Below are positions 1 through 64,000 of a stretch of DNA of 64,000 nucleotides, piece by piece. Source of the DNA: Hymenobacter monticola (GTDB taxonomy: Bacteria > Bacteroidota > Bacteroidia > Cytophagales > Hymenobacteraceae); assembly GCF_022811645.1 (NCBI RefSeq), contig NZ_CP094534.1, positions 5,208,001-5,272,000 of the forward strand, written 5' to 3'. Each line of letters begins with the position of its first letter. Position 1 is the stretch's first letter. The translations under genes were made by a program, and so were the position numbers. The notes beneath the pieces are model-generated. The model had not been told where the DNA came from and made no database searches. It saw nothing but the letters and a program-made list of their open reading frames with translations.

Positions 1-642
1 GCCGGCTCGGCCAACGGCATGGCCAAGGAGTTGGACATCCCCCTTGACCCCGCCGAGGCCCTGCACATTGCCGTGCACGGCCCCGAAAAAGCCGTGGACG
101 TGCTCTACCTCAACGGCAACGACCTATGCCTGCACCTGAGCGACATCGGCCTGAATGCCCAACTGGTGCGCCACGCCCAAACCAACAACTGGCGCGGCCT
201 GCTGGGTTATGCGCGGGCGGCGTTCTGGTCGCTGCTCCACCGCCGGCTGATGCGGGTGCGCGTGCAGTGCGACGACGAGCAAGTAGAGCGCACGGCCTTC
301 ATGGTGGTGCTGGCCAATGCCCGCGTGTACGGCACCGGCGCTGCCATCAACCCCGACGGCGACCTCACCGACGGCCAATTTGAAGTGGTGGTGCTGCGCC
401 GCCTGGTGGGCCGCGAGCTGCTGAAAATGTTCTGGCGCTTTCGCCCCTTCGACCCCACAGCCGTCGAAATCTTTAGCACCACGTCGGTTAGCCTCGACCT
501 CACGCGCCCCGTGGCCTTGCAGGTCGACGGCGAATACCGGGGCCGCACCGCCCACGTCGACGCCGCCATTCGGCCCGGCGCCCTGCGGGTGGTGGTGCCG
601 CCCGCGCCGGAAGCTGTCCCGGAACGCCCGGTGAAGGAATAA
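1..642 (+). CDS. Diacylglycerol kinase family lipid kinase (5' truncated by window)
   Basis: The reading frame is open to the left edge, so the N-terminus lies outside the window. The first visible residues read GSANGMAKEL, matching the glycine-rich GxxNxxA nucleotide-binding loop of the DAGK catalytic domain in the YegS/LCB5 family. The rest (about 210 residues) is the beta-rich C-terminal domain of such kinases, including the stretch NARVYGTGAAINPDGDLTDG and a late LQVDGE motif typical of the family. Such enzymes phosphorylate diacylglycerol or related lipids with ATP at the inner membrane. The exact substrate cannot be told. The gene is convergent with the next one and a shared hairpin lies between them. 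Confidence 0.88.
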   Translation, partial: AGSANGMAKELDIPLDPAEALHIAVHGPEKAVDVLYLNGNDLCLHLSDIGLNAQLVRHAQTNNWRGLLGYARAAFWSLLHRRLMRVRVQCDDEQVERTAFMVVLANARVYGTGAAINPDGDLTDGQFEVVVLRRLVGRELLKMFWRFRPFDPTAVEIFSTTSVSLDLTRPVALQVDGEYRGRTAHVDAAIRPGALRVVVPPAPEAVPERPVKE

Positions 643-663
643 GCCCTTCGAAACCTGCCGCAA

Positions 664-693
664 CAAAAAGCCCCGCAGTGTCTGGCGGGGCTT
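664..693 (-). terminator. Intrinsic terminator of the leftward gene at 705
   Basis: A 9-bp stem (AAGCCCCGC / GCGGGGCTT, 668-676 with 685-693) is followed on the minus strand by TTTTTG. It lies between two convergent genes and best serves the minus-strand one. Confidence 0.8.
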
Positions 694-704
694 AAGCTCA
701 TTAC

Positions 705-1436
705 TTATTCGTCGATTGCGGGCGGCATCAAAAAATACCCACAGCCATCCTGGCCAATGGCCAGAAGCATGACTTTGACGAGAATTTCCCGAATGTATTC
801 CTGATTAGCCAGCTGTGCTTTGCTGTAGAAGGTTTCCAATTGCGGACGGCTGGCGGCCAGGTTTTTCCGAATCAGTCCTTCCACTAGTACATCTTGCTGA
901 TTTACCGTGCGCTTGCTGATGGCCGACTCCTTGTCGGCATCTGCCAATCCCTTACACACTTTAGTAGCGACTGGCAGCAGCACCAACCTTTCGGCCGCGC
1001 CTGTATCCAAAAGCCGGGCAGCCAGAAACTGCTTCATCTGTTCCGTTTGGGCAAACTGGGAAAAAAGGGTAGCTGAATTTGGGCACTTGCGCCACAGCGA
1101 CGCCTGGACGTCCTGAGCCACCCGTTTCACCGCTTCCTCGTGCTTTATGCCGGCCTTATCGGAGGTGTCCAGTAAGGCGTGATAGGCAGCACTGTTCTGA
1201 TTTACCGCTGCGGCATACAGCTGTCGGGCATATTGAGTAGCCTCAGCACCAGTTCTTTTCTGGTCGGAGCTTGAGCCACGGCCAGGAAGCGAAGCACACA
1301 TGCTTTGCATCAGCTTGCGCACCAGATGGGCGTGTCCCGACACCGTATCGACCGGCGCAACGGGCAAAGGCGCGGCATTCGCAACGCCCGGCAGCGTGCA
1401 CCCGCACAATAGCCCAAGGAATAATAGCTGTTTCAT
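705..1436 (-). CDS. Secreted hypothetical protein
   Basis: The ATG at 1436 is chosen because it opens a clear signal peptide (MKQLLFLGLLCGCTLPG, with a possible cut after ANA at about residue 25). The upstream extension in frame is proline- and arginine-rich and looks non-coding. The mature part (about 218 residues) is mostly helical with scattered cysteines and no motif I recognise. A TACTTTTC sequence 5 bases upstream of the ATG resembles the phylum -7 box, which would make the mRNA nearly leaderless. The function is unknown, and the protein is probably periplasmic. Confidence 0.65.
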   Translation of the reverse strand: MKQLLFLGLLCGCTLPGVANAAPLPVAPVDTVSGHAHLVRKLMQSMCASLPGRGSSSDQKRTGAEATQYARQLYAAAVNQNSAAYHALLDTSDKAGIKHEEAVKRVAQDVQASLWRKCPNSATLFSQFAQTEQMKQFLAARLLDTGAAERLVLLPVATKVCKGLADADKESAISKRTVNQQDVLVEGLIRKNLAASRPQLETFYSKAQLANQEYIREILVKVMLLAIGQDGCGYFLMPPAIDE

Positions 1437-1744
1437 CCCCGAAAAGTAAGGCGGCCTTGCTGGTTTAGCTGTGGTTGAAATTGCAGTTCGTCTTGACGGT
1501 TGCTTGATAGGGTGCCGTTGCGGCGCTGCATCGTGGTAGCGAAGTGAGATTGGGGCTGCCGTCCACCAGGGCCTTGAGCTAGCTGGCGCGCTTCTGCTCG
1601 AAGCTGGCGGCGCGTCCTCTTTCAGCGGGCTTTGCCACAAACGAACCGGGGCTGCGGGTGAGATTCCCGCTAGAACGATACCCCCCGGAACGCCTGCGCC
1701 ACCCGCCGGCGTTATCCTTTTGCAACTACTTATCTCCTGCCCTC
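1437..1744. other. Intergenic region, possible decayed coding sequence
   Basis: About 300 bases of GC-rich DNA between divergent genes. Open frames run through it on both strands but show no convincing protein. Only the promoter regions of the two flanking genes are expected here; nothing else could be identified. Confidence 0.3.
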
Positions 1745-2956
1745 GTGTCTTTATTCTCGTTTTCCTTGCTTTCTAAGTCCTGTTTCCTGCCCTTAGTCGC
1801 GGCCCTGCTCGCTACGCCGGCCTGCAAATCCACCGCCGCCGAACCTGCTGCCCCTACCGAAGCCGAGGCCAACGCCGCCGTGCTCACCGGCAGCACGCTC
1901 ATTGGTGAATACAGCGCCGCCACCCTGGCCGGCCGCGTGCAGGGCGTGCCGCTGGCCGGCTCGCTGGTGCGCTACCCCATCAAGGTGTACCGCCTCACCT
2001 ACCGCACCCGTACCCCAGAAGGCGCCGAAACCACCGCCTCCGGCGCGGTGCTGGTGCCCGTGGCCGGCGCCGCGCCGCTGCCGGTGCTCAGCTACCAGCA
2101 CGGCACCATTGCGCCCAGCAGCGAGGGCCAGGCCCCGTCGCACTATGCCGCGGGCTCCGATGTGTGGTCGGTGGTGTCGGTGGTGGCGTCCACGGGCTTC
2201 GTGGTATCGGCCCCCGACTACCTGGGCTACGGCGCCTCCAAGGCCCTGCCCCACCCCTACGAGCACGCCGCCTCCCTGGCCTCCGCCTCGGCCGACATGC
2301 TGCGGGCCACCCGCGAGTTCTGCGAAAAGCAGAAGGTGAGTGTGAACCAGAAAAACTACCTGCTCGGCTACTCCGAGGGCGGCTACGCCACTATGGCCCT
2401 GCACCGGCTGCTCGAAGAAAAGTACGCCACCACCCTGCCCGTGGCGGCCAGCGCGCCCGGCGCCGGGGCCTACCACAAGTCGGCCTTCGCCCGCTACATC
2501 CTGGGCGCCACCCAGCCGCTCAATTTTCTGAGCTCTTACGTATGGGTGCTGCGCACTTACGACCGGCTCTACACCCTGAACCGCCCCTTCGCCTTTTACT
2601 ACCAAGAGCCCTACGCCACGCAGTTGCAAGCTAACCCCTTTGCCTCTGTGCCCAGCCAGCAAAGCCAGCTCTTCGCGGGTCCGTTCCGCCAGGCCGTCCT
2701 CAATAACTCGGACCCTGGCCTGAAGGCCGCCCTGGCCGACAACGACCTCTACGACTGGAAGCCCCGCGCGCCCCTGGCCCTCTTCCACGGCACCGCCGAC
2801 GATTACGTGCCCTTCTTCAACTCGCAGGACGCCTATGACGCCATGCAGCGCCGCGGCGCCACCCAGGTCGAGCTGCACCCCATCCCCGGCGGCAACCACT
2901 TCTCTTCGGCTGTACAATACACACTGGGGGCATACCTGTTCATCAGCCAGCACTAA
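1745..2956 (+). CDS. Alpha/beta hydrolase (secreted lipase/esterase-like lipoprotein)
   Basis: Predicted serine hydrolase of about 400 residues. It shows the nucleophile elbow GYSEGG, an acidic-residue segment GTADDYVP and a C-terminal GGNHF histidine, together a Ser-Asp-His triad in the usual order. A YQHGT segment early in the fold could form the oxyanion region. The layout resembles secretory lipases (LIP family). The start is uncertain: no ATG precedes the fold, and GTG codons occur at 1658 and 1745 and a TTG at 1766. The last gives the neatest lipoprotein signal, ending ALLATPAC. It probably sits on the outer membrane or in the periplasm and cleaves an ester. The substrate is unknown. 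Confidence 0.8.
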   Translation: MSLFSFSLLSKSCFLPLVAALLATPACKSTAAEPAAPTEAEANAAVLTGSTLIGEYSAATLAGRVQGVPLAGSLVRYPIKVYRLTYRTRTPEGAETTASGAVLVPVAGAAPLPVLSYQHGTIAPSSEGQAPSHYAAGSDVWSVVSVVASTGFVVSAPDYLGYGASKALPHPYEHAASLASASADMLRATREFCEKQKVSVNQKNYLLGYSEGGYATMALHRLLEEKYATTLPVAASAPGAGAYHKSAFARYILGATQPLNFLSSYVWVLRTYDRLYTLNRPFAFYYQEPYATQLQANPFASVPSQQSQLFAGPFRQAVLNNSDPGLKAALADNDLYDWKPRAPLALFHGTADDYVPFFNSQDAYDAMQRRGATQVELHPIPGGNHFSSAVQYTLGAYLFISQH

Positions 2957-2959
2957 AAA

Positions 2960-3062
2960 CCTCACCCCGGTCCCTCTCCCGTGGAGAGAGGACACCAAGG
3001 CTTTTCGTCAGGAGCAAGACCGGTGCCCCCTCTCCCTTCGGAGAGGGGGTCAGGGGGTGAGG
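2960..3062. repeat. REP-like composite hairpin element with CCTCACCCC ends
   Basis: Terminal inverted repeats CCTCACCCC (2960-2968) and GGGGTGAGG (3054-3062) enclose two hairpins. The second is a perfect 10-bp stem, CCCCCTCTCC/GGAGAGGGGG (3026-3035 and 3040-3049), with loop CTTC. Related copies occur near 34627, 46814 and 53161. It lies between the 3' ends of convergent genes and may also act as a terminator. Confidence 0.75.
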
Positions 3063-3075
3063 CCCCACGCCAGAA

Positions 3076-4050
3076 CTACCGGCTGACCACTTCCTCCAGC
3101 CGCAGCCGTTTCTCAATGGCTTCCGTGGCTTTTTCCAGAATATTGAAGGCATTCTTCGCCATCGTATTCCCGTTATCTAGCGTGGGGTTGATTTCGACCA
3201 TCTCAAAGCACACCACCCGCTCGTTTTCCAGCAGGTCTTGGCAAAGGTTTTCGGCTTCGGAGAGGTAGAGGCCGTCTTCCACGGGCGTGCCCGTGCCGAT
3301 GCTGAAGCTCGAATCGAGACTATCTACGTCGAAGGAAATGTAGACCAAATCGCAGAAGCGCAGGTGCTCGTAAATCTCGCGGGTGAGGCGGCGCGAACCC
3401 TTGGCCTTGATTTCGGGCAGCCGAATCCACTTGATGCCCAGCTCTTCGATGAGGTTATCCTCCTCCTCCTCGGTGTCGCGCACCACCACGTACACCAGGT
3501 GCTCGGGCTTGAGCTTGGGGCCGGGCTCGGCCAGGTTTTGGAGGCGGCGCCAGAAGAACTCGGTTTCCGGGTCGGGAATGTTGCGCTGGTGCTTGAGATT
3601 GTCGACGCCCAGCGAGGCGGCCAGGGGCATGCCGTGCACGTTGCCGCTGGGTGTGGTATAGGGCGAGTGGATGTCGGCGTGGGCGTCAATCCAGATGACA
3701 CCCAGCGTTTTGGCCGGATAGGCAGCCTTGATGCCGGCAATGGTGGCGTTGGCCGAGCTGTGGTCGCCGGCCAGCACCAGCGGAAACTCGCCGAAGCGCA
3801 GCGTCTGCTCCACGGCGTTGGCAATGCCCTTTTGCACGGTATAGATGCTGTCGATGTGCTTGGCGTAGGGGAAGTGGTTTTTCTCGAACAGCACGTGGTT
3901 CAAATCGGGCAGCACCACGGAATTGAACCGGCGGAAATAATCGGAGCCTTTGTTGAGGCAGGCTACGCGCAGGGCGTCGATGCCCATGCTGGAGCCGCGG
4001 GTGCCGGCCCCGAGTTCGGAGCGGACTTCTAGAAGTTTGATGCGTTTCAT
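3076..4050 (-). CDS. Arginase family protein
   Basis: Ureohydrolase of 324 residues with the manganese-binding motifs in order: AGDHSS, the DAHADIH motif, and SFDVDSLDSSF near the C-terminus. The segment PSGNVHGMPLA is typical of true arginases. It would hydrolyse arginine to ornithine and urea in the cytoplasm. The ATG at 4050 (MKRIKLLEVRSELGAG) is preferred over an upstream in-frame extension without homology. It is divergent from an arginine decarboxylase across about 330 bp, so both enzymes for arginine use sit side by side. Formiminoglutamase is a less likely alternative. Confidence 0.88.
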   Translation of the reverse strand: MKRIKLLEVRSELGAGTRGSSMGIDALRVACLNKGSDYFRRFNSVVLPDLNHVLFEKNHFPYAKHIDSIYTVQKGIANAVEQTLRFGEFPLVLAGDHSSANATIAGIKAAYPAKTLGVIWIDAHADIHSPYTTPSGNVHGMPLAASLGVDNLKHQRNIPDPETEFFWRRLQNLAEPGPKLKPEHLVYVVVRDTEEEEDNLIEELGIKWIRLPEIKAKGSRRLTREIYEHLRFCDLVYISFDVDSLDSSFSIGTGTPVEDGLYLSEAENLCQDLLENERVVCFEMVEINPTLDNGNTMAKNAFNILEKATEAIEKRLRLEEVVSR

Positions 4051-4100
4051 CGGAGGGTGGGAATTTGGGATAGCAGGATAGCGGCATCGTTCCAAGGGGT

Positions 4101-4196
4101 CATTTAACATTTGTCATCTAACATTTATCAGTCGTTCAATCTGCGCCATTAGGCCCGTTGAACAGCTGTTAAATGTTAGATGACAAATGTTAAATG
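4101..4196. repeat. Long perfect inverted repeat (27-bp arms)
   Basis: The arms 4101-4127 and 4170-4196 are exact reverse complements over 27 bp, built from the words CATTTAACA and TTTGTCATCTAAC. The 42-base centre continues the symmetry with GTTCAA and TTGAAC. It is markedly AT-rich against its surroundings and lies between the divergent arginase and decarboxylase genes. It is probably a small mobile palindrome rather than an operator. Confidence 0.9.
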
Positions 4197-4328
4197 AAAC
4201 ACTTCGAGCGCTGCCTTGCGGCAGAAGCATCTGCCGTAGCCAAGTCGCTAATATTCCATCGTCACGATGCGGAGCCAGGTAACGGAAGAACAACATTCGG
4301 TTCCCGGCCGTTAATCTGACCCCGGCGG

Positions 4329-4336
4329 TACTTTTG
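4329..4336 (+). promoter_or_regulatory. -7 box TACTTTTG for arginine decarboxylase
   Basis: Exact match to the Bacteroidota -7 consensus TAnnTTTG, 48 bases before the ATG at 4385. It overlaps an upstream in-frame TTG at 4334 and so argues against that start. Confidence 0.65.
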
Positions 4337-4384
4337 TACTGCCCGCCGCAAAGGTCGGGCTTTTTCGCCGTTTTCAAAACCCGA

Positions 4385-5782
4385 ATGGATACCTATCACG
4401 ACCTCATTTCCCAGACCTTCGATTTTCCCACGGCCGACTTTACCGTGCAGGACCACGAGCTACAGTTCCACGGCATCGACCTGATGGGGCTCGTGGAAAA
4501 ATACGGCACCCCGCTGCGCCTCACCTATTTACCCAAAATCAGCTCCCAGATTCAGCGGGCCAAAAAGTGGTTTGCCGAGGGCATCGAGAAGACCGGCTAC
4601 ACAGGCTCCTATTCCTACGCCTACTGCACCAAGTCATCGCACTTCCGCTTCGTGCTGGAAGAGGCCCTAAAAAACGACATCCACCTCGAAACCTCGTCGT
4701 GGTTCGACATCAGCATCATTCGCAACCTGCACGCACAGGGCAAGGTCGACAAGCAGAAGCACATCATCTGCAACGGCTTCAAGCCCGAAGCCTACAAGAA
4801 GGAAATCGCCGACCTCATCAACGACGGGTTTGTGAACTGCATGCCCATCATCGATTCGCCCAACGAAATCGAGTACTACCACGACAACGTGCGCGAGAAG
4901 GTGAACCTGGGCATGCGCCTGGCCTCCGATGAGGAGCCGCGCTTCCAGTTTTACACCTCGCGCCTGGGCGTGCGCTACGCCGACGTGATTCCGCTCTACG
5001 AGCAGCGCATCAAGGACGACCCGCGCTTCACGCTCACCATGCTGCACTACTTCATCAACACCGGCATCAAGGACACGTCCTATTACTGGTCGGAGCTGAG
5101 CCGCTTTGTGCACAAGTACTGCGAGCTGCGCAAGGTGTGCCCCACCCTCACCACCATCGACATCGGCGGCGGCTTCCCCATCCAAACCAGCATTCAGCCC
5201 GAGTACGACTACCCCTATATGGTGGCCGAAATTCTGCGCACCATCCAGCGCATCTGCAAAGAGGAAGGCGTGCCCGAACCCAACATTTTCACCGAGTTCG
5301 GCATCTTCACGGTGGGCGAAAGCGGCGCCATCATCTACAGCATTCTCGACGAGAAGCTGCAGAACGATAAGGAATTGTGGTACATGATTGACGGCTCATT
5401 CATTACCAACCTGCCCGACACCTGGGCCCTGAACCAGCGCTTCATCATGCTGGCCGTGAACGGCTGGAACAAGAGCTACAAGAAGCTGCAGCTCGGCGGC
5501 CTCACCTGCGACTCGCAGGACTACTACAACGCCGAGAAGCACATCTACCAGGTGTTCCTGCCCGAGCGCAAGCCCACCGACGCGCAGCCACTCTACGTGG
5601 GCTTCTTCCACACCGGCGCCTACCAGGAGAGCCTCAGCGGCTACGGCGGCATCAAGCACTGCCTCATTCCGGCTCCGCAGCACGTCATCCTCGACCGCGC
5701 CGCCGACGGCACGCTCACCGATACCGTTTTTGCGCCTCAGCAGGAAGCCGGCAGCATGATGCGCATCCTCGGGTACGAATAA
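4385..5782 (+). CDS. speA: Arginine decarboxylase (PLP, fold type III)
   Basis: Alanine-racemase-fold decarboxylase of 465 residues. The pyridoxal-phosphate lysine lies in SYAYCTKSSHF, the phosphate-binding glycine loop is IDIGGGFPI, and the C-terminal substrate cysteine is in GGLTCDSQD. Such enzymes convert arginine to agmatine, the first step to putrescine. It is shorter than classical SpeA (about 630-660 residues), but the motifs fit the compact form that I recall from this phylum. The ATG at 4385 follows a TACTTTTG promoter. Ornithine or diaminopimelate decarboxylase is less likely given the divergent arginase, but substrate choice is inferred. Confidence 0.85.
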   Translation: MDTYHDLISQTFDFPTADFTVQDHELQFHGIDLMGLVEKYGTPLRLTYLPKISSQIQRAKKWFAEGIEKTGYTGSYSYAYCTKSSHFRFVLEEALKNDIHLETSSWFDISIIRNLHAQGKVDKQKHIICNGFKPEAYKKEIADLINDGFVNCMPIIDSPNEIEYYHDNVREKVNLGMRLASDEEPRFQFYTSRLGVRYADVIPLYEQRIKDDPRFTLTMLHYFINTGIKDTSYYWSELSRFVHKYCELRKVCPTLTTIDIGGGFPIQTSIQPEYDYPYMVAEILRTIQRICKEEGVPEPNIFTEFGIFTVGESGAIIYSILDEKLQNDKELWYMIDGSFITNLPDTWALNQRFIMLAVNGWNKSYKKLQLGGLTCDSQDYYNAEKHIYQVFLPERKPTDAQPLYVGFFHTGAYQESLSGYGGIKHCLIPAPQHVILDRAADGTLTDTVFAPQQEAGSMMRILGYE

Positions 5783-5830
5783 TTCAATTTCGGCGTTAGC
5801 GGGTTGTGTCGAAATATTAGGCTGGCTGCT

Positions 5831-5838
5831 TATCTTTG
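5831..5838 (+). promoter_or_regulatory. -7 box TATCTTTG for small lipoprotein gene
   Basis: Exact TAnnTTTG match 40 bases upstream of the 51-codon gene. A TTG at 5804-5806 could be the -33 element, but the 24-base spacing is longer than usual. Confidence 0.6.
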
Positions 5839-5878
5839 AAGCCTAGCCTCGTCATCCCTCACCCGTTTTCTATAAATT

Positions 5879-6034
5879 ATGAAAAAGTTCGTATTGCTCG
5901 CCGCCGGTGCTGCCGCCCTCACCCTCGGCGCCTGCAACCGCCAGAAGTGCCCCGCCTACAGCAGCACCAAGGAAGCTAACCGCGTTTCCTCGCCCATCAC
6001 GGCCAGCGCTGCTACGCCGGCTTCGCGCCTGTAG
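5879..6034 (+). CDS. Small lipoprotein, 51 residues
   Basis: A short gene with a textbook lipoprotein signal: MKKFVLLAAGAAALTLGAC, where LGAC is the lipobox and Cys19 would be lipidated. The mature part is only 33 residues and contains a second cysteine (CNRQKCPAYSS). It ends just before a strong terminator and starts 40 bases after a TATCTTTG promoter, so it looks like a stand-alone transcription unit. Function unknown; small CxxxxC lipoproteins of this type are common in the phylum. Confidence 0.8.
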   Translation: MKKFVLLAAGAAALTLGACNRQKCPAYSSTKEANRVSSPITASAATPASRL

Positions 6035-6052
6035 GCTTATCGGTTTTGAAAC

Positions 6053-6093
6053 AAAAAAGGCCGGCTTCCCGCGTGGGAGGCCGGCCTTTTTTT
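6053..6093. terminator. Bidirectional intrinsic terminator
   Basis: A GC-rich stem (GGCCGGCTTCCC with GGGAGGCCGGCC) is flanked by A6 on the left and T7 on the right. It serves the small lipoprotein gene and the leftward gene ending at 6092. Confidence 0.9.
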
Positions 6094-6508
6094 ATGGCTT
6101 CTTAATTCGGTAGCGTTCGGCGAGTCCTTCTTCGTCGGTGCTATCCCTGTCTCCTCCAAACACGGAAACCTCTGTGTACGCTGGAAATTGTCGGTAGACA
6201 GTTACGACTCGTGTACCGGATTCTTTGACCAAGGAGTCGTTGGCTTGCAAATACTTTTGTCCGGCATAGGGCAGACGTATCAACTCATTATCACCGGTTG
6301 AAAGTATGACGCGAGGAAATCCACGCGAATATGATGGGATAGTATCGACACGCCCCGCTAAGCGACGTGCGATGTAAGCGTCGACGATACGGGCACTCCT
6401 GCTATCCGAGGTGAAATGGAAAAATATCTGCCCAAGGATAACGCACGCCATCAAAAACAAGGCATTTTTATTCTTGGCTACCCAAGCAACTATGGATTCC
6501 TTTGTCAT
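6092..6508 (-). CDS. Hypothetical single-pass membrane protein
   Basis: Predicted 138-residue protein. The ATG at 6508 overlaps the stop of the upstream phosphatase gene as ATGA, so the two are probably translationally coupled; the longer in-frame extension would run into that gene. Residues about 14-32 (NALFLMACVILGQIFFHF) form one membrane span, followed by a soluble C-terminal domain without known motifs. Function unknown. Confidence 0.65.
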   Translation of the reverse strand: MTKESIVAWVAKNKNALFLMACVILGQIFFHFTSDSRSARIVDAYIARRLAGRVDTIPSYSRGFPRVILSTGDNELIRLPYAGQKYLQANDSLVKESGTRVVTVYRQFPAYTEVSVFGGDRDSTDEEGLAERYRIKKP

Positions 6509-7023
6509 AATTCGCCTAAGATAACAGCCGTCGCCGCCCGCAAATCGGCCACGTGCGGCGCGAAACCGGCTCCCTCTTCCCCCACCAAAATGCCCCGCAC
6601 GCCCACGGCGGCGCCGGCTTCCATATCGCGCAGCCGGTCGCCCACCAGCCAGCACTGGGCGGGGTCGAGGTGGAAGCGGGCAATGGCTTTTTCCAGCATG
6701 CCGGAGTTGGGCTTGCGCAGGATGGACTCGCTCACGCTGGGGTGGGCATCGGCGAAATAGAGGGCGTTGAGGATGCCACCGCAGGCACTTTGCAGCTTGG
6801 CGTGGCAGGTGTGCACGTCGGCGGCGGTGTAGAGCTGTTTGGCGATGCCGGCCTGGTTGGTGACGACGATGAGCAGATAGCCGGCGGCTTTGAGGCGGGC
6901 CAGGCTTTCGGGCACGCCGGGGAGGATGTGGAAGTTTTCGGGCTGCCAGACGTAAGTGCCCATTTCCTGGTTCAGCACACCGTCACGGTCGAGAAAAATG
7001 GCTTTGTTCTTTGTTGTCATCAT
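6505..7023 (-). CDS. HAD-IIIA phosphatase, GmhB-like
   Basis: HAD-superfamily hydrolase of 172 residues with motif I FLDRDGVLN, motif II VVTNQ, a RKPNSGML segment and motif IV VGDRLRDMEA. This fits D-glycero-D-manno-heptose 1,7-bisphosphate phosphatase (GmhB) or histidinol-phosphatase-type enzymes. The zinc-binding loop of classical GmhB (four Cys/His ligands before RKP) is missing: the matching stretch reads ADAHPSVSES, with no cysteines. The exact sugar or amino-alcohol phosphate is therefore uncertain. A TAGCTTTG box at 7029-7036 lies only a few bases before the start, suggesting a leaderless or near-leaderless mRNA. Confidence 0.85.
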   Translation of the reverse strand: MMTTKNKAIFLDRDGVLNQEMGTYVWQPENFHILPGVPESLARLKAAGYLLIVVTNQAGIAKQLYTAADVHTCHAKLQSACGGILNALYFADAHPSVSESILRKPNSGMLEKAIARFHLDPAQCWLVGDRLRDMEAGAAVGVRGILVGEEGAGFAPHVADLRAATAVILGEL

Positions 7024-7028
7024 CGCAA

Positions 7029-7036
7029 CAAAGCTA
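7029..7036 (-). promoter_or_regulatory. -7 box TAGCTTTG for HAD phosphatase operon
   Basis: Exact TAnnTTTG match on the minus strand that ends 5 bases before the ATG at 7023. Transcription would begin at or next to the start codon. Confidence 0.5.
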
Positions 7037-7073
7037 CGAGCGACCTTTGCACGCTCATTGGCGCAACGACTCT

Positions 7074-8408
7074 ATGAAAATCGGCATCATCGGCGGCGGC
7101 ATCAGCGGCCTCACCCTGGCGTGGTACCTGCAAAAAGCCGGCGTGCCCTACGACCTGTTCGAGGCCGACGCCCGGCCCGGCGGCAACCTGCACAGCCTGC
7201 CCACGCCGGAAGGCTACCTGCTCGAAGTCGGGCCCAACTCCTTGCAGCTTAGCCCTGAGCTGCAAGAGTTGCTGGCCGACCTTGACCTGACCGGCCAGAT
7301 TCAGGACGCAGCGGCTGTGAGCCAGCAACGCTACGTGCTGCGCGACGGGCGCTACCAGGTGCTGCCTAGTTCGCCCCCCACGCTGCTCACCAACGGCTTT
7401 TTCAGCCTGAAAGCCAAGTGGCAGCTACTAAAGGAATTTCGCAAGCCCGCCGCGCCCATCGACGCCCAGGAAACGGTAGCGCACTTTTTCCGCCGCCGCT
7501 TCGGCCTTGAAATCGTGGACTATGCCGTCAATCCCTTTATGGCCGGCATCTATGCCGGCGACCCTGAGCAGCTGCTCATCCACAAAACCTTTCCGCAGCT
7601 GCCGGCCATGGAGCAGCAGTACGGCTCGGTGCTGCGCGGTTTCGCCAAATCGAGCAAAGGGGCCGGGCGACGGCGCATCATCACGCTGCAAAAAGGCATC
7701 CAGACCATTACCGATACACTGGCGGCCGAACTCACCAACTACCAGCCGGCTACGGCCGTCACGGCCATTTCGCGGGCTACGGATGGCACTTACCAGCTGG
7801 AATTGAAAGGACCGCAGGGCCTGGAGGCGGCGCCCGGCTACTCGCACCTGGCCCTGGCGCTGCCCACCTACGCGGTGGCGCCGCTGCTGGAAGCGCTGTT
7901 TCCGCAGGCCGCGGCGGCGCTGGCGGCCGTGCACTACCCGCCCATGAGCGCCGTGTACTCGGCCTACGACTGCACCGCCGTAGCGCACCCGCTCAACGGC
8001 TTCGGGGCGCTGAACCCCAAGGTGGAGGGCACCTATGCGGCCGGCTCTATCTGGACCAGCAGCATCTACCCCAACCGGGTGCCCGCGGGGCAGGTGCTCT
8101 TCACCACCTTCGTGGGCGGGGCGCAGTACGAAGACGCTGGCCGCCAGCCCGAAGAAGCCCAAAAAGCCGCCGTGCACGCCGAGCTGAGCAAGCTCTACGG
8201 CATTACGGGCGCGCCACGCTGGCAGTACCGCTACAGCTGGCCGCGCAGCATCCCGCAGTTCGACGCGCGCATCGTGGGCGCCCACGCGGCAGCCGACGCC
8301 CTGGCTAAGGAGAACATCGTGGCCGTGGCCAACTGGCGCGCGGGCGTGGGCGTGCCCGATTGCGTGCGCTACGCCCGCACGCAAGCGGAGGCGCTTGCCG
8401 CGCATTAA
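7074..8408 (+). CDS. hemG: Protoporphyrinogen oxidase (oxygen-dependent type)
   Basis: FAD-dependent amine-oxidase-fold protein of 444 residues. It begins with the dinucleotide-binding loop GIIGGGISGLTLAWYLQKAG, followed by ARPGGNLHSL and VGPNSL, and has the family segment NPFMAGIYAGDPEQL. The C-terminal cofactor loop is NWRAGVGVPDCV. It would oxidise protoporphyrinogen IX to protoporphyrin IX in haem synthesis, at the cytoplasmic membrane. The ATG at 7074 starts directly at the FAD loop. The gene is divergent from the HAD phosphatase. No other haem genes are visible here. The symbol hemY is also used for this type. Confidence 0.9.
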   Translation: MKIGIIGGGISGLTLAWYLQKAGVPYDLFEADARPGGNLHSLPTPEGYLLEVGPNSLQLSPELQELLADLDLTGQIQDAAAVSQQRYVLRDGRYQVLPSSPPTLLTNGFFSLKAKWQLLKEFRKPAAPIDAQETVAHFFRRRFGLEIVDYAVNPFMAGIYAGDPEQLLIHKTFPQLPAMEQQYGSVLRGFAKSSKGAGRRRIITLQKGIQTITDTLAAELTNYQPATAVTAISRATDGTYQLELKGPQGLEAAPGYSHLALALPTYAVAPLLEALFPQAAAALAAVHYPPMSAVYSAYDCTAVAHPLNGFGALNPKVEGTYAAGSIWTSSIYPNRVPAGQVLFTTFVGGAQYEDAGRQPEEAQKAAVHAELSKLYGITGAPRWQYRYSWPRSIPQFDARIVGAHAAADALAKENIVAVANWRAGVGVPDCVRYARTQAEALAAH

Positions 8409-8443
8409 CGGAAGCGAGAATGCAGCTTCGGGCGCCGAAACCC

Positions 8444-8451
8444 TATCTTTG
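8444..8451 (+). promoter_or_regulatory. -7 box TATCTTTG for GT2 gene
   Basis: Exact TAnnTTTG match 18 bases upstream of the ATG at 8469. Confidence 0.6.
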
Positions 8452-8468
8452 GGGCAAGATTACACTCC

Positions 8469-9212
8469 ATGAGCGAAGGCCTCGTCCTAATTCCAACGTA
8501 CAACGAACGCGAAAATGCGGAGCTGATTATCCGCAAGGTGATGTCGTTGCCGCGGGCCTTTAATGTACTGATTATCGACGACGGCTCGCCCGATGGCACG
8601 GCCGCCGTGGTGCGCGGCCTGCAAGCCGAGTTTCCGGAGCGGCTTTTCCTGGAAGAGCGCGCCGGCAAGCAGGGCCTCGGCACGGCCTACATCCACGGCT
8701 TTCGGTGGGCGCTGGCGCGGGGCTACGAGTACATCTTCGAGATGGACGCGGACTTTTCGCACAACCCCGAAGACCTGCTGCGTTTGCACGACGCCTGCGC
8801 CGAGCAGGGCTACGACCTGGCCATCGGCTCGCGCTACATCGAGGGCGTGAACGTGGTGAACTGGCCCATGTCGCGGGTGCTGATGTCGTATTTCGCCTCG
8901 TGGTACGTGCGCCTCATCACGGGCATGCCCATCCGCGACGCCACGGCGGGCTTCAAGTGCTACACCGCGCGGGTGCTGCGCGCTATTGAGCTGGAGAAGA
9001 TTCACTTCGTGGGCTACGCCTTCCAGATTGAGATGAAGTGGCTGGCCTACCAGCTGGGCTTCCGCATCAAGGAAGTGCCCATCATCTTCACCGACCGCAC
9101 GCGCGGCACCTCCAAGATGTCGAAGGGCATTTTCCAGGAAGCCCTGTTTGGCGTGCTCCAGATGAAGGTGAGCAGCTGGGTGCACCCGTTGAAGCCGGTA
9201 GGGCGGGAATAG
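8469..9212 (+). CDS. Polyprenol monophosphomannose synthase-like GT2
   Basis: Family 2 glycosyltransferase of 247 residues without membrane spans. Motifs: IPTYNERENAE at the N-terminus, IDDGSPDGT, the metal-binding MDADFSHNPED, and FTDRTRGTSKMS near the end. This pattern is that of dolichyl- or polyprenyl-phosphate mannosyltransferases (DPM1-like), which move a sugar from a nucleotide donor to a lipid phosphate at the inner face of the membrane. The donor sugar cannot be told from sequence. It has its own TATCTTTG promoter and is followed by a long palindrome. Confidence 0.88.
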   Translation: MSEGLVLIPTYNERENAELIIRKVMSLPRAFNVLIIDDGSPDGTAAVVRGLQAEFPERLFLEERAGKQGLGTAYIHGFRWALARGYEYIFEMDADFSHNPEDLLRLHDACAEQGYDLAIGSRYIEGVNVVNWPMSRVLMSYFASWYVRLITGMPIRDATAGFKCYTARVLRAIELEKIHFVGYAFQIEMKWLAYQLGFRIKEVPIIFTDRTRGTSKMSKGIFQEALFGVLQMKVSSWVHPLKPVGRE

Positions 9213-9283
9213 GTGTTAGGTATTAGGTGTTGGGTGTTAGGTATTCGTAGCCCTAACACCCAACACCTAATACCTAACACCTA
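9210..9283. repeat. Perfect 32-bp inverted repeat of GGTGTTAGG words
   Basis: The arms 9210-9241 and 9252-9283 are exact reverse complements over 32 bp with a 10-base loop. Each arm is itself made of near-tandem GTGTTAGGT/GTATTAGGT units. The element overlaps the last bases of the GT2 gene (it starts two bases before that gene's end) and lies just upstream of the TerC promoter. Confidence 0.92.
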
Positions 9284-9318
9284 AAACCCAGTGCCAAACA
9301 CCTATCTTGGCCCAACGC

Positions 9319-10239
9319 ATGGAAAACACTCCCTTGTTCTGGCTGGTCTTTGTGGCTTTCGTGGTGGGGCTGCTGCTGCTCGATTTGCTGGTTTTCAACC
9401 GTAAGTCCCACGAAATCAAGCTGCGCGAGGCACTGGGCTGGAGCGCTTTTTGGGTAGTGCTGTCGCTGGGGTTCAATGGGCTGGTGTACCGCACCATGGG
9501 CCACCAGGCGGGCCTGCAGTGGCTGACGGGCTACCTCGTGGAAAAGGCCCTGAGCGTGGACAACCTGTTTGTTTTCCTGCTCATTTTCAACTACTTCAAA
9601 GTACCCGGGCAATACCAGCACCGCATCCTGTTCTGGGGCGTGCTGGGCGCGCTCATTCTGCGGGCCGTTTTCATCCTGATTGGCGGGGCGCTGCTGGCCA
9701 AGTTCCACTTCCTGCTTTACCTGCTGGGCGCTTTTCTGGTATACACGGGCATCAAGATGGGGTTCAGCGGCAGCGAGCCCGACATCGACCCCGAGAACAA
9801 TCCCGTGGTGCGCTTTCTGAGCCGCCACCTGCCCATCACGCGGCAGCTGGATGGCGGCAAGTTCTTCATCAAAAAAGACGGGCTGCGCTTCGCCACGCCG
9901 CTTTTTGTGGTGCTGGTGATGGTAGAAACCACCGACGTGGTGTTTGCGGCCGACTCCATTCCGGCCATTCTGGCCATCACCCGCGACACGTTTGTGGTGT
10001 TCACCTCCAACGTGTTTGCCCTGCTGGGGCTGCGGGCCATGTACTTCGCCCTGGCCAGCATGATGCGCCTGTTTCACTACCTGCACTACGGCCTGGCGCT
10101 GATTCTCGTGTTCATCGGGGCCAAGATTCTGTTCGAGTACCTGTACCCAATTCCCATGCCCTGGGCGCTGGGCGTGGTGGGCGGGCTGCTGGTGCTGAGC
10201 GTGGTGGCTTCGCTGATTTGGCCTAAAAGAGACGCCTAA
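9319..10239 (+). CDS. TerC family integral membrane protein (Alx-like)
   Basis: Predicted polytopic membrane protein of 306 residues. It carries the two TerC signature segments: EKALSVDNLFVFLLIF in the first half and VFAADSIPAILAITRD followed by VFTSNVFALLGLRAMYF in the second. Seven to nine hydrophobic spans are visible. Members such as Alx export manganese or respond to alkaline conditions, and others go with tellurite resistance clusters; there is no ter cluster here, so an Alx/Mn2+ role is more likely. The ATG at 9319 is preferred over a TTG at 9307, which lies in a TATCTTGG box (9303-9310). Confidence 0.9.
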   Translation: MENTPLFWLVFVAFVVGLLLLDLLVFNRKSHEIKLREALGWSAFWVVLSLGFNGLVYRTMGHQAGLQWLTGYLVEKALSVDNLFVFLLIFNYFKVPGQYQHRILFWGVLGALILRAVFILIGGALLAKFHFLLYLLGAFLVYTGIKMGFSGSEPDIDPENNPVVRFLSRHLPITRQLDGGKFFIKKDGLRFATPLFVVLVMVETTDVVFAADSIPAILAITRDTFVVFTSNVFALLGLRAMYFALASMMRLFHYLHYGLALILVFIGAKILFEYLYPIPMPWALGVVGGLLVLSVVASLIWPKRDA

Positions 10240-10318
10240 GGCCGCTGGGGCGGTTTTCGGGCGCAATTATTGCTGCCCGCCCACACAACCTTTGCCGCGT
10301 CTTATTCATCATGCGCTT

Positions 10319-12859
10319 ATGAAAATACTTCGACTCCTTGGTGTGGCTTTGCTGCTGACAGCCGACTTCTGCCGTCCGGCGGCCGCCCAAACGCTCGACC
10401 CCACCTTCGCCTCGCCCCTGTCGCTCTACACCACCGGGCAAGTGTATTACCTAGGGCCCCAACAGGCCGATGGCAAGCGCGTGGTGGGCGGCAGCTTCAC
10501 CCGGGTAAACGGCGGCACCACGGGCATCAATTTTGTGCGGCTGGACGACGCGGGCGTGGTGGATGCTGCTTTTTCGCAAAATGCGGGAACGGTGAGCGGC
10601 GCCTCGCAGGTGCTGGGCCTGCCCAACGGCCAGTATCTGCTGGTCGGTGGCGGCACCATCTTCGCCGGCGTCACCTCGCGCACGGGAATGTTGCGCCTCA
10701 ATGCCAACGGCAGCCCCGATGCCTCGTTCAGCGTGGGCACCGGCAGCGGCGGGGGCTACAGCCAGGCGTTTGCGGTGCAGTCCGACGGGAAAATTCTGGT
10801 GGCGGGTTCTTTCACGCAATACAATGGCACGCCCGCGGCCGGCGTGGTGCGGCTGAACTCCAACGGCAGCGTAGACCCCACTTTCAACGTGGGCACCGGG
10901 CTCGCCTTGGGCTCGGCCCTTCCGTCGGCGTTGGCCGTGCAGCCCGACGGCAAGATTTTGCTGGGCGGCGAGTTTGCCACCTTCAACGGCCAGCCCGCCG
11001 CCGGGCTGGTGCGCCTGAACGCCAACGGCAGCGTGGACGCGTCGTTTGCGTCGGCGCTGCTGGCCACTTCTTGGGTGGAAGGCGTGGTGCTGCAGCCCGA
11101 CGGCAAGCTGTTGCTGAACGGCTATCTGGACCTGCCCGGCGGCACCATCCAATCGGCCGGCCTGGTCCGCCTGCTGCCCGATGGCACGCTCGACGTGAAC
11201 TTTGTCACGTCGCTTTTCGAAGGGGGTGACATTTCGACCAATACCAGCGACCCGGCCGTGCTGTTGCAGCCCGACGGCAAAATCGTTGTGGGCGGCTCCT
11301 TCACCGGGGCCGTAGGCAACCACGTGGCCCGGCTCAACACGAACGGGACGGTGGATGTAACCTTCCAGGTGGGCGCGGGGCCCAACATCACGCCGTCCAC
11401 GCTGGGTTTGCAAGCCAACGGCACCGTGCTGGTAGGCGGCGGCTTTGGCGCGTTCAACGACGTGGAGCAACCGCTGGTGCGCCTCTCGGCCACCGGTGCG
11501 CTCGACCCCACGTTTGCGCCGCGGCTGCAAAACACGGGCAGCGCCTCGGCCCTGGCGCTGCAGTCCGACGGCAAGGTGCTGCTCGGCGGCGACTTCACCG
11601 AGCTCAACGGCCAGCCCGTGCACCGCCTGGTCCGGCTCTTGCCCAGCGGCGCGCTGGACGCTGGCTTTTCGACCGCCACCGGTGTGCTGCCCAACTCCGT
11701 GACCTGCCTGGCCCTGCAGCCCAACGGCAAAGTGGTGGTGGGCACCGACCAGAGCGTGCTGCGCTTCGAAGCGAGCGGCAGTCCCGATGCCGGCTTCACC
11801 CCCTTTGTGAACGGGCCCGGCTACTCGGTTTTTGGCATTACAAGCCTTGCTCTGCAAGCCGATGGCCGCGTGCTGGTGGCCGGCAACATGAACGGCACGG
11901 CCAACGGCACCCCCGTTACCGGCCTGGCGCGCCTGACCACCACCGGGGCAGTAGACCCCAGCTTCGTGCGCACCGCCAACGACCCGGTGCTGGGCACCCT
12001 GGCCGCCGGCGATGCCGTGCTGGTGCAGGCCGATGGCCGCATTGTGCTGGCGGGACGGTTTCGGACAGCGGCCCAGGCCTCCTTGTTCCGGGTGGTACGT
12101 TATGAAAGCACCGGCGCCCTCGATGCCTCGTTCAACAACACGGCCCCCTACTTCTTTAATAACACCCCTGGCCGTGTGTTTACCCTGGCGCAGCAGCCCG
12201 ATGGCAAGCTGCTGGTGGGCGGCAATTTCAACCAGGTAGACGGGGTGCAGCGCTACAACGTAGCCCGCCTGACCACCGCTGGCGCCGTAGACCCCGGCTT
12301 CACGACTCCGGTTTCCATATCGGGCACGGTGCGTACGCTTGCCCTGCAGCCCAACGGCCGGGTGCTGCTGGGCGGCAACTTCAACCACTTCACTACGCCC
12401 ACCCACGGCAACCTCACGCGCCTGCTCGACAACGGCCAGCCCGACGCCAGCTTCGGCGCCACGGCTAACCCCAGCAACCAGGTGCGGGCCCTCGCGGTGC
12501 AGCCCAACGGGGCCATTCTGTTGGCCGGCACCTTCCTGAACGTGGGCGGGCAGCCCCGGGCGGGCGTGGCCCGCATCACGGCGCCCAACGTGCTGCGCGT
12601 GGCGGCCCCGGCGGCTGTGGCGGCCCGCACGGCGGTGTGGCCGGTGCCGGCCCACGGCCAACTGCACGTGGCCCCCGATTTCAGCGCCCAACCCCAACAC
12701 CTCGACCTGCTGGATGCTACCGGCCGGGCCGTGCGCACTCGTGCCGTGGTTGGCAGCGGCGAGCAAACCCTGGACCTCGACGCCCTGCCCGCGGGCCTAT
12801 ACCTGCTGCAGGTGCGCTACGCGGCCGGCACCGTCACGCGGCGCGTGGAGCTGCAGTAG
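10319..12859 (+). CDS. Delta-60 repeat protein with T9SS type A sorting domain
   Basis: Secreted protein of 846 residues. A signal peptide (MKILRLLGVALLLTADF...AAAQ) is followed by about a dozen or more repeats of 50-60 residues with the pattern LQPDGKxLxGGxF...RLxxxGxxDxxF, the delta-60 repeat, which probably folds as beta-propeller blades. The last 80 residues (from VWPVPAHGQLHV) form a T9SS type A C-terminal sorting domain: PVP segment, LLDATGR, LPAGLYLL and a basic end VTRRVELQ. It should be exported by the type IX system and attached to or released from the surface. Ligand unknown. Confidence 0.88.
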   Translation: MKILRLLGVALLLTADFCRPAAAQTLDPTFASPLSLYTTGQVYYLGPQQADGKRVVGGSFTRVNGGTTGINFVRLDDAGVVDAAFSQNAGTVSGASQVLGLPNGQYLLVGGGTIFAGVTSRTGMLRLNANGSPDASFSVGTGSGGGYSQAFAVQSDGKILVAGSFTQYNGTPAAGVVRLNSNGSVDPTFNVGTGLALGSALPSALAVQPDGKILLGGEFATFNGQPAAGLVRLNANGSVDASFASALLATSWVEGVVLQPDGKLLLNGYLDLPGGTIQSAGLVRLLPDGTLDVNFVTSLFEGGDISTNTSDPAVLLQPDGKIVVGGSFTGAVGNHVARLNTNGTVDVTFQVGAGPNITPSTLGLQANGTVLVGGGFGAFNDVEQPLVRLSATGALDPTFAPRLQNTGSASALALQSDGKVLLGGDFTELNGQPVHRLVRLLPSGALDAGFSTATGVLPNSVTCLALQPNGKVVVGTDQSVLRFEASGSPDAGFTPFVNGPGYSVFGITSLALQADGRVLVAGNMNGTANGTPVTGLARLTTTGAVDPSFVRTANDPVLGTLAAGDAVLVQADGRIVLAGRFRTAAQASLFRVVRYESTGALDASFNNTAPYFFNNTPGRVFTLAQQPDGKLLVGGNFNQVDGVQRYNVARLTTAGAVDPGFTTPVSISGTVRTLALQPNGRVLLGGNFNHFTTPTHGNLTRLLDNGQPDASFGATANPSNQVRALAVQPNGAILLAGTFLNVGGQPRAGVARITAPNVLRVAAPAAVAARTAVWPVPAHGQLHVAPDFSAQPQHLDLLDATGRAVRTRAVVGSGEQTLDLDALPAGLYLLQVRYAAGTVTRRVELQ

Positions 12860-12877
12860 TTGGGTTTCAGATTCATT

Positions 12878-12921
12878 CAATAAAAAAAGGCAGCACCGCG
12901 CGGTGCTGCCTTTTTTTATTG
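12878..12921. terminator. Bidirectional intrinsic terminator
   Basis: Perfect stem AAAAAAAGGCAGCACCG / CGGTGCTGCCTTTTTTT between convergent genes, with runs of A and T on either side. Confidence 0.93.
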
Positions 12922-12937
12922 TGCGGCTACCCGCCGC

Positions 12938-15052
12938 TTATTTCGGCGCCTTGGGGTCGGCTACGTTGGAATTGACACCGGCGTCGGGGGCGGCGCCGGT
13001 GTTGAGCAGGTCAATCAGGTTGAGGGGCTCAAACTGGCTGGAGTCGGCCGCCACGGTGGTGCGGGTGGTGTCGGGGCGCGGCGAGAAGTGCATGTACTGC
13101 CGGGCCGGGCCGTTGAGGGAAAGGCCGTAGGGCAGGTTCTCGCGGTCGTTGCTGGTGATAAGGCCGCGCGTGGCCATGATGTCGGCAATAAGCCGAAAGA
13201 AATAACGCGTGCTGCGGCGCAGGTCGCCGTAGGCGTCGAAAGAGTAGCGAGCATACTTGGGCTTGGGGATGATGCTGGCCAGGTAGAGGCTTTCAGGAAG
13301 GTTTAGCTCATCGGGGCGCTTGCCGTAGTAGAACAGGGCCGCGTCTTTCACGCCGTACACGCCGCGCTTGCCGCTGGGCCAGCGGTACTTGCTCGGGCCC
13401 CACTCGATGATGTTGAGGTATACCTCCAGCATGCGCTGCTTGCTGGCCAACCGGGTGTTTTCGATGAGCCACACCATAAGGGCTTCCTCTATTTTGCGGG
13501 CCACGGTTTTCTGGCGGGTCAAAAACACGTTTTTCACCAGTTGCATCGAAATGGTGCTGCCGCCCCGGGCAAAGCGCTTCTCCTTGATGTTCTGGATGGC
13601 CGACTTCACAAACGCCTTTTCCATGAAGCCGCGGTGCGTGAAAAAGCGCGGGTCCTCGGCCGTGGTGATGGCGTGGATGAGGAAGGGCGACACCTCGTTG
13701 TAGGGTACGAAATCGGGGTTGGGCGGGCCCACGGCGAAGGTGCGCACCGAGTCGCCCTTGTCGTTGTACACCGTCTGGAGGAAGGGCGTATTCAGCTTGT
13801 TGAGGTTCTCCTCACCGAAGCTGGTGAGCCGGAAGTTTTTGCCTTTCAGCCCCGAATCAAACTTCAGGCTGTCGACGTTGGCCATGTCGAGGTCGGCGCT
13901 GAGGTGGTAGGTGAGCGTGCCGGTGCCCTGCGTGCCGCGCACCTCGTCGAAGATGCCGGTGGGCAGCGAGGCGAAGAAGTCGTTGGCCTGCGTTTCGGCC
14001 GACGTCACGTTGATGCGCACGGCCCGGCTGGGCTTCATGCGCACGCTGATTTCGGGGTAGAGCACGATTTTGTTCACCGTCACCTGACTGCCTTTTTCCA
14101 GCGCCGCGGTGCCCCGGCCCAGGGTGGCCACAAAATCCAGGGCCCCGCGCTTCACTTCAATCTCGTTGGCGGCCAGCTTGGGGTGGTAGAGGCTGAAGCC
14201 ACGGGCGGCCAAGGAGCCGCGCACCGTGAGCTTGCCGCCGGTATTGTCGTCGTCAAAATCCTTGCTGTCCAGCTTCACCAGCACCGTGTCGAAACTCACC
14301 AGCGCCCCGAAGCGGCGCGGCACGTAGGGCAGCTGCACCGAGCCGCCCACCCCAAACACCCGCGCCGTGAGGGCGTAGTCGCCGGGCTCGATGTGGCCGC
14401 TGATGCCCAGCTCATTAGCCACCGAATCGAGCGTGGCCGTGAGGCGCCCGTTAATGTTGCCGTCCTCAATTTTCAGTTCCGGCATGCGCAGCAGCGCCGT
14501 GTGGCGCGGGCTGACGTAGTCCACGGTAAAGTTCTGGAAGGTGGCCTCGCCGGGCACGTTGTCGAACACCGTTTCGAGGGCCTGGTTCAGCAGCAGGCCG
14601 TAGTTGGTGCCCTTGGTGGTGTCGCGCGGCACGGCGCTGGTTTTCTGCTTTTTAATCAGAAAGCCGTAGTTGTCGCTGTCGGCCGTTTTGTGGGGCGTGA
14701 GGCGGGCCGTGATGATTTGCAGGTCGCTGAACACCGGGCGGCCCGCAAAGAGCGAGCGCACGCTTAGGCTGGCCTGCAGGCGGCGGGCGGTGAGCAGCGT
14801 GTCGGTGGGCGCGGCCTTGGGCACGATGCTCAGCCCACCAATCTCCACGGTTTTGAAGCCCGCAAACCGGGCCGGGCCCAAGGTGAGCACTACCGGGTAT
14901 TTGCGCTCGACTTTGGCTTTGACCTCCTTCAGGGCGTAGTCCAGCAGCTGCTGGCGCTTCCACTGAAACACGGCGAAAGCCACGAGCAGCACAGCCGCCA
15001 GGCCGCCCAGGATGCCAATAAGAAATCGTTTGGTGGAAGGGGTAATGCGCAC
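12938..15052 (-). CDS. GT51 transglycosylase with N-terminal AsmA-like region
   Basis: About 704 residues. After a membrane anchor (FLIGILGGLAAVLLVAFAVF) comes a long beta-rich region resembling AsmA/DUF748-type periplasmic proteins (about residues 40-420). The C-terminal third is a peptidoglycan glycosyltransferase domain: the EDPRFFTHRGF catalytic glutamate motif, RGGSTISMQLVKN, and RKIEEALM. It would polymerise lipid II outside the inner membrane. There is no transpeptidase domain. A TACCTTTG -7 box at 15086-15093 overlaps the first in-frame TTG, so I place the start at the GTG at 15052. The AsmA-GT51 combination is unusual compared with MtgA or class A PBPs. Confidence 0.85.
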   Translation of the reverse strand: MRITPSTKRFLIGILGGLAAVLLVAFAVFQWKRQQLLDYALKEVKAKVERKYPVVLTLGPARFAGFKTVEIGGLSIVPKAAPTDTLLTARRLQASLSVRSLFAGRPVFSDLQIITARLTPHKTADSDNYGFLIKKQKTSAVPRDTTKGTNYGLLLNQALETVFDNVPGEATFQNFTVDYVSPRHTALLRMPELKIEDGNINGRLTATLDSVANELGISGHIEPGDYALTARVFGVGGSVQLPYVPRRFGALVSFDTVLVKLDSKDFDDDNTGGKLTVRGSLAARGFSLYHPKLAANEIEVKRGALDFVATLGRGTAALEKGSQVTVNKIVLYPEISVRMKPSRAVRINVTSAETQANDFFASLPTGIFDEVRGTQGTGTLTYHLSADLDMANVDSLKFDSGLKGKNFRLTSFGEENLNKLNTPFLQTVYNDKGDSVRTFAVGPPNPDFVPYNEVSPFLIHAITTAEDPRFFTHRGFMEKAFVKSAIQNIKEKRFARGGSTISMQLVKNVFLTRQKTVARKIEEALMVWLIENTRLASKQRMLEVYLNIIEWGPSKYRWPSGKRGVYGVKDAALFYYGKRPDELNLPESLYLASIIPKPKYARYSFDAYGDLRRSTRYFFRLIADIMATRGLITSNDRENLPYGLSLNGPARQYMHFSPRPDTTRTTVAADSSQFEPLNLIDLLNTGAAPDAGVNSNVADPKAPK

Positions 15053-15085
15053 GGAATTCAATAAGGTGGGCGGCTTAGCCAGCGC

Positions 15086-15093
15086 CAAAGGTA
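15086..15093 (-). promoter_or_regulatory. -7 box TACCTTTG for GT51 gene
   Basis: Exact TAnnTTTG match on the minus strand, 33 bases before the proposed GTG start. Its TTG coincides with the longest in-frame start, which it therefore argues against. Confidence 0.6.
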
Positions 15094-15144
15094 AGGAAAA
15101 CGAGGGCGTAGCCGGAATACGGCTATCTGGACAGAACGGCCAAC

Positions 15145-15325
15145 TCCCCTCCTTAAATAAGGAGGGGATGTTTTCGCGCCAGCGAAAACGGGGGTGGTTG
15201 AATCGTTGAACGACTGCTGAACGGTGGCCGAAGGGTTCAAATGCAAACCATGCAAGTATCGTTCAACGCCCGAACCACTCCAGCCGGCGCCAAGCGCCGG
15301 CGCCCCCTCCTTGAATAAGGAGGGG
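15145..15325. repeat. MITE-like symmetric hairpin element (~180 bp)
   Basis: Both ends are hairpins of the same sequence: stem CCCCTCCTT/AAGGAGGGG (15146-15167 and 15304-15325). Moving inward, the left half has a GTTTTCGC/GCGAAAAC hairpin (15170-15189), GTGGTT and CGTTGAACGA; the right half has TCGTTCAACG, AACCAC and a GCCGGCGC/GCGCCGGC hairpin in mirror order. The whole looks like a small non-autonomous palindromic element lying between the GT51 and purB promoters. No coding sequence is present. Confidence 0.7.
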
Positions 15326-15356
15326 AAATTTGCGCTGCTTCGCCCGGCCAGGCCCG

Positions 15357-15364
15357 TACTTTTG
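15357..15364 (+). promoter_or_regulatory. -7 box TACTTTTG for purB
   Basis: Exact TAnnTTTG match ending 4 bases before the ATG at 15369, so the transcript would start at about the start codon. Confidence 0.55.
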
Positions 15365-15368
15365 CGCC

Positions 15369-16709
15369 ATGCCCAGTCCCCTCACCGCCCTCTCGCCCCT
15401 CGACGGGCGCTACGCCCGCGCCACCGCCCCCCTGGCTTCGCGCTTCTCCGAAATGGCCCTGATACGCTACCGCGTGCTGGTTGAAGTGGAATACTTCATT
15501 GCCCTGGCCGAGCTGCCGCTGCCCCAGCTGGCGGGGGTGTCGCCGCAGGCATTTGCACTGCTGCGCGCCCTCTACGAGCAGTTCACCGAGGCCAACGCCG
15601 AGGCCATCAAAGCCCACGAAGCCGTGACCAACCACGACGTGAAGGCCGTGGAATACTGGCTGCGCGACGAGTTCGGCAAGCTGGGCTTGGGCGGCTTCGT
15701 GGAGTTCATCCACTTCGGCCTCACCTCGCAGGACGTCAACAACACGGCCATTCCGCTCAGCTTCCGCGATGCGCTGCTGAGCGAGGTGCTGCCCGCCTAC
15801 GCACAGGTGCGCAACGCCCTGGCCAGTCGCGCCCAGGAATGGGCCGCTGTGCCCATGCTGGCCCGCACCCACGGCCAGCCGGCCTCGCCCACGCGGCTGG
15901 GCAAAGAGATTGAGGTGTTTGTTGCGCGCCTCGACGCGCAGGTGACGCTGCTGGCCCAGGTGCCGTTTGGGGCAAAATTCGGCGGGGCCACCGGCAACTT
16001 CAACGCCCACTTCGCGGCCTACCCCGAAGTGGACTGGCACGCCTTCGCCACCACCTTCGTGAACGACCGGTTGGGCCTGAGCCGCTCCTTCCCCACCACC
16101 CAAATTGAGCACTACGACCACCTCGCGGCCCACTGCGACGCCCTCAAACGCCTCAACACCATCCTGATGGACCTGGCCCGCGACGTGTGGCAGTACATTT
16201 CGCTCGGCTACTTCAGGCAAACCATCAAAGCCGGCGAAGTAGGTTCTTCGGCCATGCCGCACAAGGTGAACCCCATTGATTTCGAAAACGCCGAGGGCAA
16301 CCTGGGCGTGGCCAACGCCCTGCTCGACCACTTCGCCGCCAAGCTGCCCATCTCGCGCCTGCAGCGCGACCTCACCGACTCCACGGTGCTGCGCAACCTG
16401 GGCGTGCCGCTGGGCCACATCCTCATCGCCCTCGGCGCCCTGCAGCGCGGCCTGGGCAAGCTGGCGCTGGACCAGTCGGCCCTGGAACGCGACCTCGAAG
16501 CCAACTGGGCGGTGGTAGCCGAGGGCATCCAGACCATCCTGCGCCGCGAGGCCTACCCCGACCCCTACAACGCCCTCAAGGCCCTCACCCGCACCGGCGA
16601 GGCCATTTCGGCCGAGAGCATCGGCGCGTTTATCGACGGGCTGGACGTGGAAGAAGGTGTGAAGGTGGAACTGCGCGGCATCACGCCGCATAGCTACGTG
16701 GGACGGTAA
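15369..16709 (+). CDS. purB: Adenylosuccinate lyase
   Basis: Fumarase/aspartase-superfamily enzyme of 446 residues. It opens with LTALSPLDGRYARAT, the usual PurB start, and has the superfamily signature loop GSSAMPHKVNPIDFENAEGN with the catalytic serine, plus ARTHGQPASPTRLGKE and HFGLTSQDVNNTA. It cleaves SAICAR and adenylosuccinate to release fumarate in purine synthesis. The ATG at 15369 matches the family start; an upstream in-frame extension would cross the promoter. purA lies 16 kb away in this window. Confidence 0.95.
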   Translation: MPSPLTALSPLDGRYARATAPLASRFSEMALIRYRVLVEVEYFIALAELPLPQLAGVSPQAFALLRALYEQFTEANAEAIKAHEAVTNHDVKAVEYWLRDEFGKLGLGGFVEFIHFGLTSQDVNNTAIPLSFRDALLSEVLPAYAQVRNALASRAQEWAAVPMLARTHGQPASPTRLGKEIEVFVARLDAQVTLLAQVPFGAKFGGATGNFNAHFAAYPEVDWHAFATTFVNDRLGLSRSFPTTQIEHYDHLAAHCDALKRLNTILMDLARDVWQYISLGYFRQTIKAGEVGSSAMPHKVNPIDFENAEGNLGVANALLDHFAAKLPISRLQRDLTDSTVLRNLGVPLGHILIALGALQRGLGKLALDQSALERDLEANWAVVAEGIQTILRREAYPDPYNALKALTRTGEAISAESIGAFIDGLDVEEGVKVELRGITPHSYVGR

Positions 16710-16735
16710 GCCAGCAGCTCGATAAACCAAGACGT

Positions 16736-17281
16736 TTATTGCTTGGAATCAAATCGACCGTAGGTGACCTTAATTGAGTTAGTGGAGTCCCGAACGTTAA
16801 CCGCAGCAAATTCAAAGGTGCCGGCCGAAATGCCGGCATTTTTGTTGGCATAGGTCAGTACCAGTCGGCCGGTATGGCGGGCGTCGGTTACGTAGTATTC
16901 GTAGGGATTGCTGAATGAAACGCTGCCATAGCCAAAGCGAGGCATCGCCCCGCCCACGCTTGCCACCCTCCGGTTGAACGGGTAAGTACCCGCCGTTTGA
17001 GCATGTGCATACAGCGTGACGTGCGCAATGCCTCTTGGCGTACTGCAGCGCATCGACAGCCAGTACACACTATCGTTGTAGAAGCCCCCACTTAACGCCG
17101 GAATGGGATTAGAAAGCAGTGTGCCAGACGTACCTGTGGCGATAAACCGCTCGCCATCGACAAGGCAGCCGCCAGTATTGGCGCCGGTTTGCGTGGCCGG
17201 GGGCAGGCCGGCATCAGGAGCGTCTTTACCGCAGGCTCCCAACAGCGCCAACGACAGGCAAGCACAACAAGTTGATTTCAT
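16736..17281 (-). CDS. Lipoprotein of unknown function
   Basis: Predicted 181-residue lipoprotein: signal MKSTCCACLSLALLGAC with lipobox LGAC, then a short acidic linker and a beta-rich domain of about 140 residues. The pattern (GGCLVDGERF...YNDSVYWLSM...YANKNAGISAGTFEFAAVN) recalls the small DUF6252-like lipoproteins of Bacteroidota. Two adjacent ATG codons (17287, 17281) are possible starts. It is convergent with purB, 26 bp apart. Function unknown. Confidence 0.75.
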   Translation of the reverse strand: MKSTCCACLSLALLGACGKDAPDAGLPPATQTGANTGGCLVDGERFIATGTSGTLLSNPIPALSGGFYNDSVYWLSMRCSTPRGIAHVTLYAHAQTAGTYPFNRRVASVGGAMPRFGYGSVSFSNPYEYYVTDARHTGRLVLTYANKNAGISAGTFEFAAVNVRDSTNSIKVTYGRFDSKQ

Positions 17282-17585
17282 GAGCATAACAGGCTTGCAA
17301 CGAAGCTAATTAGCTTTGCCATTAGTTGCAAAACAACTTTTGTCTTTATCAGACTTATCCTGCGCGTGTTTCCGGGTGCCCTGGGTCTGCCAAACGCACT
17401 GCGCTGCGCCTTTTATGTCCGCTTTGCATGTTCGGATAACCGGACAAAAAGGACTTTTGGCGGGGATATCTTTTGCCTGTTAAAGGTCACCAATAACCTG
17501 TCAGCGGCGGGACTGGGAAATGGGAGTGCCACCGGCCCGGCCCGCCCTGCTATTTTTACCGCTTCAACTGCCCTTGCCCCGCCCC
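17282..17585. other. Intergenic region between divergent genes
   Basis: About 300 bp that must hold promoters for the leftward lipoprotein and the rightward GT9 gene. A TATTTTTA at 17551-17558 resembles a -7 box for the latter. It is more AT-rich than its flanks. No repeat, RNA or gene was recognised. Confidence 0.4.
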
Positions 17586-18698
17586 GTGCCCGAACTCCTG
17601 AACACCATCGTTCACCCCGACTGCCGCCACTTCCGCGGCGACCTGCCCTGCCGCCCCAACAAAACCGACGGCTACGTGTGCGATGGCTGCCCGGTGTACG
17701 CGCCCGCCACGAGCCGGATTCTGATTATCAAACTCGGGGCCATTGGGGACGTCATCCGGACCACGCCGCTGCTGCGGCGCCTGCGCCAGGAGCGGCCCGG
17801 CTGCTATATCACCTGGCTCACGCTCACGCCGGCCATTTTGCCGCAAGGCGAGATTGAGGAGATTCTGAAGTTCGATTTTGCCAGCGCCCTGCAGCTACAG
17901 GGCCGCGAATTCGACGTGGTTATCAACCTCGACAAGGAAAAGGAGGCCTGCGTGCTGTTGAACACCATTCAGGCCAAGGAGAAATTCGGCTACGCCCTGC
18001 GGCCCTACGACGGCGTGGCCTGGCCCGTGAATCAGCTGGCCGAGCACAAATTCCTTACCGGCGTTTTTGACCAGACCAGCCTGGCCAACACCAAGCCCTA
18101 CGTGCAGGAAATATTCGAGCTCTGCGGCTTTGATTTCCGGGGCGAAGAGTACGTCTTCGACACCCACGACGACAAAGGCTACAACTGGACCTCCCTACCT
18201 GCCGCCCGCCCCCGCATCGGCCTCAACACCGGCTGCGGCGACCGGTGGACCACCCGTCTCTGGAGCACTGAAAAGTGGATTGAGCTCATCGACGGCCTGC
18301 AAGCGGCCGGCTACACGCCCGTGCTGCTGGGCGGCGAGGCCGAAGACGCCCGCAACCGCGAGCTGCACGCCGCCACCGGCGCCGCCTACCTCGGCACCTT
18401 CCCCCTGCCCCAGTTCATCAACCTGATGAACCAGATGGACGGCATCGTGACGCAGGTCACGATGGGCATGCACATCAGCATCGCCCTGCGCAAGCCCACC
18501 ATCCTGATGAACAACATCTTCAACCCGCACGAATTCGACCTCTACGGCCGCGGCCAGCTTGTGCAGCCCAACCGGGAGTGCGTGTGCTTTTACCGGGGCA
18601 CCTGCCGCCTGGGCACCAGCTGTATGGAAGACCTGCCGGCCGCCAAGGTGCTGCAAGCCGTGCGCGAAAGCGTGCCGTTGGGGCAATCCGTCGCTTAG
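17586..18698 (+). CDS. Glycosyltransferase family 9 (heptosyltransferase-like) with Cys clusters
   Basis: About 370 residues. The GT9 fold is shown by RILIIKLGAIGDVIRTTPLLRRL, the central FDVVINLDKEKEA, and the donor-site region RIGLNTGCGDRWTTRLWSTEKW. Unlike ordinary heptosyltransferases it carries cysteine clusters at both ends: C13-x8-C22-x9-C32-x2-C35 before the fold and CVC-x5-C-x5-C at the C-terminus. They could bind a metal or Fe-S centre. The GTG at 17586 (MPELLNTIVHPDC) is chosen because a -7-like TATTTTTA lies 27 bases upstream; an ATG at 17520 would add a proline-rich tail of 22 residues. The acceptor is unknown. Confidence 0.82.
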   Translation: MPELLNTIVHPDCRHFRGDLPCRPNKTDGYVCDGCPVYAPATSRILIIKLGAIGDVIRTTPLLRRLRQERPGCYITWLTLTPAILPQGEIEEILKFDFASALQLQGREFDVVINLDKEKEACVLLNTIQAKEKFGYALRPYDGVAWPVNQLAEHKFLTGVFDQTSLANTKPYVQEIFELCGFDFRGEEYVFDTHDDKGYNWTSLPAARPRIGLNTGCGDRWTTRLWSTEKWIELIDGLQAAGYTPVLLGGEAEDARNRELHAATGAAYLGTFPLPQFINLMNQMDGIVTQVTMGMHISIALRKPTILMNNIFNPHEFDLYGRGQLVQPNRECVCFYRGTCRLGTSCMEDLPAAKVLQAVRESVPLGQSVA

Positions 18699-19105
18699 TC
18701 TTTTTTGCGCGATGCACTGCGCACGGCTTGCAGCCTGGCCGCGTATTCGGCCGGGGGCGTGGCCGCAAGCAACTCCCTCAGCGCCTCTTGGGGCAGCTCT
18801 TCCATTCTTTTAAAATTTACGCAGCCCTTGCCCATTTTCAGCTTGGGTGCAGCGGCTGCCAGCTGCTCCTGCAGCGCGGGCATAAGGTACATGGGCACGA
18901 GGTGCAGGCTCAGGTGGCCTTTTTGGTTGGCCAGCCCCACGTACATATCGGGCCCCGCCCGAAACTCCAGGTACTTCGGGCCAATGTGCTCGGTATAGCC
19001 CGGCGGTACGGCCCGGCGCACCAGCTGCCACACGTGCGCGGCTATCGGCTGCCGCTCGGCGGGCAGAGCGGCAATAAAATCGTCGAAGGCGGATGAATCG
19101 GGCAT
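18695..19105 (-). CDS. DUF1801 domain protein
   Basis: A 136-residue cytoplasmic protein of the DUF1801 (YdhG-like) family: FIAALPAERQPIAAHVWQLVRRAVPPGYTE, then a KYLEFRAG...YVGLANQKGHLSLHL core and MGKGCVNFKRMEELP near the end. Family members resemble the frataxin-like fold of YdhG/YyaQ proteins; no biochemical role is established. It overlaps the convergent GT9 gene by 4 bases. Confidence 0.85.
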   Translation of the reverse strand: MPDSSAFDDFIAALPAERQPIAAHVWQLVRRAVPPGYTEHIGPKYLEFRAGPDMYVGLANQKGHLSLHLVPMYLMPALQEQLAAAAPKLKMGKGCVNFKRMEELPQEALRELLAATPPAEYAARLQAVRSASRKKD

Positions 19106-19135
19106 GGTCCGGGCGGCTGAGTTGGGAAAGTAAAG

Positions 19136-20299
19136 TTATTCCGCATCGGCCGTCCAGTGCCCGGGTTGCAACAACGGCAGCTGCTGCCACGGCAAGGGGC
19201 GGACCAGCCAGCGCACCGAGTCGCCGGCCAGCGTGCCGCGCAGGTGCAGGCCGGCGCTGTCCTGCCAGTGCGCCATTGTGCCGGGACGCCCTGCTTCGTC
19301 GCGTAGCAGTAAGTAGCCCGGGGCGTAGCGCAAGGTGTAACTGTGCAACTGGTCGTTGGCGTCCTGCGTGATGAAATACCCCCGCCGGTGCACAAACACG
19401 CGGCGCGGCTGGGAGGCAGCAGCAGGGCGCTCGGGCCGCACCACATAGGCGCCGTGCAGCGGCGGGCGTGGCGCCGCGTCATCGTCAAAAATACCGCTTT
19501 GCACGGCTCGACCGGCAGTTTCGAGCAGCAGCACGCTCAGCAGTACGCCGCGCACCGCCCCCACCGTGCGCCCGTGCCAGCTCGCCGGCCGCCGGGGCCG
19601 CCGGGGCGCTGCCCACCGCTCCTGCACCAGCCCCGCATACAGGGTGCGCAGGCCGGGCGCGGCCACCAGCACTGCCAGCCCCATCAGAAACCCCGCCCAC
19701 AGCTTCACCGAGATGTCAAACCCGATATTCAACGCGAGCACGTTGGCCAACACCCCCACAGCCAGCAGGCCGCCCAGCAGCCGGGTGCGGCCCCACAATA
19801 GCAATAACCCCGGCAGCACCTCCAGCAGTCCCGCAAACACGCTGTAAAAGCGCGAAATCCCCATCACGCTCCAATACGCCAGGTCGGGCGACAGCTGCCC
19901 CAGCGGCGTGTAGAGTGTGTTGGGCTCGGGCAGGTAGAACTGGCTTTTGAATACCTTGTCGAAGCCGTACAGCAACAGATGCAGCGCCAGCAGTCCCGCC
20001 GCCCCGGTGTGCAGCGCATACCACAGCCGCGCTTCGCCAACGGGTGTGCGGCGGGCCAACCGGGCCAACGCAGCGGCCACCAAGGCCGTGCCCAACGCCA
20101 GCAACCCAGCATATAGCCACAAGCCCGCTGAATCAGAGAATAACGCCGCCCGCTGCCCGGTCAGCCTCGCCAGACCGGTTTCCAGCGCCGGCCGCAGCAT
20201 GGTGCCCACGCTGGGTAGCACCCGATACCGAAAGGGCACGGTGAGAGCCAGCAACCCCACAAACAGCAGCGCCCAGCGACGGGCAAAGGCCGCCAGCAC
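19136..20299 (-). CDS. Polytopic membrane protein (DoxX-like region)
   Basis: Predicted inner-membrane protein of about 387 residues with some seven hydrophobic segments in the first 270 residues and a soluble beta-rich C-terminal domain of about 110. The middle part (LYTPLGQLSPDLAYWSVMGISRFYSVFAGLLEVLPGLLLLWGRTRLLG) resembles DoxX/MauE-type four-helix membrane domains. The start is a GTG three bases past the stop of the upstream gene (20303), so it is the last gene of a leftward operon with the two paralogous genes above it. Function unknown. Confidence 0.7.
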   Translation of the reverse strand: MLAAFARRWALLFVGLLALTVPFRYRVLPSVGTMLRPALETGLARLTGQRAALFSDSAGLWLYAGLLALGTALVAAALARLARRTPVGEARLWYALHTGAAGLLALHLLLYGFDKVFKSQFYLPEPNTLYTPLGQLSPDLAYWSVMGISRFYSVFAGLLEVLPGLLLLWGRTRLLGGLLAVGVLANVLALNIGFDISVKLWAGFLMGLAVLVAAPGLRTLYAGLVQERWAAPRRPRRPASWHGRTVGAVRGVLLSVLLLETAGRAVQSGIFDDDAAPRPPLHGAYVVRPERPAAASQPRRVFVHRRGYFITQDANDQLHSYTLRYAPGYLLLRDEAGRPGTMAHWQDSAGLHLRGTLAGDSVRWLVRPLPWQQLPLLQPGHWTADAE

Positions 20300-20302
20300 G
20301 GG

Positions 20303-20851
20303 CTAGATGGCGGCCGGTTGTGGCTTTCGCTCACCTAGCAGCCAGCCCGCACCTCCCAGTATTAGCACAAGCGCCACAGCCAGCGCCACGCCGGGGTGTT
20401 GGGGTAGCACTGGAGCAGCGGGCACGAAGGCAGACTTCTTGTGCTTGGTTTTTTGCTTTTTCGGGAGCGGCACGGGTTTAGGAATGGTGTCGTAGGCGAG
20501 GACCTTCACTTCTGGCTTATCCATTCTTTTTTCGGAAACATAGCGTTTAACCGATACTTTGTACTGCCCTTGATGCCGGCTGGCAAACTGGTGGGTGCGC
20601 ACTTTAGCCGTCGGGTCGCTGTAGCCGTAACTATTCCATTTCCCATACTCCAGCGTGGTAGTATCCGACAAGAATTTAATGCTGTCGGCAATAAAGCGTG
20701 GTTCTGGCAGCCCAAAATTATCCGCCACCGCATCCAGTGCCGCCACGCTACTACCACCGTGGCTGAGGTGGCCAATGCGAGCCGTTTGGGCGGCGGTGGG
20801 CAGGGCGGCGGCCCAAACCAGCAGCAATGCGATGGTGACAAGCTTTTTCAT
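20303..20851 (-). CDS. Signal-peptide/C-terminal-anchor protein, paralog 1
   Basis: About 182 residues: signal peptide cut after AAAQ/TAAQ (MKKLVTIALLLVWAAALPTAAQ), a mature domain beginning TARIGHLSHGGS, a basic stretch KKQKTKHKKSAF, then a membrane span near the C-terminus (VALAVALVLILGGAGWLLGERK). This topology suggests a periplasmic domain tethered to the inner membrane. Its ATG overlaps the stop of the upstream paralog as ATGA. No known domain. Confidence 0.75.
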   Translation of the reverse strand: MKKLVTIALLLVWAAALPTAAQTARIGHLSHGGSSVAALDAVADNFGLPEPRFIADSIKFLSDTTTLEYGKWNSYGYSDPTAKVRTHQFASRHQGQYKVSVKRYVSEKRMDKPEVKVLAYDTIPKPVPLPKKQKTKHKKSAFVPAAPVLPQHPGVALAVALVLILGGAGWLLGERKPQPAAI

Positions 20852-21417
20852 ACTGGATAGCTACTTTTTGGATTCCGCTCGCCCAGCAGCCAGCTGGCCC
20901 CCGCCAGCACCAGGATGGCCGCGATGGCCAGTGCCACGCCGGGGTGCTGGGGCGGGGCCGGCACGGTGGTGGGTAGAAAGGCGGATTTCTTGTGCTTGGT
21001 TTTCTGCTTTCTTTTAGTTGGAGTTGTAGAAGCCTCTTTGGCTGACCAAAAAGTGCTGTCAAACGGAATAATTCTGGCGCGCAAGCCCCGTTGCGCCTGA
21101 TAGCGACGCACTACACCGTGCTTGGCATACGCATCGGCCCGTCTATGAAATTCGACTAAATGGGTCTTCTCTTTTGACTCAGAACCATTCCATTTGCCAT
21201 ACTCCACGGCCGTAGTGTCGGAAAGTAACCGAACACTGTCTGCTAGGAAGTATGGATAAGGCCGACCAAAATTATCAGCCGCCGCATCCAGGGCCGCCGC
21301 GTTGCCGCTGTGGCTGAAATGCGCAATGCGCGCCGTCTGGGCCGCAGTGGGCAGGGTTGCCAGGCCGCCGCCTATCAGCACCGCAGCAGCGAAAGTGCAG
21401 AACCGTTTCATTTTCAT
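20848..21417 (-). CDS. Signal-peptide/C-terminal-anchor protein, paralog 2
   Basis: A 189-residue paralog of the next gene. The two share TAAQTARI.HxSH.G, AALDA.ADNFG.P, SDTT..EYGKWN, the basic KxKQKTKHKKSAF block and a C-terminal span ending WLLGER, while the middle differs. The ATG at 21417 starts a good signal peptide; the second ATG at 21411 is also possible. Clearly a tandem duplication. Function unknown. Confidence 0.75.
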   Translation of the reverse strand: MKMKRFCTFAAAVLIGGGLATLPTAAQTARIAHFSHSGNAAALDAAADNFGRPYPYFLADSVRLLSDTTAVEYGKWNGSESKEKTHLVEFHRRADAYAKHGVVRRYQAQRGLRARIIPFDSTFWSAKEASTTPTKRKQKTKHKKSAFLPTTVPAPPQHPGVALAIAAILVLAGASWLLGERNPKSSYPV

Positions 21418-21452
21418 GGAATAAGGAATTCCACGAATATACAGTACCGGAA

Positions 21453-22589
21453 TTACTCGGTAGCTTCTGCCACTTCCTTGAGCGCCGCCACCATCACCGG
21501 CCACGAAAACTGCTTTTTCTGCTCGCGCACACCGGCTGCAAGCTCCGCCTCTCGTTGCCCGGCATAAAATGCCACCACCGCATCGGCAATGGCTGCCGGC
21601 GTGGGCGGCACCACGTAGCCCACCACCCCGTCCGGAATCAACTCGGCCAGGCCGCCCACGTCCGTTACCAACATGGGCCGCTCAAAATGATACGCTATTT
21701 GCGACACGCCGCTTTGCGTGGCATTCTTGTAGGGCTGCATAATCAGGTCGGCCGCACAGAAATAATCCGCCACTTTTTCATTGGGAATAAAATCTGTGGC
21801 TCTGATAATCCGGCTTTCCAGCTGATAACGCTGGATAAGCGCCTCGTACGGCGCAGCGTCTTCGTAAAATTCGCCGGCAATAATCAGCTTAACCGGCAGT
21901 GCGGCAATGCGCGCATCGGCAAAGGCCTCAAGCAATATATCCAGCCCTTTGTAAGCCCGAATAAACCCGAAGAATAACAGATAGCGCACCGTAGCCGGCA
22001 GCCCCAGGGCCGCGAGGGCTTCGCTTTTCGGTTTTATCGGCCCAAAATTGTCGTACAACGGGTGCGGCCGGTACAGCGCCGGTTTCTTCCCAAAGCCCAG
22101 CCGCTGCAAGTCGCTGAGCACGCTGCGGCTCATGGTCACAAAGCCGTCGCAGGCGCTCAGGAAAAAACGGGTCAGCGGCCCGTCGCCCGGCCGCTTTTCG
22201 TGCGGAATCACATTATCCGTAATGGCCACCACACGCGTGTGCCCATTGCCGCGTGCTAGCCGCGCCACCGTGCCCAGCGCCGGCCCCATAAACGGCAGCC
22301 AGAACCTGAACACCACCAAGTCGGGCCGCTCAGCTCGCAGCCTCCGCCCCACCCGCCACCACGACAGTGGATTGACCGAGTTCAGGCTGACTTCAATCTG
22401 TAAATCCGCCGGTCCGGCATCCGTGCTGAACTGCGTTTGGCCAGGAAACAAGAAGTTGGGGTATTGCAGCGAAAACGTAACAATGCGCACCGTGTCGCCG
22501 GCCTCTTTGAACGCCCGCGCCAGCCGCTCATTGTAAGTGGCCAGCCCGCCCCGCAGCGGAAAAGCCGGGCCAATAATGACAACCTTCAT
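21453..22589 (-). CDS. Glycosyltransferase family 4
   Basis: GT-B glycosyltransferase of 378 residues. It starts MKVVIIGPAFPLRGGLATYNERLA, the typical N-terminal loop, and has the C-terminal nucleotide-sugar site in PYKNATQSGVSQIAYHFERPMLVTDVGG. It probably adds a hexose to a lipid-linked glycan or cell-surface polysaccharide in the cytoplasm. The ATG at 22589 lies 8 bases downstream of the GT2 gene stop, so they form an operon; the long in-frame extension upstream overlaps that gene and is not coding. Confidence 0.9.
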   Translation of the reverse strand: MKVVIIGPAFPLRGGLATYNERLARAFKEAGDTVRIVTFSLQYPNFLFPGQTQFSTDAGPADLQIEVSLNSVNPLSWWRVGRRLRAERPDLVVFRFWLPFMGPALGTVARLARGNGHTRVVAITDNVIPHEKRPGDGPLTRFFLSACDGFVTMSRSVLSDLQRLGFGKKPALYRPHPLYDNFGPIKPKSEALAALGLPATVRYLLFFGFIRAYKGLDILLEAFADARIAALPVKLIIAGEFYEDAAPYEALIQRYQLESRIIRATDFIPNEKVADYFCAADLIMQPYKNATQSGVSQIAYHFERPMLVTDVGGLAELIPDGVVGYVVPPTPAAIADAVVAFYAGQREAELAAGVREQKKQFSWPVMVAALKEVAEATE

Positions 22590-22597
22590 GCAAGCAG

Positions 22598-23590
22598 TTA
22601 ATTGATTCTCTCGCGCACCAAGTAGTCGTTGCGCTTTGGCCCGTTCAGCTGCACCATCTCGCCCAGAAAACCGGCCACAAACAGCACCACGCCCACCACC
22701 ACCGCCGTGAGCGCCAGGAAAAACAGCGGCTGCTCCGTCACCTGCCGGGCCTTCAGGTTGTGCAGCGACAGCCACACCTTCTCCCCCATCAGCCACAGCG
22801 AAATCAGCAGGCCCACCAGAAACGACAGCGTGCCCAGCGTCCCAAAAAAGTGCATCGGCGCCCGCCGGAAGCGGCCCACGAAGGTGATGCTCAGCAAATC
22901 GAGAAAGCCAAAGATGAAACGCTCCAGCCCAAATTTGGTCACGCCATATTTGCGCTCCTGGTGCTGCACCACCTTCTCGCCAATCTTCTTGAAGCCGTTC
23001 CACTTCGCAATCACCGGAATGTAGCGGTGCATCTCGCCATACACCTCGATGCTTTTCACCACGCGCGCGTCATACGACTTCAGCCCGCAGTTAAAATCGT
23101 GCAGTTGTATGCCCGACATCAGCCGTGTAGCGCCGTTAAACAGCTTGGTCGGAATGGTCTTCGACAGCGGGTCGTAGCGCTTCTGCTTCCAGCCGCTCAC
23201 GAGGTCGTACTTGTCCTCTACTATCATGCGGTACAGTTCCGGCAGCTCCTCCGGCGAGTCCTGCAAGTCGGCGTCCATGGTGCACACCACGCGCCCGCGC
23301 GCCGCTTCAAAGCCCACGTTCAGCGCCGCTGATTTGCCGTAGTTCCGATTGAAACGAATGCCCCGCAGCGTCTTATCGCTGGTCGACAGCGTCTCAATCA
23401 CCTCCCAGGAATCATCCGTCGAGCCGTCGTCAATCAGAATCACCTCATACGTGAGCCCGCGCGTCGGCAACACCCGCGCAATCCAGCGCGTGAGTTCGGG
23501 CAACGACTCTGCTTCGTTAAGCAGCGGAATCACGATGGAAATTTCCACCGGAAAAGTGGCGGCAGATTTATTCAAACTCGGGTTGGGCAT
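22598..23590 (-). CDS. GT2 glycosyltransferase with two C-terminal membrane spans
   Basis: Family 2 glycosyltransferase of 330 residues: IVIPLLNEAESLPEL, IDDGSTDDSWE, MDADLQDSPEELPE, then two hydrophobic spans at about residues 240-262 and 280-305. This is the layout of polyprenyl-phosphate glycosyltransferases such as ArnC/GtrB, which load a sugar onto undecaprenyl phosphate. Its start overlaps the end of the DUF4199 gene by 23 bases, a sign of tight coupling. Sugar unknown. Confidence 0.9.
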   Translation of the reverse strand: MPNPSLNKSAATFPVEISIVIPLLNEAESLPELTRWIARVLPTRGLTYEVILIDDGSTDDSWEVIETLSTSDKTLRGIRFNRNYGKSAALNVGFEAARGRVVCTMDADLQDSPEELPELYRMIVEDKYDLVSGWKQKRYDPLSKTIPTKLFNGATRLMSGIQLHDFNCGLKSYDARVVKSIEVYGEMHRYIPVIAKWNGFKKIGEKVVQHQERKYGVTKFGLERFIFGFLDLLSITFVGRFRRAPMHFFGTLGTLSFLVGLLISLWLMGEKVWLSLHNLKARQVTEQPLFFLALTAVVVGVVLFVAGFLGEMVQLNGPKRNDYLVRERIN

Positions 23591-24092
23591 TTTTGATAAT
23601 GGCCGAAATCACCAGCGACAGCAGCACTCCAATTAGCAGCGTGCCGAGCAGGGCCGCCCCCACCATCACCGGGCCGTTCATAAACTTGCTCGACATCGCC
23701 ACGGCCTGGTCAATCTGCTCGTCGCTCAGGCCGCCGCGCGCCTCCATGTCGGCCCGCATTTTCTCCGTAATGCGGCCCAGCATGTCGGTGTCGATAAAAT
23801 TCATGTACACGTAGGCGAAAATGCCCGATATCGCCCCCACTACGGCCGAAAGCACCGCCCCAATGCCGAGTCCCTGCCCGTAGCTCATGAACCCACGGTT
23901 CTGCTGCTTGAAATGGTTCATGGCTAGCACCAAACCGCCAATCAAAATAGCGAAAGACAGGTACCGGAGTGGGCTGCCTTCCTGATGCATCACGTTCAGG
24001 CCGAACGAAAAAATAACGCTGACCAAGCCGGTGAGCAGGCCATAGCGCAGCGCAACTGAGGTAGTCGTAACGGGCGTAGAGTTGGTTTCCAT
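23568..24092 (-). CDS. DUF4199 membrane protein
   Basis: A 174-residue inner-membrane protein with four predicted spans (about 16-35, 42-60, 75-97, 140-165). It matches the Bacteroidota DUF4199 pattern: YGLLTGLVSVIFSF, then LAMNHFKQQNRGFMSYGQGLGIG, followed by an amphipathic loop and the last span. Role unknown, but in this phylum it is often found next to GT2 genes, as here. The ATG at 24092 follows a poorly conserved upstream stretch. Confidence 0.85.
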   Translation of the reverse strand: METNSTPVTTTSVALRYGLLTGLVSVIFSFGLNVMHQEGSPLRYLSFAILIGGLVLAMNHFKQQNRGFMSYGQGLGIGAVLSAVVGAISGIFAYVYMNFIDTDMLGRITEKMRADMEARGGLSDEQIDQAVAMSSKFMNGPVMVGAALLGTLLIGVLLSLVISAIIKNAQPEFE

Positions 24093-24145
24093 AAGTATTG
24101 CAGAAAATGGTTCGGGGCTAAAGTGAGCCGCAAAGTAAGTCAGAA

Positions 24146-24703
24146 TTATTCGCGCAAAAATATTCCTGCCGGCACCGCCAGCACCAGCCCGAGCACCAGC
24201 ACCTGCAGGAAATTGCTGCTTGCAATGTTGCCCACCGTGAGGTGGTCTATTTGCTGCAACTGCTGCTGCCGCAGCGCCGCCGATACTCCCTGCTTCGCTG
24301 CCTCGCGCTGCTGCGCCTGCACAATCTCCTTCACTTCGGCGCGATGACGACTTACCGCCTCTTCGCCAGCCCCAGCCGCCAGCCCCATCACCCCCACCGC
24401 CGATACCACCGCTGCCAGCAGGGCGGTGAGCACACCCACGCCCAGCGCACGGCCCAAACCCGGTTTTTCTGGCTTCAGCTGTCGCCGCAATTGCCACTGG
24501 CTGGCCACGGCCACCATCGGCACCAACAGTTGCGCCAGTAGCTGCTTGGGCCCAAATCCGTTGTTACCGGTCAGTTGCAACCCTACCATCCACACCACGC
24601 AAACCAACCCAACGCCAACGCCAAACTTCAGCGCCAGCTGCGTCACCCTCCGCGCCGAATCATCGGCCCGTGGCGCCACCGGGTCGCCAATAGAAACTGC
24701 CAT
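24146..24703 (-). CDS. Second DUF4199-like membrane protein
   Basis: A 185-residue protein with four hydrophobic segments and an alanine/glutamine-rich amphipathic loop (EEAVSRHRAEVKEIVQAQQREAAKQG) between the third and fourth. The order of spans and loop mirrors the neighbouring DUF4199 protein, so I read it as a diverged paralog. It is in the same leftward run with 53 bp between them. Function unknown. Confidence 0.65.
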   Translation of the reverse strand: MAVSIGDPVAPRADDSARRVTQLALKFGVGVGLVCVVWMVGLQLTGNNGFGPKQLLAQLLVPMVAVASQWQLRRQLKPEKPGLGRALGVGVLTALLAAVVSAVGVMGLAAGAGEEAVSRHRAEVKEIVQAQQREAAKQGVSAALRQQQLQQIDHLTVGNIASSNFLQVLVLGLVLAVPAGIFLRE

Positions 24704-24767
24704 AAGCCACAAATCAAGTAAGGCCGCAAGTTACGCCCCAACCGCCCGTCGGCCAGCCGCTCCGTTC

Positions 24768-26819
24768 TTATGCCACAGCTTTGGCTCCCACTCCGGCTTG
24801 TGCTGTCGCAGCCCGGCGCCGTCCGAAACGCACCAACAGCGCTTCCGCCAGCAGAAAGACCAAAGCAGCGGCCAGGAAGTACCGCCAAAGCGGCGTGCCC
24901 GTTTGGGCAGCGCTATCGGCCGCCAGCCCAGCCCCGTCAGCACCGCTTTCCACCACCCGCACATTCGGATGATTTTCTCCCAGCATTTGCCGCAACTCGT
25001 CCACCGAATAAGCCGCCAGCTCTGATTCGCGCTTGTTCGCGTTAAACGCTAGTGTTGTCAATACTTTCTGTCCTTGACGCACTTGGTAAAAACCCGGCGC
25101 AGTCATCGTTTCAGGCAATTCCAGTCGTACCTCCGAGCCCAACACCCGTTGTGCCGGAATCAGCGTCACACTGTCTTTCACCAACCGAAAAGTAGCTTCG
25201 TCGCTTCGCGTGGCGGCACCTTCAGAACCCGTAGCTGGCAACTTCAATGCCACCACACCTTGGTCGAGACGGTAAGCCGGCAACTGCTCACTCCGATAGC
25301 TGAGCATCGCCATTCGGTACATAACCGGCACGAACAAAGCATGTTCCATGAAATTGGAATACGCAGCCGCAAACGGCGCCGAAAACACATACACCTGTCC
25401 CGTACCGCTGGCAAAATTCGCCAAATAGCTTTCTCCATCGCGCAGTCGCATGATATCCGTTCCGGTTCGCGACCACCGTAGCACGGGCGCCACCCGCGGC
25501 ATTGTCACCGCCCGTTGCTGGGCGCCGAATACATCCCGAAAAAACGGTTCCTGCGCACTTGGCATAGCCACCTCACGCAGTTCCGGTGCCGCCGCCTGGG
25601 ATTCCCACTGCACCGCCCCCAAGCCCAAGTCTTTAAAAAGGTCATCATAAGAAGCACGTGCTCCATCACTCGCCGAAGGAACCACCATTACGCTTGCTCC
25701 CCGCCGCAACGCTGCCCGTAGCGCCTCACGCAAGCCCGCATCTATTGCCCGCAATTCGCTCACTAATATCAAGTTGGCCTTCTGCAAAGTGCCATAGTCT
25801 ACCCGGCCAGCTTTAGCAAAAGAGTATGCGAATAATGCCTCATTTCCATACACCTGCTGAGCAAGTGGTTCGTTGCCTATTTCCAATACCTGAATAGAAG
25901 CCGCCGGCTGCAACGTGAAATAATAAACATTGTCAAACACCACCGGCGCATCCTCTACTACCACTTGCCCCTCCACCAAAGATGCCTCACCTACCTGCAC
26001 TTGGGCCACTTTTGTCACCGACTCGCCAGCCCCCACACTCACCCGAAAGGCAACCACCTGCTTCGCCCCCAGAAACACTTTCACCGGGCAATCTACTACA
26101 TCTGCCTGCCCACCATTATGCACCCGAATATGCAAACCTAAGTTGGTACGCACTCGCACAAATGCGTCATCTAACCACATACTATCAACAAAAACATTCC
26201 CACTTGCTTTCCCCTTCATCAGGACTAGCACTACCTGCTTCTCTCTGCCAAATTTGTTTAGCGTATTGCTAGTAAACGAATTCCTTTGAAAGTCAGAAAA
26301 TAAATACAGCGGAGAAGTGCCTTCAGTCAAAGCATTACCTGCAGTCTTATTCCCCAATCTCAAACCGTCAAGTTCGTCAACGTATTCTCCATAGCTTACG
26401 CTTTTACGAGTTGAATTTATAAGTCGCAGCCTAGCCGTCTTATCAACCTGCCCCAGTTTCCCAGCCTGCATCACCGCTTCTTCAAGCAAATCCTTCCCGG
26501 ATAATCCGCGCACCTGCATGCTGTACGTATTGTCTACCCACACATCCGTTCCATTCTGCTTCACTAAGTTTTCCTTCTTGGCAGGGATGAAAGGCTGGCA
26601 GAATACAAATACAAGCGCGACGACAGCTAATACCCGCGCTAGCAGAACAAGCCAATGCTGCACCTGCCGGTGGCGCACAGTCACCAGTTCTACCTGTCGA
26701 ATAAATGCCGTATTTGTAAATAAGACTCGTTGCGGCCGTCGCAATTGCAATAGATGAATCAGAACTGGAACAGAAATAGCAAGAAGTCCCAGCAAAAACC
26801 ACGGAAATAATAACTGCAT
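24768..26819 (-). CDS. BatA domain membrane protein
   Basis: A 683-residue protein with an N-terminal BatA domain: FLLGLLAISVPVLIHLLQLRRPQRVLFTNTAFIR, with two membrane spans in the first 75 residues, then a degenerate von Willebrand A-like region starting DVWVDNTYSMQ, and a final span (YFLAAALVFLLAEALLVRF) near the C-terminus. It resembles the stand-alone BatA-type proteins of Bacteroidota. Bat proteins are linked to stress tolerance together with MoxR ATPases; no MoxR is visible here. It heads the leftward run of membrane and glycosyltransferase genes. Function inferred only from the domain. Confidence 0.82.
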   Translation of the reverse strand: MQLLFPWFLLGLLAISVPVLIHLLQLRRPQRVLFTNTAFIRQVELVTVRHRQVQHWLVLLARVLAVVALVFVFCQPFIPAKKENLVKQNGTDVWVDNTYSMQVRGLSGKDLLEEAVMQAGKLGQVDKTARLRLINSTRKSVSYGEYVDELDGLRLGNKTAGNALTEGTSPLYLFSDFQRNSFTSNTLNKFGREKQVVLVLMKGKASGNVFVDSMWLDDAFVRVRTNLGLHIRVHNGGQADVVDCPVKVFLGAKQVVAFRVSVGAGESVTKVAQVQVGEASLVEGQVVVEDAPVVFDNVYYFTLQPAASIQVLEIGNEPLAQQVYGNEALFAYSFAKAGRVDYGTLQKANLILVSELRAIDAGLREALRAALRRGASVMVVPSASDGARASYDDLFKDLGLGAVQWESQAAAPELREVAMPSAQEPFFRDVFGAQQRAVTMPRVAPVLRWSRTGTDIMRLRDGESYLANFASGTGQVYVFSAPFAAAYSNFMEHALFVPVMYRMAMLSYRSEQLPAYRLDQGVVALKLPATGSEGAATRSDEATFRLVKDSVTLIPAQRVLGSEVRLELPETMTAPGFYQVRQGQKVLTTLAFNANKRESELAAYSVDELRQMLGENHPNVRVVESGADGAGLAADSAAQTGTPLWRYFLAAALVFLLAEALLVRFGRRRAATAQAGVGAKAVA

Positions 26820-26959
26820 ACTATTTGAGACTACTGCTTAAAACGCCAAATATTAGCCATTTTCATCGAAAGCAAGCTCTTACCCTAAAATATACTTGGC
26901 AAAAATCAAACAGAATTAACTAATAGGAAATTTCAATTAAATACATTGCTACCGTGATA

Positions 26960-27009
26960 AAAAGCAAAAATCCCTTCGGGTTGCTGGCGAAAGCATCCTG
27001 AAGGGATTT
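26960..27009 (-). terminator. Terminator of the rRNA operon
   Basis: On the minus strand a stem AAATCCCTTC / GAAGGGATTT (26968-26977 with 27000-27009) is followed by a T-rich tract TTGCTTTTT. It lies directly after the 5S gene. Confidence 0.85.
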
Positions 27010-27020
27010 CCTTGGAGTAA

Positions 27021-27131
27021 GGTTGGCGGCGACCGACTCTCCCACCGGTGAAGGCAGTACCATGGGCGCACCGGGGCTTAACGGCTCTGTTCGGAATGGG
27101 AAGAGGTGAACACCCGGGCTAAAGCCACCAT
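27021..27131 (-). rRNA. rrf: 5S ribosomal RNA
   Basis: On the minus strand it begins TGGTGGCTTTAGCCCGGG, contains the conserved CCCATTCCGAACAG and ends GTCGGTCGCCGCC. It is the last gene of the 16S-Ile-Ala-23S-5S operon. The ends are estimated by pairing of the terminal stem. Confidence 0.93.
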
Positions 27132-27226
27132 TGCTGGCGGGCTGTTGCGTGTTCGTGCAACAACTCAATAACTCGACGCAAGGGGACAAAAACGAAGCGC
27201 TGGGCGCGCACTTGACGACATAGTAG

Positions 27227-30141
<2,915 letters not shown>

Positions 30142-30291
30142 TTCGTAATCACACTTGTTGATTGTCATCCGAAAATGACCAAGTGCGCTACGCTTCGTTT
30201 TTGTTACCCCTTACGTCAAAGAACGTATGTCACTCTGTTAACTAGTGACTTCGTGAATAAGCTCCTATTGAGTTTATTCGGTGTTATATAG

Positions 30292-30365
30292 TGGAGAATA
30301 ACGGATTCGAACCGTTGACCCCCTGCGTGCAAGGCAGGTGCTCTAGCCAGCTGAGCTAATCCCCC
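30292..30365 (-). tRNA. tRNA-Ala (TGC)
   Basis: 74 bases forming a full cloverleaf: acceptor GGGGGAT/ATTCTCC, anticodon loop CTTGCAC with anticodon TGC, and T-loop GTTCGAATC. It lies in the 16S-23S spacer. Confidence 0.96.
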
Positions 30366-30401
30366 GAGTTTCGTATCCAGCAGCATTCCCGCTAGTACTA
30401 G

Positions 30402-30475
30402 TGGGCCTGCGTGGACTCGAACCACGGACCTCTACATTATCAGTGTAGCGCTCTAACCACCTGAGCTACAAGCCC
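30402..30475 (-). tRNA. tRNA-Ile (GAT)
   Basis: 74 bases with acceptor GGGCTTG/CAGGCCC, anticodon loop CTGATAA (anticodon GAT) and T-loop GTTCGAGTC. First tRNA in the 16S-23S spacer. Confidence 0.96.
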
Positions 30476-30604
30476 GAGCTTCGACGATACCCGAAGGCAA
30501 ACGTAGAATCCGTATTCAAAAATCATTTGAATGAGGAAACAAACAAAGAGTATTACCAAGCTACTCTACTTATATACTCATAACATCGTGAGCAAGGCCG
30601 CTCC

Positions 30605-32120
<1,516 letters not shown>

Positions 32121-32378
32121 AAAATTTCTCTACACCCATGCGAACATGGGCTGATGTCGAGTGCTGACCTTGCTCACATTTTGACGTTATGGTCAAATTC
32201 GTTTCGCTTGGTTTGTTTCACTGTGTTTCTTACGAAGAAGAATCAGCACGTGAAACACTTACTATTTTGTCTGTTTCCGTCATTCAAAGAACGTGTGATG
32301 CTTCCATTTGAGGCATCAGAGTGGGCCAGTGATTTGGCCCGTGACTGTCGTTATAAACCTTTGTTTGTTTTGGGATTG
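32121..32378 (-). other. rRNA operon leader
   Basis: About 250 bases between the promoter nearest the operon and the 16S 5' end. It contains a TGATGC/GCATCA stem (32296-32301 with 32313-32318). It is AT-rich compared with the flanking genes. It probably holds processing and antitermination signals; no gene is present. Confidence 0.55.
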
Positions 32379-32408
32379 CAAAGGTATAAACTTTTTTTGA
32401 TTTGACAA
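32379..32408 (-). promoter_or_regulatory. rRNA promoter P1
   Basis: -7 TACCTTTG (32379-32386) and -33 TTG (32406-32408) with 19 bases between, on the minus strand. Followed downstream by GCAATCCCAAAAC. Confidence 0.85.
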
Positions 32409-32539
32409 CTTCTTTTCGAAAAATTTTAAGCTTTTCGTATTGATTATCAAATCTGCTGCTTTCGTTTAAAGCAGCTTTCTTGTTTGTAAGTCAGCTGGTT
32501 AGGCCTGTCTTTTTGTTACCTTTATTTGTTTTGGGAGTG

Positions 32540-32569
32540 CAAAGGTACAACTTTTTTTCGGCTTTCAAA
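32540..32569 (-). promoter_or_regulatory. rRNA promoter P2
   Basis: -7 TACCTTTG (32540-32547) and -33 TTTG (32566-32569) with an 18-base spacer. Followed by GCACTCCCAAAAC, nearly identical to P1. Confidence 0.85.
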
Positions 32570-32644
32570 TCTTTCCGCGAATTCTTATTAAATTTTATTC
32601 CGGTCAGATTTTCAGTTTTGACTGCTTCCGGTTGAAGCGGGCTG

Positions 32645-32676
32645 CAAAGGTACGGTGTATTTTTTCGCTGGTGCAA
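32645..32676 (-). promoter_or_regulatory. rRNA promoter P3
   Basis: -7 TACCTTTG (32645-32652) and -33 TTG (32674-32676), spacer 21. Followed by GCAGCCCGC, the least conserved start region of the four. Confidence 0.75.
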
Positions 32677-32820
32677 GCTATTTGAGAAATAAATCTCGGC
32701 GCTTGCAACTGGTTGCAAGGATAGACAAGCTAGTCTCCGCGGGAGTTCCGGACCTTTCAACCCTGTGCTTTAGCGAATGCATTGGGCTTTTCCATTGGTC
32801 CGTTTGACGTTTTGGGACTG

Positions 32821-32850
32821 CAAAGGTAAGAGGACTTTTTGGGCCGGCAA
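32821..32850 (-). promoter_or_regulatory. rRNA promoter P4
   Basis: -7 TACCTTTG (32821-32828) and -33 TTG (32848-32850), spacer 19. Followed by GCAGTCCCAAAAC as in P1 and P2. Farthest from the 16S gene. Confidence 0.8.
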
Positions 32851-33155
32851 GGGGCCTTTTACGAAATAGTTGATTCAAGGTTGTAAGTAGCTGATTGATG
32901 CGGCAAAAAAATTAATATGCCAGTGGAGCGGTTGGTTGGGATGGAAGGCTGAGGGTGGTTCGGGACTTCTACTTAACAAGGCTTGGGAAGGGAAGAATGG
33001 TTTTTGAGCTGCGCTAGCGTGTATGTAAGATTGCCGTTGGTATGGTGGGAAAGTGAATGGTTGGAAAGTTTTGCCTCTACCTTATTGCTTAGGTTAGGTG
33101 TTTTCGGGACAGGAAAATGACTCTGCTTATCGCGACTGGGTTGCCTCTTCTCATG
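32851..33155. other. Intergenic region upstream of rRNA promoters
   Basis: About 300 bases between the outermost rRNA promoter and the purA terminator. No open frame with protein-like composition, repeat or RNA could be recognised. An upstream activating region for the rRNA operon is possible. Confidence 0.35.
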
Positions 33156-33207
33156 CAAAAACCCCGCTTCCGTCTTCAGATTTAAGCTGAGGAAGGATGC
33201 GGGGTTG
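33156..33207 (-). terminator. Terminator downstream of purA
   Basis: Stem AACCCCGC / GCGGGGTT with inner pairing (CTTCC...GGAAG), followed on the minus strand by TTTTTG. It lies about 120 bases after the purA stop. Confidence 0.8.
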
Positions 33208-33328
33208 AATGGATTTGCGAGAACTGTCGATTTAGAAAGCCTGCTTCGGTGCGCGAGATGCTTCAGTTGTGCCGAGCGTAGTGTCCATTTTTCTATTAAA
33301 GCGAGTGCTCTCTTTTATCCAGGTGCCC

Positions 33329-34597
33329 TTAGCGGTGGAGGGTGCTGACGCGGTCGGGGCCGACGCTGACGATGCTGATTGGAACCTGGAGTTCCTTTTC
33401 GAGGAATTCGAGGTAGGCGGTGAGATTGGAGGGGAGCTGAGTGGCGTCGGTGACGCTGGTGAGGTCGGTGTTCCAGCCGGGGAGGGATACGTACTCTGGG
33501 GTGACGGCGGTTAATTCACCGGGGTCGGGGAGTTGGGGGGTGCTAGCGCCGGTGGCGGTGCGGTAGTGGGTGCAAGCTTGAATTTCGGTGAAGGCGTCGA
33601 GGACGTCGGCTTTCATGAGGTGGAGCTCGGTGACGCCGTTGAGCATGATGGCGTAGCGGAGGGCAGGAAGGTCTATCCAGCCGCAACGGCGGGGGCGGCC
33701 GGTGGTAGAACCGAACTCGCGGCCGGCCTGGCGGATTTGCTCGCCAACTTCGTCATGAAGCTCGGTGGGGAATGGGCCGCTGCCGACGCGGGTGCAGTAA
33801 GCTTTTGTGATGCCGTAGACCTTATCTATATGACGCGGGGCGATGCCGAGGCCGGTGCAGGCGCCGGCAGCAATGGTGCTACTGGAGGTGACGTAGGGGT
33901 AGGAGCCGAAGTCGATATCTAGCAGCGAGCCTTGGGCACCTTCGGCGAGGATGCGTTTGCCTTTGGCAAGGAGGTCGTTGAGGAGGTATTCGGTGTCGGT
34001 GAGGTGGAGGGTGCGCAGGAATTCGACCGCAGAAAAGAAGTCGGCTTCGAAGGACTCGATTTCGAGTTGTTTGCCGTGGTGGGCGGCGATGGCAGCGTGC
34101 TGGGCGACGGCTTCCTGGTAGCGCTGTTGGAAATCGGGCAGCAGAATGTGGCCGACGCGGAGGCCGACACGCCCGATTTTATCGGAATAGGTGGGGCCGA
34201 TGCCTTTGAGGGTACTGCCGATTTTGGTGTTGCCGCGGGCTTCTTCGCTGATGCGGTCGAGGGCGCGGTGCGAAGGAAGAATGAGTTGGGCTTTTTTGGA
34301 GATATAAAGGTTGTGGGACCAATCCACTCCCCTATCGGTGAGTTTTTGGAGCTCCTGGCGGAAGACCACGGGGTCGAGGACGACGCCGTTGCCGACAACG
34401 TTGATGATGTGCGGGTGGAAAATGCCGCTGGGAACCTGGTGCAAAACGTGCTTGACGCCGTCGAAATAGAGGGTGTGGCCGGCGTTGGGACCACCCTGGA
34501 AGCGGGCGACGGCATCGTAGGTCGGTGCGAGGACGTCTACGATTTTGCCTTTGCCTTCATCGCCCCATTGGAGGCCTACTAATACATCTACTGGCAT
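33329..34597 (-). CDS. purA: Adenylosuccinate synthase
   Basis: Enzyme of 422 residues with the defining N-terminus VLVGLQWGDEGKGKIVD (catalytic Asp and GTP loop) and GGPNAGHT with the catalytic histidine. Further motifs are GSTLKGIGPTY, EGAQGSLLDIDFGSYPYVTSS and TTGRPRRCGW. It couples GTP hydrolysis to IMP plus aspartate, giving adenylosuccinate. The ATG at 34597 (MPVDVL) matches the family start. Together with purB in this window it covers the two-step IMP to AMP branch, though the genes are not in one operon. Confidence 0.96.
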   Translation of the reverse strand: MPVDVLVGLQWGDEGKGKIVDVLAPTYDAVARFQGGPNAGHTLYFDGVKHVLHQVPSGIFHPHIINVVGNGVVLDPVVFRQELQKLTDRGVDWSHNLYISKKAQLILPSHRALDRISEEARGNTKIGSTLKGIGPTYSDKIGRVGLRVGHILLPDFQQRYQEAVAQHAAIAAHHGKQLEIESFEADFFSAVEFLRTLHLTDTEYLLNDLLAKGKRILAEGAQGSLLDIDFGSYPYVTSSSTIAAGACTGLGIAPRHIDKVYGITKAYCTRVGSGPFPTELHDEVGEQIRQAGREFGSTTGRPRRCGWIDLPALRYAIMLNGVTELHLMKADVLDAFTEIQACTHYRTATGASTPQLPDPGELTAVTPEYVSLPGWNTDLTSVTDATQLPSNLTAYLEFLEKELQVPISIVSVGPDRVSTLHR

Positions 34598-34626
34598 GGT
34601 GTGTTGAATTTCGCCCTGACGTGGCG

Positions 34627-34665
34627 CCTCACCCCCAGCCCCATCTTCCAAAGGAGAGGAGGAGC
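34627..34665. repeat. REP-like hairpin (degenerate copy)
   Basis: CCTCACCCCCAGCCCC followed by an imperfect TCTTCC/GGAGAGGA hairpin, related to the element at 2960-3062. It lies upstream of purA. Confidence 0.5.
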
Positions 34666-34825
34666 CAAACGAGGTTTAGGCTTGGGCAAGGCTCTTAATT
34701 AAGGTGTTGGTTTAGGGGTTGAATTACTGCTTTAACTTTTACCCGTCGTCATCTTTACTGGATAGAGTCCCTCATCTCTGCTTGGGTCGCAGAATGTTCA
34801 GGATGACAGAATTTTACCTAACGGA

Positions 34826-34854
34826 CAAAAAAACGGCCGCCTAATTGGCGGCCG
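34826..34854 (-). terminator. Terminator overlapping the STAS gene stop codon
   Basis: Stem CGGCCGCC/GGCGGCCG (34834-34841 with 34847-34854) followed on the minus strand by TTTTTTT. The last codons of the STAS gene form one arm and its TAG lies at the loop, so the terminator is partly coding. Confidence 0.88.
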
Positions 34855-35191
34855 GGGTAAGTTGCTGGCGGGCAGCGGTTTCGTCGGGCGAAACGGTAAA
34901 GATGTTGTTCAGCTTCGTAATGGCCAGCATTTTTTTGGGGTGGTCGGCAGGGTTGATGAGGACCAACTCACCGCCCCGACTACGGAACTTGGTGAGGAGC
35001 GAAACGAGGACGCCGATGCCGGTGCTGTTGATGTAGCGAATTTCGGAGAGGTCGACGGCGCACTGGTTGAGGTCTTCGCCAAGGTGCTGGTTGACGGATT
35101 GCAAGAGTTGGTCGGTATCGGGGCTGCCGATGAGGTCGCCGTTGAGGCGGACGAAGAGGATGCCGTTGTCGACGGTGCTGGTGGTGGTCAT
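34841..35191 (-). CDS. STAS domain anti-sigma factor antagonist-like protein
   Basis: A 116-residue single STAS domain: beta strand ILFVRLNGDLIG, then the phosphorylation-site motif YINSTGIGVLVSL with Ser56, and the C-terminal LVLINPADHPKKMLAITKL. Such proteins (SpoIIAA type) bind anti-sigma kinases or act in partner-switching signalling. No RsbW-like kinase is visible nearby. Its ATG overlaps the Fur gene stop as ATGA, so both are translated from one mRNA. The role in this host is inferred. Confidence 0.88.
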   Translation of the reverse strand: MTTTSTVDNGILFVRLNGDLIGSPDTDQLLQSVNQHLGEDLNQCAVDLSEIRYINSTGIGVLVSLLTKFRSRGGELVLINPADHPKKMLAITKLNNIFTVSPDETAARQQLTPAAN

Positions 35192-35769
35192 GCGTGGGAG
35201 TTTCGGGCGGCGGCCTGGGCGCGGCAGTCGCCGCAGATGCCGTAAAGATTCAAAGAATGGTGCAAGATATGGAAGTTCAGCAGGTCGCCGACCATGGTTT
35301 GAATGCCGTGGATGCGGGGGTCGCAGAATTCCACCACTTTATGGCATTCGGTGCAAATGACGTGGTCGTGCTGGCGGTAGCCGTAGCTCTTCTCGTACTG
35401 GGCGAGGTTGCGGCCGAACTGGTGCTTGCTGACGAGGCCCTGCTCAACCAGCAAATCGAGGGTGTTGTAGACCGTGGCGCGGCTCACCTGCAGGCCGCGC
35501 TCCTTCATGCCAGCGTAGAGCTCGTCGACATCGAAGTGGCCGGAGCGGGCGTAGATTTCTTCGAGAATGGCGTAGCGTTCGCCGGTTTTGCGCAGGCCTT
35601 TGTTCTCGAGGTGAGCGGTGAAAAGCTTGCGGACTTCGTCGAGCTTGTCGGTGTTTAGCGGGGCTTCGGAGGCGGGGCTGGGTGTGTGCTTGGCGGCGTA
35701 GCCGGTTTCGGACGAGCCGCCTCCCCCCTGCCCTGCTTCGTCGATTAGGTCAGTTTGGAATTTACTCAC
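35188..35769 (-). CDS. Fur family transcriptional regulator with N-terminal extension
   Basis: A 193-residue Fur/PerR-type repressor. The winged helix is in KTGERYAILEEIYARSGHFDVDELYAGM...SRATVYNTLDLLVEQGLV, and metal sites lie in HDHVICTECHKVVEF and the C-terminal CGDC pair (structural zinc). About 45 extra residues rich in Gly/Ser/Pro precede the domain, more than in typical Fur proteins. It has its own TACCTTTG promoter and is coupled to the STAS gene. Whether it senses iron, peroxide or zinc cannot be told from sequence. Confidence 0.9.
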   Translation of the reverse strand: MSKFQTDLIDEAGQGGGGSSETGYAAKHTPSPASEAPLNTDKLDEVRKLFTAHLENKGLRKTGERYAILEEIYARSGHFDVDELYAGMKERGLQVSRATVYNTLDLLVEQGLVSKHQFGRNLAQYEKSYGYRQHDHVICTECHKVVEFCDPRIHGIQTMVGDLLNFHILHHSLNLYGICGDCRAQAAARNSHA

Positions 35770-35797
35770 GGTGTATATAGGATGTAAGTCGGCGGAA

Positions 35798-35805
35798 CAA
35801 AGGTA
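35798..35805 (-). promoter_or_regulatory. -7 box TACCTTTG for Fur-STAS operon
   Basis: Exact TAnnTTTG match on the minus strand, 28 bases before the ATG at 35769. No clear -33 TTG is visible at the usual spacing. Confidence 0.6.
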
Positions 35806-35833
35806 CGTTCCAGCGGGGGCACCTCTTCCCCCG

Positions 35834-35855
35834 CCCCTCTTCCTGGGGAGAGGGG
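35834..35855. repeat. REP-like hairpin
   Basis: Stem CCCCTCT/AGAGGGG (35834-35840 with 35849-35855) between the CHY gene and the Fur promoter, similar to the CCTCACCCC family. It may end transcription of the CHY gene. Confidence 0.5.
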
Positions 35856-35868
35856 AGCCGATAATAGG

Positions 35869-36201
35869 TTATTGCTCGAAATAGAGGTGGTAATGGTTGG
35901 CGCAGCCGGGGTTGAAGGCAGCTTGGCAATAGGGGCAGGAATTGTTACTGCTTAAGTAGCTGGCAATGCTTAAGGTTTGGCGGCAATTGCCGCAATAGAT
36001 GGCTTGGGCTTGGGATTCGGCTTTGGGCCAGACCTGGGCGGGGTGGTTGGCAGCCTCGTTGTGGCATTGAATGCAGGCGTAGAATTCGCCGCAACATTTG
36101 TGCTGGATGGCAATGATATCGCGCCCGGAGTGGTAGTGGGCGCATTGGGTGCGCGCGTTTACGTTGTTGCCGTGGACGGTGATAGGTTGGGTCGCTTTCA
36201 C
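35869..36201 (-). CDS. CHY zinc-finger protein
   Basis: A 110-residue protein rich in paired Cys and His: CAHYHSGRDIIAIQHKCC...YACIQCHNE, then YCGNCRQTL and CPYCQAAFNPGC, ending HYHLYF. This is the CHY-type zinc finger seen in RCHY1/Pirh2 and in the mitochondrial protein Hot13, so it should bind several zinc ions. Its role in bacteria is not established. The start is a GTG two bases past the relA stop, so it is cotranscribed with the alarmone enzyme. Confidence 0.88.
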   Translation of the reverse strand: MKATQPITVHGNNVNARTQCAHYHSGRDIIAIQHKCCGEFYACIQCHNEAANHPAQVWPKAESQAQAIYCGNCRQTLSIASYLSSNNSCPYCQAAFNPGCANHYHLYFEQ

Positions 36202-36203
36202 TT

Positions 36204-38402
36204 TTATGAGTCGAACCGCTCGACTTGGAGCACGCCCGCCACTTTACGCAAGCGCTGAATGAGTTTGGTAAGGTGGTCGGTGTCGTTGACAAACACCATA
36301 ATCTGGCCTTCGAAAATGCCGTCGTCAGCAGTGAGGGCGATGGAGCGCATGTTCACCTTGAGGCTGGTGCTAATGATGCGCGTGACGTCGTTGACAAGGC
36401 CTACCCGGTCGGAGCCTTTGAGGCGGACACCGGCCAGGAAGGCCAGTTCGAGCTGGTCGGTCCACTTGGCGCGCACGATGCGGTTGCCGTAATTCGACAT
36501 GAGGTCGACGGCGCGGGGGCAGCTAGTACGGTGGATAATGAGGCCCTGGTCAGTTTCGAAACCGAACACGTCGTCGCCGGGAATGGGATTGCAGCAGCGG
36601 GCGATGCTGTAGTTGAACTTGTCGGTGTGCTCGCCTACCACCAGCATGTCGGGCCGCACGCCGCGGATTTTCTGCACTTCGTTCTCGAAGGTTTTGGGTT
36701 CGAGCACGGCCGGCTGAGGCTTTTCGGAAGTAAAAAGCGACTCGCGGATGGCGCGCCCGTCAATCTGCCCCACGGCCAGACGGTAGTAGAATTCCTGGGC
36801 GCTGGGCGCGTTGAAATAAGCCAGCAGGCGGTTGAAATTGTCTTGGGTGTTGGGCACGCCAATGAGCTCCATGCGCTTTTCGAGGATGAAGCGGCCATCC
36901 TCGGCTTTAGCGCGCTTGTCGTCGCGCAAGAAATCCTTGATTTTGGAGCGGGCCTTGGTCGTGATGACGTAGTTGAGCCACTCCGGCGTGGGGCGCTGTT
37001 TGTGCGAGGTCAGGATTTCGACCTGGTCGCCGTTGTGCAACTGGTAGCTCAGCGGCTCCAGCTTCTGGTTGACTTTGGCGCCAAGGCAGTGGATGCCGAT
37101 TTGGGAGTGGATGTCGAAAGCGAAATCCAGCGCGGTGGCTTTGTCGGGCAGAATCACCAGCTTGCCCTTGGGCGTGAAGGCGTACACCTCTTTCACGAAC
37201 AGGTTCTGGCGGAATTCGTCCATGAATTCCAGGGCACTGGAATTGTTGGATTCCAGCATCTCGCGCACCTTGTTCACCCAGCCTTCCAAGGAGCTTTCGG
37301 GCTGAATGCTGCCGGTGTCCTTGTATTTCCAGTGCGCGGCGTAGCCTTTCTCGGCGATGTCGTCCATGCGGCGCGAGCGGATTTGCACCTCCACCCACTG
37401 GCCGGCGCGCGACATCACGGTGGTGTGCAGGCTTTCGTAGCCGTTGGCCTTGGGCGTGCTCACCCAGTCGCGCAGGCGGTCGGGATTGGGCTGGTAGAAG
37501 TCCGTCACTATGGAGTACACCTGCCAGCAGGCGGCTTTCTCCTGCTCCGGCGGCACGTCCAGAATCACGCGAATGGCAAACAGGTCATACACCTCGTCGA
37601 AGGTGATGTTCTGCTTCTTAATCTTTTTGAGGATGGAATAGATGCTTTTCGGCCGGCCTTTGATTTCGTACTCAAAGCCCTGCGCCTTCAGTTCCTCATC
37701 AATGGGCTGCACAAACTCCTTGATGAAGCGGTTGCGCGCGGCCTGGCTCTGCCGCACCTTGGCTTTGAGCTCCGTGTACGTCTCGGTATCGGTGAATTTG
37801 AGGTATAAATCCTCCAACTCACTCTTTATAGTATAGAGGCCGAGGCGGTGGGCCAGCGGCGCATACAAATACAGCGTTTCCGAGGCAATTTTCAACTGCT
37901 TGTGGCGCGGCATCGAGTCCAGCGTCCGCATGTTGTGCAGGCGGTCGGCGATTTTTATGAGAATCACGCGCACGTCCTCGCTCAGCGTGAGCAGCATTTT
38001 GCGGAAGTTCTCGGCCTGTTCGCTGGTGCCGTATTCGAAAACGCCCGAAATCTTGGTCAGCCCGTCGATGATGCGGGCCACCTTGGGACCGAACTCGCGC
38101 TCAATGTCCGACAGCTCGGTGGGCGTGTCTTCCACCACATCGTGCAGCAGCGCGGCCACAATGCTGGTGGTGCCCAGGCCAATTTCCTCTACCGCAATCT
38201 GGGCCACGGCCAGCGGGTGCAGAATGTAGGGCTCGCCCGACTTGCGGCGCATCTCCTTATGCGCCTCCAGGCTTTGGTTGAAAGCTTTTTTAATCAGCTT
38301 GGCATCGCCGTCTTTCAGGTACGGCTTGGCCGTGCGCAACAGGCGGCGGTAGTGGCGCAGGATTTCCTGGCGCTCAGCTTGAAGGTCGATAACGGGCGGC
38401 AT
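36204..38402 (-). CDS. Bifunctional (p)ppGpp synthetase/hydrolase
   Basis: RelA/SpoT-type enzyme of 732 residues. N-terminal HD hydrolase domain (LLHDVVEDT, KIADRLHNMRTL) with its metal ligands intact; synthetase domain with KGRPKSIYSILKKIKK and STPKANGYESLHTTV; TGS domain starting VYAFTPKGKLVILPDKATALDFAFDIHS; a conserved-cysteine region (ARCCNPIPGDDVFGF); and a C-terminal ACT domain. Since both catalytic domains look complete it should make and break the alarmone. Downstream the CHY gene follows at 2 bases. Confidence 0.95.
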   Translation of the reverse strand: MPPVIDLQAERQEILRHYRRLLRTAKPYLKDGDAKLIKKAFNQSLEAHKEMRRKSGEPYILHPLAVAQIAVEEIGLGTTSIVAALLHDVVEDTPTELSDIEREFGPKVARIIDGLTKISGVFEYGTSEQAENFRKMLLTLSEDVRVILIKIADRLHNMRTLDSMPRHKQLKIASETLYLYAPLAHRLGLYTIKSELEDLYLKFTDTETYTELKAKVRQSQAARNRFIKEFVQPIDEELKAQGFEYEIKGRPKSIYSILKKIKKQNITFDEVYDLFAIRVILDVPPEQEKAACWQVYSIVTDFYQPNPDRLRDWVSTPKANGYESLHTTVMSRAGQWVEVQIRSRRMDDIAEKGYAAHWKYKDTGSIQPESSLEGWVNKVREMLESNNSSALEFMDEFRQNLFVKEVYAFTPKGKLVILPDKATALDFAFDIHSQIGIHCLGAKVNQKLEPLSYQLHNGDQVEILTSHKQRPTPEWLNYVITTKARSKIKDFLRDDKRAKAEDGRFILEKRMELIGVPNTQDNFNRLLAYFNAPSAQEFYYRLAVGQIDGRAIRESLFTSEKPQPAVLEPKTFENEVQKIRGVRPDMLVVGEHTDKFNYSIARCCNPIPGDDVFGFETDQGLIIHRTSCPRAVDLMSNYGNRIVRAKWTDQLELAFLAGVRLKGSDRVGLVNDVTRIISTSLKVNMRSIALTADDGIFEGQIMVFVNDTDHLTKLIQRLRKVAGVLQVERFDS

Positions 38403-38471
38403 AACGGTAAAGTAACAACGCTAAGGCGGAAAAGGTGGCGTAGCATGACTGGGATACGGAAATAGCCATAG

Positions 38472-38587
38472 GACCGTCATGCCAAGCGCAGCCGAAGCGT
38501 CTTGCTCGGAGAAGTAGTCAAAGTCGCTGGACTGATTGATGTGTGTTGTGTGCACAAGACGCCTCGGCTACGCTCGGCGTGACGGTC
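38472..38587. repeat. Inverted repeat with 33-bp arms
   Basis: The arms 38472-38504 and 38555-38587 pair at 29 of 33 positions, and all four differences are transitions. Core words are CCGTCATGCC, GCAGCCGAAG and GTCTTG. It lies between the divergent relA and tRNA-Leu genes and looks like a decayed palindromic mobile repeat. Confidence 0.85.
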
Positions 38588-38632
38588 TTTTCATCGTCTT
38601 ATTCCTCCTCTTTTTCAACCAAAAATCCCCCG

Positions 38633-38663
38633 TTGCGCGCAAACACTTTCCCGAGTACCTTTG
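38633..38663 (+). promoter_or_regulatory. Promoter of tRNA-Leu
   Basis: -33 TTG (38633-38635) and -7 TACCTTTG (38656-38663) with a 20-base spacer, 35 bases before the tRNA. It is a consensus Bacteroidota promoter. Confidence 0.85.
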
Positions 38664-38698
38664 CGGGCCCGTAGCAAACGGCAGCGGGCGCTTCATAT

Positions 38699-38780
38699 GC
38701 GGATATGGCGAAATTGGTAGACGTGCCAGGTTTAGGTTCTGGTGCCGCAAGGCGTGTGGGTTCGAGTCCCTCTATCCGCA
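38699..38780 (+). tRNA. tRNA-Leu (TAG)
   Basis: 82-base type II tRNA with acceptor GCGGATA/TATCCGC, anticodon loop TTTAGGT (anticodon TAG), a variable arm and T-loop GTTCGAGTC. Confidence 0.96.
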
Positions 38781-38797
38781 CTTTTAAGTTTGAGTAG

Positions 38798-38830
38798 GCC
38801 TTCGGTCGTTTAGGCTGGAGGCTTTTTTTT
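38798..38830 (+). terminator. Terminator after tRNA-Leu
   Basis: 10-bp stem GCCTTCGGTC/GGCTGGAGGC with three G-U pairs, loop GTTTA, then T8. It lies 17 bases after the tRNA and 40 bases before the tig start. Confidence 0.8.
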
Positions 38831-38869
38831 CAACCATTCACCCCGCCGGCAGCAGCTGGCTTTCCTGTT

Positions 38870-40192
38870 TTGAACATTACCCTCGACAAAAACGACGAGC
38901 AGCTGACCGGGCTGCTGACCGTGCACCTGACCGAAGCCGACTACGCGCCCACCGTCGAAAAGCAGATTAAGGAATACAGCAAGCGCGCTCAGTTGAAGGG
39001 GTTCCGCCCCGGCATGGTGCCCATGGGCATGGTGCGCAAGATGTACGGCAAAGGCATTCTGGCTGAGGAAATCAACAAAATGCTGGGCAAAGCGGTGGAC
39101 TCCTACATCAAGGACAACAAAATCAACCTGCTGGGCGAGCCCCTGCCCGTGCCGAGCAACGTGGATTTCGATACCGATAAGGACTTCAGCTTCCAGTTTG
39201 AGCTGGGCTTGCTGCCCGACTTCCAGCTGCCGGCTGAACTGACCGCCGAGCTGCACAAGGTGAGCCTCGACGACGAGACGCTGGCCCAAACCAACGAGCA
39301 GATTGCCCGCCAGTACGGCGAGACGACCAACCCCGACGAGTCGGAAGCTGGCGACTACCTGTTTGGTAAATTCAAGAAGGCCGGCGAGGAAGGCGAAGGC
39401 CGCACCGTGTTGCTGCCCATCAGCAAAGTGACGGGCGACCAGGCCCAGTTCATCGGCAAGAAGGCTGGCGACGTGATTACGTTCGACCTGCAGGCGGCTT
39501 TCGGCAACGACGCGGCTTCGATTTCGAACTTCACCGGCCTGAGCAAAAAAGAAGCTGAAGAAGCCACTGGCGACTACGAGTTCAGCGTGGAGAAGGTGAA
39601 CCGCACGGCGGCGCCCGAGATGAACCAGGAGCTGTTCGACAAAGTGTTTGGCCCCGAGGCGGTTTCTTCGCAAGAGGAGTTTGATGCCAAGGTGCGCGAG
39701 ACCATTCAGCAGAACTACGACCGCGAGGCCGAGGGCTCACTGAACAACCGCATTGTGCAGCAGTTGGTGGAAAACACCGAAATCAAAGTACCCACGGAGT
39801 TCTTCAAGAAGTGGCTGGTGCGCGCCAACGAGGGCAAACTGACGCCCGAGACGGTGGAAGAGCACTACAGCGACTACGAGAAGGAGCTGAAGTGGAGCAT
39901 GATTCGCAACAAGGTGGTGGAAGAAGCCGGCCTGAAAGTGAGCAACGACGAGATTGTGGAGCGTACCCTTGACAAAATCATGGGCCAGTTCAACATGCCG
40001 AACATGCCCGACGAGATGCGCGAGTCGATGCGTCAGTACGCCGACCAGTACCTCAAGCAAGAGAACGGCAAGAACTACGTGAACGAGTACGAGGCCATTC
40101 TGGCAGAGAAAGTGCTGGAAAACCTGCGCGGCAAAGTTGTTGTTACGGACAAGCCCGTAACGGCCGAAGAATTCCGGACCCTGCACAGCTAA
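38870..40192 (+). CDS. tig: Trigger factor
   Basis: Ribosome-associated chaperone of 440 residues. The N-terminal ribosome-binding domain shows KGFRPGMVPMGMVRKMYG, the version of the signature loop (usually GFRxGKxP) seen in this phylum. A central region with FKBP-like spacing (residues about 150-245) and a helical C-terminal arm (EEFDAKVRETIQQNYDREAEGSLNNRIVQQLVE) follow. The only plausible start is the TTG at 38870, which gives MNITLDKND; no ATG precedes it. A hairpin terminator separates it from clpP. Confidence 0.93.
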   Translation: MNITLDKNDEQLTGLLTVHLTEADYAPTVEKQIKEYSKRAQLKGFRPGMVPMGMVRKMYGKGILAEEINKMLGKAVDSYIKDNKINLLGEPLPVPSNVDFDTDKDFSFQFELGLLPDFQLPAELTAELHKVSLDDETLAQTNEQIARQYGETTNPDESEAGDYLFGKFKKAGEEGEGRTVLLPISKVTGDQAQFIGKKAGDVITFDLQAAFGNDAASISNFTGLSKKEAEEATGDYEFSVEKVNRTAAPEMNQELFDKVFGPEAVSSQEEFDAKVRETIQQNYDREAEGSLNNRIVQQLVENTEIKVPTEFFKKWLVRANEGKLTPETVEEHYSDYEKELKWSMIRNKVVEEAGLKVSNDEIVERTLDKIMGQFNMPNMPDEMRESMRQYADQYLKQENGKNYVNEYEAILAEKVLENLRGKVVVTDKPVTAEEFRTLHS

Positions 40193-40214
40193 ACCCTGCG
40201 CGGTTCGATTTTGG

Positions 40215-40247
40215 AAAAGCCCTTACGGTGACGTAGGGGCTTTTTTG
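40215..40247 (+). terminator. Terminator between tig and clpP
   Basis: Stem AAAAGCCC..AC / GT.GGGGCTTTTTT with a short loop, ending in T6. Confidence 0.85.
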
Positions 40248-40332
40248 TTGGGGTTCCGACAACATTCCTTTACTTCGCCCGTCTTAGAACCATCACCCGC
40301 GCAAGCACAAGCCGGCGCCACATTTCAACCAA

Positions 40333-41040
40333 ATGCTGAATAAACAAGAGTTTCGCAAGTTTGCGGTGAAGCACCAGGGCCTCAGCGGCCTGGGTGTGGA
40401 CCAGTACATCCAACACGTGGAAGGCCAGACGCGCGGCGGCCTCATTCTGCCCACGGGCATGACCCGCTCGGTGATTGAGGAGCGCCCCACGCGCTTCGCC
40501 GAAATTGACGTGTTTTCGCGCCTCATCATGGACCGGATTGTGTTCCTGGGTACGGCCGTGGACGACTACATCGCCAACATCCTGACGGCCCAAATGCTGT
40601 TCCTGGAGTCGGCTGATGCCAAGAAAGACATCCTGCTGTATATCAACTCGCCCGGCGGCTCGGTGTATGCCGGTCTGGGTATCTACGACACCATGCAGTA
40701 CGTGAACCCCGACGTGGCCACCATCTGCACCGGCCTGGCCGCTTCGATGGGCGCTGTGTTGCTGGCTGGTGGTGCTGCCAACAAACGCTCGGCCCTCCCC
40801 CACGCCCGGGTGATGATTCACCAGCCTTCGGGCGGCGCGCAAGGCCAGTCGACGGACATTGAAATCACGGCCCGCGAAATCCTGAAGCTGAAGAAGGAAT
40901 TGTATGACATTCTGGCGCAGCACACCGGCAAAACCTACCAGGAAATCTACGACAACTCGGAGCGTGACTACTGGATGCGTGCCGATGAGGCCAAAGAGTA
41001 CGGCCTGATTGACGAGGTGCTGGAGAAGAAAAAAGCGTAA
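40333..41040 (+). CDS. clpP: ATP-dependent Clp protease proteolytic subunit
   Basis: Serine peptidase of 235 residues. The catalytic triad is visible: Ser138 in [10 protein letters not shown], His163 in VMIHQPSGG and Asp212 in SERDYWM. The handle region [18 protein letters not shown] is conserved. It forms the tetradecameric chamber that degrades unfolded proteins with ClpX or ClpA/C. It sits after tig, the frequent tig-clpP order; clpX is not next to it here. The first ~35 residues are a propeptide-like N-terminus. Confidence 0.96.
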
Positions 41041-41089
41041 TTTCCGGTTTTTGCGGATTAGACGGATTTCACAGATTCGTTTAGCTACA

Positions 41090-41126
41090 AAGAAGCCCCT
41101 GCTAACTGAGCAGGGGCTTTTTTTTG
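41090..41126 (+). terminator. Terminator after clpP
   Basis: Stem AAGCCCCTGCT/AGCAGGGGCTT with loop AACTG, approximately, and T8 after it. Confidence 0.9.
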
Positions 41127-41278
41127 TGCGTGGCTACCCACCGTTGAGGAAACAGTGAGGGCGTTGTTTTGCTGCTATGGGCGGCATGTACGGGAACCGG
41201 TGGATAAGCATCCGGTGGAGGTATGGTGAAGCCTTTTGGCGGCGTGGGGAGTGGAGCCCAACCTGACCCGAGCATAAG

Positions 41279-43525
41279 TTAAGGCTTGTATATTACGAAG
41301 TTGATGGAGTAGCCCGTCAGGTTAGGATTTACGCTGGGCCCGTAGTAATAAACGGAGCCGTACCGGATTTCGCTATCGGTTGCGGTGGTCACTTTCACGT
41401 CGAACGCCCCGGGGGGAGCATTGTAGAGGATGGAAGCCACCGGCGCGCTGGTATCGCCGCTTTGGTAGTGGTCGTTGCCGATGGCAGCGATTATCACGAG
41501 GCCGCTTGCGCCGGTGGTAGACAGGTCGCTGGAAGTGAAGGTGATGCGCGGGAAGCCGGAAAGCGGGCTGCTGGCCACCGTCCAGTTGGCGGTGCCGGCG
41601 GTTTTCGTGTATCCGTAAGTGGGGTTGGACAGGTTGCCCGCCACGAGCGTGGCAGCAATGCGCCCGTAGGCCACGGGCAGCATGTTGCTGGCCCCGCCGG
41701 TGCTCGTGGTGAGCACCCGGCCCTGGTTCGTGACGCTGGCCTGAACGCCTGTTCCGTTGGAGACGGTCAGCGCGTTTCTGCCGGCGTTGCCGCTGTTGGC
41801 AACGTCGACCGTGGCGCTACTGCCCGAATTGTCGAAGGTGGCAGCCGGCGCATTGGCCCGCGTGGCCTGCACCGCCAGCGCGGCACCCGAGCCGGCGGAA
41901 GTAACCGCCACCGCGCTGGCGATGTTGTTGGCGTTGCTTTGGTTGAAAAAGGCGGTCTGGCCCAAGCTGCTGTTTTGCACTTCCAGGGCGTTGGCCGTGC
42001 TGGTGCTGTTTGTCTGGTTGAAGTAACCGGCGCGGCCCGTGCCGCTGGCTCCGCCGTACACGCCGGAAGCGCCCCCCGAAGCGGTGCCGATGACACCGTA
42101 TCCGTTGTTGCCGGAGGCGATGCCGCTCACCCCGTAGCCACTGCTGCCAGTGGCCTCGCCGCGCACACCGTAGCCACTGGCGGTTGTGCCCAGCACGCCG
42201 ATGCCCGAACTATTGGTGCTGGTGCCCTCCACACCGGCCACGCCGCCGGTGTTGCCAGCCGCCGTCACCCCGTACACACCGCTGTTGCTGGTGCTGCTGC
42301 CCTGTGCGCCGTAGCTGCTGCTGCTGGTGCCGTATACGCCCACGCCGCTGGTGCTGATGCCGTTCACGCCGTACACGTTGGTGGCCACACCCTGCACCCC
42401 AATTCCGCCGCTCGTCACCACGCCGCGCACGCCGTAGCCGCTGGCGGAGTTGCCCAATACCCCCACCCCGTCGGCGCCAAAGCCGCCGGAGCCCACCACG
42501 CCCGCCACACTTCTGGAGTTTGCCTGAGTGCTTCCGTACACGCCGGCCCCGTTGGTGCTGCTGCCCAACACGCCGTAGCCGTCGGTGGCCATGCCGCGCA
42601 CGCCAAAACCGCTCGCCGTAATGCCCAGCACGCCACTGCCCACACTCCCGCCGCTTTGGTCCAGCCCGCGCACGCCGGCTGCGTCGCCGTTGGCGCCGCT
42701 GGTAATAACGCCCTCCACGCCGCTGCCGTCGGCAGCAGCGGCCTGCTTCACGCCCCGGATGGCGGGCTGGCCCGAAGTAGCTGTGTTCACCGCGCGCAGG
42801 GCGGGGCCGTCGCCGACGGTGCTGATGTAAGCGGCCGTGGAGTCGTTGGCCGCGTTGGTGTTGGTGAGTTCGGCAATGCGGCCCAGGTCGGCGCCCGCTT
42901 TCTGGGCCTGGAGCGACACGCCGGTGGTACTGCGGCCGTACAGGGCGGCGCCGCTGCTGGAGGCGCCGCTCACGCCGCGGCTGTCGGTGGAAATGCCGGC
43001 CACGCCGTAGCCGTTGGTGCCCGAGGCAGTGCCGCGCACGCCGTAGCCGCTCACGGTGGTGCCCAGTACCCCGATGCCCGAGCCGCTGGTGGCGTTGGTG
43101 TTGTTGCCCTGCACGGCCGCGGCAGTCGTGGCGCTGGTGGTGCCGCTCAGGGCTTGCCCCGCGCCGGTGTTGCCCACGGCGAAGGCGGTGCCTCCGGTGT
43201 TGGCAGTACCGCTATAGGGCAAAGAAAGGCCACCGCTGGCCGCATCGAGGTAGACCCATCCGCCGGTGCCGGCGTAGTACCAAAACCCAGTCTGGGGGCC
43301 GCCGCTGGCTGTACCGTCGGTTTGATATACCATCAGGCCCTGCGGCGGATTGGTGATGCCGGTGCGCTGAGCGGCCGTCAGGCGCGGGATGAGCAGGCCC
43401 TTGTCCGTGGCCCGGATGTCGAGGGCGGACTTGGCGTCGGGCGTGGTGGTGCCCACGCCTACTTGCGCTTGGGCGGTAATGGACGAGCAGGCCAGCAAGG
43501 CAGCTGCGAGGTATAAATGCTTCAT
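41279..43525 (-). CDS. Secreted YG-repeat protein with tail-fibre-like N-terminus
   Basis: A 748-residue protein. Signal peptide MKHLYLAAALLACSSITAQA, then a module VGVGTTTPDAKSALDI...LIPRLTAAQRTGITNPPQGLMVYQTDG...TGFWYYAG that is shared with the protein at 56489-59476. Residues about 130-520 are dense repeats of the form GxGVxGxxxSGYGVRG, likely a repetitive beta fold. The C-terminal 200 residues lack repeats (NPTYGYTKTAGTANW...NFVIYKP). No S74 domain or T9SS tail is visible. Last gene of the leftward operon B. Probably a surface-exposed fibre or adhesin. Confidence 0.8.
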   Translation of the reverse strand: MKHLYLAAALLACSSITAQAQVGVGTTTPDAKSALDIRATDKGLLIPRLTAAQRTGITNPPQGLMVYQTDGTASGGPQTGFWYYAGTGGWVYLDAASGGLSLPYSGTANTGGTAFAVGNTGAGQALSGTTSATTAAAVQGNNTNATSGSGIGVLGTTVSGYGVRGTASGTNGYGVAGISTDSRGVSGASSSGAALYGRSTTGVSLQAQKAGADLGRIAELTNTNAANDSTAAYISTVGDGPALRAVNTATSGQPAIRGVKQAAAADGSGVEGVITSGANGDAAGVRGLDQSGGSVGSGVLGITASGFGVRGMATDGYGVLGSSTNGAGVYGSTQANSRSVAGVVGSGGFGADGVGVLGNSASGYGVRGVVTSGGIGVQGVATNVYGVNGISTSGVGVYGTSSSSYGAQGSSTSNSGVYGVTAAGNTGGVAGVEGTSTNSSGIGVLGTTASGYGVRGEATGSSGYGVSGIASGNNGYGVIGTASGGASGVYGGASGTGRAGYFNQTNSTSTANALEVQNSSLGQTAFFNQSNANNIASAVAVTSAGSGAALAVQATRANAPAATFDNSGSSATVDVANSGNAGRNALTVSNGTGVQASVTNQGRVLTTSTGGASNMLPVAYGRIAATLVAGNLSNPTYGYTKTAGTANWTVASSPLSGFPRITFTSSDLSTTGASGLVIIAAIGNDHYQSGDTSAPVASILYNAPPGAFDVKVTTATDSEIRYGSVYYYGPSVNPNLTGYSINFVIYKP

Positions 43526-43585
43526 GGCAAATAATAAATAGGGCGTGACCCGGTGACTTTGGAAAGCTAGCAGTGGCCCACGGGC

Positions 43586-44674
43586 TTACATTTTCACCAA
43601 TTCGACGCGGCGGTTTTTGGCCTTGCCGGCATCGGTGGCGTTGTCGGCCAGGGGTTTGGTCTGGCCGAAGCCGGCGGCTTTGAGGCGGTCGGCGGCGATG
43701 CCCTGGGCGGTGAGGTTGGCCACCACAGTGCGGGCGCGGGCCTCGCTGAGTTGCTGGTTGTGGGGGGCGGTGCCGGCGTTGTCGGTGTGGCCTTCGACGC
43801 TCAGCTTCAGGTCGGGATTTTGCGACAGCAGGCTGATAATTTGAGCGATGTTGGCCTGGGCGTCGGGCTTGAGGGTGGCCTGGTCGGTGTCGAAGTTGAG
43901 GTAGAGGGCCACGTGGCCGGTGGCGTCGAGGGCCTTTTTCATCTCGGCGGCGGGCAGCACGGAGGCTTGCATGGGCAGGGCCTTTTTCTCCACCACGGTC
44001 AGCCAGTAGCCGGCCGGGTCGTCGTAGCGCTGGTACACCTCCACCCAGATTTCGCGGTCGGGGGTTCGGGCCATGTATACGCCGGCCTTCTCACTGGCCC
44101 ACATGCCGTAGCGGCCGCGGTGCCGCTCCTCGTCCATTTTCAGCTTGGAGTCCTTGAATTTCTCCATGTTGCCCTCCCACACCGTCACGCCGCCCAGGTC
44201 GTGCACCAGCTTCTCGTAGGTTTTCTCCACCTGAAAGAACGAGGCCCCTTTGCCCAGCGCCTCAAACGTGGTGAGGCGCCCCTCAACAGGAATGAGCTTG
44301 ACGCCGTCGAAAAACTCGTAGCGGTCAAAAGCCACATCCTTAAACAAGCCGTTGAACTTGTCGTGGCTGATTTCGGGGTCCTTGACAGTGCCCTTGTGGT
44401 AGCCATCAAGCAGCGAGAAATAAGGCCAGGCTCCCAGCTTGGGCGCGGCGACGGGCACCGAAGCCGGGTCGAAACCGGCCGGGGCCGCCGGGGCGTGGGC
44501 AGTATCGGCGGGCGCCGGGGGGGCGGGCGCGGCGGACTCAGCAGGCTTGGCAGCCACCGTCGCTACGGGGGTGGCTGGGGCTTTGTGGGCTACTTCGGCA
44601 GTGGTGTCTTTGCGGGACGAGCAGGCTAGCGCGCTGAGGACCAGGGCCAGCAACGGAATACGAAGAAGTTGCAT
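43586..44674 (-). CDS. OmpA family lipoprotein
   Basis: A 362-residue protein with lipoprotein signal MQLLRIPLLALVLSALAC and a Pro/Ala-rich linker (residues about 30-75). A middle domain of unknown type follows, then a C-terminal OmpA peptidoglycan-binding domain: LYLNFDTDQATLKPDAQ, VEGHTDNAGT, LSEARARTVVANL and NRRVEL. It should sit in the outer membrane and grip the cell wall. In the operon it follows the FN3 gene by 30 bp and precedes the YG-repeat gene, so it may anchor the surface structure. Confidence 0.9.
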   Translation of the reverse strand: MQLLRIPLLALVLSALACSSRKDTTAEVAHKAPATPVATVAAKPAESAAPAPPAPADTAHAPAAPAGFDPASVPVAAPKLGAWPYFSLLDGYHKGTVKDPEISHDKFNGLFKDVAFDRYEFFDGVKLIPVEGRLTTFEALGKGASFFQVEKTYEKLVHDLGGVTVWEGNMEKFKDSKLKMDEERHRGRYGMWASEKAGVYMARTPDREIWVEVYQRYDDPAGYWLTVVEKKALPMQASVLPAAEMKKALDATGHVALYLNFDTDQATLKPDAQANIAQIISLLSQNPDLKLSVEGHTDNAGTAPHNQQLSEARARTVVANLTAQGIAADRLKAAGFGQTKPLADNATDAGKAKNRRVELVKM

Positions 44675-44704
44675 GATGTAGGTGTTGAAAAAGCGAATTG
44701 GCAT

Positions 44705-46774
44705 TTAGCGGCGGGCGCTGATTTCGGACGTGCGGGCCGACTCCTGGGCGGCGCCCAGCGCCGAGAGGGAGTAGATGTAGAGCGTGCCGGGCTTGGCGGT
44801 TTGGTCGACGTAGCGCGTCTGGGCCGGCGTGAGGGTGGCCAGGCGCAGCGGCTTAGCTTCCTGGCGGGCGCGGCGGTAGAGAGCGTAGCCTTTGGGCACG
44901 GCCACAGCGGGGTGCGTCCAACTCAGCTCCAGGCCGGCGGGCACGGGGCGGGCATTCATGCGTGAGGGCGGCAGCAGCGGCGCGGCCGGCACCCGCACCG
45001 TGGCCACCGGCGACCAAGCGCTTTCGTTGTCCAGTGCATCCACAGCGGCTACGGCGTACTGGTATGCCTCGCCGGGCTGGCCTTCGTCTTCGTAAGAAGC
45101 GCCGCGCACAGCGTTGCCAGTTAGTAGCTTGAAGCCAGCTTTGCCAGCGGTTTCAGGCGCGGCCGGGCGGCGGTAGAGGTGGTAAGCCACCACGGCGGCA
45201 TCGCGGCGGGCGGCATCGTCCCAGCTCAGGCGCAGGGCGGTGCCGTCGGCGTAGGCTTGCAGGCCCAAGGGGGCCACTACCGTCATCGCGCGCTGGGGCT
45301 GCACAGCTACGGGCTCTGAAAAGGGGCTGGCCTGGTTGTTCTTGTTCACGGCCTGCACCACGTAGGTGTACTGGCGGCGGCCGTTGGCGGCGGTGGTATC
45401 AAGAAAGGTGGTGGTGTTGCCGTGCAAGGCTGGCGAAACCACCACCAGCGAGTCCTGCCGCGAGGTGCCCCGGTACACGAAGTAGGCATCGTGGTTGAGG
45501 TCGGGCGCGGCGGGCTGCCAGCGCAGGCGCACGTGGCGACCTTCGGGCTCGCCGCTGAGGGCTACCGGGGCCAGCGGCGACCGGCCGTTGGTAGGCCGGT
45601 GCGCCGCCATGGCCGTGCCCGAGGCTACGTCGGGCGTGCGGCCACCCAGCAGCAGAGCGCGCAGGCGGTAGTGGTAGGCCACGTTGGGCAGCAAGCGGGT
45701 GTCGAGGTAGCCGGTGGCGGTGGCGGGCACAGTGTCGAGGCGCACGTAGCTGCCGCGGGCGTCGCGCGAGCGTTGGATTTCGATGCCGGCCCAGTAGCCC
45801 TTGGCTGGCAGCGTGGGCCAGGCCAGGGCGATGCCGGCGGCCGTGTCGCGGGCCGAAACGCCGCTTACCAGGGCCGTGCGGCGCGGGTCGACGGACAGGG
45901 CGTAGGTGGTGTCGGAGGCCGGGCCGGGGTTGCCCACGAAGTCGAGGGGCTGCAGGTAGTAGCGGTAGAGGCTTTCGGGCCGCACCCGCTCGTCGAAGTT
46001 GAAGTACAGCGAGTCGCGCTCCCGGCTGGCCAGCACACGGTCGGCGGCCAGGCTAAAGCCCCGCTCGCCCGGCCCCTGCCGCCACACCCGGCCGTACACG
46101 GTGGTGAGCGGGTCGGAAGCGGGCTGGGCGCGGGCCACCCAGCGCACGGTCATCACCGAATCGAGGCCGCGCACGTAGCTGGCGCGGGGCCGTGGCAGCG
46201 GCGAGAGCCGGCCCATTTCCACGGTTTTCTCGAAAAACTTGCCCTCGGCCGCCTTGTTCAGCTCGGCGGTGGCATAAATGGGCTGCACCCGGTAGGCGTA
46301 GCGCGTACCAGGCTTGGCATCTTTAGCCGAGGCATCCAGAAACGCCGTGCCCAGGGCCTGGCGGAAGGGCATGTCGAGGGCTTGCAGGCCGTAGTCGCGC
46401 ACGTTGGGGTGGGCCTGAATGAAGGCCCAGGCCGCCTCATCGGAAGTCAGCCTCTGAGTGGCTTTCAGCGCGTCGATGGCCTGCGGGCCAGCAATGGTAC
46501 GGAAGTCGGCCAGGGTAGCGGCTTCCCGAATCTGACCGATTTCCTTATAGCTGTTGCTGCCGGCATCGGCCCGGAAGACGCGGGCGCCCACCAGGCGGCC
46601 TGAGGGCTTGTCGGGGTTCAACGCTGAGCCGCTGATGACCACCCACACGCCTTCGGGCGCGGGGTAGATGGGCGGCTCGGGCTGGGGGCCTTTGCGGGGC
46701 GCGGGCTGAGCTTGGGCCTGGGCGACAACTGGCAAGGCCAGCGCGGTTATTAGAAGGAGGAATAGCTTTTTCAT
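44705..46774 (-). CDS. Secreted multi-fibronectin type III protein
   Basis: A 689-residue exported protein. Signal peptide MKKLFLLLITALALPVVAQA, then a first domain (PPIYPAPEGVWVVISGSAL...) and several FN3-like beta-sandwich repeats, recognised by the recurring patterns LRLSWD/LxWxP, YxVYRRP/YALYRRA and TYVVQAV/YQYAVAAVD. The last FN3 unit ends YIYSLSALGAAQESARTSEIS. There is no T9SS sorting domain. It lies directly downstream of the giant gene in operon B. Likely a structural partner of the surface complex; function unknown. Confidence 0.83.
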   Translation of the reverse strand: MKKLFLLLITALALPVVAQAQAQPAPRKGPQPEPPIYPAPEGVWVVISGSALNPDKPSGRLVGARVFRADAGSNSYKEIGQIREAATLADFRTIAGPQAIDALKATQRLTSDEAAWAFIQAHPNVRDYGLQALDMPFRQALGTAFLDASAKDAKPGTRYAYRVQPIYATAELNKAAEGKFFEKTVEMGRLSPLPRPRASYVRGLDSVMTVRWVARAQPASDPLTTVYGRVWRQGPGERGFSLAADRVLASRERDSLYFNFDERVRPESLYRYYLQPLDFVGNPGPASDTTYALSVDPRRTALVSGVSARDTAAGIALAWPTLPAKGYWAGIEIQRSRDARGSYVRLDTVPATATGYLDTRLLPNVAYHYRLRALLLGGRTPDVASGTAMAAHRPTNGRSPLAPVALSGEPEGRHVRLRWQPAAPDLNHDAYFVYRGTSRQDSLVVVSPALHGNTTTFLDTTAANGRRQYTYVVQAVNKNNQASPFSEPVAVQPQRAMTVVAPLGLQAYADGTALRLSWDDAARRDAAVVAYHLYRRPAAPETAGKAGFKLLTGNAVRGASYEDEGQPGEAYQYAVAAVDALDNESAWSPVATVRVPAAPLLPPSRMNARPVPAGLELSWTHPAVAVPKGYALYRRARQEAKPLRLATLTPAQTRYVDQTAKPGTLYIYSLSALGAAQESARTSEISARR

Positions 46775-46813
46775 GGTGAGATGCAGAAAGGTGGATGGGC
46801 GCGGATGTGGCGT

Positions 46814-46866
46814 CTCACCCCCTGACCCCCTCTCCCAAAGGAGAGGGGGCACCGGTTTGGCTCTGA
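46814..46866. repeat. REP-like hairpin element between giant and FN3 genes
   Basis: CTCACCCCCTGAC followed by a perfect 10-bp stem CCCCCTCTCC/GGAGAGGGGG with loop CAAA and then GCACCGGT. Same family as 2960-3062 in the opposite orientation. Confidence 0.75.
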
Positions 46867-46960
46867 CGGAATTTGCAGCTTTCGTCAGGTTCCCTATCCT
46901 AGGGAGAAGGGCTGCCCCGGCGGGGTCCCGTGAGGTTTAGGCATCCGGCGAAGTCAGGGA

Positions 46961-49900
46961 TTACAAATCCAGCCCCACGTCCACGGCGCCGGTTTTCGAC
47001 TTGTAGCTCATGGTGATGCCGGGATGCACGCACACCTTGCCGCCCACGGGGATGGGGCACACGTCGCAGGCATCGGCGAAGGGGATGGGCCAGCAGGGGT
47101 CGAAGCAGCCGCCCCAGCAGATTTTGTTGGCGCAAGCCGCGCTGCAGTCGCCAAACCAGGCGGTGAGGTGGGCGCCGGCCTTGCCGTCGAAATTCCAGCC
47201 CTCGGCATTATTGTAGCCGCCGTGCACGGCGTACTCGGCGCCTACGTCGGCCCCGGCAATGCTCTTGCCGGCGATGCTGATATCGGCCCCGCCGCCCCAG
47301 CCGCTGGCGATGCCCAGGCCGTAGGCATTGCTCTTGAAGTTGGCATCCAGGTTCACGCTGGCGCTGTTGTAGAACCACACTTTGCCGCTGGCGATGTCGG
47401 CAAAGCTGCGGCTCCAGGCATTTTCCTTGGTGCGGCCAAAGAAGGTGCTGCCCAGCAGGTGGGCGCCATTCACGGTGTTGCCGTTGGTGAGGTAGGCGGG
47501 GTTGATGAACTGGGTGTAGGCCGCGTGCTCGGGGTGCTTGTCACGATTCATGTTCCAAGCCGTCAGCACGTTGGCGTTCACGTCGAGCAGGCCCAGCATC
47601 TTGGCATTGGCGTACACGCCCATCATCCAGTAGGTGTCGTACTGCCGGCCGCTGATGACCACCTTGGCGCCGGCCGTGGCTGTGCTCACCAGGGGCACGG
47701 GGCTGTAGTTGGCCTTGATTTCGACGGCTGCCAGCTGGTTGGGGAAGTCGAGCAGCAGGCTGGCGTTGGCGAATTTCTGGGTGGCTACCGTCAGGTTGGC
47801 CGTGCCGCTGATGACCGGGCCACTGGCCACCGTCACGCTCAGCGGGTTCAGGGCCAGGCCGGCGTCGCCGCCCAGGCCGATGATGCCGCTCATCGTCACG
47901 GAAGTCACCTTCTTGTACTTGTACTCGAACCCGCCGCCGAGGCCGGTGAGCAGCACGCCCGGCCCCACGGGAATGGGCGGGGTGCTGGCCAGTAGGTAAG
48001 TGCTGAACTGCGTGTCGCCCGCCACCTTCTGGTACTTGAAACTGGCATCGGCCTTGAGGGCGCCCACCACGTTGAAGCCCAGCTGGCCGGCAAAGCCGCT
48101 GTTCAAAAACTCAATCTTGCCGCCCAGCTCGCCGATGCCGGCCAACGGGAAGTGCAGACCAATTTTGTTGACCGAGGGCGACTTGCCGGGGCGGTATTTG
48201 ATGCCGCCGGCCTCGGCCTTCACCAGAGGCAGGTCGAGCTGCACGCCGCCGCCCACGTCGATGCCCAGCTCGCCGATGGTGTTGAACTTGAGGGTGGTGA
48301 GCTTGAGCGTAGCGATGCCGGCGAAGCTTACATCATAATCAAGGGGTACTTCGGCCGAGAATTTGCCCGCCGAGGTCACAGCGAAGCTCTTAATAGTCAG
48401 CTCCTTTTTCAGTAGCTCCAGGCTGGTCACGGCTCCGCCCGAGAGGATGTAGGCCCCGCCGCCGGGCTCTTGCCCAAAGCTGATGGGCGAGCCCGCCACC
48501 GGCTTGAACTTGGCCAGCTTCAGCACGTCGAGCCCGCCGCTGGGCAGCGTGAACGAGCCGCCGTAGAGCATGCTGGCCCCAATGGTGAGCTTGCTGAACG
48601 TCACCTCCGAAGGCGCCGAGCCGGGCACGGCCAGCTTGAGCTTGCCGCCCAGGCTGAAGCCCTGCTCCGACAGCGCCCCCGACGAGAGCGTGAGCCCCCA
48701 CGGTCCCAGAGACACGCTGGGCGCCGGGCTAAAGCTGAGGTCGGCCTTCTTGATTTCGCCGCTGGTGGAGAGCCAGAGCTCGGGCATGCCTACTTTGGTG
48801 GTGCCCAGGCCGGGAATGCCGCTCAGCTGCACGTCGCCGCTCAGGTGCAGGCCGTCGGTGCCCACGCTGCTTTTTTGCAGGTCGATGGTGGCCTTGAAGC
48901 CGTAGAGCGTGAGGCTAGCCGAGCTGCCGGCCGCCCGCAGGCGCAGGCTGGTGGGCAGGGTGGGCGTGCCGGCCACCAGCACCGGCAGGTCGGGCACCGG
49001 GCCGGTGCCGGCCACGTCGCTCAAGTATTGCGTGGTGCCGGCCGGGAAGGCCCAGCCCAGGGCGCCGTTCAGCGGACCGAAGTCGATTTCGGGCTGGCCC
49101 ACCAGCTTGCCCAGGCCAGGGTTGTCGGCCAGCATCAGCACGCGCAGGCCGGTGGCCGCTTTCAGGCGGATGGGCAGGAATTTGAAGGCTTTGAGGGACA
49201 GTTCGGGCGCGTCGGTTTGCACGAAGGTCTGGCCCTTGGGCCGTAGCACACCCGACTTATCGAGCCGCACCGCCACTTTGGTGAAGGCCAGCGTGGCACC
49301 CGGCGCGGCCTCGAACACGGGGTTGCCAGGCAAGCTCACAAAGGCACCGGTGAGGGTGGTGTCGGCCTCCATTTTCAGCCCACCTTCCTTGATTTCAATA
49401 GGAAAGCCCAGCAGCTTGTCGATGGCAAAACCTGCGCCGGTGAGGGCGAAATCGAGGGTGGCATTGGCGCCGGCTGCGAATTCCTGGGTTTTGCTTTGGC
49501 CCACGAGGCCCGACTTAGTGGCTTCGAGCGTCCATTGGCCGGCGGGCACGCCCACCAACTCGTAGGTGCCGGCGGTGCTGGTGGTGGCTTCCAGCTCGGG
49601 GCGGCCCTGCACGCGGATTTTGGCACCGGCCACGGCCGTACCGCCGCTCGTGACGCTGCCGCCCACGCGGGTGCCGGGGGCCAGCCGCACGCTCAAGCGA
49701 GTGGTGTCGCCGTTGGAGGCCACGGTCACGTCGGTCAGGCTGGGCACGTAGGCCACGGCGCTGCCGGCGGCCCCGGCCACCCGCACCGTCACGGGCCCGC
49801 CCGGCGCTTTGCCGAAGAAGGCCCGGCCACTGGCATTGGCGGTGGCGCTCAAGGCCGGCGAGGCATCCATAAAGCTCACCTCAGCGTTGGCCAGCGGCTT

Positions 49901-52900
49901 TTTTGAAGCGGAATCGAGCACCGTCACCAGCAGGCGGCCCACCGATTTGGTGAGAGTGATGAGGCCTAAGTCTTGCCCCTCTCCTACCGGCACGCCCTTT
50001 CCTACGCCCGCGCCCTGCAATAAGTCAACGTAGCTGTTGGTGAGGTCGGCGCTCAGGCCCGGCATGGGGTTGTACTGCGTGCCGATGCTTGCCGTGACGG
50101 GCACGGTGCTGGCCGCGTTGCCTCCTTTGTTTTTGTCTTTTTTGCCGTTGCCCGAGTTGCCCGAGCCGCTGCTGCTGCTCAGGTTGCCCGGCTGCATGCT
50201 TGGGAAGCCTTGTACAACGCCGGACAAGCCCACGGCGGCCTGCTGGAGGCCTTCGGGCGTACTCACATCGTAGGTGCCGGCGCCCTTGCTTTTCTTGCCG
50301 GATTTGGTTTTGCCGTCGCCCTCCACAAATACGGGCACCTTGCGGGGCTGGTAGCCAAGCTTGGTCACGAGCAACGTATCGGGGCCGGACTGGTGCAGGG
50401 CCAGGAAGCGGCCTTGGTCGTCGGCAGTGAAGGGGGCGCCGCCCGAACGCCATTGCAAGGCGGCTGCGGCCACGCCGGAGCCTCCCTCGTCGCTCACCAC
50501 GCGGCCAGCCAGCGGATACTGGGTAGCGTCAATCAGGATGGGGTCGCGGTTGACGATGCCGGCCGGGCCGGTTTTCAGCAGCTTGAGGTGTTTTTCCTCG
50601 TAGTTCGAAGCCACGCCGGTGCCGGTTACGAGCAGGGTCCATTCCTGCATGCTACTGCCTTTCAGGGCAATGCTGAAATGGCCTTTGGCGTCGGTTTCGG
50701 TGCTGAGCTGCTGGTCGGGCTTACTCATGGGCCCGCGGTAGAGGCGCACGGTAGCGCCCTGCAGAGGGCTGTTGTCCTGCTTGCGCAGCACGCGGCCCTG
50801 CACCACCGGCGGCATGGGCGTCAGGGTGTAGCTTTTGGTCACGGTGAGCACGCCGTCGCTGGCGGGGCCGGCGGGCGGCTGCACCTTCAAGGTCGTAATC
50901 GACATCTGGTAGCCCTCGCCGGTGATGCGGACGATGTACTCGTCGTCGACCGAGCCCACGTTGGCCAGCAGGCGCGTGAAATCAGCGCCAATGCTGGGCA
51001 CCTCAGTTATCTTGGTCAGGTTCACGAAGAAGTCCTCGGCGGGGCGCTTGCCCTCGGGCAATTGACCCTCGGGACGAGCGTAGGCGCTGTTGACGTACCA
51101 GTTAGTAGGGCGCAGCAGCTCTACTTTCACGCCCTTGGTGATGGGGTTCTTGCCATCGGTCAGCTGCACTTTCAGGCGGTAGGAATTGGCCATGCAAGCC
51201 ACGTCGCCGAGGTCGTATTCGCCGTTTTTGGGCTCGGGCACGGCGAAGGGCACCGGCTCGGAGTAGAAGCGCGGGTTGTCGACTTCGACCCGAATGGCCG
51301 TAATGGTTTTCGTTTTGGAGCCCGTCAGCACGGCCAGGCCGCCGGCCTCGTCGAACTGGCCGGGATTCATGTAGCTGATGCTGAACTCGCCGTTGGCATT
51401 GGTGGTGCCCAGGCCCAGCACCACGCTTTTAGTGGCGTTCAGGGTTTTGTCGGAATAGCCGGGCTGGTTGGGGGCAATAGGCTTATAATCAAATACCAGC
51501 CGCACCTTGGTTTTGCTTAGCGGGTAGCGCTGGCTGCCCATAAACTGGGGCATCTGCTGTTTCAAGGCCGCGCCGATTTGTCCCAGCTGCCCGGGCGTGC
51601 TGTAGCTGCCCGAAGCGCCGCCAAAACCCGCACCTAGCGTGACGCCGCCGCCCAGCACCGAGGCCACGCCGCTTGCCGAGCCGCCATTGTTCAAAGCATT
51701 CTGCGGGTTAGGGATGGTGGCCGACAGCAACCCGCCGCTAGAGCTACCGCCCGAACCGCCACTGTTGCCGCCGCTACCCGAGCTACTTCCTGAGCCACCG
51801 CCGAAAGTTCCAAACGTGCTGTTGCCTACGCCCCCACCGCTGAAGCTGCCAGTGCTACTTCCGCTGCTCGAACTGCTGCCGAGGATACCGCCAACACTGC
51901 CATTACCTCCGCTTGGCGTGTTGCCCGTACCCGTCGGGCCATGGCTGCCCGCCTTGGCGTGGGTGGCGCCGCCAGCCAGAATGCCGGCCCCGCCCGGCCC
52001 GTAGCTGGGGTCGGCCAGCACGGTGGCCACAGCGCCGTTGGTTTCATCGAAAACGGCCGTGGGCGTCGTCGTGGCCCAGGACGGCCCTGACTTTTCCTCA
52101 CTGGCGCGGAAGCCCCACACCAGCCGGCCCTTGATGGTAGTCATCGGCAGCGTCGTTTTTACGTCGCCGGGCTTTACGGTTTTCACCGGTTTGGTGGGGG
52201 TGCTGGCGGTGGCGGGGGCGCCGGCCGGCACCGTGCCGTACACAAATGTCTGCACCTCCGAGCGGCCGTTGTTGCGGAACACCGTGCGGTTGCGCGTGTC
52301 GCGGGCCGTCACGGCGAAGGCGTAGCGCCGGCCCTGAATCAGGGCCGGCTCGCCGGGGCCGTAGAGCAGCACAGTGGCCCCGCTCACGGTGCGCTCGAAC
52401 AGAGGCGGCACGGTGCCGGCCAGGAAGGCGTCGTTGGGGTTGCGGCGCGAGTCCGACATTTCCACGATGCGCAGCTCGTACTCCGTGGTGACGGGCGCGC
52501 CTGCCGGCCGGCTCCAGGTAAACACAATGTTCTGCGGGGCGTTGGGCCGGATGTTCTCATCGGCCAGCGGCCGGATGATGTAGGGCGCCTCCAAACTGCG
52601 CAGCGCGAAAGGCCGCGAGCAGCCCACCGGCGCCTCGGCCGACAGCAGCCGGCCTGTGGCGTAGTCCATCGCCTTCACACAAATGGTATAGGTGCCCTCG
52701 GGCAGCCCGTTGCCGCGCACGATTTCCTGCACCGTCACCCCGGTGTAAGTCAGCATGTTCTCATCAAACAGCTGGCCCAACTCGTCGGCGTCGAGCTGCC
52801 GGGTTTGCAGGGCGGCCAGGTTCACTGGGCGGGGCGAACGGGCGTCGGGCCGGGTGCGGGCGCTTACGCCGTTGTCGCCCGTGATGGAGCCGGCCAGCTG

Positions 52901-53107
52901 CAAGCTCACCGCCTGCCGGCTGGTGTTACTGAGCGTGACGAGCAGGCGGTTGGGCTGGTCGGCGTAGTCGCTCAGGTGCGTCGAGTACGGCGGCAGCGGC
53001 ACCACCGTCACGCGCACCACCGGCGTCTGGGCCCGGGCGCCCACGGCCAGGAGCAGCAGCGGCAGCAGCCAGAGCAGCCCGCGGAAGTTGAGGAGTCGTG
53101 GTTTCAT
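46961..53107 (-). CDS. Giant secreted surface protein (2048 residues)
   Basis: Signal peptide MKPRLLNFRGLLWLLPLLLL...ARA. Residues about 30-290 are beta-rich with Ig/FN3-like spacing. Residues about 380-505 are a Gly/Ser-rich low-complexity linker. From about 760 to 1200 there are four carboxypeptidase regulatory-like (CarbopepD_reg/SpaA-type) units, for example VVQGRVLRKQDNSPLQGATV, LAGRVVSDEGGSGVAAAAL, LLVTVLDSASKKPLANAEV and VGGSVTSGGTAVAGAKI. Residues 1250-1950 are long runs of alternating beta strands. The end is a cysteine-rich segment (eight Cys between about 1980 and 2026). No T9SS tail is recognisable. It is second in operon B. Function unknown; a large outer-surface scaffold or adhesin is inferred. 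Confidence 0.8.
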   Translation of the reverse strand: MKPRLLNFRGLLWLLPLLLLAVGARAQTPVVRVTVVPLPPYSTHLSDYADQPNRLLVTLSNTSRQAVSLQLAGSITGDNGVSARTRPDARSPRPVNLAALQTRQLDADELGQLFDENMLTYTGVTVQEIVRGNGLPEGTYTICVKAMDYATGRLLSAEAPVGCSRPFALRSLEAPYIIRPLADENIRPNAPQNIVFTWSRPAGAPVTTEYELRIVEMSDSRRNPNDAFLAGTVPPLFERTVSGATVLLYGPGEPALIQGRRYAFAVTARDTRNRTVFRNNGRSEVQTFVYGTVPAGAPATASTPTKPVKTVKPGDVKTTLPMTTIKGRLVWGFRASEEKSGPSWATTTPTAVFDETNGAVATVLADPSYGPGGAGILAGGATHAKAGSHGPTGTGNTPSGGNGSVGGILGSSSSSGSSTGSFSGGGVGNSTFGTFGGGSGSSSGSGGNSGGSGGSSSGGLLSATIPNPQNALNNGGSASGVASVLGGGVTLGAGFGGASGSYSTPGQLGQIGAALKQQMPQFMGSQRYPLSKTKVRLVFDYKPIAPNQPGYSDKTLNATKSVVLGLGTTNANGEFSISYMNPGQFDEAGGLAVLTGSKTKTITAIRVEVDNPRFYSEPVPFAVPEPKNGEYDLGDVACMANSYRLKVQLTDGKNPITKGVKVELLRPTNWYVNSAYARPEGQLPEGKRPAEDFFVNLTKITEVPSIGADFTRLLANVGSVDDEYIVRITGEGYQMSITTLKVQPPAGPASDGVLTVTKSYTLTPMPPVVQGRVLRKQDNSPLQGATVRLYRGPMSKPDQQLSTETDAKGHFSIALKGSSMQEWTLLVTGTGVASNYEEKHLKLLKTGPAGIVNRDPILIDATQYPLAGRVVSDEGGSGVAAAALQWRSGGAPFTADDQGRFLALHQSGPDTLLVTKLGYQPRKVPVFVEGDGKTKSGKKSKGAGTYDVSTPEGLQQAAVGLSGVVQGFPSMQPGNLSSSSGSGNSGNGKKDKNKGGNAASTVPVTASIGTQYNPMPGLSADLTNSYVDLLQGAGVGKGVPVGEGQDLGLITLTKSVGRLLVTVLDSASKKPLANAEVSFMDASPALSATANASGRAFFGKAPGGPVTVRVAGAAGSAVAYVPSLTDVTVASNGDTTRLSVRLAPGTRVGGSVTSGGTAVAGAKIRVQGRPELEATTSTAGTYELVGVPAGQWTLEATKSGLVGQSKTQEFAAGANATLDFALTGAGFAIDKLLGFPIEIKEGGLKMEADTTLTGAFVSLPGNPVFEAAPGATLAFTKVAVRLDKSGVLRPKGQTFVQTDAPELSLKAFKFLPIRLKAATGLRVLMLADNPGLGKLVGQPEIDFGPLNGALGWAFPAGTTQYLSDVAGTGPVPDLPVLVAGTPTLPTSLRLRAAGSSASLTLYGFKATIDLQKSSVGTDGLHLSGDVQLSGIPGLGTTKVGMPELWLSTSGEIKKADLSFSPAPSVSLGPWGLTLSSGALSEQGFSLGGKLKLAVPGSAPSEVTFSKLTIGASMLYGGSFTLPSGGLDVLKLAKFKPVAGSPISFGQEPGGGAYILSGGAVTSLELLKKELTIKSFAVTSAGKFSAEVPLDYDVSFAGIATLKLTTLKFNTIGELGIDVGGGVQLDLPLVKAEAGGIKYRPGKSPSVNKIGLHFPLAGIGELGGKIEFLNSGFAGQLGFNVVGALKADASFKYQKVAGDTQFSTYLLASTPPIPVGPGVLLTGLGGGFEYKYKKVTSVTMSGIIGLGGDAGLALNPLSVTVASGPVISGTANLTVATQKFANASLLLDFPNQLAAVEIKANYSPVPLVSTATAGAKVVISGRQYDTYWMMGVYANAKMLGLLDVNANVLTAWNMNRDKHPEHAAYTQFINPAYLTNGNTVNGAHLLGSTFFGRTKENAWSRSFADIASGKVWFYNSASVNLDANFKSNAYGLGIASGWGGGADISIAGKSIAGADVGAEYAVHGGYNNAEGWNFDGKAGAHLTAWFGDCSAACANKICWGGCFDPCWPIPFADACDVCPIPVGGKVCVHPGITMSYKSKTGAVDVGLDL

Positions 53108-53160
53108 ATAGTGAAAGGGTTAGGGATTTTGCAGAAGGTGTTAGCGGCACTAGCGTGGGG

Positions 53161-53260
53161 CCTCCCCCCCCCGGCCCCCTCTCCCAAAGGAGAGGGGGAG
53201 CCAAGCGTTTTTTTAAGTAGAAGTATGTCCGGTGCCCCCTCCTCCTTCGGAGAAGGTGCT
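53161..53260. repeat. REP-like double hairpin upstream of giant gene
   Basis: A perfect 10-bp stem CCCCCTCTCC/GGAGAGGGGG (53175-53184 with 53189-53198) followed by GGTGCCCCCTCC and CTCCTTCGGAG. Same family as the copies at 2960 and 46814. It lies within operon B. Confidence 0.75.
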
Positions 53261-53275
53261 GGTGCAGGCGAACCG

Positions 53276-55003
53276 TCAAAACGTGAAGCCGTAGCCGATT
53301 TCGGCGCGGGTTTCGGCGTAGCGGGGGCTGATGGGGGTGTCGCGGTTGGGCTGGTGGGCGGTGTAGGCGGCGTCGAGGCGGAGGCTGTGGTGCTGGCCGG
53401 CGCGGTAGATGGTGCGCAGGCCCGCCCCCGTGATGCGGCCGGGCTCGCCGAAGCGGCGCGCTGCCAGCCAGGAGCCACGTAGGCCCACGCGCAAGGCGTC
53501 GAGCTTCAGGAAAGGCCGGTCGGCCGAGAGCTGCAGGCCCTGGTTGAGGTCGACGCCCTGCATGAGGTCCAGTTCGGTGTAGTTGTAGGTGGCGCCCAGG
53601 GTCAGGCGCGGGGCCACCAGCGTGAGCTGGTAGTTGAGGAAGGCGTTGAGGGCCGTGAACTCGCCCAGCTTGTCGAGCACGTTGCGGCCCAGGGCGCGCA
53701 GCGTCGAGCGGTCCACGCTCAGCAGCACGGCGTGGCCGTAGTGCTCGCCCATCAGCACGTAGCGCGGCGCGATGGAGAAGCTTTGGGTGGTTTGGGCTAG
53801 CCGGAAGGAGTCGGCCACCTGCACGGCGCCGGCCTGCTGCTGGTCGGTGGTGAAGTTGCTGTAATTGAAATCGACCCCGAACCGCTCCGTAAAATCAGCC
53901 GAAGCCGAAGCGGCGCCGATGACCCGCTTGCTGGTGAGCTGCTTCTGGCCGCGCAGGTTGTCCTGCTGCACGCCGAAGCTGCCGCTGAGCCGCAGCTTCT
54001 GCTTGAACAGCGCAAAGCTGGGCGACACGGTGAGATTGGCCACATCGTCCTGAAAGAAGTAGGCGCCCATGCTCTGGTAGCCGGGCGAGATGCGGCGGTA
54101 GCGCACCTTCAGGCCGCGGCCGTTTTTCCAGTAGCCGGCGCCGGCCTGCCAGGCCGTGTAGGCCTCCGTCGAGCCATTCAGGTCGATGAGGCGGCCCAAG
54201 GTGTTATCAACGGCGCTGGGCAGGGTGCTTTCGCCCAGCACCAAGCGGCTGCCCAGGCGGCGCGTAAACAAGCTCACGGCCGCGTCGCCGTCGATAAACC
54301 AATACTTGTTTTTGCCAAAGCCCAGGCGCGTGCCCACGCCCAGGGCCAGGTTTTCGGCGGGCTGCACCAGGGTGCCGTTGGGGCCGGCGGCCAGGCGGTC
54401 TTGCCGGCTCACGCTGCTGCTGTCGTCGCGGCCCTTCACAAGGGTGAAGTCGATGAAGGACTTATCGACGGTGCCCACGCCCAGCCGCGCGGCAAAGCCC
54501 CGGCGCGAAAACGCAAACGGCGCCGTGAGGCCCGTGGTGGCATCCACGGCCGTGGCGCGGGCAAAGCGGCCCACCATCAGGCCGAAGTGGAACTTGCCGG
54601 GGTTCAGTTCCAGGCCGGCGCCCAGCATGGTGTGGCCCGCCAGCGTGAAGGGCGACCACGTGAGGTTGCGGTAGCCCAGGTGCGCCGTAGCCCATTTATA
54701 AGTCGGGCTCAGGCCAAACTGGTTGAAGGGCTGGCGCACGGCGCGGTCCTGCTCGCTCAGCACGAATTCCAGCGGCACCGCCACGCCGTAGATGTTGAGC
54801 GTGGGGCGCCCACTCAGCACGTAGCTCACCGGCTTGCGCCGGGCCGTGATGCTGCCCGAGTAGCCGTAGAGCACGGTGCGCAGGTCGAGGGTGCCGGTCA
54901 GCGTCACGGGCTTCTGCTGGCCCAGGGTGGCCAGGTCCTGGGCCCGGGCGGCGGGGCTGCCGGCTACCAGGGCGACCAGCAGCAAGAGTAGCAGGTGTTT
55001 CAT
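53276..55003 (-). CDS. Outer-membrane beta-barrel protein
   Basis: A 575-residue protein with signal peptide MKHLLLLLLVALVAGSPAARAQ and a mature chain dominated by amphipathic strands ending in aromatic residues. It closes with RAEIGYGFTF, the C-terminal aromatic signature of outer-membrane barrels. There is no plug domain or TonB box, so it is not a TonB receptor. It is the first gene of operon B, behind the dyad promoter at 55077-55168, and is followed by the giant gene. It may export or anchor the downstream surface proteins; that is inference. Confidence 0.8.
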   Translation of the reverse strand: MKHLLLLLLVALVAGSPAARAQDLATLGQQKPVTLTGTLDLRTVLYGYSGSITARRKPVSYVLSGRPTLNIYGVAVPLEFVLSEQDRAVRQPFNQFGLSPTYKWATAHLGYRNLTWSPFTLAGHTMLGAGLELNPGKFHFGLMVGRFARATAVDATTGLTAPFAFSRRGFAARLGVGTVDKSFIDFTLVKGRDDSSSVSRQDRLAAGPNGTLVQPAENLALGVGTRLGFGKNKYWFIDGDAAVSLFTRRLGSRLVLGESTLPSAVDNTLGRLIDLNGSTEAYTAWQAGAGYWKNGRGLKVRYRRISPGYQSMGAYFFQDDVANLTVSPSFALFKQKLRLSGSFGVQQDNLRGQKQLTSKRVIGAASASADFTERFGVDFNYSNFTTDQQQAGAVQVADSFRLAQTTQSFSIAPRYVLMGEHYGHAVLLSVDRSTLRALGRNVLDKLGEFTALNAFLNYQLTLVAPRLTLGATYNYTELDLMQGVDLNQGLQLSADRPFLKLDALRVGLRGSWLAARRFGEPGRITGAGLRTIYRAGQHHSLRLDAAYTAHQPNRDTPISPRYAETRAEIGYGFTF

Positions 55004-55076
55004 AGTCGGTTGCAGAAAAAAGAAAGTTGGCCGCGGCTGCCCAGCTCAGCCGCTGGTTATCAGCACGAAGACGATG

Positions 55077-55168
55077 CAAAGCAAGCCCCGCGCCCCGCCC
55101 AAGCGCGTTCGTTTTTGCCGCAAAAGCATTTGTTTTTGTGCCCGGTCGTGTGCGTTTGTTGCAAATGC
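55077..55168 (-). promoter_or_regulatory. Dyad promoter of operon B
   Basis: Read leftward from 55168: a 17-bp dyad GCGTTTGTTGCAAATGC (55152-55168), a weaker dyad (55111-55127, ending GCAAAAGC on the plus strand), CGTTCG (55106-55111) and a -7-like box TTGCTTTG (55077-55084). Every element stands at the same offset as in the promoter at 62557-62648. The ATG of the barrel gene is 73 bases downstream. Confidence 0.72.
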
Positions 55169-55218
55169 GTGCGCGTTTGCGCGGGGTACATTTGCGGCAC
55201 TGTTTTGATTAAGCCAGT

Positions 55219-55241
55219 GGCGCGGGGCACAGTCCCGCGCC
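55219..55241. repeat. Hairpin downstream of operon A
   Basis: 8-bp perfect stem GGCGCGGG/CCCGCGCC with a 7-base loop, 40 bases after the last gene of operon A. There is no T tract, so it may be a weak terminator or an mRNA 3' stabiliser. Confidence 0.6.
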
Positions 55242-55283
55242 GGCCATTGGCGGGCTTTATATCCGCAGCTAATAGGCAGTCTC

Positions 55284-55832
55284 TTAGTGAAACTTGTGGA
55301 TGCTGAAGCTGCCATTGGTCACGGTTTGGGTGCCGCTGCCGTTGCCCAGGGGCACGGCCCCGGCCGTGAAGGAGAAGGTGCCGCTGAGTTTTTGGGCGTT
55401 TTTGTCGAATTCCGTAACCGTGACGGTGCCGTTGCTGGCGGTGGGGCCGTAGAGGGTGCTGTAGGTCGCCCCAGATTTGTTGTCGGCCCCGTTCAGGGTG
55501 ATGGAACCGATGGAATAGTCGTCGAGCACCGAGCCTTTGCGCAGGTCGTACACGCCCTTGCCTTTGGCGTTGATGCCCAGCAGCGGTATCGACAAGACGT
55601 TATTAAGGTCTTTGGAACCGGCGACGATGAAAATTTTGTCGCCCGGGTCCACGATGGCGCCCGCCGTGTAGGAGTCGGTGTAGGTGACGCCGTTGTGCGT
55701 CCAGGTCACGGTGCCGTCGCCGGTCGGCGTGGCGTCGTCATCAGTTGAATCCTTTTTGCAGGCCGACAGGCCGAGGGCCGCGCCGCAGAGCAGCAACAGG
55801 GAGTAGCGGGTGAGAAAAGGGAGCGTTTTCAT
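55284..55832 (-). CDS. Lipoprotein (DUF6252-like)
   Basis: A 182-residue lipoprotein: MKTLPFLTRYSLLLLCGAALGLSAC with lipobox LSAC, then CKKDSTDDD and a compact beta domain (TWTHNGVTYTDSYTAG...GTFSFTAGAVPLGNGSGTQTVTNGSFS). The last part matches the closing GTFSF...V.NGSF pattern that I associate with DUF6252-type lipoproteins. Last gene of operon A; 81 bp separate it from the other lipoprotein. Function unknown. Confidence 0.78.
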   Translation of the reverse strand: MKTLPFLTRYSLLLLCGAALGLSACKKDSTDDDATPTGDGTVTWTHNGVTYTDSYTAGAIVDPGDKIFIVAGSKDLNNVLSIPLLGINAKGKGVYDLRKGSVLDDYSIGSITLNGADNKSGATYSTLYGPTASNGTVTVTEFDKNAQKLSGTFSFTAGAVPLGNGSGTQTVTNGSFSIHKFH

Positions 55833-55913
55833 GGTCAATGAGGATTGGAAAGAAGGAATAATTTGGAGACGGCCCAGGCTCTGATTGGCAGTATTGCCCT
55901 GGTCAACAATGCG

Positions 55914-56429
55914 TTATTTGGGCGTGTAGTTGATTTGATACTGCACCGTGTTCACGTTCTGCCAATTCACGCTGCTGCTGCCGGCCATGATGAGTGCCAG
56001 CTCGAAGTCGGCCCCGGAAGCACTGGTGAGCACTTTCTGAATAGCGGCCTTGTCGAAGCTGCGGCCGATGGACAGCTTTTGGCCGGTGAGCTCAAACACC
56101 TTGCGGGTTTGCGCGGCGCTGCTGCCGTCTTTCAGCACCAGTTCTGAGTCGTTGTTCTGGAGCAGCCAGGTGCCGGGGCCTGTCGAGCCGTCGCTGTACG
56201 TCACCACCGATTTGCCATCGGTATTGAACTTGTACCCAATTTGGTTGGAAGAACCAATGGCTGCGGTATTGCTCTGGGCATCAACGGCCAGGGTCGTGCT
56301 GTTCCCCTTCCAGGTAACGGCCGTGAGCAAGGCCGTTTTGGAGGGCGCGGGGGCGTCTTCTTTGTCTTTTTTGCAACTGACGGCCACGGCTAGCAAGGTG
56401 GGCAGGAGCAGGTAGCGAAAAGTTTTCAT
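55914..56429 (-). CDS. Lipocalin-like lipoprotein
   Basis: A 171-residue lipoprotein. Signal MKTFRYLLLPTLLAVAVSC with lipidated Cys followed by KKDKEDAPAP. The mature domain has the lipocalin-like order TWKGNSTTL...YKFNTDGKSVVTYSDGSTGPGTWLLQNNDSELVLKDG, where the GTW..L...L pattern is characteristic of lipocalin-like domains in Bacteroidota. It probably sits on the outer membrane; the ligand is unknown. Part of operon A. Confidence 0.8.
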   Translation of the reverse strand: MKTFRYLLLPTLLAVAVSCKKDKEDAPAPSKTALLTAVTWKGNSTTLAVDAQSNTAAIGSSNQIGYKFNTDGKSVVTYSDGSTGPGTWLLQNNDSELVLKDGSSAAQTRKVFELTGQKLSIGRSFDKAAIQKVLTSASGADFELALIMAGSSSVNWQNVNTVQYQINYTPK

Positions 56430-56488
56430 GGGCAAAAGGGAAATGTGAAAAGGATGGGTTGAGATGAAATCAGGCAGCGAAAGCCGGC

Positions 56489-59476
56489 CTAGCGGGCGGC
56501 CTGGGCCACGGGGGCCGGGGCGGCCGGGCGGGTGGCCTGCTCCAAGGCGGCCAGGCGGCTTTCGAGGGTGGTTTGGCCGGTTTGCAGGGCTTGCAGCTGC
56601 TGGCGGAGGGCGGCGTTTTCGGCCTTCAGGGCGTCGTTTTGCTTGGCCAGCTCCTGCACGCCCACCAGGGCCACGCCGGCCGGGTCGATGGAGCTGATGC
56701 TGGTGTTGTTGACGCCGAGGTGGAAGAGGCGGTAGAAGTCCTGGGCCATGGGGCCGAGGTGGGTTTCGCCCTTCGTGCCTTTGTAGGCCCAGCGCGAGAG
56801 GGGCAGCTGGCGGATGAGGCCCAGCACCTGGGTGCCCTCCACGGGCTGGATGTTTTCCTTGAGGTTGACGTCGGAGGCGTTGGTCCAGGCGCCGCCGGTG
56901 CTCAGGTAGGCGCCGTTGCCGTTGCTTCCGCTGCTGCCCACTTGCAAGGCCACGTTGGCGCCGCTGACGCCGGTGCGGCCAAACACCCAGCGGTTGACGA
57001 AAGTGTTGCCGAAGGCCATTGTGTTATAGTCGCCCACTACAGCCCCCGAGCCGATGGCCGCGGCGTTGCTGATGCCGACGGCGCTCACATCGGTGCCGTA
57101 GCCGAGCAGCGTCACGTCATTGCCGGTTCGGAGTGTGTTGCCCGCCAGGTAGCCCAGGAAGGTGTTGTCCTGGCCCGTGGTGGCATTGGGGGCCACTTGC
57201 CAACCCAGGTAGCAGTTGCCGTCGCCGGTGGTGTTGCTGCGGGCGGCCCCCCAGCCAGCAAAAAGGTTGGCCGCGCCCCGGTTGTTCTGGCCGGCCTGGT
57301 AGCCCACAGCCACTAGGGCGTTGGCGGTGTTGGCCTGGCCGGCCTGGTAGCCCAATAGGGTCACGCTGCCGGCGGCCGTGCTGGGCGACCCGCTACCGCT
57401 GATGCCGGCCCCGGCCTGGTAGCCCAGCGCCACGTTGTTGCTGCCGGTGGCGCCCTCGCCGGCCTGGCGGCCCACGTACACGCTGGCCGTTCCATTCACG
57501 TTATACAGCGCGGCCTCGCTGCCCACGAAGGTGTTGTCGTCGGCCTTGTTGCTGTAGCCGGCGTTGAAGCCCACCACGGTGTTGTCTTCGTTGGTGATGG
57601 CGTCGCGGTTGGCGGTGCTGCCCACGGCCACGTTGCGCCGGCCGGTGGTGTTGTAGAGGCCGGCCCCGTCGCCCACGTACACATTGCCGCCGCCGGTGGT
57701 AGTGGTGAGGCCGGCCTGCGCCCCCACAAAGGTGTTGTAGCCGGCCGTGGTGCTGGCAGCCCCGGCGTTGTAGCCCAGCAGTGTCACGTTGTTGGCGTTC
57801 CGGAAATTCTGGCCGGTGTGGTAGCCCACGGCCGTGTTGCTGCTGCCGCTGCCGGTGCCGTCGCTCTGGCCGGCCGCGATGCCCACGTAGGTGTTGTAGG
57901 CACCGGTGTTTTTCTGGCCGGCCTGGTAGCCCACGGCCACCAGGCCGTCGCCGGTGTTGGCCTGGCCGGCCTGGGTGCCCACCAGCGTCACGTTGTCGGT
58001 GCTCACCGTCACGGTGTAGTTGGGGCTGCCCTGGCCAGCCTGGAAGCCCAGGCTCACGTTGCCGTCGCCGCGGAGCTGCTTGCCGGCCTCGGCGCCCACG
58101 CTCAGGTTGCCGTCGCCGGTGTCGTTTTTCTGACCGGTGAGGTAGCCCAACTGCACGTTGTTGTCGCCGGTCGTGTTGGCCGCGCCCGCGTTGCAGCCGG
58201 CCAGGTAGTTGCGGCTGCCGCTGGTGTTAGCGGTGCCCGCTTGGTAGCCCTCAAACTGGTTGTAGATGCCGTTGGTTGACAATTTTCCGGCCTCATAGCC
58301 CACGAAGTGGTTGCCGCCGGCTATGGTCACGTTGGAACCCGCGTTAAACCCAATGAACAAGTTGGCGCCGCCCGTCGTGTTCCTCAACCCTGCATACGGC
58401 CCGATGAACAGGTTGGAAGGCCCCGTGGTGTTGGCGTAGCCCGCGTTGTAGCCCATAAACTGGCTGAAATTGGTGTTGTTGCTGTAGCCGGCTTGGTGGC
58501 CCAGCAGCAAGTTGAAGCTGCCCGTGGTGTTGCCGTAGCCGGCTTGGTAGCCTTCCATCTGGTTAGAGGCGCCGGTGGTGTTGGCGGTGCCGGCTTGGTA
58601 GCCTACCAAATGGTTGCCCCCCGCCGTGGTATTGGCAGTGCCGGCCTGGTAGCCGCTGAATAAGTTGTTGATGCCCGTGGTGTTGCTCTCGCCGCTTTGG
58701 TAGCCATCGAACTGGTTGCGGGTGCCCGTGGTATTGCCAAAACCGGCCTGGTTGCCCACAAACTGGTTCTGGTTGCCCGTGGTGTTGTGAAACCCGCTGA
58801 GGTAGCCGTCGAAGTGGTTTTCGGTGCCCGTGGTGTTGAGGTTCCCGCTGGCAGTACCCATGAATTGGTTCTGTGCGCCCGTGGTGTTGTTGTAGCCCGC
58901 CTGGAAGCCGCTGAAATAGTTGTAGCTGCCGCTGGTGTTGTTCAGTCCGCTCTGCCTGCCCAGAAAAAGGTTGTTGGTACCGGTGTTGGCGTTGCCGGCC
59001 AGGTAGCCCAGAAAAAGGTTGTTGTTGGTGTTCTGGCCCAGGTTTAAGCCCCCATCAGCCCGCACGCCCACGCCCACGGTAGTCCCTATGCTGGCCCCCG
59101 TGCCCACCAAGCCATTGCCCTGCAAGTTCAGGGCTTGCGAGGCGATGTGGTTGCCCAAGTTGTCGCCAGCAGCCGTCGGGCTCAGGAACACCCAGGCGGC
59201 AGGGGCGCCGGCGTAGTACCAGAAGCCGGTTTGGGCGCCGCCGCTGGTGGTGCCGTCGGTCTGGTATACCATCAAGCCCTGTGGCGGCGATGTAATGGCA
59301 GTCCGCTGAGCCGCCGTGAGGCGCGGAATGAGCACGCCTGTGCCATTGCTCGGGCTTTGGATATCGAGGGCTGCCTTGGCATCGGGCGTAGCCGTACCGA
59401 TGCCAATTTGGGCCGTGGCCCGGTGCGCGACGGCACTCAGGAAAAGAAAAACGACGGTGCGAAAAGCCTTTTTCAT
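56489..59476 (-). CDS. Tail-fibre-like surface protein with S74 autoprocessing domain
   Basis: A 995-residue exported protein (signal MKKAFRTVVFLFLSAVAHRATA). The N-terminal module matches the one at 41279-43525. Residues about 150-850 are some 45 repeats of roughly 15 residues, pattern GYQAGxxNTTGxxNxFxG, like the YadA head beta-roll. The C-terminal peptidase S74 domain begins ASDVNLKENI, with the Ser868/Lys873 dyad needed for self-cleavage, followed by LGPMAQDFYRLF and a coiled coil (KQNDALKAENAALRQQLQAL). S74 domains help trimerise phage tail fibres and then cut themselves off. This suggests a trimeric surface fibre. Confidence 0.88.
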   Translation of the reverse strand: MKKAFRTVVFLFLSAVAHRATAQIGIGTATPDAKAALDIQSPSNGTGVLIPRLTAAQRTAITSPPQGLMVYQTDGTTSGGAQTGFWYYAGAPAAWVFLSPTAAGDNLGNHIASQALNLQGNGLVGTGASIGTTVGVGVRADGGLNLGQNTNNNLFLGYLAGNANTGTNNLFLGRQSGLNNTSGSYNYFSGFQAGYNNTTGAQNQFMGTASGNLNTTGTENHFDGYLSGFHNTTGNQNQFVGNQAGFGNTTGTRNQFDGYQSGESNTTGINNLFSGYQAGTANTTAGGNHLVGYQAGTANTTGASNQMEGYQAGYGNTTGSFNLLLGHQAGYSNNTNFSQFMGYNAGYANTTGPSNLFIGPYAGLRNTTGGANLFIGFNAGSNVTIAGGNHFVGYEAGKLSTNGIYNQFEGYQAGTANTSGSRNYLAGCNAGAANTTGDNNVQLGYLTGQKNDTGDGNLSVGAEAGKQLRGDGNVSLGFQAGQGSPNYTVTVSTDNVTLVGTQAGQANTGDGLVAVGYQAGQKNTGAYNTYVGIAAGQSDGTGSGSSNTAVGYHTGQNFRNANNVTLLGYNAGAASTTAGYNTFVGAQAGLTTTTGGGNVYVGDGAGLYNTTGRRNVAVGSTANRDAITNEDNTVVGFNAGYSNKADDNTFVGSEAALYNVNGTASVYVGRQAGEGATGSNNVALGYQAGAGISGSGSPSTAAGSVTLLGYQAGQANTANALVAVGYQAGQNNRGAANLFAGWGAARSNTTGDGNCYLGWQVAPNATTGQDNTFLGYLAGNTLRTGNDVTLLGYGTDVSAVGISNAAAIGSGAVVGDYNTMAFGNTFVNRWVFGRTGVSGANVALQVGSSGSNGNGAYLSTGGAWTNASDVNLKENIQPVEGTQVLGLIRQLPLSRWAYKGTKGETHLGPMAQDFYRLFHLGVNNTSISSIDPAGVALVGVQELAKQNDALKAENAALRQQLQALQTGQTTLESRLAALEQATRPAAPAPVAQAAR

Positions 59477-59518
59477 GACGAAATGCAACAGGATGAGTGC
59501 CAAGGGCCGCAGGCCGGC

Positions 59519-60307
59519 CTAGAATTTGGCAGCGAGGCCCACTTTGAGGTAAGTCTGGTCGTAGCCCAGTTCGGCAAAGGTCCCGATGCTTTCGGTGAAG
59601 AAGTAGCGTCCGCCCACGAAGAGGCCCAGGGCAAACTCGTTGCCGCTGGCCGAGCCAAGCGAGCCGTAGATGCTGCTGCCCGAAAACGAAACCCCGGCGT
59701 GCCGCACGCCCATGCCCAGGCCGCCATAGGCATCAAACTTCTCATTCACCGGGTAGTGAAACGTGCCGCGCGCCATCACCACGATGTCGGTATACTTCCA
59801 CTTATCGCCCCCGCCGAGGTCGTAGCTCGCGCCCTGGTAGCCCACAATGCCGCCCACGCCCAGCACGCCCGGCCCCAGCGGCATAATGCCCCGCTCATAC
59901 GACAGGCTCAGTGCCGGCGTCACCGACGAGCTGCCGCCAAAAAAGCCGCCGCCGTAGCTGTAGCGGCTGCCCACGCCCACACCCAGGTTCACCGCGCTGG
60001 TGCCCACGCCAAAGGCCCCGGTCCCGGCAGTGGCCGCAGCTGGAGCGGGTGCGGGCGTCGGAGCAGGCGCGGGGGCCGGGGCGGGCTGGGTGGCCACGCG
60101 TGGAGCAGGTGCCGGTTTGGGTGCGGGCTTGGCGGCAGGTTTGGCCGCTGGCTTGGCGGCGGTTTTGGGCGCCGGCTTGGCCGCGGGCTTGGCGGCGGGC
60201 CAGTCCGTGGTTTTGGAGGTGGGCTTGGCGGCCTGGGCCAGCGCATCGGCAAATGGCAACGCCGAAAGGCAGCCGGCGGCAAACAGGAAGCGGAAAGAAG
60301 TAGTCAT
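59519..60307 (-). CDS. Outer-membrane beta-barrel with Lys/Pro/Ala linker
   Basis: A 262-residue protein. After a signal peptide (to about residue 25, ADALAQA) comes a stretch of about 65 residues made only of K, P, A and a few others, in repeats AKPAAKPAPK. Then comes a barrel of about 170 residues (VNLGVGVGSRYSYGGGFF...FAELGYDQTYLKVGLAAKF), ending in an aromatic residue. The linker could cross the peptidoglycan or bind it. It lies between the S74 fibre gene (42 bp) and the GNAT gene in operon A. Confidence 0.82.
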   Translation of the reverse strand: MTTSFRFLFAAGCLSALPFADALAQAAKPTSKTTDWPAAKPAAKPAPKTAAKPAAKPAAKPAPKPAPAPRVATQPAPAPAPAPTPAPAPAAATAGTGAFGVGTSAVNLGVGVGSRYSYGGGFFGGSSSVTPALSLSYERGIMPLGPGVLGVGGIVGYQGASYDLGGGDKWKYTDIVVMARGTFHYPVNEKFDAYGGLGMGVRHAGVSFSGSSIYGSLGSASGNEFALGLFVGGRYFFTESIGTFAELGYDQTYLKVGLAAKF

Positions 60308-60354
60308 TTTTTAACAGAAAAGTGAGAGATGAATCATGTGAAATGCGCCCCGCA

Positions 60355-60993
60355 CTAGTGGGGCGGCGCGGCCCGCGTCAGGCCCCAGGTGGTGAGCCAG
60401 GGCGCGCCGGGCCCCGCCGGGCACTGCCCCGTGAGCTGGAAGCCCAGCCGCTGGTAAAAGGGCAGCTGCTCGGGCACCTGGGTTTCGGCGTAGCAGGCGG
60501 TGGGCGCGCTGGCTTGGGTCAGAATCAGGGTGGCTTGCAGCAGCCGGCGCCCCAGGCCCCGCCCGCGGTGGCTGGGCCGAACGGCCAGGGCCAGCAGGTA
60601 GTGGTAGCCGGGGCGAGCCATGCTTTGGTGCCGCAGCCAGGCCGTGGCGGCCAGGTACTGCCGCACCCGCCCCCAGCTGCGCCAGTCCAGGCGCCAGAGC
60701 GCGGCGGGCAGCAGCCCCACCCGCAGCAGCTGCCACCAGCTGGCCGCCAATTGGCCCGGGCCCAGCCATACCGCCAGGGCCGTGCGCTCGGCGTTGGCAT
60801 ACACGCGGCCATAGCGCAGCCCAAAGCGCAGCAGCCGGCTCAGCAGCCAGGCTTTTTGCGCCGCCGCGGCAGGCCCGCTGCAGCAGTGGCGCAGCACGGG
60901 GTGGTCGGCGCAGGCATCGGCCAGCAAGGCTGTGGCCCAGCCGAGGTCGGCAACCCCCAGGCGATAAGCCGGCGGAGTAAGGGTGGGAACCAT
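60355..60993 (-). CDS. GNAT family N-acetyltransferase
   Basis: A 212-residue acetyltransferase with the acetyl-CoA motif LALAVRPSHRGRGLGRRLLQ (pattern V.....GRG.G..LL), then the beta strand AETQVPEQLPFYQRLGFQLTG typical of motif B. It has no signal peptide, so it is the only clearly cytoplasmic enzyme in operon A, where it sits between a secreted T9SS protein and a barrel. Its acceptor is unknown; modification of a cofactor or of a fibre subunit before export is possible but unproven. Confidence 0.88.
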   Translation of the reverse strand: MVPTLTPPAYRLGVADLGWATALLADACADHPVLRHCCSGPAAAAQKAWLLSRLLRFGLRYGRVYANAERTALAVWLGPGQLAASWWQLLRVGLLPAALWRLDWRSWGRVRQYLAATAWLRHQSMARPGYHYLLALAVRPSHRGRGLGRRLLQATLILTQASAPTACYAETQVPEQLPFYQRLGFQLTGQCPAGPGAPWLTTWGLTRAAPPH

Positions 60994-61058
60994 AAGCGTG
61001 GTTGAAATGAAACGGCTAATAGGCGTTGAAAATCAGGCACAAGCCAAAGCCCGGCCGG

Positions 61059-62516
61059 CTACTCGCGCACCAGCTTCAGCACCTGGCTGGTGCCGGCGGT
61101 GGTGACGCGCAGCAGGTACACGCCGCTGCTCAGCGCCCTCGTTTCAGCCCCGAGTACTTCCTCGCTCACGCGGTCGGTGGTTCGGAATTCGGCCAGCCGG
61201 CGGCCGGCGGCATCGGTGAGCGTGGCCGTGAGGGGTCCGGCAAAAGGCTGCTCAATGCGAATGTGCGGCCCCGACCCCGCCGACGGGTTGGGCCAGGCGC
61301 TGACGAGCAGGGCCGTAGTGCTTTCCACCGCCACCGCGCGCACCGACGAAAACAAGGCTGTGCCATCCGCATCCACCTGCCGCAGGCGGTAGTAGAGCGT
61401 GGGCACGCCGTACTGCGCCACTTTGGCATCTACGAGCTGATAGTCATGCACCTGCGTGCTGCTACCCTGCCCGGCCACCCGCCCGACGCGCTCAAACAGC
61501 AGGCCGTCGAGGCTGCGCTCCACGTCGAAGTAGGCGTTGTTTTTCTCCGACGCCGTGCGCCAGTCCAGGCGGGCATCGGGCCCCTGCCGGCGGGCGGTGA
61601 ATTCTACCAACTCCACCGGCAGCGGCGTGTTGAGGTCGGATATGGTGAAGCGGCCGACTACGTCTTCGGTGTTGGCCGCCGCCGGGCTATACTGCCGCGG
61701 GCTGGTGGCCGACACGTCGGTAGTGGGGCCGGCCGCCCGCTGCCAGATGGCATAGGGCGCGTCGCTCCGCCAGGGCGTGGCCTGCGCCATGTTGCGGCCG
61801 TTGTCGAGCGCGCCCAGCCAGCTGAAGTGCATCTTGCGCTTGGGGTTGCCGTTGGCCGAAGACGCCACCTCCCAATACACGGCCACCGAGGCATTGCCAT
61901 TCACGGTGGTAACGCCCGCCGGACCGGTCACGCGCGTCAGCGTGATGTTGCCCACGTTGCCGCCACCCGCCGGCATGCTCAGGCCCAGAAAAGGCCCGAA
62001 GGCGCCGCCGCCCACGCTGCGCGCGGCCATGGTCACGGGCCCCACCAGGCGGGCGCTGTTGGTTTCCAAAGGGTCGGGGGCGGTGGGCAGCAGCACCAGT
62101 GGGGTGGCCGTGGCAATGGTCACGAGGCCGTTGGTGAGGGTGAGGATGCCGGCCAGCGTGGCGTTCAGGTTCAAGGTCACGCCGGCAGGGTTGCTCACCG
62201 TCAGGTTCTGCAGGGGCAAAGGACTGGAGCCGCTTAAGGTTTGCTGGGCTGTGCCGTTGGCGCGGAGCAGGGCCGCGGCGGCCGTGGGCGTGGTCACGGT
62301 GCCGTTGTTGGTCAGGTTGCCGCCCACTTCCAGCTGGCCCTCGTTGGTGAGGGTGGTGCCGGCACCCACGTTCAGGTAGCCGGGCGAAGTCACCGTGCCA
62401 CCGGGTCCTATATATAAGGTTGATGAGCCCGTGAGCGACACCTGAGCATGCACAGCTACTAGCGGCAAGCCGGCCAGCAGGCTCACGGGCAACAGCAAAA
62501 AGTAGATATTTTTCAT
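61059..62516 (-). CDS. Secreted T9SS type A sorting domain protein
   Basis: A 485-residue protein: signal peptide (MKNIYFLLLPVSLLAGLPLVAVHA), then a beta-helix-like region of repeats such as TVTSPGYLNVGAGTTLTNEGQLEVGGNLTNNG. A domain with LPVELVEFTARRQGPDARLDWRTASEKNNAYFDVERSLDG (a phrase common in Bacteroidota secreted proteins) follows. A T9SS type A sorting domain ends it: AWPNPSAGSGPHIRI, LTDAAGRRL and SSGVYLLRV. First gene of operon A, under the dyad promoter at 62557-62648. Confidence 0.9.
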   Translation of the reverse strand: MKNIYFLLLPVSLLAGLPLVAVHAQVSLTGSSTLYIGPGGTVTSPGYLNVGAGTTLTNEGQLEVGGNLTNNGTVTTPTAAAALLRANGTAQQTLSGSSPLPLQNLTVSNPAGVTLNLNATLAGILTLTNGLVTIATATPLVLLPTAPDPLETNSARLVGPVTMAARSVGGGAFGPFLGLSMPAGGGNVGNITLTRVTGPAGVTTVNGNASVAVYWEVASSANGNPKRKMHFSWLGALDNGRNMAQATPWRSDAPYAIWQRAAGPTTDVSATSPRQYSPAAANTEDVVGRFTISDLNTPLPVELVEFTARRQGPDARLDWRTASEKNNAYFDVERSLDGLLFERVGRVAGQGSSTQVHDYQLVDAKVAQYGVPTLYYRLRQVDADGTALFSSVRAVAVESTTALLVSAWPNPSAGSGPHIRIEQPFAGPLTATLTDAAGRRLAEFRTTDRVSEEVLGAETRALSSGVYLLRVTTAGTSQVLKLVRE

Positions 62517-62556
62517 GGCACGGACCGGGGTTGGAGGAGTGGCTGATTGACAGTGT

Positions 62557-62648
62557 CAAAGCAAGTCCATCACCTTCCCGAACCCCGTTCGGCTGCGTTG
62601 CAAATGCGTTGGTGGCCGTTGCACCGCTTTGGCATTTGTTGCAAATGC
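62557..62648 (-). promoter_or_regulatory. Dyad promoter of operon A
   Basis: A perfect 17-bp dyad GCATTTGTTGCAAATGC (62632-62648), a half-conserved dyad (62591-62607, ending GCAAATGC on the plus strand), CGTTCG (62586-62591) and a -7-like TTGCTTTG (62557-62564). Spacings equal those at 55077-55168 base for base. The ATG at 62516 lies 41 bases downstream. Confidence 0.74.
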
Positions 62649-62692
62649 ATTCGCAATCGTGCCAAGGCCTTAAAATCCTCCCAGAAAATCCA

Positions 62693-62727
62693 CAAAAAAC
62701 CCGGTGAGCGAGGTGCCGCACCGGGTT
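62693..62727 (-). terminator. Terminator of the hybrid kinase gene
   Basis: Stem AACCCGGTG/CACCGGGTT followed on the minus strand by TTTTTTG, about 95 bases after the stop at 62821. Confidence 0.85.
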
Positions 62728-62820
62728 GCTGTTGGGGGATATTTGGGTGAGTTTCGTCGTCGCGTCAAGCGCACGCAAAGCCTGTCGTGTCCTTCGTGAA
62801 GGCATGGGGCCTTTCCGGTC

Positions 62821-64000
62821 CTACTCCTCGCCTGCCTGCCGCGCTGCCGCACTGGGCGGGTAGCCGAACTGCCGCGAAAACGCCGTGGAGAAAGCGGCCG
62901 GGCTGCCAAAGCCCACCTGGTACGACACCTCCGCCACCGTGCCCACCCGCACCTGTAGCAAGGCGTGCGCCCGCTGCAGGCGCGTGCCCCGGATGTACTC
63001 GCCCGGCGACTGCCCCGTGAGGGCCTTAAGCTTGCGGTGCACCTGCGTGCGGCTCATGCCAATGTCCTGCCCCATCTCATCCACGCCAAACGTTTCGTCG
63101 CCTAAGTGCTGCAACACCGATTCGTTCACCCGGCGCAAAAACTCCTGGTCGAGCGAGGGCAGCCCGGCCACGGCTGCCGCGTGCTCGGCCGCGTCTACGC
63201 CACGCACCGGGCGCGCTGCCGGAGCGGTGGTGGCCGGAGCGGTGGTGGCCGGCGCCGCTTTGGGCACTTCGGTGGGCGCGGCTTCGGGCTGGGTGGCGGT
63301 GGCGAAATGGGTGCGCACCCGCTGACGCAAAGCCAGCAGGTTGCGCACCTGGGCGCGCAGCTCGCGCGGGTTGAAGGGCTTGGCCAGGAAGGCATCAGCG
63401 CCGGTTTCGAGCCCCTCGAGCTTGGCGTCGGGCTCCGACTTGGCCGTGAGCAGCACCACCGGAATGTGGCTGGTCACGGGGTTGGTTTTGAGCTGTTCGC
63501 ATACCTGGTAGCCATTCAGGCCGGGCATCATCACGTCGCTTACTACTAAGTCGGGCACTTCGGCCTGGGCCAGGGCCACGCCGGCCCGGCCATCGGGGGC
63601 CAGCAGCACGCGGTAGCCGGCCGGCGCCAGCGTGGCCCGCACAAACTCGCGCACCTCGTCGTTGTCTTCAATCACCAGCACCACTTCGGCCTCGGCCTGG
63701 GGCGGCGTTGGCTCTTCTGTTAACTCCTCAGCAGCAGCGGGCGCCGGAGCCGGAGTACTGGTAGAGGCCCCGCCCAGCGTCACGGCCACAGGCCGCAGCC
63801 CCCGCGGCAGGTGCACCGTGAAGACGGCGCCGACACCGGGCTCGCTGCTCACCACCACGGTGCCGCCGTGCAGGGCCGTGAGCTCGCGCACCAACGCCAG
63901 GCCAATGCCCGTGCCGGTGCGCAGGTGTTCGGCGGCGGGGTTGCTAGCCTGGTAAAAACGGTCGAACAGGTGCGGCAGGTCTTCGGCGGCAATGCCGGGG
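62821..64000 (-). CDS. Hybrid histidine kinase with AraC output (HTCS), N-terminus outside window
   Basis: Open to the right edge. In order the visible part has: the end of a histidine-kinase ATPase domain (LFDRFYQ F-box and GTGIGLALVRELTALHGG, the G2 box); a P/A-rich linker; a receiver domain (VLVIEDNDEVREFV with acidic pocket, phospho-acceptor Asp in LVVSDVMMPGLNGYQ, and LTAKSEP plus a KPF lysine); a second Ala/Thr/Pro linker; and an AraC-type helix-turn-helix (MSRTQVHRKLKALTGQSPGEYIR). This is the hybrid two-component architecture used in Bacteroidota for extracellular signals. It lies just upstream of operon A and is the natural candidate for its activator. Confidence 0.93.
   Translation of the reverse strand, partial: PGIAAEDLPHLFDRFYQASNPAAEHLRTGTGIGLALVRELTALHGGTVVVSSEPGVGAVFTVHLPRGLRPVAVTLGGASTSTPAPAPAAAEELTEEPTPPQAEAEVVLVIEDNDEVREFVRATLAPAGYRVLLAPDGRAGVALAQAEVPDLVVSDVMMPGLNGYQVCEQLKTNPVTSHIPVVLLTAKSEPDAKLEGLETGADAFLAKPFNPRELRAQVRNLLALRQRVRTHFATATQPEAAPTEVPKAAPATTAPATTAPAARPVRGVDAAEHAAAVAGLPSLDQEFLRRVNESVLQHLGDETFGVDEMGQDIGMSRTQVHRKLKALTGQSPGEYIRGTRLQRAHALLQVRVGTVAEVSYQVGFGSPAAFSTAFSRQFGYPPSAAARQAGEE

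Follow-up and report, generated by a model that had tools for sequence, protein, structure and literature searches.

Direct-repeat arrays upstream of two surface-protein operons of Hymenobacter monticola are probable operators of a hybrid two-component regulator

Class II activator sites of the AraC family consist of direct-repeat half-sites that end near the -35 region of promoters whose upstream element is poor. In the polysaccharide loci of Bacteroides thetaiotaomicron, the predicted sites of hybrid two-component (HTCS) regulators are direct repeats at an average distance of 21 bp, as given in the accessible part of PMC3878776, and the same text assigns to SusR-like operators of Bacteroides sites 67 or 77 bp apart and a regulator without an AraC-type domain. 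An S/CHIP motif in the HTCS receiver is described in the accessible text of PMC11253607, and that of PMC12125979 concerns XylRA, not HTCS sites. No paper linking an HTCS or a propeller-regulator with Hymenobacter was found in the literature searched.

We have analyzed a window of 64,000 nt of Hymenobacter monticola (GCF_022811645.1, NZ_CP094534.1, 5,208,001-5,272,000, forward strand; all positions are those of the window), in which two minus-strand operons for surface proteins are preceded by direct-repeat arrays. We consider it probable, at roughly 0.72, that both sites are HTCS operator arrays and that HTCS-A, encoded next to the first operon, activates both. The likeness to the predicted B. 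thetaiotaomicron operators, as far as the accessible part of PMC3878776 describes them, lies in an AraC-type HTCS, direct repeats spaced by about 21 bp and a location upstream of neighbouring outer-membrane gene clusters. The motif there, however, has two sites and SusC/SusD targets, whereas here there are three clear cores and a partial unit, the strongest two cores lie 41 bp apart, and SusC/SusD are absent among the cluster proteins scanned. SusR-like operators, by the same source, differ both in spacing and in their type of regulator. AraC class II sites share the direct-repeat half-sites and the poor upstream element of the promoter, but in the present case a single protein joins the HTH to a sensor kinase and receiver, and the promoter belongs to the Bacteroidota type.

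The first operon starts with the gene for a T9SS-sorted surface protein (61059..62516, minus strand; TIGR04183, 31.2 bits at a cut-off of 23), the second with the barrel gene P0001 (53276..55003, minus strand), for which a family search gave no match and a strand-rich model was predicted with moderate confidence. The cluster encodes T9SS-sorted, tail-fibre-like, lipoprotein-like and barrel proteins as well as an acetyltransferase. The first-pass annotation had described the regions upstream of both genes as alike over 92 bp, and they are: without gaps, 59 of 92 positions are identical over offsets 0-91, compared with 20/70 before and 25/78 after this stretch, and 300 first-order Markov resamples of both gaps gave no 92-bp match better than 47. 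The elements that it listed are likewise present in both regions, namely CAAAGCAAG at offset 0 (55077-55085 and 62557-62565), CGTTCG at offsets 29-34, GCAAA[A/T]GC at 43-50 and the 17-mer GC[G/A]TTTGTTGCAAATGC at 75-91. The observation of matching upstream regions was thus real, but the element itself had been misread as a pair of dyads.

Rather than two dyads centred 41 bp apart, each region contains a head-to-tail array of units of about 21 bp (CRAANGCATTTGCAAC) that ends 40 bp before a -7-like element, TTGCTTTG. The element at offsets 43-50 is one arm only, and the 41 bp separate corresponding cores of two direct repeats, with a weaker third copy between the two strong cores, 20-21 bp from either. 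In the array of the T9SS-gene operon (62593..62654, minus strand, from the sequence and alignment A1), unit 1 (62634-62654) has the core TTTGCAAC at 62638-62645, the weaker unit 2 (62614-62633) has GGTGCAAC at 62618-62625, and unit 3 (62593-62613) again has TTTGCAAC, at 62597-62604. The CGTTCG element, CGAACG on the transcribed strand, is the start of a fourth, partial unit, CCGAACG (62586..62592, alignment A1), at whose place the consensus of 22 arrays reads CGaA. The array of the barrel operon (55117..55168, minus strand, alignment A1) is built in the same way, with cores TTTGCAAC at 55158-55165 and TTTGCGGC at 55117-55124, a weak second unit, CGGGCACA, near 55137-55144, and the partial unit CGAACG at 55106..55111. 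When 26 arrays were scored with a position matrix of unit 3, offset -41 was above zero in 20, -21 in six and +21 in none, and the middle and fourth units are therefore regarded as weak. Because the middle unit is degenerate, a search of the H. monticola genome with the strict pattern TTTGCAACN{11,15}TTTGCAAC gave no match.

The two copies of TTGCTTTG (62557..62564 for the T9SS-gene operon and 55077..55084 for the barrel operon, both minus strand, alignment A1) agree in five of six fixed letters with TAnnTTTG, the -7 consensus of the Bacteroidota primary sigma factor in the accessible text of PMC9723704 and PMC7366714, and mark putative promoters at which transcription would start. The annotated lack of a TTG at -33 stands for the T9SS-gene promoter, with none in the 30 nt before the -7 element, but not for the barrel promoter, which has one 15 nt before it; TTG is absent from seven of nine orthologous promoters. 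With a -7 match, no good -33 element and the last unit just upstream, dependence on an activator is plausible. Between the array and the HTCS-A gene, a hairpin followed by six U (62698..62727, minus strand; -18.8 kcal/mol, z -2.94) is a probable terminator, although a terminator motif scan did not list it; sigma-70 and terminator scans yielded counts not above those in shuffles, and an Rfam search of 53000-64000 gave no match.

As evidenced by genome scans of the kind proposed with the annotation, the motif does not occur at random: the intact 17-mer is found at two places in the genome, both in these regions, and a model built from the arrays, R1, has two strong matches (86.2 bits for the T9SS-gene array and 84.1 bits for the barrel array), the next reaching 15.6 bits. 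With up to two mismatches the 17-mer occurs five times genome-wide (a reversed control pattern twice), and with up to three there are four matches in the window, two of which represent a single place read on either strand, at 0.43 expected. A near-match that lies 373 bp ahead of the window and two other 17-mers with two mismatches were taken as chance, not being among the R1 matches. A further model, R2, trained solely on arrays beside HTCS genes of other genomes and thus free of any T9SS-gene or barrel promoter, found no region of the window other than these two (38.2 bits for the T9SS-gene array), its match to the barrel array being weak and out of register (22.1 bits).

The gene of the likely regulator lies immediately upstream of the T9SS-gene operon. 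The window contains the C-terminal part of HTCS-A (62821..64000, minus strand), and the whole gene extends beyond its edge (G000:C1:5270821-5274936) and encodes 1371 aa with Reg_prop, Y_Y_Y, HisKA, HATPase_c, Response_reg and HTH_18 domains, all above the Pfam cut-offs (L006:10821-14936), so that propeller sensor and AraC-type HTH are joined in one protein. Its receiver and that of HTCS-B, an unlinked paralogue (G000:C1:4704168-4708289) with no array beside its gene in this genome, carry the motif SHIP, which conforms to S/CHIP. A neighbouring SusC/SusD polysaccharide locus is missing among the cluster proteins scanned; such a locus is the usual companion of a Bacteroides HTCS, but not part of the definition of the protein.

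In other genomes of the genus, the receiver-HTH output domain of an HTCS lies within 5 kb of 27 of the 31 arrays not used for training, and 13 control loci (197 kb) gave one weak match. In another family, five of seven array matches begin 14-46 bp after the stop codon of an HTCS gene. Independently of the motif, 20 flanks 3' of HTCS genes contained seven core pairs at 20-22 bp (0.055 expected), three of which come from the near-identical relatives G137, G141 and G187, and three core pairs at 40-42 bp (0.042 expected); none of 1000 shuffles reached either count. Array and HTCS also occur together across genomes (P 1.3e-5, training genomes excluded); against the link, R1 matched nowhere in 11 of the 29 genomes that possess an HTCS-A-like gene. 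Paralogues of the T9SS gene with about 40% identity (L053-L062) have neither an HTCS output domain nor an array, and 18 loci chosen as a negative control gave one match, at a Dyadobacter barrel locus.

The annotation had attributed the likeness of the two regions to selection on sites. Recent duplication or gene conversion devoid of regulatory meaning would fit two regions 7.5 kb apart that align without gaps, but both kinds of array are present in H. properus, H. ruricola and G190, and the arrays cluster according to gene and not to species, with 67% identity within and 54% between the T9SS-gene and barrel groups. We have set this explanation aside as scarcely credible, and selection on sites is supported. 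Conservation of the spacing in orthologous clusters is mixed: it is kept in nine close orthologous promoters, but in G078, G137 and G141 the barrel gene lacks its own array and belongs to an operon that follows an HTCS with variant repeats, and no array was seen in G131. A symmetric dimeric regulator of the CRP/FNR type, to which the dyads of the annotation would point, is hardly more credible. The 17-mer is a near-perfect palindrome at both sites in the window, yet both five-letter arms are perfect in just three of the 22 arrays compared, the conserved feature being the direct repeat, and there are just two sites in the genome; since the dyad is not kept across arrays, a palindrome-binding regulator was set aside.

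That one regulator serves both operons, as the annotation proposed, is well supported by the sequence, and an HTCS candidate adjoins. It is improbable that the arrays serve some other regulator of the direct-repeat type, with its gene elsewhere, and that the adjacency of HTCS genes has another cause: the four of 31 arrays without an HTCS within 5 kb, and arrays in G425 and Dyadobacter sp. CY312 with none nearby, would suit such a protein, but the output domain is associated with arrays in two families and the motif-independent flanks agree. Use of the barrel array or of both arrays by HTCS-B, alone or with HTCS-A, is unlikely, although several observations point to it. In H. ruricola (G102), the barrel half begins with an HTCS of the B type. 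G139 has kept the T9SS-gene array and possesses HTCS-B while its HTCS-A gene has an internal deletion. A-linked arrays resemble B-linked arrays (54% identity between the groups), and the identity of barrel arrays to B-linked ones (48.6%) comes near to that with A-linked ones (51.2%). Against this, HTCS-B is unlinked and without an adjacent array in H. monticola, and the T9SS-gene array adjoins HTCS-A, the probable main user.

With HTCS-A as the regulator, a trigger of this membrane sensor would lead to a phosphorylated receiver that releases the AraC-type DNA-binding domain, and HTCS subunits would then line up along one side of the double helix on the direct repeats (CRAANGCATTTGCAAC), which recur every 20-21 bp. 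The promoter-proximal unit may replace the -33 element and bring RNA polymerase to the -7 element TTGCTTTG, and at the second array, 7.5 kb downstream, the same regulator would turn on the barrel operon. As the array is common to both gene groups, the cell can probably switch them on together.

For the HTCS family, known mainly from gut polysaccharide loci, the present analysis names a candidate regulator with two target operons and a DNA motif through which control of cell-surface proteins by an HTCS can be tested directly. The motif can be used for searches in different genera and in a second family, and G139, with its internally deleted HTCS-A gene and retained array, represents a natural experiment. 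Tentatively, a branch of the HTCS family in Cytophagales may have left polysaccharide digestion and now control surface remodelling through phased cooperative arrays of at least three half-sites on one DNA face, with an operator code common to paralogous sensors. If so, one cluster would respond to different outside signals, and a paralogue could stand in for a sensor that was lost, as the case of G139 suggests.

The regions upstream of the T9SS gene and the barrel gene share 59 of 92 positions without gaps, and identity is lower directly before (20/70) and directly after (25/78) this match; first-order Markov resampling (300 rounds) gave a mean of 40.4 for the highest 92-bp match and a maximum of 47. 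On re-reading the sequence, the elements named in the first-pass annotation were all found at the coordinates and offsets it gave, and its proposal of selected sites common to two promoters, pointing to one regulator, was right. Its interpretation of these sites as two 17-bp dyads centred 41 bp apart was wrong. On the minus, transcribed strand both regions (62593-62654 before the T9SS-gene operon and 55117-55168 before the barrel operon) are rows of similar units, which for the T9SS gene run in the order GCGAATGCATTTGCAACAAAT, GCCAAAGCGGTGCAACGGCC, ACCAACGCATTTGCAACGCAG, CCGAACG and then TTGCTTTG, which lies 40 bp beyond the point where the final TTTGCAAC core begins. Layout and 40-bp distance are identical for the barrel gene, where the middle unit is weaker. 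As evidenced by this common layout, the element at offsets 43-50 and the supposed dyad repeat one another in the same orientation at a distance of 41 bp, with a third copy between them, and CGTTCG starts a fourth; one more unit upstream is suggested, judged by eye only. The best reading of both sites is a pair of candidate operator arrays for a hybrid two-component system (HTCS). The intact 17-mer occurs only twice in the organism's genome (6,124,749 bases in 7 contigs), and five times with up to two mismatches, against two for the reversed control pattern.

Directly upstream of the T9SS-gene array, on the same strand, lies HTCS-A, a protein of 1371 aa whose gene extends beyond the window edge and in which a domain search identified Reg_prop, Y_Y_Y, HisKA, HATPase_c, receiver and HTH_18 domains; it carries the SHIP motif, and a hairpin with six U separates its gene from the array. 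Note that sites predicted for HTCS in Bacteroides are direct repeats with an average spacing of 21 bp, according to PMC3878776. TTGCTTTG agrees with TAnnTTTG in five of six fixed letters, a box that PMC9723704 puts at -12 to -5 for Flavobacterium psychrophilum; from that position the core of unit 3 would be expected around -52 to -45 and CGAACG around -39 to -34, the place of a class II activator. For F. johnsoniae, PMC7366714 reports that a -33 motif was not found.

We further aligned nine orthologous promoters, five of the T9SS gene and four of the barrel gene (own genome, H. properus, G149, G139, G102 and the MAG contig L065). They align almost gaplessly with 21 of 109 columns invariant, and array identity is 67% inside each gene's group and 54% across groups. 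Self-similarity of these related, not independent, sequences is highest at lags 41 (0.41) and 21 (0.38), with a mean of 0.256 for lags 5-49. A sequence-only array model (R1) returned two strong matches in the own genome, 86.2 and 84.1 bits, followed by one of 15.6 bits (E 0.07), with 150 of 1359 first-look candidates scored. Over 120 genomes of the genus, at 32 candidates scored per genome under strict filters, 26 had matches at E <=0.01, the 43 rows including nine training regions and two second pieces of one array. HTCS-A-like genes (E <=1e-150) were present in 29 of 120 genomes, taken as the identical set, and coincided with an R1 match in 18. After removal of the six training genomes, 12 of 114 had both, against totals of 23 and 20 for the two features taken singly (P 1.3e-5, relatedness ignored). 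Eleven genomes had the gene but no R1 match and eight the reverse; in seven of these eight another HTCS output domain lies beside the array.

Among the 31 non-training arrays whose surroundings were retrieved, 27 lie within 5 kb of an HTCS receiver-HTH (E <=6e-45); none was found within that distance for the second array of G189 or those of G078, G188 and G198:C274, of which the latter pair sit close to contig ends. In 197 kb of control sequence from 13 loci there was one weak match. A 32nd array (G190:C516), with no HTCS in its 3.1 kb of sequence, directly precedes a T9SS-gene orthologue (69%). In a motif-independent analysis, 31 HTCS loci picked by protein similarity provided 26 usable 3' flanks, 20 after removal of six training-related ones. 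TTTGCRAC-like cores formed seven pairs at 20-22 bp versus 0.055 expected, and three at 40-42 bp versus 0.042, counts equalled in none of 1000 shuffles; the pairs come from six flanks, three of the seven from the near-identical G137, G141 and G187. Lag 21 was the top spacing over lags 8-60. A second model (R2), built from 12 HTCS-adjacent arrays of other genomes that had been located with R1 and including no T9SS-gene or barrel promoter, found only the two array regions in the window (38.2 bits with an adjoining 16.6-bit piece, and 22.1 bits in a shifted register), and nothing in the 13 control loci.

HTH domains of these HTCS proteins sort into types A, B and C, and the own genome holds one close paralogue of HTCS-A, the unlinked HTCS-B (53%), with no array found in its neighbourhood. 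Judged from sequence, HTCS-A and HTCS-B may both use the arrays. It is HTCS-A, not HTCS-B, that adjoins an array in the own genome; nevertheless, in H. ruricola the barrel half is headed by a B-type HTCS, G139 retains its array and HTCS-B with an internally deleted HTCS-A gene, and barrel arrays are about equally near A-linked (51.2%) and B-linked (48.6%) arrays. The deleted gene (L052, G139:C54, about 12730-13300, minus strand) joins a short N-terminal to a short C-terminal piece with an internal stop, and precedes an intact array and T9SS gene. Across 22 arrays (12 A-linked, five B-linked, four barrel and the G139 T9SS-gene array, excluding C-type arrays and those beside divergent HTCS genes) a GCAAC core with at least four of five letters stands at offsets -41, -21 and 0 in 19, 17 and 19 cases, compared with a mean of 0.56 and a maximum of 5 at 80 background offsets; since the model served to find many of them, the count describes the array and is not proof of its pitch.

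Beside C-type HTCS genes the operator takes the variant form TTTGCGAC rather than TTTGCAAC (L017-L019, L150, L153-L156), as in five of five flanks with an exact core (G078, G137, G141, G154, G187). This possibly reflects a difference in DNA reading by C-type HTCS, confounded by kinship. Besides the own barrel gene, a 150-genome sample of the family contains five barrel orthologues. In G102 the gene still has its array in front; in G078, G137 and G141 it closely follows lipoprotein genes in an operon lying behind an HTCS, with TTTGCGAC repeats near the operon start; at the G131 locus no array was seen.

Of 291 genomes of the order, 13 had array matches at E <=0.001. Seven matches lie outside the genus, all in one other family, and five of these begin 14-46 bp past an HTCS stop codon; that in G425 precedes a downstream gene of like kind without an HTCS, and that in G449 is a simple repeat. 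In this family (L186-L190, L192) the array is succeeded, at four loci or more, by a short gene of about 216-225 aa with an HPHPLE...EAVA motif; one of these loci lacks an HTCS. In another family than that of the window, Dyadobacter sp. CY312 has a 23.8-bit array before a barrel orthologue (L069, 9774-9845); the three other Dyadobacter loci examined had none, and HTCS matches in the four genomes reach 42% identity at best.

The T9SS gene product passes TIGR04183; behind its gene come those for a GNAT acetyltransferase, a protein matching OMP_b-brl below threshold and, further along, Peptidase_S74, Lipocalin_4 and DUF6252 proteins. A GNAT acetyltransferase is also the first or second gene behind many arrays of the genus (L112-L120, L127, L052). 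The barrel protein had no match in the family search, and its predicted model is strand-rich (mean pLDDT 66.7, pTM 0.53); its gene precedes those for a CarboxypepD_reg protein of 2048 aa, an fn3 protein and a member of the OmpA family. Among the cluster proteins scanned there was no SusC/SusD. Elsewhere in the window, 27800-33300 contains tRNA-Ala and tRNA-Ile with no listed ORF of at least 150 aa, and is probably an rRNA operon.

HTCS operators as a kind are already known. Within the literature searched, the form of the array, its motif and a Hymenobacter surface-protein regulon appear to be new.
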